From NCBI GenBank assembly GCA_012729505.1, contig JAAYDA010000079.1:1-39063 (forward strand): a DNA stretch of 39,063 nucleotides, written 5' to 3'. The stretch comes from Syntrophomonadaceae bacterium. Its GTDB lineage: Bacteria; Bacillota; Syntrophomonadia; Syntrophomonadales; DTU052. Below the pieces are notes generated by a model that did not search any database, had not been told where the DNA came from, and worked only from the letters and a program-made list of their open reading frames with translations. The translations under genes and the position numbers were made by a program. This document shows positions 1-39,063 of the stretch, piece after piece. Position 1 is the first letter of the stretch; each line of letters begins with the position of its first letter.

Positions 1-96
1 GAATCTTAGTCGCACGGATCCAGGGACTTAACTGCCCTTGGGCACCCGCCGCCTATAGAGGCGGGGGTCTTAGGGCAGATTAGTCATCGGATAAAA
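1..96. repeat. 96-nt structured repeat, copy 1 (cut by window edge)
   Basis: This stretch matches 23516-23611 in the same orientation with two differences in 96 positions (12 and 66). It contains a long imperfect hairpin: an outer stem CTGCCCT/AGGGCAG, extended outward with two mismatches to GACT/AGTC, and an inner stem CCCGCC/GGCGGG around a GCCTATAGA loop. Similarity to copy 2 stops sharply at GGATAAAA. The window begins inside the element, so an upstream hairpin seen in copy 2 cannot be checked here. It could be the end of a mobile element, a non-autonomous element or a structured RNA; I cannot name a family. Confidence 0.8.
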
Positions 97-176
97 CCGA
101 GCCGACTCAGCAAATTTCGTTTATCATAGAGTTATGACACTGGGAATTACGAAGTGGAAGCAACAGGAGGTATTTT

Positions 177-1049
177 ATGCAGGATCAAACCAGAGAAAAG
201 AAAAACATGAACCCCCGGCATAAGGTGGATGCTCATGTTCACATAATGACCCCCCGCCGGGTGCGGGGTGGGATCAAATGGGTTCGCCCGGTAGCACCTG
301 ACTACGAAAATCTGAGTCTGGATGTTTCCACCGAACAGCTCCTGGCCCATTTGGAAGAGGAAGGTGTGGAAGCCTTTTACAACTTTTTCTATCCTTTGAA
401 GCCGGGAGAATCTGAAGAAATCAATGAATGGCAAAGAAGTTTTGCCGACGGCTGCCCCCAGGCCATTCCTTTCGCCTCACTGCACGCAGGTGATGAGAAT
501 AAATCGGCCCTCATCTCCCAGGCTCTGGAACGCCTGGGTCTGGTCGGTTTCAAATTCCATCCCTATATTCAGGGCTTTGCCCTCATGGATAATCGTTTAT
601 TCCCAGTATTCCAGGAGCTGGAGGAACGGCAATGCCCCGTAGTTTTTCATACCGGTTTTTCTGAATTCTACCGCCAGCCTTCCATGGTGGAGGATACAAT
701 AAATTTCTTAAAACGTTATCCGCGCCTGAAAACAATAGTTGCCCACATGCTCTATCTCGACCTGCCAATTGCGGATTGGCCCCGGCTGCTGGAAGAGTAC
801 CCTAATCTCTATCTTGACATTACCAACCTCCTGCCGTATTGCTCCTCGGACATGGCTGATAAGGAGCAGCTTCAATTTTTAATCGGCACACACAGCTCAC
901 GAATACTCTTTGGCAGTGACTTCCCCATGGGAACCCTGTATCCCATAGGCCAGCTTCATGATCTGGCAATAGACATCTGTTCTGATCAGATTAGCCTTGA
1001 CAATATCATGTGGCGCACCGCCTGCAATATCGTAGGCAAAACCCTGTAA
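177..1049 (+). CDS. Metal-dependent amidohydrolase (amidohydrolase 2 / TIM-barrel family)
   Basis: A 290-aa predicted cytosolic TIM-barrel hydrolase or decarboxylase. Visible metal-site landmarks are HxH at H20/H22 at the end of the first strand, K126 and H128 (KFHP), H158 (VFHTGF), H190 (VAHM) and D248 (FGSDFP). This is the order expected for the amidohydrolase superfamily, subgroup with ACMSD-like decarboxylases and uncharacterised hydrolases. The ATG at 177 is well supported by AGGAGG seven bases upstream. It stands alone on the + strand, just downstream of repeat copy 1, and converges on the SLH gene. A hairpin follows the stop. Substrate is unknown. A role in the nearby catabolic cluster is possible, but it lies 10 kb away across rplM-rpsI. 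Confidence 0.85.
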   Translation: MQDQTREKKNMNPRHKVDAHVHIMTPRRVRGGIKWVRPVAPDYENLSLDVSTEQLLAHLEEEGVEAFYNFFYPLKPGESEEINEWQRSFADGCPQAIPFASLHAGDENKSALISQALERLGLVGFKFHPYIQGFALMDNRLFPVFQELEERQCPVVFHTGFSEFYRQPSMVEDTINFLKRYPRLKTIVAHMLYLDLPIADWPRLLEEYPNLYLDITNLLPYCSSDMADKEQLQFLIGTHSSRILFGSDFPMGTLYPIGQLHDLAIDICSDQISLDNIMWRTACNIVGKTL

Positions 1050-1051
1050 AC

Positions 1052-1085
1052 AGGCCGGGGGAAAGAAGAAATCTCCGCCCGGCCT
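1052..1085. terminator. Bidirectional terminator-like hairpin between convergent genes
   Basis: AGGCCGGG (1052-1059) pairs with CCCGGCCT (1078-1085), three bases after the amidohydrolase stop and 24 bases beyond the end of the convergent SLH gene. On the + strand it is followed by CTCTTTATT, a weak U-rich tail. On the - strand the tail is poorer. It probably serves both convergent genes. Confidence 0.6.
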
Positions 1086-1109
1086 CTCTTTATTCCCTAT
1101 ATGGTTTGG

Positions 1110-4100
1110 TTATAACAGCTTGGCAATGATGGCCACAGCTTCGGCGCGGCTGGTATAGGCCTGTGGCCGGAAGCTGTTATCCGGATAACCCTTGAAGCAA
1201 TTTCCTTTTACTGCAGCGGCCACACCGGATACCGCCCAAGCAGAAATCTGCCCGGCATCGTTAAATTTCAGCGCCTCTTGAGTCGCCTCCAGCTTAGCGG
1301 CGCCGGCTATCATTACCGCAGCCTGCTCCCGGGTTATCATGTCGTTGGGACCGAAGCTGTTTTGGTCATAGCCCTTGACCAGGCCATAGGCGGCTGCGCT
1401 GGCTATAGTGTCTTTGGCCCAGTGGGCAGCAGTATCCTTGAAAATTGGGCCGTCTTTTTGCTCCAGCTTTAGCGCTTTGGCCAGCATGACGGTAAATTCC
1501 GCCCGGGTAACGGTTTTATCGGGCTGGAAGCTGCCGTCGGGGTAGCCGCTGACAATTCCAGCCTCAATGAGCCGGGCTATGCTTTCGCCGGCCCAGTGCC
1601 CGGCAGCATCGGCAGGCAGCTTAGGTTCGGGTGTTGAAGGCGGATCGCTGGGTTTGAGAGTTGCGATGACCGCGAATTTTGTAAAGTGATTGACCTGGCC
1701 GGATACGGTGGATTCATTCAGGTTAACCTGAATATTGTCCAGATCTACCCATTCTCCGCTTTCTTCGTCGAAGCAGCAGATCTTGATATAGTACTTATCC
1801 GGATCAATCTGGGATTTATTAAAGGACATGGTGATGGTCACCGGCTGGGAAAAGCTGCCGGACCGGTCTTTTACAATATCCACCACCTTGCTGATCAGTT
1901 GACTGTCGGCAGGCAGGCTCATCCCGGAGGTCAAAGCAGCATTCCTCACCTGGACCCGGATATCACTTTCCACCGCTCCGGCGGGGAAGGATAAATTAAC
2001 GCCGGTGTCGGCAGCATCTCGGCCGGACGGAGTCACTAGGATACCCGAGGGAGCAGAACTGCTGCTACCGCCACCACTGCTGCCGGAAGAAGGCCCGGTC
2101 ACCGTAAAAGTGAAGGTTTTGGTGTCACTGGCAGCTCCTTTTGTTATGGTAGCGGTCAGGGTAACCAGCTCGTTACCGGCGCCCTGGGCGGGACGGGTTA
2201 CCGTTCCATTAGTTGCAATATAAGCGGGCTTGTCGCTGGTCCAACTGATGGTGGTTCCGTTGGCTCCGATAGTACCCAGGTTCAGGTTGGACACGATGTT
2301 GTTGGCTGCAGTGTTGCTTCCCTTAATCGTATCAAAGGTCAACGCCGCCTTGGCATCCGCTACAGCCTGAGCATCGGCATCAACCATAGCTTTGACTGTC
2401 AGAGTAAAGGTTTTGGTGTCACTGGCAGCTCCTTTTGTTATGGTAGCGGTCAGGGTAACCGCCTGATCACTAGATCCCTGAGCAGGACGGATTACCGTTC
2501 CATTAGCTGCAATATAAGCGGGCTGATTGCTGGTCCAACTGATGGTGGTTCCGTTGGCTCCAATAGTACCCAGGTTCAGGTTGGACACGATGTTGTTTTC
2601 TGCAGTGTTGCTTCCCTTAATTGTTTCAAAGGTCAGCGCCGCCTTGGCATCCGCTACGGCCTGAGCATCAGCATCAACCATAGCTTTGACTGTCAGATTA
2701 AAGGTTCTGGTGCCACTGGCAGCTCCTTTTGTTATGGTAGCGGTCAGGGTAACCACCTGATCACTAGATCCCTGAGCAGGACGGGTTACCGTTCCATTAG
2801 TTGCAATATAAGCGGGCTGATTGCTGGTCCAACTGATGGTGGTTCCGTTGGCTCCGATAGTACCCAGGTTCAGGTTGGACACGATGTTGTTGGCTGCAGT
2901 GTTGCTTCCCTTAATCGTATCAAAGGTCAGGGCTGCCCTGGCGCCCTCAACGTCGGATATGTCCGGGTCGGTTTGGGCTAGCACAACCACGACAAAGGTT
3001 TTTTGGTCGGTAGCCGCCCCCTTTCTTATGGTGGCGGTCAGGAAAACCACCTGGTCGCCGACGTTGAAGGCCGGTCGAGTCACTTTACCATCAGTTGCAA
3101 CATACTCAGGCTTACTGCTGGACCAGTCGATGTAATACACAATGGGAGGGGAACCAGAAATGGTATCTTCCTCTTGCAATTTCATATTAGCCACAATCAG
3201 ACCTGCGTTAGCATTACTTCCACTTCCCAATATATTGTTTATATCCAGAGCTGTTCTGGCTATGGTCACATCGTGGGCGTCACCATCGGCGGAAACAGTA
3301 AAGTCTTGGGATTGAAGAACAAGTCCGTTTTCTCCCACCGCCACAAAACAGTTGTCGCCAGCAGTAATGCCGTTCAGTTGGATAAAATTGTTGCTGCTAT
3401 AGTGGTTAGGCTTCAACCCGGAAGGTTGCAATAACCAGGTGGTTCCACCATCGGCTGAGCCTTTGATTCTCCCAAGCTGTCCTACAGCGACAAGATTCCC
3501 GCCACCATAGGTAACTCCCCAGAAATAGTTATCCGGCCGACTTTGAATAGACGTCCAGCTATCTCCCTTATTGGAAGACAGGTATGTATTTCCATATCCT
3601 CCCACCGCAATAAATTTTCCGTTAGCATAGATAATGTCAGTGGGATATTGGGCTCCTACTCCGGGAAGATCTTCGATTCTATCCCAATCGGTTCCGTTGC
3701 CAGATCGATATACCTGACCGTTCTGCATCAGAGCCATAAAAACTCCGTCTCCATAGGTTACCGTAACAAATGTTATACCGATGAAAGCAGGATCATTGCT
3801 AACCGTACTCCAGGTTATACCGTCATCTGAGGTCAGTACTACCGGATTGTAATAAGCGTCTCCTCCGACAATGACGTACTTACCGTCCCCATAGGCAATC
3901 CCTTTTAATTCCTGTGCCGTTCCTGAGGTCCGGAGCGTCCAATCTATGCCATTTGTCGAAGTGACAATAGTGCCGCCTTTGCCCACCGCTACGAATTGAT
4001 TGTTTAGATAATCCACTTTATTCAGATCATTGGTAGTCCCTGATGTTTGACTGGTCCAGTTCACACCGTTGGCTGAGGTCTGGATCGTTCCCTCAACACC

Positions 4101-6497
4101 CACCGCCACATAAAGATTGCTGCCGTTCCAGGCCACGTCCTTCAACGTCTTGGTAGTGCCAAGAGTCCTATATTCCCAACTGGTTCCACCGTTATCAGAG
4201 GTGTAGATGTTTCCGTAGCCAGCCATTGCTACTAATTGCGCACCCTCATTATTGGAAGCAATCGCTCGGAAGCCGGGCCGCCCGCTGTCAGTCTTATTTG
4301 ACCAGGTGCCACCGTCAGCGGAAGTTGCGATAAAGGCTTTGTTCCCAGACTGCGTGCTGCCTGCCGCAATAAACTTGCTTCCGTCATAATCCACTGAAAA
4401 AAGCTGGGCTGCAGACCCGCTGGTTCCCGTTGTCCAGTTTTCACCATCGCTGGAGGTAACGATGAAGTAGCCTGAGCTCGACCCAGAGGTTCTTCCGCCC
4501 ACAGCTACAAAGGTTCCATTGTGATTGGTAACATCCCATAAAGTGTAATTCCATGAGACGTTAGCGGGTTCGGAATAGGTGACCGTCCATTTTTCGCCGT
4601 CCTCAGAGGTCATGATGCCACACTCGTGCTGTCCCGAATCGGAACCCATACCGGCGGCTACAAATTTGCTGGCTGCATCTGAATAGGTGATAGACAAAAG
4701 CGTGGTGCTTTTTCCAACGGGATAGGTTACCTCATGCGTTGTCCAGGTTTCCCCGTTACTGGAGACCAGGATTTTGCCACTCTGACCAACGGCTACAAAT
4801 TTCCCCTTCCCGTATGCCACATCATAAAGATAATGGTGGGGGACTGCCGCCGTCTGGCTCCAGCTCACGCCGTCATCAGAGGTATAGATCCGGGCTGCAC
4901 CGTAAGGAATATCAACATAGCCGACTATTACATACTTTCCTCCCCCATAGGCAATGCCGCCCAGGCGGTCGATATCGGTTTCTATGTCAACCTTTGACCA
5001 GGTTATACCGTTGGTGGAAGTGATCAAGGTACCATTATAGCCCACCGCCATGTATTGGCCGTTAATATATTTTACATCCTCAATAATGTTGGCAGAGGGC
5101 AAGGGGCTGCGAATATTCCATACCGCATTACCAATGGGCCCGCCTGCTGCCGGGGCAGTTGACGGGAATACTGCGGTGACCACGTCGAAATCCGCGGCAT
5201 TGGTTGCTGTTGCGCCCGCTACTGTAAAGAAGTTTTCGGTTACACCGGTCAGGGTATAACCGGCTTGCGGCGTCAAAGTGATGGTGGCCGTATATGCTGT
5301 GTCCTCCTTAAAGGGATCATCTGCAGGTGACCATAACACGGTCCCGGTATACTGCTCCGTCCCGTTTATTCCCGTGACTGGAGCTGCCCCGGTCACCGGT
5401 GCAGTTACACCCGCAATCGCGGAGATGCTAATTGGCGTAGCCTCGGCCGCATAATTATACTCGGGGCTTGCCGACGAAATCGGGCTGTCACCGAAATTAA
5501 TACCATCACCGATAGCTGTGACCTTGAAGGTGTAACTGCCGTCCCCCGCAGCCGCAATTGCTGCAGTAAAATCGTGCTCGGTGGTGTCTAACGGAACAGG
5601 GATTGCAGCTCCCTGTGGATTTCCTCCTTTGTACAACTGTACACTGTAGCTTAAAACATTATTGACTGCAGTCCATTTCGCTTTTCCCGGGGTCGTGTCG
5701 TCCCAGGTAATGTCGGCGGGCGTATCGAGTACCGGTGGTGGAGTCGTTACCGTAAACGAGTCGTTCTTGATAGGATTGCCCTTAACGGACAAATCGGAAA
5801 AGGTGTATGCTGTGCCGTGGTCGGCTCCCATAAAATACACGGTATAGGCCCCTGTATCAGGATCATAGAAGTTAGAAAATGGCGATGTATTGAAGGTTTT
5901 ATTTTCACTGTCTACCTTCACGCTGAAATCCTCTGCCTTGTAACCAGGCGATGCGATTTCTTCCTCATTTTTTACCGTAATGGTCAGTGTAACCTTCTTG
6001 CTGCCCTCTTCCTGTTGGGTCTGCATAACAGTCGATTTTGTGGGATTTGGGATGGTAGTAGTAACTTCCACACATCCAACAGTTGCCGTATTGCCCTCAG
6101 CATCCTCCAGCACCGTATAAACATCATAGGACATATTCGGTGCAAGGCCGGCAACTTTAAACGAGTATTCTTTATCCGCCGTAATGTTCACAGAATTTGC
6201 GGCAGGATAGCCGCCAAGATCTACATTGCCGGCATCCGTTCCCGCCTTTATCTGCTCTTCTGTAGGGGGGTCCGCTTTGTCGGCAAGCCTAACATAATAG
6301 GCCTTACCGGCTTCGTTGCTTTTGACTCGTAAATGAAACTGTGTATCACAGATATTGGCTTTACTGGGATAACTCGCCGCCCACTCCGGCGGTGTGGTGT
6401 CCTCTCCTTCTGCCAACGCCACTCCCGGCCACAGCATACATAGCATGGCCAGGGTCAGTAATATTGAAATGGTTTTGGATTTTCTTTTTAAAGCCAT
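1110..6497 (-). CDS. Giant SLH-anchored surface protein with Asp-box propellers and Ig-like repeats
   Basis: A 1795-aa exported cell-surface protein. Residues 1-29 form a signal peptide (KRK n-region, hydrophobic core, ALA before E30). Residues about 31-460 look like fibronectin/Ig-type modules. About 465-1060 hold 13 S-x-D/N-G-x-x-W Asp-box motifs with the repeated phrase FVAVGxxGTI, the hallmark of BNR/YCF48-like propellers; 13 blades suggests two propellers. About 1070-1500 are four atrophied-Ig-like repeats, three nearly identical. A Ser/Gly linker and a ZU5-like segment follow. The last about 175 residues are three SLH domains, which bind pyruvylated secondary wall polymer. AGGAG lies 12 bases before the ATG, a long spacing. 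Ligand is unknown; adhesion or polymer binding is plausible. The lipoprotein gene 103 bases upstream may be cotranscribed. Confidence 0.85.
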   Translation of the reverse strand: MALKRKSKTISILLTLAMLCMLWPGVALAEGEDTTPPEWAASYPSKANICDTQFHLRVKSNEAGKAYYVRLADKADPPTEEQIKAGTDAGNVDLGGYPAANSVNITADKEYSFKVAGLAPNMSYDVYTVLEDAEGNTATVGCVEVTTTIPNPTKSTVMQTQQEEGSKKVTLTITVKNEEEIASPGYKAEDFSVKVDSENKTFNTSPFSNFYDPDTGAYTVYFMGADHGTAYTFSDLSVKGNPIKNDSFTVTTPPPVLDTPADITWDDTTPGKAKWTAVNNVLSYSVQLYKGGNPQGAAIPVPLDTTEHDFTAAIAAAGDGSYTFKVTAIGDGINFGDSPISSASPEYNYAAEATPISISAIAGVTAPVTGAAPVTGINGTEQYTGTVLWSPADDPFKEDTAYTATITLTPQAGYTLTGVTENFFTVAGATATNAADFDVVTAVFPSTAPAAGGPIGNAVWNIRSPLPSANIIEDVKYINGQYMAVGYNGTLITSTNGITWSKVDIETDIDRLGGIAYGGGKYVIVGYVDIPYGAARIYTSDDGVSWSQTAAVPHHYLYDVAYGKGKFVAVGQSGKILVSSNGETWTTHEVTYPVGKSTTLLSITYSDAASKFVAAGMGSDSGQHECGIMTSEDGEKWTVTYSEPANVSWNYTLWDVTNHNGTFVAVGGRTSGSSSGYFIVTSSDGENWTTGTSGSAAQLFSVDYDGSKFIAAGSTQSGNKAFIATSADGGTWSNKTDSGRPGFRAIASNNEGAQLVAMAGYGNIYTSDNGGTSWEYRTLGTTKTLKDVAWNGSNLYVAVGVEGTIQTSANGVNWTSQTSGTTNDLNKVDYLNNQFVAVGKGGTIVTSTNGIDWTLRTSGTAQELKGIAYGDGKYVIVGGDAYYNPVVLTSDDGITWSTVSNDPAFIGITFVTVTYGDGVFMALMQNGQVYRSGNGTDWDRIEDLPGVGAQYPTDIIYANGKFIAVGGYGNTYLSSNKGDSWTSIQSRPDNYFWGVTYGGGNLVAVGQLGRIKGSADGGTTWLLQPSGLKPNHYSSNNFIQLNGITAGDNCFVAVGENGLVLQSQDFTVSADGDAHDVTIARTALDINNILGSGSNANAGLIVANMKLQEEDTISGSPPIVYYIDWSSSKPEYVATDGKVTRPAFNVGDQVVFLTATIRKGAATDQKTFVVVVLAQTDPDISDVEGARAALTFDTIKGSNTAANNIVSNLNLGTIGANGTTISWTSNQPAYIATNGTVTRPAQGSSDQVVTLTATITKGAASGTRTFNLTVKAMVDADAQAVADAKAALTFETIKGSNTAENNIVSNLNLGTIGANGTTISWTSNQPAYIAANGTVIRPAQGSSDQAVTLTATITKGAASDTKTFTLTVKAMVDADAQAVADAKAALTFDTIKGSNTAANNIVSNLNLGTIGANGTTISWTSDKPAYIATNGTVTRPAQGAGNELVTLTATITKGAASDTKTFTFTVTGPSSGSSGGGSSSSAPSGILVTPSGRDAADTGVNLSFPAGAVESDIRVQVRNAALTSGMSLPADSQLISKVVDIVKDRSGSFSQPVTITMSFNKSQIDPDKYYIKICCFDEESGEWVDLDNIQVNLNESTVSGQVNHFTKFAVIATLKPSDPPSTPEPKLPADAAGHWAGESIARLIEAGIVSGYPDGSFQPDKTVTRAEFTVMLAKALKLEQKDGPIFKDTAAHWAKDTIASAAAYGLVKGYDQNSFGPNDMITREQAAVMIAGAAKLEATQEALKFNDAGQISAWAVSGVAAAVKGNCFKGYPDNSFRPQAYTSRAEAVAIIAKLL
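2113..3288 (-). repeat. Four tandem 294-bp coding repeats (98-aa Ig-like units)
   Basis: The phrase AAGGTT plus flanking sequence recurs at 2113, 2407, 2701 and 2995, an exact 294-bp period (98 codons). The three units nearest the C-terminus are nearly identical in DNA, with only scattered substitutions; the fourth (2995-3288) is clearly diverged. Each unit encodes an alpha-beta Ig-like module with the shared phrases ALTFDTIKGSNTA and TATITKGAAS. High DNA identity suggests recent amplification or gene conversion, so copy number may vary between strains and may be misassembled from short reads. Confidence 0.9.
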
Positions 6498-6600
6498 GTT
6501 GGCTATTCACTCCTCTCCCAATCTAAAAACGGTTACTCCCCCACTTATTTCACAAATATGTTTCTGGCATTCCTCCCCTTTCTTTTTCATACTTGGTTAA

Positions 6601-7281
6601 TCAATCTGTCAGACTGTATTTCATCGCGTTCTTTTTCTCCACGAGGGGCGGTGTCGCTCCTTCTTCACCAAGAAGCAAATATGTACCCGCGTCATCGGTC
6701 CCGACAACAAAGAGAGAGGACGCATCTGGCAGAGTTTCCGGTGCACTCCAAGTTTTGCCGTCGTCCTCGCTTTCCTCGGCCGTCCGACCGGTCAAGGTCA
6801 ACACGCCGTCCCCAATGCTGTAATTGCCAATGAGCCAAATGGTATTGCTAAAGATAACCAGCGCCGAATAAGTTCCATCCCCTTTGAAGGTATATATTTG
6901 CCCCATACCCGTCGCTCCGCCCTCATATTTTCCCGTACCGGCGTTAAACTGCCCGCCTGACAACATCCCAAGGGTCCACACTCCTTCGATGGACTCTTTA
7001 GCGGTTGGCGTCGATGTTGATGGAGTGGCCAGGGGTGGTTCCAAAATATCTTCCTCCCCCGCAAGGGAACTGTTTTCAGGCTCAGGAACATCGGGAGCGA
7101 CTGTGTCTGCTGACTCGTCAGCCTCGGCTGGGAGTTCAGGAATAGAGGGAATACTTTGCGCAGCGGACGAGGATTCTGATGCGGATTCTAATTGACTCGG
7201 CTCTTCAGTACTATGTCCACAGCCGATGACGACCACCAGCAGGAGCAGGATAGGAAGCAGTCTCAAAAAATGATGTTTCAC
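6601..7281 (-). CDS. Putative lipoprotein of unknown function
   Basis: About 226 aa from the preferred GTG at 7281, which sits eight bases after GTGAGG; an in-frame GTG at 7290 overlaps that Shine-Dalgarno site. The N-terminus is a lipoprotein signal (Lys/His/Arg n-region, Leu-rich core, V-I-G-C lipobox; Cys21 from this start). A Ser/Glu/Pro/Ala-rich linker of about 85 residues follows. The last about 130 residues form a folded, Gly- and aromatic-rich domain (GVWTLG, YTFKGDGTYSAL, GNYSIGDGVLTLTG) that resembles lipocalin-like beta domains of Firmicutes lipoproteins. Expected on the outer face of the membrane. Directly upstream of the SLH protein gene, so the two may form a cell-envelope pair. 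No enzymatic motif seen. Confidence 0.75.
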   Translation of the reverse strand: MKHHFLRLLPILLLLVVVIGCGHSTEEPSQLESASESSSAAQSIPSIPELPAEADESADTVAPDVPEPENSSLAGEEDILEPPLATPSTSTPTAKESIEGVWTLGMLSGGQFNAGTGKYEGGATGMGQIYTFKGDGTYSALVIFSNTIWLIGNYSIGDGVLTLTGRTAEESEDDGKTWSAPETLPDASSLFVVGTDDAGTYLLLGEEGATPPLVEKKNAMKYSLTD

Positions 7282-7351
7282 TAATCTCACCTCACTTTTT
7301 TATTTCTCATAGTCCTCTGGTTGATGCAGGGTTAGTTTTTGACAGAGATTC

Positions 7352-7840
7352 TCATTTGAGCAGCATAACCGCGCCGTGTCGGATGTCCCCTTCACCATCC
7401 GGCAAGGGGAAGAAGAGTGCCTTGTGATAATCGTCTCGGGTTGGATAATACCAGCCTTTACAAAACAGCTTCAACAATTCGGGAAGTCTGCTTAAATACA
7501 CGGTCTGACCGTAAAAGACTCCTTCAGCTGCTCCCAGCATGGTAAAATTATCGTTGGTGATACGGTCCAGAAAGCTGATGTTTCTCTCCGATATGTCGCT
7601 CTCCTTAAGATTGGTGTTTTCTATTAACACCCGGTTCACTCTTAATAAAACGCCTTCTTCCTTAAAAAGGGCTACCGGACAGGGAAAATGGTTTATCACC
7701 GAGAGCGGCTCTTCTTCGGTTTGAACAAGAAACTGAAAGCATCTGATGAATTGTTCCTGTACCTCAAGATTTTTCTCCACATCCCGCTGCAGTGCGGCAA
7801 GCTCGGCAAAAAGCTGATCTCTCGGCTTTTCCTGTTCCAA
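7352..7840 (-). CDS. Stand-alone PAS-like sensor domain protein
   Basis: About 162 aa. The best start is TTG at 7840, eight bases after GAGGAG; the GTG at 7849 overlaps that site. The N-terminal about 45 residues look helical or coiled-coil (QLFAELAALQRDVEKNLEVQEQ region). The rest resembles the PAS-like sensor half of the AraC-type regulator encoded just upstream: an FPCPVALF opening (compare FPIPMEVF and FPIPIQIF there), a central turn with G-x-x-V-x-L, and a closing strand ending in FFPLPDGEGD. There is no DNA-binding or catalytic domain. It lies 153 bases downstream of that regulator, with a terminator between. It may modulate the regulator or be a detached sensor module. Function is inferred only from similarity of pattern. 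Confidence 0.65.
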   Translation of the reverse strand: MEQEKPRDQLFAELAALQRDVEKNLEVQEQFIRCFQFLVQTEEEPLSVINHFPCPVALFKEEGVLLRVNRVLIENTNLKESDISERNISFLDRITNDNFTMLGAAEGVFYGQTVYLSRLPELLKLFCKGWYYPTRDDYHKALFFPLPDGEGDIRHGAVMLLK

Positions 7841-7945
7841 TGCAACCACTCCTCATGTTTGAAGCATTTACCGTCTTCATTGTATAAAAAAGGCAGCATC
7901 GTAAATATCGGATTAGTGCTGAAAATTTGTCAATTTTGAGCATAC

Positions 7946-7976
7946 AAAAAACCCTGCATCTGCTATGGATACAGGG
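7946..7976 (-). terminator. Rho-independent terminator of the AraC-type gene
   Basis: On the - strand the stem CCCTGTATC/GATGCAGGG (nine pairs, one G-U, seven-base loop) is followed directly by six Ts. It lies 17 bases beyond the regulator stop codon. It separates that gene from the PAS-like gene downstream, which therefore probably needs its own promoter or read-through. Confidence 0.85.
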
Positions 7977-7993
7977 CTCTGCTTTCCGCCTTA

Positions 7994-9571
7994 TTATTTA
8001 ATTGTTTTTCGATACTCAGACGGGGTCATGCCCGTCTTTTCCTTAAAAACTCTGGTGGAATTACCAGGATATTCGAAGCCGCAGGAAATAAACGCTTCAC
8101 CAATACTCAGATTTTCGTCCCGCAATGCCGCTTTAAGCTTATCGATTTTAATCTCCTGATAATACCCATAGGGCGTCATGCCGGTATGTTTCTTGAAGAG
8201 GCGCGAAAGATGAGAAGAACTCAGTCGGACCATCTTGGCAAGCTTAGCGCCGTCGAACTCCTCCCGCCAATGATTATCAAGATATTCCCTGGCTTTTGCC
8301 ACATCCGATCTGCCGCTGTAAACCCTGCTCGTAAAAAATATGGCTACAATATGCTCCAACCCTCCATCAGGGCCAAAAACGGGAAAATTCAGGATGTCCG
8401 TGTAAATCGCTTCAATGTCACAAACATCGCTTCTTGTCTTATACCACTCCCAGAAGCTTTCCAGGGGCAATCTGATATCCGGAATCAGTACAATCTCTCC
8501 CTGAAAGGTCCTGCGAATCTCATCACGCATACCGAACACCTCGTTGACGAGGGAGTCTCTCAGCAAATTGTATTTGCCGAATATCAGGGACGTATCCAGG
8601 ACATTCCACATTTTGAGTGTTGCCTCGTTGATAAAAACAATATCTCCCCCCGGCTCAAATATTTGAATGGGGATTGGAAAAAGCTCCGCAATCCGAAAAA
8701 GCCGACTCTCCGTCTCACAGAAGGGGCGGGGAGGCTGTGGGGTGAAAAGCTCTGCGGCTTCGGCCAGCTTCAAGGTTCCGGGTGCCTTTTGCCGAACTTC
8801 ATGGTCCTTTCTGTACTGGGTCGGCGTCATCCCCACCCTGCTTTTGAAGGCTTTGGCAAAGCTGCCGCTGTAATCCACGCCACAGGAGGCAAACACCTGG
8901 CTGATACTGAGGCTGGTGTCGCCAAGTGCTTCTTTGATCTTTTCAACTTTAACCTCTTGATAATAACTATACGGTGTCATGCCGATCATTTTTTTGAATA
9001 GGCGCGCTAAATGATGGCGACTCATGCCGACAGCCTTTGCGATCCTGTCAAGATCAAAATCATCCCGCCAGTTGACATCCATATATTCTTTCGCTTTCAT
9101 GGCGTCCAGCCGCATCCGGTAAATGTGTTTCGTCATAAACACGGTGACTACGTAAGCGACCGAGTCATCTTCACTCCGCAGGGGAAGGCAGATGATATCC
9201 TGATACATATGGCTTTCTGTGGATCTGATTTGGGCAGAAGCGTATCGGTTGCCAATTTCCTCAAAGGGAACTCTCAAGTCATACAGAGAGAGGATTTCTC
9301 CGTTAAAGACCCGGCTCAGGTATGCTGATAAGCCCAGTTTGTGATTTATGTAAGGATCTTCTAAGATATTGAATCTCCCGACAATTTCTTCTGCCTGAAT
9401 TCGGAAGAAATCCACGAACGCCTGATTTACAAACCGACTGATGCCATCCGCTGAAAATACCTCCATCGGAATAGGGAAAAGCTCCAGAACAGAAAACAGC
9501 TCCTGCTTTTGTTCAAAAGGCCGACTTAAAAAAGCCACGGATTTTTTTCCCAGCGGATTATGCTTCTCCAT
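7994..9571 (-). CDS. AraC-family regulator with two tandem sensor + AraC modules
   Basis: 525 aa from the ATG at 9571, nine bases after GGAAGGAA; the longer frame starts at a TTG at 9616 without a ribosome site. Module 1 is a PAS-like sensor (about 20-150, opening LFPIPMEVF) followed by an AraC DNA-binding domain (about 150-250: LDRIAKAVGMSRHHLARLFKK, then GMTPTQYRK). After a linker, module 2 repeats the plan: sensor (about 270-405, LFPIPIQIF) and AraC domain (about 420-525: LAKMVRLSSSHLSRLFKK, then GMTPSEYRK). Most AraC proteins have one DNA-binding domain with two helix-turn-helix motifs; this one has four motifs in a single chain. Divergence between halves indicates an old internal duplication. 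Ligand and targets are unknown; inverted repeats lie just upstream. Confidence 0.88.
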   Translation of the reverse strand: MEKHNPLGKKSVAFLSRPFEQKQELFSVLELFPIPMEVFSADGISRFVNQAFVDFFRIQAEEIVGRFNILEDPYINHKLGLSAYLSRVFNGEILSLYDLRVPFEEIGNRYASAQIRSTESHMYQDIICLPLRSEDDSVAYVVTVFMTKHIYRMRLDAMKAKEYMDVNWRDDFDLDRIAKAVGMSRHHLARLFKKMIGMTPYSYYQEVKVEKIKEALGDTSLSISQVFASCGVDYSGSFAKAFKSRVGMTPTQYRKDHEVRQKAPGTLKLAEAAELFTPQPPRPFCETESRLFRIAELFPIPIQIFEPGGDIVFINEATLKMWNVLDTSLIFGKYNLLRDSLVNEVFGMRDEIRRTFQGEIVLIPDIRLPLESFWEWYKTRSDVCDIEAIYTDILNFPVFGPDGGLEHIVAIFFTSRVYSGRSDVAKAREYLDNHWREEFDGAKLAKMVRLSSSHLSRLFKKHTGMTPYGYYQEIKIDKLKAALRDENLSIGEAFISCGFEYPGNSTRVFKEKTGMTPSEYRKTIK

Positions 9572-9644
9572 TGACCTGACTTCCTTCCACACTTCAAATC
9601 TGGACCGCGTCAGCAAAAGTCATGAAATGCACCCGTCCATCGCT

Positions 9645-9751
9645 GCGTAAAATACGCTGTTAATATACTTTATGCCTCTGTAAATGTAATCACCCCTGGG
9701 GTGATTCGGTTAGAAAAACTTTCTCAGACCATTAGGAAGTCGGCCTCCTAA
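9645..9751. promoter_or_regulatory. Upstream region of the AraC-type gene with three inverted repeats
   Basis: The gap between the rpsI terminator and the regulator gene holds three palindromes: GCGTA-AAA-TACGC (9645-9657), AATCACCCC-T-GGGGTGATT (9688-9706, nine-base perfect arms) and TTAGGA...TCCTAA (9732-9751). They are spaced about 43 bases apart centre to centre. They could be operators for the duplicated AraC protein or another regulator. I did not find a convincing promoter pair here. Confidence 0.45.
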
Positions 9752-9792
9752 ACAGCACCAGATATGCTGATTTGCCCTATAATAAACCAGAC

Positions 9793-9823
9793 CAAAAAAA
9801 CAGGCAGCAAAATCTGCTGCCTG
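9793..9823 (-). terminator. Rho-independent terminator of rplM-rpsI
   Basis: On the - strand CAGGCAGC pairs with GCTGCCTG (eight perfect pairs, seven-base loop) and is followed directly by seven Ts. It lies 60 bases beyond the rpsI stop and closes the rplM-rpsI transcription unit. Confidence 0.93.
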
Positions 9824-9882
9824 CCTTATCCAAATGTTCTATAAGAATACGTACCATAGAACTTCTATGTTTTTGATAGATA

Positions 9883-10278
9883 TTAACGTTTTGAGTATTG
9901 GGGAGCTTTACGGGCTTTGTGCAGTCCGTATTTCTTTCTTTCTTTCATGCGAGGATCGCGAGTTACGTATCCTGCCTGGCGCAATTGCTTTCTCAGCTCC
10001 GGGTTGGCTTTAATCAGAGCACGTGCGATTCCTAGTCTGACTGCTCCAGCCTGTCCACTGACCCCTCCGCCATGAACTCGGGCTATTACGTCAAAACGTC
10101 CGTCCAAATCAGTCAGAGCCAGAGGCTGCATAACTATAAGCCGCAGGGTGCGGTTGGGAAAGTAATTCTCAAACGCTTGACCATTGATCTGAAGCTGCCC
10201 GTCGCCGGGTAACAATCTAACCCGAGCTACTGCTGTTTTTCTTCGGCCTGTTCCTAAGTACTGAACCTTTGAAGTCAC
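9883..10278 (-). CDS. rpsI: 30S ribosomal protein S9 (uS9)
   Basis: 131 aa, the normal bacterial length. It shows the [14 protein letters not shown] start, the [19 protein letters not shown] core, and the basic tail ending in KAPQYSKR, which reaches the P-site tRNA in the ribosome. It starts at GTG with a GGGGGG site six bases upstream and lies 12 bases after rplM, its usual partner. Together with rplM it is cut off from the main ribosomal operon by about 13 kb of unrelated genes. Confidence 0.98.
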
Positions 10279-10290
10279 TTAATTCCCCCC

Positions 10291-10725
10291 TTATCCTCTC
10301 AATTCCCATTTTACCGGTTGCTGGGCCTTGTGAGGATGGCTAGACCCCCTATAGACCTTAAGCTTTTTAAACATCTGGCTGCCCAGAGTGGTGTGAGGCA
10401 ACATACCTTTGACTGCTACTTCCAATGCCTTCTCCGGCTTTTTCTTCATCAAGGTTTGATAATCGGTTTGCTTCAATCCACCTGGATAATTGGTATGATA
10501 GGTATACATTTTCTGCGTAAGCTTGTTACCTGTCAGCTTAATCTTCTCAGCATTAATGACGATAACAAAATCACCACAATCGACATGGGGAGTAAAAGTT
10601 GGCTTATGTTTTCCCCTCAGCATAGCTGCAATCTCAGCAGCGAGCCTACCCAGTGTCTGATCTGCAGCATCAATTACATACCATTTCCTGTCCTGATCCT
10701 GTGGCTTGGCCATGTAAGTTTTCAA
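10291..10725 (-). CDS. rplM: 50S ribosomal protein L13 (uL13)
   Basis: 144 aa, an early-assembly protein of the large subunit. Recognised by [45 protein letters not shown] and GMLPHTTLG. The start is TTG at 10725 with AGGAGG seven bases upstream. A near-consensus promoter (10790-10818) and a hairpin with a short T-run (10743-10769) precede it. It is first gene of a two-gene unit with rpsI, whereas in many Firmicutes it follows truA directly. Confidence 0.98.
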
Positions 10726-10742
10726 GCGGTTCCCTCCTATTT

Positions 10743-10769
10743 AAAAACCTGACACGGGGCGGGGTCAGG
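10743..10769 (-). terminator. Terminator-like hairpin in the rplM leader
   Basis: On the - strand CCTGAC and GTCAGG form a stem around a C-rich loop, followed by TTTTT and then the AGGAGG of rplM. Read on + it is also followed by a T-run. It could be an attenuator acting on the promoter at 10790-10818, or a terminator that insulates rplM from the inserted genes. It also belongs to the TGACA-type hairpins scattered over this block. Confidence 0.55.
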
Positions 10770-10789
10770 CATTTTTCCGTCACTTATTA

Positions 10790-10818
10790 ATGTTACAAAT
10801 TTGTGGCGCAAATGTCAA
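10790..10818 (-). promoter_or_regulatory. Probable sigma-A promoter for rplM-rpsI
   Basis: On the - strand there is a perfect -35 box TTGACA (10818-10813), a 17-base spacer and a -10-like TAACAT (10795-10790). Transcription would start near 10783, about 58 bases before the rplM start. The -35 box abuts the direct repeat flanking the IS-like remnant at 10835, so the promoter sits exactly at the edge of the inserted DNA. Confidence 0.7.
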
Positions 10819-11226
10819 GACTGATGAACTACATGGATCGTGTTGTTTGATCAGCGATAATGTCATGGTATAACTCATCAAGGAAAATGTCATCCCCACA
10901 ATTCGGGAGTCAGGCGCGGATACACGGGATGAATTCCAGCGTGCGACGTTGGATGAGGGCCGAGCAAACTCCTGCGAAGGTGAGTCCGAAGAGCAGTCGA
11001 AGGACAGGAGGTCCTGAGTCCGCCTCCTGAGCCATGGAGGGCGAATTGGCGGTGTGCTGCTCGAAGGCCGAACCTGAGCAACTGAGATTGCCGGTTCTCA
11101 TTCTGGGAGCAAGTGGAATTCAATCCGGGTCGAATCTGGAAGCCAAATCTTCTGCTAAAGAACTTGTGCCTCCTGCTAGTCCAACATGACATTTTCCCTG
11201 CCCATTGACAGACTGATGAACTACAT
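10819..11226. mobile_element. IS21-like remnant / MITE-like element, copy A
   Basis: The core (about 10835-11210) begins TGTTGTTTGATCAGCG and ends CCATTGACA. Both ends carry the motif GGAAAATGTCA in inverted orientation, a pattern I associate with IS21-family termini. It is flanked by a 16-bp direct repeat GACTGATGAACTACAT (10819-10834 and 11211-11226). No transposase fits in the 370-bp interior; open frames there lack family features. Inside, GAATTCCA/TGGAATTC arms (near 10930 and 11115) form a further inverted repeat. The ends match copy B at 18064-18250. It is a non-autonomous or deleted element next to the rplM promoter. Confidence 0.65.
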
Positions 11227-11387
11227 TGGTAATCGATTATTATTAAATTTATTAACGCAAAGATGTGTGTCATGTTAACATATATCTAAATGACCCTCAT
11301 TGAAGAAAAGTTAATAATAGTATTCCTCGTACAGACCCGGATTAAGTTGTCTAGTTAAAAGATATCATTAATGAAGGGGTGGTGACA

Positions 11388-12653
11388 GTGAGACAGTCTG
11401 AAGTACCGGCAGCCGGGTGTTTGGATGGCGTGATAGTGATAGATTTTACCTGGGTTCTTTCCGGGCCGCACGCTTCGAAAATGCTGGCTGATATGGGAGC
11501 TACGGTGATTAAAGTTGAACCATATCAGGTAGGAGCTAATGAAAGACATTTGCTCATGTCAAAGACTGTGAACGGAGTAAAGCAGAGTTCATATTCTATC
11601 GGTGTGAATAGAGGAAAAAAAAGCATCTCCTTGGATTTAAAGAAACCTCAAGCCCGGGAGATTATATCTGAACTGATCAAAAAAGCCGATGTGCTCGTTG
11701 AAAACTACACCCCCGGAGCCATGGAACGTCTGGGCCTTGGCTATGAGGCGGCGAAAAAACTTAAGGAAGACATCATCTATTGCTCAATTTCCTGTTTCGG
11801 CCACTGGGGACCATACAGCAACCGGCCCGGCTACGACATAATCGCCCAGGGGGCCTCAGGCTTGAGTACCATGTATGCCATACCTCAGGCAAGTCCCATA
11901 TCTCCGGGGGACGTTCTGGCAGGTGCCAATGCAGCTCTGGCTATAGCAGGGGCACTCTTTGCCAGGAATGTAAATGGATGTGGGCAAAATATTGATGTCG
12001 CCATGGTTGATAGCCTTATTTCAGCCTCCGAAAGCTATATACCCTGGTATACAATGGCTCAGGCGGCGGGAGAAGTATTAGAGACGCCTCCGATTGGCCG
12101 TTTTTATGATACCTACGCACCTTTTGGCACCTATCAGGGCAAGGACGGAAGAATCAATATCGCTTGTTTGGAGGAACAGCGGTGGCCCGGACTGGTTAGA
12201 TCCATGGGCAAGGAATATGCGTGGCTTATGGAAGATCCCCGCACCGTTGATGTTAATACTCGATGTGAGAATGCACCCTGGCTTAACGCAACCGTTGAAG
12301 AGTGGGTCATGTCTATGGGTTCGGTGCATGAAGTCGAAAAACTTCTAACCGAGGCAGGAGTAGCCTGCCAGCGCTGTTTGTCAGTAGCGGAAATAGTTGA
12401 TACCGATCCCCATATAAAAGCCCGGGAAATGTTCATTGAAGTGGATCAACCTTTTCTAGGACCGATTAAGCTTTGCAACAACCCGATTAAGATGTCGGAA
12501 ACTCCTTGCGGTATTCGGGGCTATGGACCTCTGCTGGGCGAACACACCGATGAAGTCCTGGCTCATATGTTAGGTTACACTGAAGAGCAGATCAAAGAAC
12601 TTCACGATAATGCCGTAATATATCATGAGCCGGCGGTAGACCGGCTCAAATAA
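11388..12653 (+). CDS. Class III CoA-transferase, CaiB/BaiF family
   Basis: 421 aa from the preferred GTG at 11388, eight bases after AAGGGG; the earlier GTGs at 11379 and 11382 overlap or crowd that site. The family moves CoA between an acyl-CoA donor and a carboxylic acid via an aspartyl intermediate. Landmarks are VIVIDFTWVLSGPHASKML with DMGATVIKVEP near the N-terminus, RGKKSISLDLK, ENYTPGAMERLGLGY, the conserved GPYSNRPGYDIIAQGASGL segment, and DVAMVDSL with the predicted catalytic Asp208. It is the only + strand gene in the accessory block and converges on the ABC transporter operon. With the nearby acyl-CoA ligase it could activate an imported acid. Substrates cannot be told from sequence. 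Confidence 0.9.
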   Translation: MRQSEVPAAGCLDGVIVIDFTWVLSGPHASKMLADMGATVIKVEPYQVGANERHLLMSKTVNGVKQSSYSIGVNRGKKSISLDLKKPQAREIISELIKKADVLVENYTPGAMERLGLGYEAAKKLKEDIIYCSISCFGHWGPYSNRPGYDIIAQGASGLSTMYAIPQASPISPGDVLAGANAALAIAGALFARNVNGCGQNIDVAMVDSLISASESYIPWYTMAQAAGEVLETPPIGRFYDTYAPFGTYQGKDGRINIACLEEQRWPGLVRSMGKEYAWLMEDPRTVDVNTRCENAPWLNATVEEWVMSMGSVHEVEKLLTEAGVACQRCLSVAEIVDTDPHIKAREMFIEVDQPFLGPIKLCNNPIKMSETPCGIRGYGPLLGEHTDEVLAHMLGYTEEQIKELHDNAVIYHEPAVDRLK

Positions 12654-12666
12654 GTATGTATCATAC

Positions 12667-12694
12667 CTGACAGGGGGCACCGTCCCCCTGTCAG
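12667..12694. terminator. Bidirectional terminator-like hairpin between CoA-transferase and ABC operon
   Basis: CTGACAGGGGG (12667-12677) pairs with CCCCCTGTCAG (12684-12694), 11 perfect pairs with a six-base loop. On + it is followed after ten bases by a run of seven Ts. It lies 14 bases past the CoA-transferase stop and 15 bases past the end of the convergent ATPase gene. The TGACA...TGTCA form recurs at other sites in the block. Confidence 0.75.
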
Positions 12695-12708
12695 ATTAGT
12701 GCGTTTTT

Positions 12709-13344
12709 TTAAGAGTCTATGTCATCCAATATTATTTGCCGGGTAGCTATATGATCCATCAGGGAGCGGCTGTGAGTTACGGCAATTAGCCCGATGCCCC
12801 GCTGTTTTACTTCTGTCAGCAGAAAAGTCCATATCTGGCTTTGGGTGATAAGATCCAGCATGGTGCTGATTTCGTCGGCAATGAGAAATTGCGTTCGTTT
12901 GCCCAAGGCCCGGGCCATGCAAAATCGCTGCAGCTCCCCGCCGGACAATTCGCCGGGAAAACGATTGAACCAATCCCGTTCGATGCCTAATTGATCAATG
13001 ATACGCTCTTCTATATCATCACCTTCGGCAATAACTTCCTTCATCCGCAGCCTGGGATTTACGGATTTCTCCGGATGCTGCCAGATCATCTGCACCGGGC
13101 AATAGCCCTTGATTTTATGAATGTCTTGCCCGTTCAGCAAAACCCGGCCTTCTTGAGGCTTTGTATAGCCGGACAAAATCTGGCACAGAGTAGTTTTCCC
13201 CCACCCGCTGGGAGCTAATATCCCTACCCGTTCCTGGTTCTCCATGGTAAATTGGAAGTTCTCCAAAATATTGGCGTTCTTTTTATAACCAAATGATATA
13301 TCTTTTGCCTCTAAGATCAAGGTCCTCGTCTCCTCACTCCGCAT
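12709..13344 (-). CDS. ABC transporter ATPase, peptide/nickel family (OppF/NikE-like)
   Basis: 211 aa from the ATG at 13344, which overlaps the stop of the upstream ATPase gene by 11 bases. A TTG at 13320, nine bases after AGGAG, is a real alternative; the extra N-terminal frame to 13431 is read-in over the upstream gene. Walker A is APSGWGKT (44-51, with the unusual Trp), signature LSGGELQRF (133-141), Walker B FLIADE (153-158), H-loop His191. It lacks the C-terminal cysteine-bearing extension of its partner and is short for OppF but normal for NikE. Last gene of the transporter operon; it would pair with the other ATPase to power import. Confidence 0.88.
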   Translation of the reverse strand: MRSEETRTLILEAKDISFGYKKNANILENFQFTMENQERVGILAPSGWGKTTLCQILSGYTKPQEGRVLLNGQDIHKIKGYCPVQMIWQHPEKSVNPRLRMKEVIAEGDDIEERIIDQLGIERDWFNRFPGELSGGELQRFCMARALGKRTQFLIADEISTMLDLITQSQIWTFLLTEVKQRGIGLIAVTHSRSLMDHIATRQIILDDIDS

Positions 13345-14269
13345 GGATGCAGCGAACCGTTCCGCAGCGGATAATATGCTCCGGGATATCCTCTTCACAT
13401 TCTGGTGTAAACTGGTGACACCGGGGTCCAAAGGGACAACCCTTGGGCATATCCTTTACATAAGGCTGATTCCCGGGAAAGGGGTGGAAGCCGTTCTGGG
13501 GCAAAGCCCGCCATAGAGCTTTAGTATAAGGATGGCGCAAGGTGTCTATAGATTGGAAATCTGTGACCAGCGCTTCTTCGACAGTGGTGCCGGCATAAAA
13601 AACCGCGATTCGGTCGGCAACTTTCAAAGCCAGATCAATATCATGAGTGATAAGAAGCACCCCCTGGCCTTGGTCGGCAAATTGGCGAAAATGGCTCATG
13701 GCATTTTGAGCCGCTTCCAAATGGAGTCCCGGGGTAGGCTCATCGGCGATAATCAGCCGCGGATTTCCCATCATGGCCTCGGAGAGCAAAACCCGGCGGG
13801 TCATACCTCCTGATAGTTCAAAGGGATAAAGCCCGCCGGTATCTTCGGGCAAGTCATAAAGAGAAAAAAGTTCTTCCTGTTTCCGGCGAATATGCTTGTC
13901 ATTGCGCCCTTTGCGCACCTGCAGGCCCACCTTTTGCAGAGGATCCAGATAGCTCACACTCTGAGGGACCAAAACTATTTCTTTGCCCCGCAGCTGACGA
14001 ATACGGGCCGCGTCCAAGAGTTCGCCGTCAAAGATAATATTTCCTGAAGCATTACAGTTAGGCGGCAGAATTCCTAAAATAGAGTGGGCCAAAAGGCTTT
14101 TTCCAGAACCGCTGGCCCCCACCACCGCCACCAGTTCCCCCTCGTGGACGGAAACATTCAAATTATGAATGACTTTTAAATCTATTTGCCGCAATCCCCG
14201 CTCATACTGAGTAAAGGAAACCGAAAGATTGTCTATTTGCAAAATGTGTTTATGATCGAGGCAGGTCAT
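13334..14269 (-). CDS. ABC transporter ATPase, peptide/nickel family (OppD/NikD-like)
   Basis: 311 aa. Walker A GASGSGKS (51-58), signature LSGGMTRRV (152-160), Walker B LIIADE (172-177), H-loop in LLITHDID. The C-terminal part has the family extension with RHPYTKAL and the cysteine cluster CPFGPRC followed by two further Cys positions; in this family such clusters can bind an iron-sulfur centre. It lies 17 bases after the second permease and overlaps the partner ATPase. A cytoplasmic energy-coupling subunit of the importer. Confidence 0.92.
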   Translation of the reverse strand: MTCLDHKHILQIDNLSVSFTQYERGLRQIDLKVIHNLNVSVHEGELVAVVGASGSGKSLLAHSILGILPPNCNASGNIIFDGELLDAARIRQLRGKEIVLVPQSVSYLDPLQKVGLQVRKGRNDKHIRRKQEELFSLYDLPEDTGGLYPFELSGGMTRRVLLSEAMMGNPRLIIADEPTPGLHLEAAQNAMSHFRQFADQGQGVLLITHDIDLALKVADRIAVFYAGTTVEEALVTDFQSIDTLRHPYTKALWRALPQNGFHPFPGNQPYVKDMPKGCPFGPRCHQFTPECEEDIPEHIIRCGTVRCIHAE

Positions 14270-14286
14270 GGCGTAAATTCACTCCT

Positions 14287-15153
14287 TTAATCTTGGGCGC
14301 TGTAAGGATCAATGAGCTTGCGCAGGCTTCCTCCCGCCAGATCAAAAAGGAGAACCGTGATAAGCAAAGCCAAACCCGGGAAAACAGCCAGCCACCACAT
14401 GCCTAACGACAAATACCTCATGCTCTCCGATAGAATGATGCCGATGCCGGGCTGCTCCGGCGGCAGACCAAAACCCAAAAAGGTAAGAGCGGCTTCATGC
14501 AGAATGGCATGAGGGAAAAGCAGAATCAGCCCCACTAAAAACTGGGGGAAAACATGGGGGACCATATGCTTTACGGCAATTTCTAGTTTCCCCCGCCCCA
14601 TCTTGCCGGCAATTTTTACGTAATTTGTCTCCTTTAGCTGGAGAATTTCCGCCCGAATTACCCTGGTCAATGCAGGCCAATGGCTTATGGCCACTGCCAC
14701 AATAACTCCGAAGGTGCCTTTACCCAGCGCAAAAGATATAAGGATGAGGAGCAGAAGATGGGGAATGCCCATCACCAAATCCACCAGCCAGGTAATAACC
14801 TCATCCACGGTCTTGCCTAAAGTGGCGGCGGCTGTTCCTAGAATGGCGGCAATCATGGCGCTGATAAAGGAAGCAAAAAGTCCGATAACAATGCTAATGG
14901 ACAGCCCCCTCAGGGTGCGGGCCAGCATGTCCCGGCCTAACCAGTCCGTGCCAAAAGGATACTGCAGGCTGGGCAGCAGATTTTTCTGCATGAAATTGGT
15001 GGTTATGGCCGCATGGCTAAGCAATGTGCCCGCAACTGCAATAAGAAGCAAAAACGTCAGGCCCAAAACCAAATAAATGATAGTCTTGCTGCGTTGATTC
15101 AGCCTTTTTCTTTTGGAGATTTGCAGAGGGGAGGTGACAAGGGTATCATCCAT
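14287..15153 (-). CDS. ABC transporter permease, peptide/nickel family (DppC/NikC-like)
   Basis: 288 aa inner-membrane protein. A short basic N-terminus is followed by one transmembrane helix, a periplasm-facing segment (MQKNLLPSLQYPFGTDWLGRD, typical of DppC) and about five more helices. The EAA-type coupling loop is visible around NYVKIAGKMGRGKLEIAVKH. The start ATG has AGGGG eight bases upstream and overlaps the previous permease gene by eight bases, indicating translational coupling. Together with the DppB-like subunit it forms the transport channel. Confidence 0.93.
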   Translation of the reverse strand: MDDTLVTSPLQISKRKRLNQRSKTIIYLVLGLTFLLLIAVAGTLLSHAAITTNFMQKNLLPSLQYPFGTDWLGRDMLARTLRGLSISIVIGLFASFISAMIAAILGTAAATLGKTVDEVITWLVDLVMGIPHLLLLILISFALGKGTFGVIVAVAISHWPALTRVIRAEILQLKETNYVKIAGKMGRGKLEIAVKHMVPHVFPQFLVGLILLFPHAILHEAALTFLGFGLPPEQPGIGIILSESMRYLSLGMWWLAVFPGLALLITVLLFDLAGGSLRKLIDPYSAQD

Positions 15154-16153
15154 GGACGCTTCCCCTCCTTATTCGAGGATCGATCACGCCGTATAAGATA
15201 TTGGCGATCAGATTGCCCGTAAACACCAGAGCGGCGCTTATCACCGCAATACCTAATAGGAGAGGAATATCCCCGTCCAAACCGGCGGAAACGGCTGCCT
15301 GACCCAAACCTGGATAAGAAAAGACCTGTTCTACCAGAATGGAACCGCCAAAGATTTCACTGAGAGAAGCAAATTGCAGGGTCATGGCAGGCAGGGCAAT
15401 ATTGCGCAGAGCATGTTGCTTGACAATGGAAAGCTGGCTCTCTCCCCGGGCCCGGGCAAACAGAACATAATCTTCTTCCATTACGTCAATCATTTTTTCT
15501 CTGGTGTGGAGGGCAATGTTGGCTACTCCTACCGCACTCAGGGTCAGAGCCGGCAGGATCAGATGCCGGAGGCTGTCAAGAACAGTAACCTCCGCCGCCG
15601 CCACGCCGATGGGAACGCTTAATCCTATCGGGAAGATCTTCAGCTCAACGGAAAAGACCATCAGGAAAATCAGAGCCAGCCAAAAGGTGGGAGTGCTGGC
15701 CAGCAGCAACGAATACCCTTTGATCAGCTTGTCGATCCAGCGGCCACGATACAGCCCGGCTATAGTGCCGAGTATGAATCCTATAATCCCCGAACAAGTC
15801 CAGGCCGTAATCATCAGCAGAAAAGAGTTCATAAATTTGACACTGATGACATCAGCCACCGGCTGACGATAAATAAGAGACGTTCCCATATCCCCCTGGA
15901 TAAAATCCGTAAGCCAATTCCAATACCGCTCCACCGGCGGCGTGTCCAAACCGAAATGGGCTTCCAATTTGGCCAGGTTTGTCTCATTCAGGTTGGCCAT
16001 GCCAACTTCACCCACATAAGAACGGATTGGATCCACCGGAGATAATGAAACGAGAGTAAAGGAGAGAATGCTCACCGCCAACAAAAGCAGAATCGCCTTA
16101 ACGAAGCTTTGGCCGACATATTTATAAAATTTTGAATATAGTCTGGTGTTCAT
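15146..16153 (-). CDS. ABC transporter permease, peptide/nickel family (DppB/NikB-like)
   Basis: 335 aa inner-membrane permease with about six helices. DppB-type marks include SPVDPIRSYVGE after the first helix, a loop with HFGLDTPPVERYWNWL, and the coupling motif ARARGESQLSIVKQHALRN. The ATG has GGAG eight bases upstream and lies 87 bases after the binding-protein gene. Substrate range in this family (peptides, nickel, opines, other small molecules) cannot be set from the permease. Confidence 0.93.
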   Translation of the reverse strand: MNTRLYSKFYKYVGQSFVKAILLLLAVSILSFTLVSLSPVDPIRSYVGEVGMANLNETNLAKLEAHFGLDTPPVERYWNWLTDFIQGDMGTSLIYRQPVADVISVKFMNSFLLMITAWTCSGIIGFILGTIAGLYRGRWIDKLIKGYSLLLASTPTFWLALIFLMVFSVELKIFPIGLSVPIGVAAAEVTVLDSLRHLILPALTLSAVGVANIALHTREKMIDVMEEDYVLFARARGESQLSIVKQHALRNIALPAMTLQFASLSEIFGGSILVEQVFSYPGLGQAAVSAGLDGDIPLLLGIAVISAALVFTGNLIANILYGVIDPRIRRGSVHG

Positions 16154-16240
16154 ATAGAATGCTCCAGCAAAAAAGTAGCCGATATAAAAAGCATGGGGAT
16201 TTTCTCTGTACCCCGTTGGCGGCCACCGGAAATTTTAGGT

Positions 16241-17842
16241 TTAATCCCAGTACCACTGATCCACGTTATTGGTAATAGTCCAGCCATAGCCATGGGGGTG
16301 AATCTTCTCGTCAATAACGTTCAAATTTTCTCTGGCGAAATAGACGTGTTTTATTTCCACCAGCCATACCCAGGGTGAATCGGCAGCGGGAGTGACGCCG
16401 GTATTACCGTCCCATTGCGCTTTCATCCAATATTCATAGGAAGCCTCCACTGAAGGCGCTGCCAGAGCCTGCCTAATGTAGTCATCCACAACCGGATTGG
16501 AATAGGAAGCACCGTTTTTGCCCGAATAATAATGGCTTATGAGACCGGCCGGTGAATGCATTCCCGCACCGAATACATGGGGAGTTTTATAATAGAGGCC
16601 GGCAATTTGATCCCAGCTTGAACCGGTCGGATTCACTTTAATTCCTACTTCTTTCAGCATTTCGGTTACCGCCATGGCGATACCGGTACGGGCGGAATTA
16701 GAAGCAATGTAGAGCAGATCGAATTCTGCTTTCAGGCCGTTTTTCTCATAAATGCCGTTGGCGTCCAAAGTCCAGCCGTCCGCCTCTAAAATAGCTCTGG
16801 CCCGGAGCGGATCGTATTCTACTTTCATGGTCTGGCTTTCCCAGGGCTCGCCGATGCTTTCGCTGTAAGCCACGGACCCATAGCCGTACAATACATCTCT
16901 TACGAGAGCTTCTCGGTCAATGGCACAGGCAATGGCTTGGCGGATGGCCCGGTTAGCAGTGACGTCATTGCCAGCAGGCAGAGTTGCCCCGGCAGCATCG
17001 GGGGCGGTTTTGTTCCCCGCAGGAATACAGGGGAGATTGATACCTCGCACATCAACCGAGTTAAAAGACAGGATATCATAACCTGTGATTGGTCTAACTG
17101 TATAATCGGGATCCGTATAGGCCACGTCCACCTGGCCGCTTTTAGCAGCAGCGTAGGAGGCCTCTTCCGACATGAAAACAACGGTAACCTTTTTAATATT
17201 GGCTTCTTCGCCATAATAGTCCGGATTGGCTTCCATAATTACCTGTTCGCCTTTATCCCATTGTTTTAAGATGTAGCGGCCGGAACCGATAGGCTTTTGG
17301 CCGTAGGCTGCGGATTCGTAGGCGTGTTCGGGGACTATGCCGACTACGGCGGCGATATAAGCAAAGGAGGAATAAGGAGTTTGCAGATGAAAAACTGCGG
17401 TGGTATCATCGACGGCTTCCACTGAGTTCAGCATGGACAAATCAGTCTCTGTCGCCTGTTTCATAGCGTTGTTATAAGTAAAAGCCACATCCTTGGCGGT
17501 AAGTGGCGCGCCATCGGTAAACTTTACGTCGGAACGGATTTTAAAAGTCCAGGTGAGGCCATCGTCAGAGATATCGTAGTCCGTTGCCAGATCATAGCCA
17601 ATGATGAGGTCGTTTTCGGTGGTCAGCAAGGTGCTTTGAAAAAGAGGATCATGGGTGTGTTCGCCGGCAGCCCAGCCTAGAATAGGATCAAACCCGGCGG
17701 CCGGTTCCGATTCCACATCCATGGCGATGATGACGCTTTCTTTGACCGATGAGGAAGGTATCCCATCATCATTGCCGCAGCCAACCAAGATCAATAGCGA
17801 AAAAGCAGTCAGCCCCAACGCAATAAAAAATCTTTTCTTCAT
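16241..17842 (-). CDS. Extracellular solute-binding lipoprotein, family 5
   Basis: 533 aa. An N-terminal lipoprotein signal with lipobox LVGC (Cys22) anchors it outside the membrane. The mature part has family 5 features: WTFKIRSDVKFTDGAPLTAKDVAFTYN, DYYGEEANIKKVTV and the AIRQAIACAIDREALVRDVLYGYG segment. The ATG has a strong AGGAGG five bases upstream. First gene of a five-gene importer operon (binding protein, two permeases, two ATPases). Sequence-level resemblance covers peptide, nickel and other organic-solute binders. Given the flanking CoA-activating enzymes an organic substrate seems more likely than nickel, but this is inference. Confidence 0.92.
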   Translation of the reverse strand: MKKRFFIALGLTAFSLLILVGCGNDDGIPSSSVKESVIIAMDVESEPAAGFDPILGWAAGEHTHDPLFQSTLLTTENDLIIGYDLATDYDISDDGLTWTFKIRSDVKFTDGAPLTAKDVAFTYNNAMKQATETDLSMLNSVEAVDDTTAVFHLQTPYSSFAYIAAVVGIVPEHAYESAAYGQKPIGSGRYILKQWDKGEQVIMEANPDYYGEEANIKKVTVVFMSEEASYAAAKSGQVDVAYTDPDYTVRPITGYDILSFNSVDVRGINLPCIPAGNKTAPDAAGATLPAGNDVTANRAIRQAIACAIDREALVRDVLYGYGSVAYSESIGEPWESQTMKVEYDPLRARAILEADGWTLDANGIYEKNGLKAEFDLLYIASNSARTGIAMAVTEMLKEVGIKVNPTGSSWDQIAGLYYKTPHVFGAGMHSPAGLISHYYSGKNGASYSNPVVDDYIRQALAAPSVEASYEYWMKAQWDGNTGVTPAADSPWVWLVEIKHVYFARENLNVIDEKIHPHGYGWTITNNVDQWYWD

Positions 17843-17900
17843 GTTTACCTCCTAATCAAAAATTAATAGGGAATGCTTCTCCTTATTAGTATGGCAATAA

Positions 17901-18028
17901 CAAAAAGAAGCCCCTTACAAATAAGGAACTTCATGCTCCGCCAACTCTTCAGAGTTGTTCTCCGCAGATTCAATTTTATTAAAGGATATAAAACGGCGAC
18001 ATGCTTCATACACGCCTATTCTAGAATA
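17901..18028 (-). promoter_or_regulatory. Leader/upstream region of the ABC operon with hairpins and palindromes
   Basis: Reading toward the binding-protein gene: a 12-base perfect palindrome TATTCTAGAATA (18017-18028), a hairpin CAACTCT-TC-AGAGTTG (17942-17957) framed by CTCCGC direct repeats, and a terminator-like stem GTTCCTTA/TAAGGGGC with a four-base loop followed by TTCTTTTTG (17901-17929). The last ends 58 bases before the start codon. This could be an attenuated leader. I do not recognise a riboswitch class, and no clear -35/-10 pair was found. Confidence 0.4.
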
Positions 18029-18054
18029 TTAAAATAAAATAATCTAAACTACAA

Positions 18055-18259
18055 GCTTTTTTTAAATGGCTGTTGTTGATCAGCGATAATGTCATGGTAT
18101 AAGTTATCAGGGAAAATGTCATCCCCATGATCGGAAGCAGGGACCGAAGCACGGGGTGAGTTCCGACGTAGTCAGGCGGGAGCCAAAGCTCTCCCTAAAT
18201 ATTTGTGCCTCCCGCTGGTCCCAACGTGACATTTTCCCTGACCATTGACAGCTTTTTTT
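18055..18259. mobile_element. IS21-like remnant / MITE-like element, copy B
   Basis: The core (about 18064-18250) shares its left end (TGTTGTTGATCAGCGATAAT and following bases) and its right end (GTGACATTTTCCCTG, then CCATTGACA) with copy A, in the same orientation. It is about half the length of copy A because much of the interior is missing. GGGAAAATGTCA occurs inverted at the two ends, as in IS21-family termini. A nine-base direct repeat GCTTTTTTT flanks it (18055-18063, 18251-18259), unrelated in sequence to the repeat flanking copy A. It lies between the ligase gene and the ABC operon. Confidence 0.65.
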
Positions 18260-18262
18260 GAC

Positions 18263-18293
18263 GTGACACAGAGCGTGTTCAGTCCCGTGTCAC
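18263..18293. repeat. GTGACAC/GTGTCAC hairpin beyond the acyl-CoA ligase
   Basis: Seven perfect pairs enclose a 17-base loop, 15 bases past the ligase stop. The - strand lacks a T-run after it, so it is a poor classic terminator. It shares its TGACA-type ends with hairpins at 10748, 12667 and 23677. Confidence 0.55.
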
Positions 18294-18307
18294 ATCTTGT
18301 TATACTA

Positions 18308-19954
18308 TTATGATTTGAATTCTTCGTCTACTTCCTGCTTCAGGAGTTTTTTCTCGATCTTGCCCAGCGGAGTCATGGGCAGCATGGGCCGGAAAATATA
18401 TTCCCGGGGGACCTTGTAGTCTGCCAGGTACTCCTTCATATATTCCTGAATAGCATCTCCGTCAAGAGTAATACCTGGTGCGGGCATAATATAAGCCCGC
18501 CCCACTTCACCCATTAGTTTATGGGGTACGGGAACCACTGCCGCAAACAGTACTCCCGGGTACTGCCCGAGCCGGTCTTCAATCTCTGCCGGATATACAT
18601 TATACCCACCGGTAATATACATTTCCTTGGCCCGGCCTACCACGTGCAAATCGTCATTTTCGTCCAGGAATCCCAGATCACCCGAGTAGAACCAGCCTTC
18701 TTTATCGAAGGCGGCAGCGGTTGCTTCCGGCATTTTATAGTATTCCTTGAACAGCATGGGGCCGCGGTAACATATTTCACCGGTAGTTCCCCGCGGAACT
18801 TCGTTGTGATTTCCATCTCTGATGGTCAATTCAAATTCAGGCGCAATTTTGCCGCAGGTCTGGTGCAGGTTGTCCAGATCGCCAGGCAGGTCTGTCCAGG
18901 TAGTGAAACCCGCAGTTTCTGTCATACCCATGGGATTGCTGCAGTAGGGAGTAACCTCCAGCATTTTTGCCAGGATATCCCGAGGAGCCATAGCTCCTCC
19001 AATCTGACCAAATCGGTTGCGTGAACGGGCTTCTTCCAAATCAAAATCGGGCGAACTGAATATCAGCATGTACATGGTGGGCACTCCGGCCATAAGAGGA
19101 ACCTGGTATTGACGGCATATCCTGTTGGCCAGATGAGGCTCAAAGTAATCCATCAACACCTGGGTACAGCCGGCGATCAGAGGTGTAGCTCCCCACTCGG
19201 TGGCACCGCTGACATGATTGACCGGGCTTGCACAGACGATGTGATCCCCCGGCTGCATTCCTGCCGGTGCCAAAAACTCGGTCTTTTGTACCAACGCCAT
19301 ACTGATCACATTGCGATTGGTCAGCACCGCACCTTTGGGCTGGCCGGTGGATCCTGAGGTATATACTATGATCAGAGGGTCGTCGGCACCGACTTCCGCT
19401 TCCCGATCTAATAAAGCCTGATCAAATTCGGAATAATTACCCTGCATGATTTGATGCCAGGTAACGGCGTTAGGAAGTTTGGCCGGTCCGCCCGCAACCC
19501 AAACCTGTTCTACCGTAGGACATTGTTTTAAGGCTTCCCCCAACGGCTCCTGGTATGAGGGAACATCTAAAAGGCCATACAGACACAACACATGACTTGC
19601 CTCACAGTTGCCAAGGACATAGGCCATTTCATGAGATGTGCTGCGGGTACTCATGCCCACAACAATGGCGCCCACCATGGAAGCAGCCAAATAGAAAGTA
19701 AAAAACTCCGGACGGCCATTCATTACATAACCTAGCCGATCACCCTTCTTAACTCCCATCTTCAACATGTATTTCGCTACCTGCTGCACATTCTTATTGA
19801 GCTGCTGAAAGCTGATAGGAACGTCATGATAGATGAAAGCCGCATTGTCTGGAATCAGGTCCGCCCAAGTTTTCAGATAATCTGAAAACTTGGGCAAGGC
19901 ACCCTCCAATCGGTTACCGCGCTGAATTTTTATGATTTCCCGTTTGCCGCTCAT
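18308..19954 (-). CDS. AMP-forming acyl-CoA ligase (ANL superfamily)
   Basis: 548 aa. It would activate a carboxylic acid to its acyl-CoA with ATP via an acyl-adenylate. All core motifs are intact: P-loop YTSGSTGQPKG (198-208), GMTE (343-346), SGDLG (424-428), the hinge and signature region VVGRAKEMYITGGYNVYPAEIED (about 438-460, within it R441), and the PLGK lysine K532 used in the adenylation step. The ATG has GGAGG six bases upstream. Transcribed in the same direction as the regulator upstream (212-bp gap) and the ABC operon downstream. Medium-chain, cyclic or aromatic acids are all possible; the exact acid cannot be read from the sequence. Confidence 0.93.
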   Translation of the reverse strand: MSGKREIIKIQRGNRLEGALPKFSDYLKTWADLIPDNAAFIYHDVPISFQQLNKNVQQVAKYMLKMGVKKGDRLGYVMNGRPEFFTFYLAASMVGAIVVGMSTRSTSHEMAYVLGNCEASHVLCLYGLLDVPSYQEPLGEALKQCPTVEQVWVAGGPAKLPNAVTWHQIMQGNYSEFDQALLDREAEVGADDPLIIVYTSGSTGQPKGAVLTNRNVISMALVQKTEFLAPAGMQPGDHIVCASPVNHVSGATEWGATPLIAGCTQVLMDYFEPHLANRICRQYQVPLMAGVPTMYMLIFSSPDFDLEEARSRNRFGQIGGAMAPRDILAKMLEVTPYCSNPMGMTETAGFTTWTDLPGDLDNLHQTCGKIAPEFELTIRDGNHNEVPRGTTGEICYRGPMLFKEYYKMPEATAAAFDKEGWFYSGDLGFLDENDDLHVVGRAKEMYITGGYNVYPAEIEDRLGQYPGVLFAAVVPVPHKLMGEVGRAYIMPAPGITLDGDAIQEYMKEYLADYKVPREYIFRPMLPMTPLGKIEKKLLKQEVDEEFKS

Positions 19955-20016
19955 TCCCTTCCTCCCTTTCTCTGATGAATTGTAAAACCAGGCCGCCTCA
20001 ATGCTAGCTCCAGTGT

Positions 20017-20070
20017 ATTACATCATTCTTTGACGCCGCTTAGATTTCGCTTAGAAAATTTAAAATTTTC
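20017..20070 (-). promoter_or_regulatory. Candidate BTAD/SARP-type operator and promoter of the acyl-CoA ligase
   Basis: Two identical heptamers CGCTTAG occur at 20037-20043 and 20048-20054, start-to-start 11 bp with a four-base spacer (CTAAGCG on the coding strand). Downstream toward the ligase a -10-like TGTAAT (20022-20017) lies 14 bases away, so the heptamers cover the -35 region and no good -35 box is present. A perfect palindrome GAAAATTTAAAATTTTC (20054-20070) adjoins them. Activators of the SARP group are known to bind such 11-bp-spaced direct repeats, and a BTAD regulator is encoded next door. Confidence 0.5.
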
Positions 20071-20166
20071 GGGCAAAATAAGTTTTTTGCGATTAGGTTC
20101 AATATTTGGGGGAAGGAAATGCCGGAAGCACAGTTTATGTTAAGGAAGGATTGAACAGGCTGATTC

Positions 20167-23100
20167 CTAAAAAACGCTGTAATTGCTATCCTCACGGGAA
20201 AGCCATTTGAGTAAACCGGATATAGGATGTTCTATTCCGCTTCTTATAAGGTCCCGCAATTCTTTGGTCTTTCGATGGGGGCTGACCTGTAATTCTAATG
20301 CTAAACTCTTTTCCAGTTCATTGTAGATTTTAAGGGCTTGCCCAGGATTGCATAAAGCAAAATGAGCCAGCATGAGCAGGCGGCATGAATTCTCATCGGC
20401 GAATGACAGGGAAGATGCTTGGTTTAATACAGTTAATGCTTCTTCATAATCCCCCGTCTGGAGAAGAAGCCTTCCCAGGGCAACCAGAGCATCGTAGCTC
20501 TTTTTTGCCAAAGCCTTGCTCTCCGCCGCCAGCAAAGGCCCGAGGTTTTCTCCTTCCAAAAGATCTCCGCGATAGATTTTGCACAATTGCCTTAATAATT
20601 CAATGGCTTCTGCTATTTGATTTGACTCCATGCACTTGGCGGACTTTTCATGCAATGCCTCGAATTGCCCAACGTCGGTCCAGATTATGGCATGATTGAT
20701 ACTGCACAGCCCGTCTTTTAAGATTATATACTCGTGTTTGCCCAGGAATTTGCGTAAACGGTTCAAGGTGAAATGGAAGTTGTTCCGGGCCGCTTTAATA
20801 TCAGTCTCCGGCCACATTTCTTCCATTACCGTTTCCATGCCGACAGGTACTGATTTAACGGCCAAAAGGGCTAATAGATAGGCAGGTTTTTTTAAGCCCA
20901 GATTAACATGTTTTGTTCCGCAAATATCTATAATCAATGGTCCCAACATTGATAGCTTTAGTGGCTCGGGTCGGGTTTCCTCAGGATTAACGTCCATAGC
21001 AAAAAGGCGACGCCGGTGCAATTCATGGACATAAACCGCATATTCACTTCTATTTTCGATTTTAGCCATAATCCGGGCCACATGATCATCTTTCCACATG
21101 AAAAAATGGTAATACGATTTCTCCAGAGCTAATGCGAATAAACCGTCAATACTTTCGGCAAACAGTCCTTTGTCGCCCCAAATGTCATATAGCAGAGCTA
21201 ATTGCAGGTAACACGAAGCCTCCAGGAAGAAACTGCCCGCCGCCCTGCTCCTTCTTAAAGCCTCACGCAAATAACGCTCCGATTCCTGGTGGCTGCCGAT
21301 CTCCCTCATAGCTCCCCCCAGAACCAGGAGGCATTCGATAAGGTAGATTTCACCCCCGGTTTTCTCCCGGAGTCTTAAAGCCTGGCCGGTTAATGCGGCC
21401 GCTTCATGATATTGGCCCCTGACATACATGTAGTGTCCTCTCCAGGTCCAATAGTATGCCATGATATGGTCGTTTTCAACAGTCATATATATTCCCATGA
21501 TATCGCCCATTTCATTGAAAAGCCGCTCACATAGCACGTAATCGCCCAGATAAAGAGCTGCATAACAGGCGAAGTTTTTAATATAGAATATTTGCGCCTC
21601 CATCCCCAGCTTTTGGGCCTTGTCCAGAGAATCCGCAAAAAAGGATTGGGCAGCAGCAAAATCACCGGTAAAATCCGCGATCAATCCAGCCAAATAGGGG
21701 AGATAAACGGAAGCCAGCTCCTCCAAATCAGAGGGATTTATTGTTTCGTAAGCCTCGGACAATCTCTTTTGAGCAACATCAAAATTACCCATATAGTGAT
21801 TCACAAATGCCAATGCCCAATTCCCCCAAAGCTTAATAAAGTCATCCTGTAATATGAACCCGATTTTTCTGGTCTCTTTACCCGCCCGGATTCCCTCGCC
21901 CAGATTCCCGGTTAGATAACAGTGGGCCAACGCCACATAAAAATTACGGTTGGCACTTGTTTTCAGATCCAATGCTTCCTGGGAATACGGGCGTTGAGAT
22001 TGATAAGTAATTATAGTCTGCATCTGGCGAAATTCGCCGGAATACATTAATACCGTCATACTTTGGCCCAGTGCATAAGACTCCCCCTGAACATCGTTAT
22101 TTTTTCGGAAGCCTTCCAGTGCTTCCTGCAGGAAATGGTGCCAAAGGGCAGGATCACGAAGTTTAACTGAACAGGCTAAGGCGAAACTCATCCAGGGACT
22201 AAAATATCTTCTTTCAGGCGGCAGCTTTATAATCAGAGAATAGAGGCGGTCGGCCAAATCGTAACCTAAAATTTCCGGCTTTGATCTTTTTAATACTTCA
22301 ATGGACCGTTCAATATCCTGACCGTGGATATAATTTTCAATGGCAGCTCTCCAATCGTTCCGTGAAAAGAAATAGTTTCCGGCGTTCCTGTGCAGATCCC
22401 GGATTTTATCCTCACCCCAAATATCAATTGCCTTTTGCATCAGGAACGACTTCCAAAGGGAGTGCAGCCTAAAAGTGCCGGGCTCTCCTTCTACAGGATA
22501 TACCAGCATATTCATGGCATTAAGGTTTTTCAAAACTGTTGCACCGGTTTCGCCGGCTAGAATTTTGGCCAGGTCAGAAGATATTTCTTTGGCAATAGAT
22601 GTTGCCATCAATACATTTTGCTGCTCCTCAGAGAGATAATGAAATAATTCCTGTTCCAGATAAACGCTTAATACGGGAATCTTTTTTAACAGGAAAGCAG
22701 CCTCAATATCCAAGGCATCCGGGCCAAATCTCTCATCGGACAACATCTCACCCAGCATAACCATAACCGGCGCCCATCCCTCAGTAAGGCTCATAATCCC
22801 CTCCATCTGCTTCCGGGACAGGTTCATTTTATATATCTCTCGGAAGAATTCATGAGACTCCGCCGGTGAAAATGCCAGCTCAGCATCACTAATGTTTATC
22901 ATCTTGCGTTGTATTGTCTTTTGCGCTAATTTCCAACTAGGTTCACGGCGGGTAATAATAATGAAATGATAATCAGGAGGGACCAGAGATACTAATGATT
23001 GAATGAAAACTCCAAAACTCCCAGTTTCATCAATGGTATGAAAATCGTCCAGAACAATTACCAGGCCATTTGCCAGAGAAAACTGCCCAAGGAATCCGGC

Positions 23101-23415
23101 CAGAGCTGAAGAAACATCCTCAATCGAGCCAGTACAAATAGAGTTTATATCATCACCGGGCAGGGCGGTAAAATCCTGCAAAAAATCGATCAGATCTCCG
23201 ATAAATCTGGCTAAATTTGAATTGGATGGCCCCAGTGTGTACCAAAAGACATTTTGCGGCATCCGTTGCAGAATGTCGGCCACTAACGTGGTTTTGCCCT
23301 GACCAGGCGAACCGCTGACCAGAGTAAGCCGCTTATCCGCCCCTCTTTCCAGGAGTCTTTCCAGACCAGGGCGTTGAATGATCTTGGGTAAGTCCGGAAT
23401 GTTAACCTGTGGCAT
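20167..23415 (-). CDS. MalT-like ATPase/TPR regulator with C-terminal winged helix and BTAD domain
   Basis: About 1082 aa from the ATG at 23415, ten bases after GGGAG; the longer frame begins at a TTG at 23436. The N-terminus is a STAND-type ATPase with Walker A GSPGQGKT (35-42) and Walker B VLDDFH (about 121-126), and an SLTEGWAP segment typical of MalT. A long helical middle (about 330-800) fits TPR-like repeats that sense an inducer or partner. The end has an OmpR-type winged helix (about 820-905, starting LSMLGPL) and a BTAD domain (about 910-1070). There is no LuxR helix-turn-helix, unlike MalT itself. This is the domain logic of large SARP-like activators. It probably controls the ligase and perhaps the ABC operon. 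Confidence 0.9.
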   Translation of the reverse strand: MPQVNIPDLPKIIQRPGLERLLERGADKRLTLVSGSPGQGKTTLVADILQRMPQNVFWYTLGPSNSNLARFIGDLIDFLQDFTALPGDDINSICTGSIEDVSSALAGFLGQFSLANGLVIVLDDFHTIDETGSFGVFIQSLVSLVPPDYHFIIITRREPSWKLAQKTIQRKMINISDAELAFSPAESHEFFREIYKMNLSRKQMEGIMSLTEGWAPVMVMLGEMLSDERFGPDALDIEAAFLLKKIPVLSVYLEQELFHYLSEEQQNVLMATSIAKEISSDLAKILAGETGATVLKNLNAMNMLVYPVEGEPGTFRLHSLWKSFLMQKAIDIWGEDKIRDLHRNAGNYFFSRNDWRAAIENYIHGQDIERSIEVLKRSKPEILGYDLADRLYSLIIKLPPERRYFSPWMSFALACSVKLRDPALWHHFLQEALEGFRKNNDVQGESYALGQSMTVLMYSGEFRQMQTIITYQSQRPYSQEALDLKTSANRNFYVALAHCYLTGNLGEGIRAGKETRKIGFILQDDFIKLWGNWALAFVNHYMGNFDVAQKRLSEAYETINPSDLEELASVYLPYLAGLIADFTGDFAAAQSFFADSLDKAQKLGMEAQIFYIKNFACYAALYLGDYVLCERLFNEMGDIMGIYMTVENDHIMAYYWTWRGHYMYVRGQYHEAAALTGQALRLREKTGGEIYLIECLLVLGGAMREIGSHQESERYLREALRRSRAAGSFFLEASCYLQLALLYDIWGDKGLFAESIDGLFALALEKSYYHFFMWKDDHVARIMAKIENRSEYAVYVHELHRRRLFAMDVNPEETRPEPLKLSMLGPLIIDICGTKHVNLGLKKPAYLLALLAVKSVPVGMETVMEEMWPETDIKAARNNFHFTLNRLRKFLGKHEYIILKDGLCSINHAIIWTDVGQFEALHEKSAKCMESNQIAEAIELLRQLCKIYRGDLLEGENLGPLLAAESKALAKKSYDALVALGRLLLQTGDYEEALTVLNQASSLSFADENSCRLLMLAHFALCNPGQALKIYNELEKSLALELQVSPHRKTKELRDLIRSGIEHPISGLLKWLSREDSNYSVF

Positions 23416-23488
23416 TATGGCGTCACTCCCGATCAATCATCATTCTGGTTCGAATGCCAATTCTGCTGGGATCCATAAAGTAAGACTT

Positions 23489-23611
23489 GATTCAGGTGGA
23501 GTTTTGACTCCATCTGAATCTTAGTCACACGGATCCAGGGACTTAACTGCCCTTGGGCACCCGCCGCCTATAGAGGCGGGTGTCTTAGGGCAGATTAGTC
23601 ATCGGATAAAA
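23489..23611. repeat. Structured repeat, copy 2, with extra upstream hairpin
   Basis: 23516-23611 matches 1-96 (94 of 96). Here the preceding bases are visible and add a second hairpin, GATTCAGGTGGAGT (23489-23502) with ACTCCATCTGAATC (23507-23520), 14 pairs with one G-U and a TTTG loop, partly overlapping the 96-nt unit. The inner stem of the main hairpin is better paired than in copy 1 (GGCGGGTG against CACCCGCC). It lies between the regulator start and the end of truA, at the left edge of the displaced junction. It resembles an end of a hairpin-bearing insertion element or its RNA, but no transposase gene is present. Confidence 0.75.
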
Positions 23612-23676
23612 ATTCACTTTCCGGTTTGTTGAGACTGTTTCGCGATTTAAGTGGCAGATACCTGCCGTGCCACCGT

Positions 23677-23702
23677 ATCTGATCTGACAACAGAACCCCC
23701 TG
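23677..23702. repeat. TGACA-type hairpin downstream of truA
   Basis: CTGACA and TGTCGG (one G-U pair) can close a hairpin around an ACAGAACCCCC loop, starting ten bases beyond the truA stop. No T-run follows on the - strand. It could end the long ribosomal operon weakly; its main interest is similarity to the hairpins at 10748, 12667 and 18263. Confidence 0.4.
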
Positions 23703-23711
23703 TCGGATTAG

Positions 23712-24443
23712 CTAATATTCGACTTTTACCAGGTAGAGGCCGGTGGCGGGAGCGGTGGGACCGGCTTGATTGCGATCACCGGTTTGCAGAATAGTAGTTA
23801 TGCTCTGAAGGGGCATGGCCTCCCTGCCTATTTCCAGAAGGGTCCCCACCAGATTTCTTACCATGTGGTACAGAAAGCCATTGGCAGCAACTTCGAATAT
23901 AAGATATGGCCAATGCTCTTCAATAGAAAAAGTATAGATGGTTCTGACAGTATCCTTGATATTGCTTCCTGAAGCCATCCATCCCCGGAAATCATGCTCA
24001 CCCAGAAGCTCTTTGGCCGCCAGTTCCATGACCGGCAAGTCCAGTGGACGACAATATCCGTAAGTATATCTTCGCTGCAGAGTATAGCCTTCCGGAGAGC
24101 GGTAGATCAAGTAGCGATACGTCTTGGATCGGGCATCATAGCGGGGATGGAAATCGGGGTGAACCTTTTCACTTGACAATACTCTAATGTCTGCCGGAAG
24201 CTTGGTATTCAAAGCCCAAGCAAATCTATCCGGCGGAATACCGGATGTGGTGTCAAATGCCACCACCTGTCCAAGGGCATGTACTCCGGCATCAGTCCTG
24301 CCGGAGGCCTTTACCCTGATTTCTTCACCGGTTAAAAGACAGATGGCTTCTTCCAGACTTCGGTCCACAGTCCTGAGTCCGGTCTGTCTCTGAAATCCAT
24401 GAAAATCAGAGCCATCGTATTCCACTAACAGCTTGATCCGCAT
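23712..24443 (-). CDS. truA: tRNA pseudouridine(38-40) synthase TruA
   Basis: 243 aa, normal length. It isomerises uridines 38-40 in the tRNA anticodon stem. The catalytic aspartate is D51 in SGRTDAGVHALGQV; FHGFQRQ near the start and YHMVRNLVGTLLEIG near the end are family marks. The ATG has GGAG seven bases upstream and lies 17 bases after ecfT. It is the last gene of the ribosomal-ECF operon here; the usual next genes, rplM-rpsI, lie about 13 kb farther on. Confidence 0.97.
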   Translation of the reverse strand: MRIKLLVEYDGSDFHGFQRQTGLRTVDRSLEEAICLLTGEEIRVKASGRTDAGVHALGQVVAFDTTSGIPPDRFAWALNTKLPADIRVLSSEKVHPDFHPRYDARSKTYRYLIYRSPEGYTLQRRYTYGYCRPLDLPVMELAAKELLGEHDFRGWMASGSNIKDTVRTIYTFSIEEHWPYLIFEVAANGFLYHMVRNLVGTLLEIGREAMPLQSITTILQTGDRNQAGPTAPATGLYLVKVEY

Positions 24444-24460
24444 CTATTCACTCCGTTCTA

Positions 24461-25243
24461 TCAGAAGCTTGTCATGATAATAATAGCCAGCACTGTAGTG
24501 ACTGCCATCGCCAAATAATCTCGTTCTGTCATAATCAAGCTGTTCATCCTGGTGCGGCCCTCTCCTCCCTGATAACAGCGGGATTCCATTGCCAGAGCCA
24601 ATTCATCGGCCCGATTAAAAGCCCGAGTAAAGAGGGGGACCATAATCGCTACCAGATTGCGAAGACTGTTTATTCCACCCTGAAAATTTGCGCCACGAGA
24701 TGTCTGGGCTTTAGTAATCTTGCTGCTCTCTTCGAAGAATATCGGGATAAAGCGCAGGGCAATAGTCATTATCATCGCCAATTCATGAGCAGGAACTCCC
24801 ACTCTTTCTAAAGGCTTAAGGAGCCTTTCCAAAGCTTCCGTCAATTGCAGAGGCGCAGTGGTAAATGTGAGGAGTTGGGCCAACAAATAGATCATAGCAA
24901 GTCTGTAGGCCATCAAAATACCCATCCGAATTCCCATGTCACTGATTGAAATGATCCCCCACCGCCAAATAATCTGGCCGGGGACAAAAAAAATCTGAAA
25001 GGCAACCGTAATGGTCAAAATCACCCAGAGGGCTTTGGAACTCTCTAAATACACTCTAACTGGTATCCCTGACAAGAGCACCATACTGCAGGCATAGACC
25101 ACCGTAAGAATCACCGCGGCCCAGGAGTCAACCATTAATATGGCCACCATCAAGATCACCACCAGATACAGCTTGGACCGGGGATCCAGGTGGTGTATGA
25201 ATGAAGAACGCGGTATGTACTGTCCAAATGTAATCCCATTCAT
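24461..25243 (-). CDS. ecfT: ECF transporter transmembrane component EcfT
   Basis: 260 aa, about five to six membrane helices. EcfT couples the two ATPases to a substrate-binding S protein that takes up vitamins or metals. Marks are the FIHHLDPRSKLYL start, and the two Arg coupling motifs TSRGANF and MESRCYQGG in the C-terminal cytoplasmic region. The ATG overlaps the ecfA2 stop by four bases (ATGA). No S component is encoded nearby, so this is a shared (group II) module. Confidence 0.96.
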   Translation of the reverse strand: MNGITFGQYIPRSSFIHHLDPRSKLYLVVILMVAILMVDSWAAVILTVVYACSMVLLSGIPVRVYLESSKALWVILTITVAFQIFFVPGQIIWRWGIISISDMGIRMGILMAYRLAMIYLLAQLLTFTTAPLQLTEALERLLKPLERVGVPAHELAMIMTIALRFIPIFFEESSKITKAQTSRGANFQGGINSLRNLVAIMVPLFTRAFNRADELALAMESRCYQGGEGRTRMNSLIMTERDYLAMAVTTVLAIIIMTSF

Positions 25244-26100
25244 AATTTGCTCCTCAGACAGCGATTAATTTCTCCGGCCACTTCCACTACTCCCCTCATT
25301 CCAAGAGAGACTTGAGGCATTGTGTCAGTTAAGCGCTGTAGAACCTGATTGCTGGCGGGCAGCTCAATTCCCAGCTCCTCTAGCTGCTCACCTCGAGCCA
25401 GAATATCTCGGGGAGAACCCTCCATAGCTATTTTTCCATCAACCAAAACTACTACCCGGTCAACCGTGCCAAAAACATCCTGGAGACGATGGGAAACCAA
25501 CACAATGCCCTTTCCTTCAACTCTGCAGAGCTTGTTTATTACGGACAGCAAAATTAGTCTGCCTTCGTAATCCAGCCCGGCCCCCGGTTCATCCAGAATC
25601 AAGTATTCCGGATCTATGGCCAGCAGTCCCGCTATAGCCACCCGCCTTTTTTGGCCGCCACTCAGGCTCTGAGGCTTTCTTTCACTTAGCGAGGCAAAAT
25701 CCAGTTCCAGCATCTCCATAGCCCATTTAACACGATTATCCAGTTCTGAACCAGTTAATCCCAGATTACGCGGTCCAAATGCAATGTCATCATAGACCTG
25801 GTTTTCAAACAACTGATCTTCCGGAGATTGAAAAACCAGACCCACTTGCCGGCGGAGTCTGGTCATTTCCGTTCCTCGCATATTAGCTGGATTCGCCCCG
25901 TTAATCAGAACCTGACCTTGACTTGCAGTCAGTATTCCGTTCATAAGCTGTAACAGAGTGGTCTTGCCCGAACCGGTTGGACCGATAATTCCTAACATTT
26001 CGTTTTTTTCTACCTGAAGGTTAATGTTTCTTAATGCAATTCTTTCCCAGGGCAAGCCTTGAGCGTATTGATATCCTACCTCAGAAAACACGATCGGCAT
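25240..26100 (-). CDS. ecfA2: ECF transporter ATPase EcfA2
   Basis: 286 aa. Walker A GPTGSGKT (40-47), the Q-loop QSPEDQLFE, signature LSGGQKRRVAIAG, and Walker B YLILDEPGAGLD. It forms a heterodimer with EcfA1 beneath EcfT. It starts 13 bases after ecfA1 and overlaps ecfT, consistent with fixed subunit ratios. Confidence 0.95.
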   Translation of the reverse strand: MPIVFSEVGYQYAQGLPWERIALRNINLQVEKNEMLGIIGPTGSGKTTLLQLMNGILTASQGQVLINGANPANMRGTEMTRLRRQVGLVFQSPEDQLFENQVYDDIAFGPRNLGLTGSELDNRVKWAMEMLELDFASLSERKPQSLSGGQKRRVAIAGLLAIDPEYLILDEPGAGLDYEGRLILLSVINKLCRVEGKGIVLVSHRLQDVFGTVDRVVVLVDGKIAMEGSPRDILARGEQLEELGIELPASNQVLQRLTDTMPQVSLGMRGVVEVAGEINRCLRSKL

Positions 26101-26113
26101 ATATCCACCTGTT

Positions 26114-26947
26114 TCAATCTTCTTTTAAGTTGTCCCGGTATTTTTGAATCAATTTAACCATACTGTCAATCTCAAGCACCGGCGGCAAATTGTGCCCCCT
26201 GTCCTTAAGCTCCCTGGCTAACAGCACAATTTCAGGCGCTTCCAACCCAAAACTATTGAGTCTGACCGGATCAGTCAATACCTCCTGAGGAAAGCCGGAC
26301 CAGGCTATTCTTCCGCCATCCATAACCACCACCCGATCAGCTAAAACCGCTTCTTCCGGAAAATGAGTGACCAGAATTATGGCAGTCTGCTCCTTTTGGT
26401 TTATGCTTATCAATGTCTTTAAGACTTCACTTCTGCCAAGAGGATCAAGCATAGCAGTTGGTTCATCCAAGACCATGTATCGGGGCCTGAGAGCCAGCAC
26501 TCCGGCTATGGCGGTTCTTTGCTTCTGGCCTCCCGATAAGCTCTGCAGCGAGTCGGTCCGATGCTTTTCCATATCTACCGCTGCCAAAGCGGCATGAACC
26601 CGCTGTCTGATTTCAGTTGATGGAAGCCCCAGATTTTCCGGGCCAAAAGCCACATCTTCCTCGACGATACTGGCTACTAACTGATTATCTGGGTTAGAAA
26701 AAAGGAGGCCAACCCGTTGCCTGACGCTGAGTAACTTATTTTGGTCGCGGGTGTTTAGCCCGTCGACCAAAACATCACCATCGTTTGGAACAAGCAGCCC
26801 ATTTAACAGCTTGGTCAAGGTTGATTTTCCCGAGGCGTTTCTGCCCAGCAATACCAGGAATTCCCCGGGTTTTATTTGCAGGTTTATGTCTTTTAAAACG
26901 CTATTACCATCGGGGTATGAAAACGATACCCCCTTAATCTCCATCAT
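26114..26947 (-). CDS. ecfA1: ECF transporter ATPase EcfA1
   Basis: 277 aa. Walker A GRNASGKST (35-43), SNPDNQLVAS Q-loop typical of EcfA, signature LSGGQKQRTAIAG, Walker B YMVLDEPTAMLD. It lies three bases after rplQ, the standard Firmicutes position, and so is expressed with the ribosomal proteins. Partner of EcfA2. Confidence 0.95.
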   Translation of the reverse strand: MMEIKGVSFSYPDGNSVLKDINLQIKPGEFLVLLGRNASGKSTLTKLLNGLLVPNDGDVLVDGLNTRDQNKLLSVRQRVGLLFSNPDNQLVASIVEEDVAFGPENLGLPSTEIRQRVHAALAAVDMEKHRTDSLQSLSGGQKQRTAIAGVLALRPRYMVLDEPTAMLDPLGRSEVLKTLISINQKEQTAIILVTHFPEEAVLADRVVVMDGGRIAWSGFPQEVLTDPVRLNSFGLEAPEIVLLARELKDRGHNLPPVLEIDSMVKLIQKYRDNLKED

Positions 26948-26950
26948 AGC

Positions 26951-27292
26951 CTATTTGACCAGTTCAATTACCGCCATAGGCGCACCGTCACCTTTGCGAA
27001 AACCCGCCTTGATTATTCGGGTGTACCCTCCCGATCTGTCTTCATATCTTTTCGCCAAATCCTCAAATACTTTGTAAACCACATCATCATCCATTACATA
27101 TGACAATGCCTGGCGTCTTGAATGAAGATCTCCTTTTTTACCCAGAGTTATTATCTTTTCGGCGACTCGCTTGATTTCTTTAGCTCGAGTTTCCGTTGTT
27201 GTAATTTTCTCGTGCTTCAGCAATGAGGTTACGGAATTCCTAAGCAATGATCTTCTGTGATCGCTTCTCAATCCCAGTTTTCTGTATCCCAT
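26951..27292 (-). CDS. rplQ: 50S ribosomal protein L17 (bL17)
   Basis: 113 aa. Recognised by [19 protein letters not shown], the [29 protein letters not shown] segment and the [22 protein letters not shown] end, which is the typical compact Firmicutes form. It follows rpoA by 20 bases. A large-subunit protein near the exit-tunnel side. Confidence 0.98.
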
Positions 27293-27312
27293 TTGCGTCT
27301 CCCCCTTTCCGG

Positions 27313-28263
27313 TTACTCTTCGGGCTGTTTAAATGACAGTCCTAATTCTCTTAACTTCTGCTCGATTTCATCCAAAGATTTCTGTCCAAGATTTCTGATT
27401 TTGCCCATTTCTTCGCGGGTCTTTTCGACCAGATCCCCTACTGTATTTATGTTTGCACGCTTTAAACCGTTGGATGCCCGAACCGAAAGTTCCAGTTCCT
27501 CAATAGGCATATCCGGAATCTTGTCTTTTTTCTCTTCCTCTTTTTCAACCAAGGTTTCGATTTCCAGGTGACTATTATCCATCCCGGAAAAGAGCAAGAA
27601 CAAATCGATCAGCTTGTTGGAAGCCAGGCTAATCCCTTCTTTAGGAGTAATTGTCCCATTGGTCCAGACCTCGAGAATCAGACGGTCGAAGTCAGTTTTC
27701 CGACCAACCCGGGCATTTTCCACCACAAAGTTTACTTTTTTGATCGGGGTAAAAATAGAATCTATCGGAATAACACCGATTATCTCTTCCCCTTTTTTCT
27801 TTTGATCGGCACTCACATATCCCTTGCCGCGTTCTACGGTAAGTTCCATGCTGAGGCTGGCTTCATCGTTTAAGGTGGCAATATGCAGATCCGGATTAAG
27901 TATTTCTATCTCCGCATCCCGCTCAATGTCGCCCGCCGTGACTTCTTTTCTGCCATTTTGTTCAAGCCGGATAATCTTAGGTTCTTCACCGTCATACCTT
28001 AAAACTACCTGTTTCAGGTTGAGAATTAATTCGGCAATATCTTCCAGGACTCCGGGAAGAGTCGAAAACTCATGCAGAATACTATCAATTTTAATTGAAC
28101 TTATGGCCGCACCTTGCAGTGAGGACATGAGTACTCTGCGCAGAGAGTTTCCTAAGGTAATGCCAAAACCTCTTTCCAGCGGTTCGATTACGAACTTGCC
28201 ATAATGGGAATCGGCGTCCCTTTCCACACACTCTATCCTCGGCCTTTCAATCTCAAGCATCAA
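27313..28263 (-). CDS. rpoA: RNA polymerase subunit alpha
   Basis: 316 aa. The N-terminal domain has the assembly signature [28 protein letters not shown]; a flexible acidic linker (about 230-245, rich in Glu and Lys) leads to the C-terminal DNA- and activator-binding domain with [25 protein letters not shown] and [16 protein letters not shown]. Both halves are intact. It lies 39 bases after rpsD, the largest gap in this part of the operon. Confidence 0.98.
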
Positions 28264-28302
28264 TTACCCTCCTTCGGCTGGATTCTGGAATATAACATCA
28301 AC

Positions 28303-28932
28303 CTAACGGGAGTAAAGCTCAACGATAAGATGTTCCTCAATAGTAGCTTCAATATTTTCCCGTTTTGGCAGCGCTAATACTCTTCCTCTAAGGTTCTCTA
28401 CATCTAGTTCTAACCAGTCGGGAGGATTGCGATAAGCAGCCTGCGCTTGAATTTCTTTAAATTTTGCGGATTCTTTACTTCGAGCCTTTACTTCTATTTC
28501 CTGATCTGGCTTAACCAGGAAGCTGGGAATGTCAACTTTTTTCCCGTCCACAGTAAAATGACCATGTCCGATTAGCTGTCTGGCTTCCTTCCGGGAGGCA
28601 GCCAATCCTAGTCTGAATATTACGCTGTCCAGACGTCTTTCCAACATTATCAGGAGGTTTTCCCCTGTAATTCCTGATTGCCGTTCGGCTTTTTCGAAAT
28701 AGTTATGGAATTGTTTCTCCATTACTCCATATACTCTTTTGGCCTTCTGCTTTTCGCGGAGCTGAAGACCATACTCAGTTGGCTTCCTGGGTCTGCCCTG
28801 ACCATGTTGTCCTGGGCCATAAGGCTTACGATCTATAGCGCATTTAGGAGAATAGCATCTGTCTCCCTTTAAAAACAGCTTTTCTCCTTCTCTTCTGCAC
28901 TGACGGCAAACCGAAGCAGTATACCTTCCCAC
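28303..28932 (-). CDS. rpsD: 30S ribosomal protein S4 (uS4), zinc-binding form
   Basis: 209 aa. Cys9, Cys12, Cys26 and Cys31 make the C+ (zinc-binding) N-terminus that many Firmicutes S4 paralogues have lost. The S4 RNA-binding domain is visible at [29 protein letters not shown] primary 16S binder and small-subunit assembly initiator; in some bacteria it autoregulates the alpha operon. Located between rpsK and rpoA, which is not the Bacillus subtilis arrangement (rpsD elsewhere) but is common in Clostridia. Confidence 0.98.
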
Positions 28933-28948
28933 TAGTCAAATACCCCCT

Positions 28949-29347
28949 TTAAACCCTTCTTCTTTTGGGTGGCCTGCATCCGTTGTGCGGAATGGGAGTA
29001 ACGTCTTTAATAACGCTAACCTCAAGGCCAGCCGCTTGCAATGAACGAATAGCAGCTTCACGACCGGACCCCGGCCCCTTAACATAACACTCGACTTCTT
29101 TCAAACCATGCTCCATGGCAGAGCGAGCCGCTAAGTCGGCCGCTTGCTGAGCCGCAAACGGGGTACTCTTCCTTGAGCCTTTAAAGCCCACTGTCCCTGC
29201 ACTTGCCCAAGAAATTGCATTACCATTTTTGTCGGTGATGGTAATGACAGTATTATTAAACGTTGATCTGATATGAGCAATACCAAAATCAATATTTTTT
29301 CTTTCTCGTCTTTTAACTCTGGTACTGGCTCCTTTGCGTGTGGCCAT
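28949..29347 (-). CDS. rpsK: 30S ribosomal protein S11 (uS11)
   Basis: 132 aa. Marks are [17 protein letters not shown], the [15 protein letters not shown] segment, [22 protein letters not shown] and the basic tail [12 protein letters not shown]. Platform protein of the small subunit. Follows rpsM by 18 bases. Confidence 0.98.
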
Positions 29348-29365
29348 TTATCGATACTTCCCCCT

Positions 29366-29737
29366 TTACTTCTTCCTCTTTGCTCCTGCCACTCGACGCG
29401 GACCTTTACGAGTTCTGGCATTAGTTTTAGTCTGTTGTCCCCGCACCGGAAGACCTCGACGATGACGCAATCCACGGTAACATCCTATATCCATCAAACG
29501 TTTGATGTTCATACTAACATCGCGGCGCAAGTCTCCCTCTACCTTGTAGTTCCTATTAATAATCTCACGGATCTTAGCTACTTCTTCTTCAGTTAAATCC
29601 TTAACCCGGGTATCCGGATTTACACCAGCCTGCTCGACTATCTGGCGAGCTGACGGTCTTCCTATTCCAAAAATATAGGTTAATGCAACCTCTATTCTCT
29701 TCTCCCGCGGCAAGTCAACACCAGCTATTCTGGCCAA
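29366..29737 (-). CDS. rpsM: 30S ribosomal protein S13 (uS13)
   Basis: 123 aa. [26 protein letters not shown] start, helix-two-turn-helix region, and the [21 protein letters not shown]-terminus that reaches the tRNA and the intersubunit bridge. It lies 15 bases after rpmJ. Confidence 0.98.
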
Positions 29738-29752
29738 TCATTTCACCTCCAC

Positions 29753-29884
<132 letters not shown>

Positions 29885-30103
29885 CTATTTAAACCTGTAA
29901 ACAATTCTTCCGCGATTCAGGTCATACGGTGAAAGCTCTACTGTAACTCTATCTCCTGGCAGAATCCTTATAAAATGCATTCGCATTTTCCCTGAGATGT
30001 GAGCTAAAACTTTATGTCCGTTCTCCAGTTGAACCGTAAACATGGCATTAGGAAGCGGCTCAATCACCTTTCCTTCAACCTCAATGACATCCTCTTTTGT
30101 CAC
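29885..30103 (-). CDS. infA: Translation initiation factor IF-1
   Basis: 72 aa from the GTG at 30103, the exact typical IF-1 length. The GTG is seven bases after GGAGGG and overlaps the upstream stop as GTGA. The longer open frame to 30139 only reads into the KOW gene. Single OB-fold: [19 protein letters not shown], then [23 protein letters not shown] and the [12 protein letters not shown] end. It binds the A site of the 30S subunit during initiation. Confidence 0.97.
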
Positions 30104-30393
30104 AAAGGCACCCTCCTTTCCTCCTGGTATTCTGACCACAGACTTCGAACCATTTTCCGCAAGCGGTGGTTCTCCAGGACTTCCCCTCTTTCCAAAATCT
30201 CTGTTATTTCAGGTAATTCCCGGTTGATTATCTGAAGATGCTTGATGTTTTTGATTTTTGGATTATCAACTCTCCTCAGCTCACCATCGGCCAACAGGAC
30301 GAACCTATCATTTAATGCCTTAATTATTACAAAGGGTTTGCCTTTGTCCCGGCCAGCCTTGGAGACTACCAACCTGCCAACCAAGTTTTGCAC
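30100..30393 (-). CDS. KOW-domain RNA-binding protein
   Basis: 97 aa from the GTG at 30393, ten bases after GGAGGT; the open frame extends to 30414 and overlaps the map stop. A KOW-like segment [21 protein letters not shown] opens the protein; the C-terminal half is helical and charged ([20 protein letters not shown]). Small proteins of this kind sit between map and infA in many Clostridia and Bacilli and resemble L14e/L24-type RNA binders; their role is not well defined. Stop overlaps infA by four bases. Confidence 0.88.
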
Positions 30394-30410
30394 CCTTAAC
30401 AGCACCTCCA

Positions 30411-31157
30411 TCACTTGCGGGTCAGAATAACCGGCTCTGTGCTGGTGATGGCCACCGTATGCTCAAAGTGGGCCGAGTAACTTCCATCTTTGGTAACAAC
30501 CGTCCAGTTATCCGGTTTTACTAAGACCTCGTATCCACCAGCATTAACCATTGGTTCGATGGCAAGAGTCATGCCTTCAGCCAATATTGGCCCATGATCA
30601 GAACGACCATAATTGGGAACCGGAGGGTCCTCATGCATGTTTCTGCCTATTCCATGTCCAACATATTGTCTGACAACTGAAAACCCGGCAGCCTCAACAT
30701 AGCTTTGGATGGCATGAGATATATTCCCTAATCTAGCTCCCACCCGGGCTTCGGCAATGCCCCGGTATAATGATTCTTCGGTTACCTCCAACAGGCGTTT
30801 CAACTCCGGATCAATCTCGCCGATTGGTACCGTAATAGCTGAATCCCCAACCCATCCATTCAGGATGGCCCCTAAGTCAAGTCCTATAATATCTCCTTCT
30901 TTCAGGCGACGCTGACCGGGGATGCCGTGGACAACTTCTTCGTTAATTGAAGCACATACTGATGCCGGAAAACCATTATACCCTTTAAAGGCCGGTCTTG
31001 CACCTTGATCGGTAATATAATTTTCTGCAAAGCGATCAAGGGCCTGAGTAGTAACTCCTGGCTTCACTAAATCCCTCAGCTTATCCAGAGTGTCTGCTAC
31101 TATGATACCTGCCTGGCGCATCATCTCGATATCGCGTTTAGTCTTAATTACGATCAT
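30411..31157 (-). CDS. map: Methionine aminopeptidase, type I
   Basis: 248 aa. Removes the initiator methionine from nascent proteins. All five metal ligands are present: D94 and D105 (GLDLGAILNGWVGDSA), H168 (VGHGIGR), E201 (LAIEPMVN) and E232 (AHFEHTVAI). It overlaps the adk stop by 14 bases. No N-terminal zinc-finger extension, as usual for the Ia bacterial form. Confidence 0.97.
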   Translation of the reverse strand: MIVIKTKRDIEMMRQAGIIVADTLDKLRDLVKPGVTTQALDRFAENYITDQGARPAFKGYNGFPASVCASINEEVVHGIPGQRRLKEGDIIGLDLGAILNGWVGDSAITVPIGEIDPELKRLLEVTEESLYRGIAEARVGARLGNISHAIQSYVEAAGFSVVRQYVGHGIGRNMHEDPPVPNYGRSDHGPILAEGMTLAIEPMVNAGGYEVLVKPDNWTVVTKDGSYSAHFEHTVAITSTEPVILTRK

Positions 31158-31800
31158 ATTTATCCAATGCTTTTTTTATATCTTCCCAAACTACACTTCT
31201 GGCCCGATTACCATCAATGTTTATCAATACACCCTTTTTAGCATAAAAGTCCAGTACCGGATTGGTCTCGGTTGCATAGACATTAAGTCTATTGACCGCA
31301 GTATCCTCCTGGTCGTCAGCTCTTTGAATCAGATTTTTGCTGCATTTATCACAGACACCATCCTGCTTGGGAGGGTTAAATTCTACATGATATACCAAAT
31401 TACAGTTTTTGCATAGACGCCGTCCAACTATACGTCTTACGATAATCTCATCAGGAACCGAAATGTTCACAACCGCTTCGATATCCTTATTAAGATCCTT
31501 CATAATATCTTCCAATGCCTCGGCTTGAACAATAGTCCGGGGAAAACCATCCAACAAAAACCCATTTTCACAATCAGGCTTGCTGAGGCGTTCTCTTACT
31601 ATACCTATCGTGACTTCGTCGGGAACAAGTTTACCGGCATTCATGAATTCTTTAGCTTTTTTCCCCAGTTCGGTTTCCTGACTCACCGCTTCCCGAAACA
31701 TATCCCCGGTGGCAATTTGGGGAATCTTATAAGTTTCGATAATCGACTCTGCCTGAGTTCCTTTTCCAGCACCGGGAGGTCCAACTAAAACAATATTCAT
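31144..31800 (-). CDS. adk: Adenylate kinase, zinc-LID form
   Basis: 218 aa. P-loop GPPGAGKGTQ (7-16), ATGDMFREAV AMP-binding region, GFLLDGFPRT. The LID is the long form with Cys130, Cys133, Cys150 and Cys153, the zinc site of Gram-positive adenylate kinases. Balances ATP, ADP and AMP. It sits 18 bases after secY in the classic secY-adk-map order. Confidence 0.97.
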   Translation of the reverse strand: MNIVLVGPPGAGKGTQAESIIETYKIPQIATGDMFREAVSQETELGKKAKEFMNAGKLVPDEVTIGIVRERLSKPDCENGFLLDGFPRTIVQAEALEDIMKDLNKDIEAVVNISVPDEIIVRRIVGRRLCKNCNLVYHVEFNPPKQDGVCDKCSKNLIQRADDQEDTAVNRLNVYATETNPVLDFYAKKGVLINIDGNRARSVVWEDIKKALDKYDRN

Positions 31801-31818
31801 TCTAATTCATCTCCTTAG

Positions 31819-33099
31819 CTACTTTACAAACCCTTCATAACTTCTTAACAACAAATGAGCTTCAATCTGCTTCATAGTGTCGAGCGCTACTCCCACTACG
31901 ATCAGTAAAGCTGTTCCCCCAAACCAAATCGAGGTCAGCCCGGTAAGTGCGATGACGAAGTTAGGCATTATGGCAACAAATGCGTAGAATACACCACCAG
32001 CCAAAGTCAGCCTGGATAATACCCGATTAATATATTCGGCTGTAGGTCTGCCCGGCCGAATTCCAGGCACGAATCCGCCATACTTTTTAATATTGTCTGC
32101 CACATCCACAGGATTAAAAACTACCGCAGTATAGAAATAGGTAAAGAATACGATCAGTAGTACATATAGACTATTGTACAATACACTCCCAAAATGGAAG
32201 TAATTATTCAAAAAGTTGTTTATCGTCGCATTCTGAATCCATGGACCAATGGTGCCAGGAAGCATCATAATTGACATCGCAAAAATAATCGGGATTACTC
32301 CGGCAGTATTGACCTTCAGCGGAAGAAACGTGCTTTGTCCGCCGTATACCTTACGCCCCACCACTCTTTTAGCGTACTGAACCGGGAGGCGGCGCTGACC
32401 TTCATTGAGTGCCACAACTGCGGCTATCATAACCAATGCAATTACAATAAACAGCAAAACATTAAAGTAATTAGCGGTTCCAGCCCGAAGATACTCAAAT
32501 ACACTGCCTATCCCACTGGGTATCCGTGCCACTATCCCTGCAAAAATTATGAGAGATATTCCATTGCCTATACCTTTTTCAGTAATAAGTTCACCAATCC
32601 ACATTAGTAAAGCGGTTCCTGCAGTTAAAATAATGGCAATGAAAAGATACGATATTATCCCAGGATTTTCGACTACCACCTGACTCCCCGCTCCTGAATA
32701 CCTGCTCAGTGCAATGGAAATTCCAATGGCCTGAACAAATCCGAGAACAACCGTTCCGTAACGGGTATACTGGGCAATCTTCTTCCTGCCTTCTTCTCCT
32801 TCTTTTTTAAGCTGTTCCAGCTTGGGTACAATAACCGTTAAAAGCTGCATTATGATTGACGAGTTGATATACGGGGTAATGCTCATGGCAAAGACACTAA
32901 AATTCTTAAACGCACCACCAGAGATTACGTCAAAAAAACCGAGAAACTGGTTCTTCAGCAATTCACTCATGGCGTCCGGGTTTATTCCCGGAACCGGTAT
33001 ATGAACTCCCAATCGAAAAACTGCAAACATCAATAGGGTGAACAAAACCTTGTTCTTCAGATCCCCGGCTTTGAAGGCTTGCTGCAAGGAACCAAGCAA
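31819..33099 (-). CDS. secY: Protein translocase subunit SecY
   Basis: 426 aa, ten predicted membrane helices forming the protein-conducting channel for SecA-driven and cotranslational export. Marks are FRLGVHIPVPGINPD, ALSRYSGAGS region, GIGNGISLIIFAGI, the cytosolic loop RRLPVQYAKRVVGRKVYGGQ, and the DVADNIKKYGGFVPGIRPGRPT motif. Starts at TTG, seven bases after GAGGTG, one base past the rplO stop. It would serve the exported SLH protein and lipoproteins of this window. Confidence 0.97.
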   Translation of the reverse strand: MLGSLQQAFKAGDLKNKVLFTLLMFAVFRLGVHIPVPGINPDAMSELLKNQFLGFFDVISGGAFKNFSVFAMSITPYINSSIIMQLLTVIVPKLEQLKKEGEEGRKKIAQYTRYGTVVLGFVQAIGISIALSRYSGAGSQVVVENPGIISYLFIAIILTAGTALLMWIGELITEKGIGNGISLIIFAGIVARIPSGIGSVFEYLRAGTANYFNVLLFIVIALVMIAAVVALNEGQRRLPVQYAKRVVGRKVYGGQSTFLPLKVNTAGVIPIIFAMSIMMLPGTIGPWIQNATINNFLNNYFHFGSVLYNSLYVLLIVFFTYFYTAVVFNPVDVADNIKKYGGFVPGIRPGRPTAEYINRVLSRLTLAGGVFYAFVAIMPNFVIALTGLTSIWFGGTALLIVVGVALDTMKQIEAHLLLRSYEGFVK

Positions 33100-33100
33100 G

Positions 33101-33541
33101 TTAAATCACCTCGATCCGGCCACCTCTGGCAGTAATTTTATTCTCAGCGGATTGGCTGACCTTGTGAGCCTTTACAACCAATCTCTTGCTAAGCTCTCCA
33201 TCACCCAATATCTTTACTTCGTCACTCACTGATTTGATTAACCCGTGCTCCTTGAGTAAAGCCGGAGTCACAATGGCATCATCGTCAAATCTCTCCAAAT
33301 CCCTAACGTTCACTATGCTAAATTCTTTTTTAAATATGTTGGTGAATCCCCGTTTTGGAATTCTCCTTTGCAAGGGCATCTGCCCACCTTCAAAACCGGG
33401 TCTGGTTCCACCACCTGAGCGGGCGTTCTGGCCTTTATGCCCGCGAGTCGATGTCTTTCCATGGCCTGATCCTATTCCACGACCAACCCTTTTCGGTTTG
33501 TGAACAGCACCCGCAGGAGACTTCAAATCATGAAGTTTCAT
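33101..33541 (-). CDS. rplO: 50S ribosomal protein L15 (uL15)
   Basis: 146 aa. Glycine- and arginine-rich N-terminus [21 protein letters not shown] with [22 protein letters not shown], then the compact C-terminal domain. Late assembly protein. Follows rpmD by 17 bases. Confidence 0.98.
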
Positions 33542-33558
33542 CCTAACCCTCCTTAATG

Positions 33559-33741
33559 CTATAGCTCTTCAACCGTAACCAGGTGATGAACCTTGTCGAT
33601 CATTCCCCGCAATTGTGGGGAGTCTTCTTTGATCACGGTTTGATTAAGTTTCTTTAAACCTAAACTCTGTATAGTAGCCTTCTGGGATTTGATATGTCCA
33701 ATGGTACTCTTCACCCAGGTTATCTTGAGCATTTTACCCAA
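33559..33741 (-). CDS. rpmD: 50S ribosomal protein L30 (uL30)
   Basis: 60 aa from the TTG at 33741, eight bases after AGGAGG; the GTG at 33747 is only two bases from that site. The core [20 protein letters not shown] and the [12 protein letters not shown] end are typical, and the length fits the family. Lies 12 bases after rpsE. Confidence 0.96.
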
Positions 33742-33753
33742 AGCCACTACCTC

Positions 33754-34260
33754 CTAGCCTAAAATTTCCTGAATAGTTTTTCCTCTCATCTGCGCAACTT
33801 TATCAGCCTGCTTGAGAGACTTAAGTCCTTCGATCGTTGCCCTTACCATATTGTTAGCGTTTGAAGAACCTAATGATTTGGTCAAAATATCTTTAACTCC
33901 TGCCGCCTCCAAAACCGCCCTGACCGGGCCGCCGGCAATTACTCCGGTTCCTGGTGCAGCCGCTTTTAATAAGACTTTGCCGGCTCCAAAGATACCAATT
34001 ATATCATGGGTTATTGTGGTGCCTTTCATGGGAACTTCGATTAAGTTCTTTTTGGCATCCTCAACACCTTTTCTGATGGCCTCCGGGACTTCTCCGGCTT
34101 TGCCCAGCCCGCATCCCACCCGGCCTTCTCCATCTCCAACTACTACGACAGCACTAAAACTAAAACGACGTCCGCCTTTAACAACTTTGGCGACTCTTCT
34201 TACCGTGACCACCTTTTCAACTAACTCCGGTGCGCTTTGCTGCTCTCTTTCGATCTTCAT
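33754..34260 (-). CDS. rpsE: 30S ribosomal protein S5 (uS5)
   Basis: 168 aa. N-terminal dsRNA-binding-like domain ([43 protein letters not shown]) and C-terminal domain ([22 protein letters not shown]). Located at the mRNA entry side; affects accuracy and spectinomycin response. Eleven bases after rplR. Confidence 0.98.
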
Positions 34261-34271
34261 TCCCTCCTTTA

Positions 34272-34640
34272 CTAAAACTTAAGCCCGGCTGCTCTGGCAG
34301 CTCCTGCCAGAGCAGCTACTTTACCGTGATATTTATACCCGTTGCGGTCAAAAACTACTTCGGTAATCCCTTTGGCCAGAGCTTTGTTGGCCACTGCGGT
34401 TCCTACTGCTTTGGCTGCATCCATTCTATTGGCTTCCTTGAGGCTTTCCCGCAATTCAGCTTCCAGAGTTGATGCCGATACCAGAGTATGTTTGTTAACA
34501 TCGTCGATTACTTGAGCATAAATATGGTTTAAGCTGCGGAAGACACATAGCCTCGGTTTGTCGGGAGTGCCTTGCATGTTACGGCGTATTCTTTTGTGCT
34601 TGCTTATCCGCAGTCCATTACGACTCGGTTTTTTAATCAA
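34272..34640 (-). CDS. rplR: 50S ribosomal protein L18 (uL18)
   Basis: 122 aa. [21 protein letters not shown] start, [13 protein letters not shown] core, and the [18 protein letters not shown] end. Binds 5S rRNA with L5. Follows rplF by 23 bases. Confidence 0.98.
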
Positions 34641-34663
34641 TCCCGTGCCACTCCTTTCTCCCT

Positions 34664-35203
34664 CTATTTCTTACCGGCCTTCCCAGCTTTACGTCTGATT
34701 ACTTCATTTTCGTACTTAATACCCTTGCCTTTGTAAGGCTCCGGTTTGTGAACTTCTCTGATGCTAGCGGCTATATTGCCCACTTTTTCTTTATCGATAC
34801 CTTTAACAACTATTTTAGTTGCCGTAGGGGTCTCGAATTCAATTCCCTCAGGAGCAGTAATTTCCACCGGATGAGAATATCCAACCACCAAAACCAGCTT
34901 TTTGTTTTGCACGGAGGCACGATATCCGGTCCCGACCAAATCCAGTTTCTTTTCAAATCCTTGGGAAACACCATTAACCATATTGGCTACCAATGCTCTG
35001 GTTAAGCCATGCAGTGAACGATGGTCTTTCATATCACTGGCCCTGGTCACCAACAACCGGCCATTTTCCTGGGCGATGGTAATACCCGATGGGATAGTCC
35101 TTTCCAAAGTGCCGCGGGAACCTTTGGCTGTTATAGTTTTTTCTCCGAGATTTATTTCAACTCCCGCGGGAATGTCTATGGGTTGCTTTCCTATGCGTGA
35201 CAC
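34664..35203 (-). CDS. rplF: 50S ribosomal protein L6 (uL6)
   Basis: 179 aa with two homologous domains; [17 protein letters not shown] start and the C-terminal RNA-binding signature [21 protein letters not shown]. Close to the sarcin-ricin loop and factor-binding region. Eighteen bases after rpsH. Confidence 0.98.
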
Positions 35204-35221
35204 CTTGCCATGCCTCCTCTG

Positions 35222-35620
35222 TTACCAAATATAACAGACGACCTCTCCACCTATTCCTAATTTGCGAGCTTTTTTATCAGTCACAAGCCCTTGAGAGGTG
35301 GAAATGACGGCTGTTCCGAAACCGCCCAGAACCTTAGGTACATCATCTTTATTAACATATACCCTCAATCCCGGCTTGCTAATACGCTTGATACCGGTGA
35401 TTACTTTTTCCTTGTTTGGACCATACTTCAGATAGACACGAATTATTCCTTGCCTGTCGTCTGCAATAAATTCGAAATCTTTAATATAGCCTTCTTCTTT
35501 CAGTATGGTTGCAATCGCCAACTTCATTTTAGATCCCGGAATTTCTACTGCCGGATGGGATACCATATTTGCGTTTCTCACCCGTGTCAGGAAATCAGCG
35601 ATCGGGTCTGTCGTGACCAT
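35222..35620 (-). CDS. rpsH: 30S ribosomal protein S8 (uS8)
   Basis: 132 aa. [29 protein letters not shown] start; the conserved [26 protein letters not shown] end. Central-domain 16S binder; in E. coli it represses the spc operon, which may not apply here. Follows rpsN by 23 bases. Confidence 0.98.
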
Positions 35621-35643
35621 AGTTCAACCTCCTTCTATTGCCA

Positions 35644-35829
35644 CTACCAACTGGCTTTGTTTACGCCTGGAATCTCGCCTCGATGGGCCATCTGCCTAAA
35701 GCAAATTCGACAGATACCGAATTTGCGCATATAAGCTCGCGGTCTGCCGCAGATCCGGCATCGATTATACTCACGAACCTGAAACTTGGCGTCTCTTTTT
35801 TGCTTGGCAATCATAGATTTCTTAGCCAT
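35644..35829 (-). CDS. rpsN: 30S ribosomal protein S14, zinc type (uS14)
   Basis: 61 aa, the short zinc-dependent form. Cys24, Cys27, Cys40 and Cys43 make the zinc site within [20 protein letters not shown]. Lies in its usual place between rplE and rpsH, 11 bases after rplE. Confidence 0.98.
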
Positions 35830-35840
35830 CTGTTCCCTCC

Positions 35841-36383
35841 TTACTGATCCCTGAAGGGCATGCCCATCAGTCTCAAAAGTTCTCGAGCTTCCTCATCACT
35901 TTTGGCGGTGGTAACTATAACTACCTCAAGTCCCCTTATTTTATCGATTTTATCGTATTCGATTTCTGGGAAGATCAGTTGTTCTTTTATACCCAGGGTG
36001 TAGTTGCCCCTGCCGTCAAATGCCTTAGGAGATACCCCTCTGAAATCTCTTACTCGGGGAAGCGCAATATTAATGAGTTTATCCAGAAATTCATACATCC
36101 GCTCTCCGCGCAAGGTTACCTTGCAGCCAATTGACATGCCTTCTCTTAACTTAAATCCGGCAATAGATTTCTTAGCCTTGGTAATAACAGGTTTTTGCCC
36201 GGAAATCGTCTGCAAATCTGCGATAGCTCCATCCAGGCTTTTGGGATTCTGGATAGCTTCTCCAACTCCGATATTGATAATGACTTTTTCAATTACCGGA
36301 ACCTGCATAGTGTTCCGATAATTAAATTTTTCTTCCATTTTAGGTACTAATTCATCCCGGTAGAATTCTTTCAGTCTAGCCAC
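35841..36383 (-). CDS. rplE: 50S ribosomal protein L5 (uL5)
   Basis: 180 aa. Core features are [38 protein letters not shown]-like stretch (here [18 protein letters not shown]), and [20 protein letters not shown]. Binds 5S rRNA and contacts P-site tRNA. Follows rplX by 21 bases. Confidence 0.98.
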
Positions 36384-36404
36384 GATTAAGCCTCCTCCTC
36401 GGCC

Positions 36405-36728
36405 TTATTCCAGAACCTCGCCACACTTTTTACAGGATCGTACTTTTTCCCCGTTGGCGAGAATTTTCATCCCTATCCTGGTCGTGCTGTTACACTTACC
36501 GCACAACAACATGACATTGGATACGTTAAGTGGTGCTTCTATTCTCAGGATCCCGCCTTGCGGCAAGGCCCGGGTGGGTTTTTGATGCTTTCTGACCCGG
36601 TTGACACCTTCTACTATTACTCGGTTCTCCTTAGGCAATACCTTGAGGATCTTGCCTTTGGCGCCGGCATCTTTACCAGCCATAATCCTAACCGTATCTC
36701 CCTTTTTTAAACGACTATTCTGGCCCAA
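36405..36728 (-). CDS. rplX: 50S ribosomal protein L24 (uL24) with C-terminal zinc-ribbon motif
   Basis: About 107 aa from the TTG at 36728, eight bases after GGAGG; the GTG at 36737 is one base from that site. KOW-type core LKKGDTVRIMAGKDAGAKGKIL. The C-terminus carries two CxxC pairs (CGKC and CKKC), a zinc-ribbon-like form seen in many Clostridia. An assembly initiator protein of the large subunit. Confidence 0.96.
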   Translation of the reverse strand: MGQNSRLKKGDTVRIMAGKDAGAKGKILKVLPKENRVIVEGVNRVRKHQKPTRALPQGGILRIEAPLNVSNVMLLCGKCNSTTRIGMKILANGEKVRSCKKCGEVLE

Positions 36729-36744
36729 TTCTTGCACCTCCGCT

Positions 36745-37113
36745 CTATAGGACTTCGGGGGCCAGGGATACTATTTTCATAAAATTCTTATCCCGCAACT
36801 CTCTGGCAACCGGTCCAAAAATCCTGGTACCCCGGGGATTATTATTGTCGTCAATTATTACCGCTGCATTTTCACTAAATCTGATGTAGGAGCCATCAGG
36901 GCGACGAATTTCTTTTTTGGTGCGGACTACTACCGCTTTTACAACTTCACCCTTTTTGACTACTCCACCTACCCCGGCTTCTTTGACAGAAACTACGATG
37001 ATATCACCAACAGTGGCGTATCTTCTCATGGACCCTCCCAGAACCTTAATGCACATGACTCTTTTCGCACCTGTATTGTCGCCGACTCGCAACATGGTCT
37101 GACTCTGGATCAC
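36745..37113 (-). CDS. rplN: 50S ribosomal protein L14 (uL14)
   Basis: 122 aa. [27 protein letters not shown] start, and the [30 protein letters not shown] end. Intersubunit-face protein with a near-invariant sequence. Follows rpsQ by 22 bases. Confidence 0.98.
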
Positions 37114-37135
37114 TGCGGCAACCTCCTTTCCGCCC

Positions 37136-37405
37136 CTACTGTAATGTCTTGGCTCTTTCCAGAACCTCGACTACTCTCCACCTCTTGTCTTTACTCAAGG
37201 GGCGGGTCTCCATGATCTTAACCAAATCACCCACTCTGCACTGATTTGTCTCATCATGGGCTTTGTATTTCTTACTATGCTTAATAATTTTTTTGTATAA
37301 GCTGTGCTGCACAACGGAGTCAATTTGAACAGTAATTGTCTTATCCATTTTGTCGCTGACTACTCTACCGGTTTTAACCCGCCGTTGCCCTCTTTCCTCA
37401 GTCAC
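37136..37405 (-). CDS. rpsQ: 30S ribosomal protein S17 (uS17)
   Basis: 89 aa OB-fold protein. [21 protein letters not shown] start, [38 protein letters not shown] core. Primary 16S binder. Follows rpmC by 13 bases. Confidence 0.98.
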
Positions 37406-37418
37406 AATTGAACCTCCT

Positions 37419-37622
37419 CTAGACCGATTGTCCTTTTAGTTCTCTTTGCCTCAAAAGCGTCTTGGCCCGGGCTATGTTTTTCCTAACCTCACCAATCCTC
37501 ATGGGATTATCTAATTGCCCGGTGGCTAATTGAAATCTAAGATTGAAGAGTTCATCTTTGTAATCGCGAACTTTCTTCTGTAACTCATCGTTTGTCAGCT
37601 CTGCCATCCTCTTAGCCTTCAC
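37419..37622 (-). CDS. rpmC: 50S ribosomal protein L29 (uL29)
   Basis: 67 aa from the GTG at 37622 ([17 protein letters not shown]), chosen because L29 proteins usually start MKAKELREL and have 66-67 residues. This start overlaps rplP by 11 bases. An ATG at 37607 with GAAGG eight bases upstream would give 62 aa and no overlap; it remains possible. The open frame to 37718 is read-in from rplP. The helical-hairpin core [16 protein letters not shown] is typical. Confidence 0.93.
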
Positions 37623-38046
37623 CAGCCTCACCACCCATTTCGTCTCTTTTGATAAATTTACATTTGACCGGCAGCTTATGTCCGGCCAACCGCATGGCCT
37701 CCTTGGCTGTTTCTTCATTTACTCCGGCCAGCTCAAACATAACCCTGCCCGGTTTAACTGGAGCCACCCAATGCTCAGGCGAGCCTTTCCCTTTCCCCAT
37801 CCGGGTTTCTGCGGGCTTGGCAGTTATAGGCCGATCCGGGAATATTTTAATCCAAACCTTCCCGCCCCGCTTAACATAACGATTAATAGCAATACGGGCA
37901 GCTTCTATCTGGCGATTGGTTATCCACCCACCTTCCAGAGCTTGTAGTCCGTATTCACCATAAACTACAGTATTTCCCTTTGTTGCTTCACCTTTAATCC
38001 AGGGACGATGCTGTCTTCTATATTTAACACGTTTGGGAATGAGCAT
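37612..38046 (-). CDS. rplP: 50S ribosomal protein L16 (uL16)
   Basis: 144 aa. [21 protein letters not shown] start, [10 protein letters not shown]-like segment (here [16 protein letters not shown]), and the [29 protein letters not shown] core near the A-site tRNA. The start overlaps the rpsC stop as TAATG. Confidence 0.98.
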
Positions 38047-38720
38047 TAATTTACTTCCTCCCCTCCAGCCTTTACCGGAGGCGTACGCCTGGGCTGTGCC
38101 AGGACTTCTCCCCGGTTAATCCAGACTTTTACACCTATTTTCCCATAGGTAGTGTTTGCTTCGGCAAATCCAAAGTCAATGTCGGCTCTCAAAGTGTGGA
38201 GCGGGACTCTTCCCTCAGCCTGCCATTCGGTACGAGCTATTTCTGCTCCGCCTAAACGCCCGGAAACTGCAATTCTCATGCCTTTAGCTCCAGCCCGCAT
38301 AGTTCTGCCAATGCCTTGTCTCATCGCTCTTCTAAAAGCTATTCTTCTCTCCAAAGATGTGGCAACATTTTCTGCGACTATTTGGGCATCTAATTCCGGT
38401 TTCTTAATTTCAACGATATTGATATTAACATTTTTGCCGGTCAATTTAGCCAAATCAAGTTTAAGCTTTTCAACCTCTGTACCCCCGCGGCCGATTAGAA
38501 TCCCGGGTTTAGCAGTATTAATCGATACCTTGACCCGGTTTCCGGTTCTCTCAATTTCCACCGTAGATATGCCGGCTGCATAAAAACGTTCCTTAATATA
38601 TTTCCTGATCTGAAAATCTTCATAGAGAAGGTCTGAATAGTCCCGGTCTGCATACCAACGGGAATCCCATCCTCTGGTTATTCCTATTCTAAAACCCTTG
38701 GGGTGAACCTTTTGCCCCAC
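38046..38720 (-). CDS. rpsC: 30S ribosomal protein S3 (uS3)
   Basis: 224 aa. [22 protein letters not shown] start (GTG codon), KH domain with GRGG at 77-80, and C-terminal domain RMGQ-type segment [18 protein letters not shown] and GAEIARTEW. Part of the mRNA entry tunnel. Four bases after rplV. Confidence 0.98.
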
Positions 38721-38724
38721 TTTT

Positions 38725-39063
38725 TCACGCCCTTTCTTTAACTACCACGGTTATGTGACTGGTCCTGTGTTTTATCATGTCCCCCCGACCATAGGCCCTG
38801 GGTTTTATCCTTTTTAAGCTCGGCCCTTCATCAACAAAAACCTCAGCAATATACAGATCATCTGATACCATATCAAAATTGTGTTCTGCATTAGCCACTG
38901 CCGAATTCAGCACTTTAGCAATCAATGGAGCTGCTTTTTTGTTGGTATACCTTAGAATGGCTCGTGCTTCACGCACCTCTTTGCCTCGAATCAGATCTAC
39001 GACCTGCCGGGCCTTGAAGGGCGATACTCTAATATACTTTGCCATTGCTCGTGCTTGCACCAC
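38725..39063 (-). CDS. rplV: 50S ribosomal protein L22 (uL22), start at window edge
   Basis: 112 codons are visible. The conserved [24 protein letters not shown] start and the tunnel beta-hairpin [25 protein letters not shown] are complete. Consecutive GTG codons at 39063 and 39060 fit a normal L22 start, so the gene may be whole, but the ribosome site lies outside the window. Confidence 0.95.

Follow-up and report, generated by a model that had tools for sequence, protein, structure and literature searches.

The window analysed here covers all 39,063 nucleotides of contig C77, which belongs to a genome (G000) assembled into 80 contigs and 2.45 Mb. Its minus strand carries a ribosomal run that ends in rpoA-rplQ-ecfA1-ecfA2-ecfT-truA, followed in the same direction by rplM-rpsI. 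Open reading frames and Pfam/NCBIfam assignments showed both parts to be intact and collinear, as described earlier from the sequence alone, with truA and rplM lying ∼12.9 kb apart. The original prediction had placed a CoA-transferase, an ABC operon, an acyl-CoA ligase and a giant regulator between them, a description that the Pfam/NCBIfam searches found to be correct. The following genes and elements are present at the locus:

9883-10278, minus strand: rpsI (85–88% identity to family genomes)
10291-10725, minus strand: rplM (TIGR01066, E = 7e-65; 80–92% identity to family genomes)
10748-10769, minus strand: leader hairpin CCTGACCCCGCCCCGTGTCAGG, lying after the promoter and before rplM, conserved in G001-G004
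10790-10818, minus strand: predicted rplM-rpsI promoter, TTGACA-17-TAACAT, with the same boxes and spacing in G001-G004
10818-10834 (left) and 11210-11226 (right), plus strand: target duplication AGACTGATGAACTACAT of E2 copy 1, 16–17 bp
10841-11210, plus strand: E2 copy 1, a 370-bp IS1202-type MITE with TGT...ACA ends and a highly structured core at ∼10910-11145
11379-12653, plus strand: CaiB/BaiF (family III) CoA-transferase (PF02515, E = 7e-101)
12709-13431, minus strand: OppF-type gene (Pfam/NCBIfam)
13334-14269, minus strand: OppD (Pfam/NCBIfam)
14287-15153, minus strand: OppC (Pfam/NCBIfam)
15146-16153, minus strand: OppB (Pfam/NCBIfam)
16241-17842, minus strand: SBP_bac_5 solute-binding protein (PF00496, E = 1.6e-73)
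18071-18250, plus strand: E2 copy 2, a shortened IS1202-type MITE between the ligase and solute-binding protein genes, with a degraded 10-bp flanking repeat AGCTTTTTTT
18308-19954, minus strand: AMP-dependent acyl-CoA ligase (PF00501, E = 5e-72)
20167-23436, minus strand: regulator of 1089 aa, MalT-like STAND ATPase with TPR and C-terminal SARP (BTAD) domains (Pfam/NCBIfam)
23480-23610, no strand assigned: E1, a dispersed element of 131 nt that follows ATAAA, ends in GGATAAA and contains two strong hairpins
23684-23706, no strand assigned: short palindrome ctgacaacagaaccccctgtcgg just after truA
23712-24443, minus strand: truA, closing the intact S10-spc-alpha-ecf-truA run (PF01416, E = 3.6e-47; 64% identity to truA of G001-G004)

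The SBP_bac_5 and OppBCDF-type genes, five in all, form an Opp-type ABC operon on the minus strand. The CaiB gene is convergent with this operon and divergent from rplM, so that transcription of the block does not simply run into rplM.

Next to this arrangement stands the spacing of truA and rplM in 80 relatives, four of which (G001-G004) belong to the same family. Both genes share a contig in 53 order relatives, and in 52 of them the spacer measures only 104–625 bp (median 185); within the family it is 176 bp in G001, 185 bp in G002 and 150 bp in G003. The lone exception in the order is G036 with a spacer of 9,343 bp. Among named genomes, mostly Firmicutes, truA lies no more than 800 bp upstream of rplM at 53 of 80 rplM loci. 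The site is empty in three of the four family members (G001, G002 and G003) and in most genomes of the order, and block genes that were found in relatives always lie at other sites. These counts make the juxtaposition of truA and rplM the ancestral state in the order and the block a derived one in the lineage of the window. The suggested insertion into a conserved gene order is thus borne out by the short junctions in G001-G003. Neither of the two findings named beforehand as speaking against it was made: none of the relatives examined carries the block at this site, and rplM-rpsI were not ancestrally apart from truA.

On the rplM side, similarity to the family spacers ends at the −35 box (10818), where foreign sequence starts. 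The promoter sequence itself is retained, and a promoter scan ranks TTGACA-17-TAACAT as the top site of the region (score 10/12). The window and G001-G004 also have the Shine-Dalgarno region before rplM in common, and the leader hairpin differs by one base in G002 and G004. A TTGACA-type promoter precedes rplM in the farther relatives G006 and G035 as well. The rplM leader gave no covariance-model match to the Rfam L13 leader (RF00555) at the gathering threshold or at E ≤ 5 and no match to other Rfam families, and a literature search for the rplM leader together with truA found nothing in the collection searched. The conserved promoter and leader suggest that rplM-rpsI probably form a transcription unit of their own and that the block came to lie at the border of two units and not within one. 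The earlier picture of an insertion into a single operon, which would call for read-through, does not agree with this, as rplM-rpsI appear to have their own promoter. In order, orientation, promoter and leader the window matches the Firmicutes truA-rplM-rpsI arrangement with a separate rplM-rpsI unit, but it differs by the ∼12.9 kb of accessory genes before the rplM promoter. On the truA side, the short palindrome resembles, by eye, the GTGTCAGGGGGACGGTTCTCATGACACC-type palindromes that follow truA in the spacer of the relatives. It probably survives from the ancestral spacer 3′ of truA, which accordingly seems to reach to ∼23684.

The same spacer has received other DNA elsewhere. In the fourth family member, G004, truA and rplM lie on different contigs (L039/L040) that carry the common spacer sequence and cease to match a few bases ahead of TTGACA. 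The truA contig runs into an element with a frame resembling, by eye, the end of an rve-type transposase, and a transposase-like C-terminus is found in L238; judged by these contigs, G004 carries an IS in its truA-rplM spacer. The 9.3 kb in G036 hold a PHA-type cluster composed of a radical-SAM gene, a MerR regulator, a phasin, a MaoC-like hydratase, PhaC-like and related hydrolases and an AMP-binding enzyme. In G073, which belongs to another order, 5.6 kb including an asnS-like gene (named by eye from its translation) occupy the spacer. The IS and the PHA-type cluster lie, like the block, after truA and ahead of rplM, whereas their gene content is unrelated to it. Together, the three insertions indicate that the truA-rplM boundary accepts unrelated DNA repeatedly.

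The gene groups of the block differ in their distribution among the relatives. Orthologues of the regulator were found in G003 (contig C152, 74%) and G004 (C132, 67%), and relatives of the acyl-CoA ligase in G004 (C22, 81%) and, in two pieces of 91% and 85% adjoining the regulator, on C152 of G003. In G003 the regulator and ligase genes are neighbours, in the order seen in the window, and lie between a 5′-nucleotidase and a cytochrome-c-peroxidase-like gene. At this nucleotidase/peroxidase site G004 carries only the ligase, with the regulator elsewhere, and G001 carries neither gene; the nucleotidase region of G000 itself (C41) is likewise free of both. Judged from these positions, the regulator-ligase pair moves within the family. 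Relatives of the CoA-transferase occupy other loci in G002-G004 (71%) and G053 (76%). For the solute-binding protein of the ABC operon no homologue above 32% was found in 62 relatives, the best homologues in the order reaching 31–32%. Base composition does not set the block apart: GC matches, and GC3 is 0.475–0.583 in the block compared with 0.38–0.56 in the flanks. The proposed comparison with the flanks, made here by GC and GC3, therefore marks no part as recent, and foreign composition was ruled out as a signal. As family membership suggests, importer, ligase and CoA-transferase are likely to take up an organic acid or similar substrate and to activate it with CoA. The SARP/MalT regulator may control the adjacent ligase, an assignment that also draws on family membership and on the same adjacency in G003.

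Both repeats that had been noticed at the junctions, a structured one near truA and an IS-like one near rplM, are real dispersed repeats. The repeat beside truA, E1, has at least 17 further near-full-length copies in G000 (95–99% identity) and related copies of ∼80% identity in G005 and G009. In an alignment of 21 copies, 18 from G000, ATAAA always stands on the left, nearly every copy ends in GGATAAA, and the boundaries are sharp. E1 has no terminal inverted repeat; subterminal hairpins and a fixed flanking target are present. By this anatomy it is a non-autonomous IS200/IS605-like MITE comparable to PATEs, the palindrome-associated elements of IS200/IS605 (PMC7290912). PATEs and E1 are alike in being short and consisting of ends only, in their subterminal hairpins, in the missing terminal inverted repeat and in a fixed 5′ flank, here ATAAA. 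However, no Y1 transposase partner with E1 ends was found. The G000 assembly yielded no Y1 transposase gene (PF01797) and the Y1 loci of G005 and G009 are not flanked by E1 ends, so that an autonomous partner for E1 was rejected. No Rfam family matched E1.

The element beside rplM, E2, occurs at 14 further loci in G000 (82–93% identity). Its inverted repeats of ∼24–26 bp with TGT/ACA ends (TGTTGTTGATCAGCGATAATGTCATG versus TGTCAATGGTCAGGGAAAATGTCATG) are accompanied by a second inner repeat. Well-preserved copies of E2 are surrounded by target duplications of 20, 18, 18 (one mismatch), 17, 14 and 14 bp, and a 19-bp duplication spans an E2-related element in G007 (contigs C5/C53). These features are those of the IS1202 long-TSD group, whose target duplications measure 16–28 bp (PMC10132070): TGT...ACA ends, inverted ends of ∼24–26 bp, a second inner repeat resembling a binding site and long target duplications (14–20 bp for E2 copies). 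In contrast to that group E2 is non-autonomous, has no transposase, does not exceed 370 bp and contains a structured non-coding core. An assignment to the IS21 family was replaced by IS1202-type on the basis of the long duplications and the TGT/ACA ends. E2-related left ends in G007 and G033 lead into the start of an ORF; the contigs examined in G007, G020, G033 and G035 contained only ends and truncated copies, and no complete IS behind E2. Since E2 copy 1 has its own 16–17-bp duplication, the sequence around it was in place before its arrival, and the copy does not mark the end of a larger transposon.

The least ordinary by-product at this locus is the structured core of E2, a rod-like, G+C-rich stretch of ∼200–240 nt at ∼15 loci in G000. 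Its predicted fold has a z-score of −4.2, and compensatory changes were seen at 20 of 67 predicted pairs in 10 sequences. An E2-like core without IS1202-type ends is present in three sister-genus genomes (69–73% identity), and no match was found in Rfam. We tentatively raise the idea, which we regard as rather doubtful, that the core could be an unrecognised family of structured RNAs or single-strand elements picked up by IS1202-type ends.

The original prediction had regarded the block as the product of one integration. The strongest competitor to our own interpretation is accordingly integration in one piece, of a genomic island or a composite transposon whose ends are the repeats adjoining truA and rplM. 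The block is indeed contiguous with repeats near both ends, and the CaiB-ABC segment lies between two equally oriented E2 copies. However, E1 and E2 are unrelated to each other and found singly throughout G000, and the duplications, one at copy 1 and a degraded one at copy 2, are as expected for separate insertions. Mechanistically, neither repeat forms a boundary of the block, each having inserted separately as a MITE-like element. The same duplications, that of copy 2 being preserved in traces, led us to reject a composite transposon with the E2 pair as its ends. Pfam/NCBIfam scans of all block genes revealed no integrase or transposase, no tRNA that could provide an attachment site was found at the block, and the longest direct repeat common to both ends is 6 bp. 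Of the hallmarks of a genomic island the locus thus shows the empty site, and it lacks a mobility gene, end repeats or a tRNA, and deviant composition. With neither mobility gene nor flanking duplication, and with gene groups of different history and distribution among relatives, a single integration event is not upheld and we consider an island unlikely. A single transfer of a block that had been assembled beforehand is possible.

We give still less credence to an assembly artefact in which truA was joined to the regulator via the repeated E1. Copies of E1 are 95–99% identical over ∼137 bp and the 80-contig assembly breaks at them: C77 starts inside another E1 copy and C40 ends 13 bp past one. 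Against this, the join on the rplM side does not involve E1, E2 copy 1 does not exceed 93% identity with any other copy, and the palindrome remnant is in place after truA. A false join at E1 would still leave truA and rplM apart, since ∼12.7 kb upstream of rplM do not contain truA. An ancestral block lost by the relatives, for which one could invoke that no same-genus genome is among the comparison set, is scarcely credible given the short spacer in 52 of 53 order genomes and block genes that in relatives never lie between truA and rplM.

We therefore favor, with considerable confidence, a seam between two units that was filled by a patchwork, probably in more than one step, and by MITE copies. 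The truA/rplM boundary would be this seam, separating a ribosomal run that ends at truA from rplM-rpsI with their own promoter and leader. The ∼12.9-kb patchwork of regulator and ligase, Opp-type importer and CoA-transferase would have built up in the spacer, probably through two or more recombinations or insertions, and would have received one copy of E1 and two of E2. The operons on either side should be functional, as the foreign DNA lies downstream of the truA stop and upstream of the rplM −35 box, and the insertion would be tolerable because rplM-rpsI kept both their own promoter, as predicted from sequence, and the conserved leader. The ribosomal genes are thus probably unaffected by the block. 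Of the claim of an integration without harm, the integration stands with the empty site in three family genomes and the absence of harm is supported by the retained promoter and leader, whereas one event ending at two repeats is not supported.

The block itself consists of ordinary accessory genes and represents ordinary genome plasticity at a tolerant seam. The most conserved operon run has a tolerated seam into which an IS, PHA-type genes and genes for transport and CoA-activation were inserted independently. This seam is useful to know where ribosomal gene order serves as a marker, and the general view remains unchanged.

The core of E2, the IS1202-type MITE beside rplM, is a dispersed, G+C-rich repeat of ~200–240 nt with a rod-like fold (window 10910-11145; extracted loci L171-L184, L235, L237 and L052). 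We found it at ~15 loci in the window's genome, most of them bearing IS1202-type ends, and sister-genus copies without such ends. Compensatory changes were observed at 20 of the 67 predicted pairs; comparison of the core with Rfam yielded no matches. In the relative G007, the end of contig C5 and the start of C53 (L188, L231) carry the flanks of an E2-related, probably full-length IS1202-type element. The 19-bp duplication GACCGAGACCATTGATATT is common to both flanks, and the interior was absent from the contigs examined.

Inserted genes of PHA type (phasin, MaoC, PhaC-like and AMP-binding) occupy the truA-rplM spacer on contig C4 of G036, a member of the same order (L041). In G003, of the same family, the acyl-CoA ligase orthologue beside the regulator is broken in two, with ambiguous bases separating the pieces (C152; L220 8406-10038); the break is due to a frameshift or else to a gap in the assembly.

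Two further proteins are encoded in the window:

1110-6497, minus strand, surface protein of 1795 aa; its domains are of the atrophied Ig-like (aBig_2) and S-layer homology types
7994-9616, minus strand, protein of 540 aa carrying a pair of AraC-type HTH regions

The latter is apparently a regulator with an internal duplication. A repetitive 1644-aa ORF at 37-4971 of locus L257 looks much like the surface protein.

Sites of the dispersed E1 repeat lie in contig interiors and at contig ends (window 1-96 and 23480-23610; end of G000 contig C40, L154). This repeat is a likely cause of assembly breaks in the window's genome (G000).
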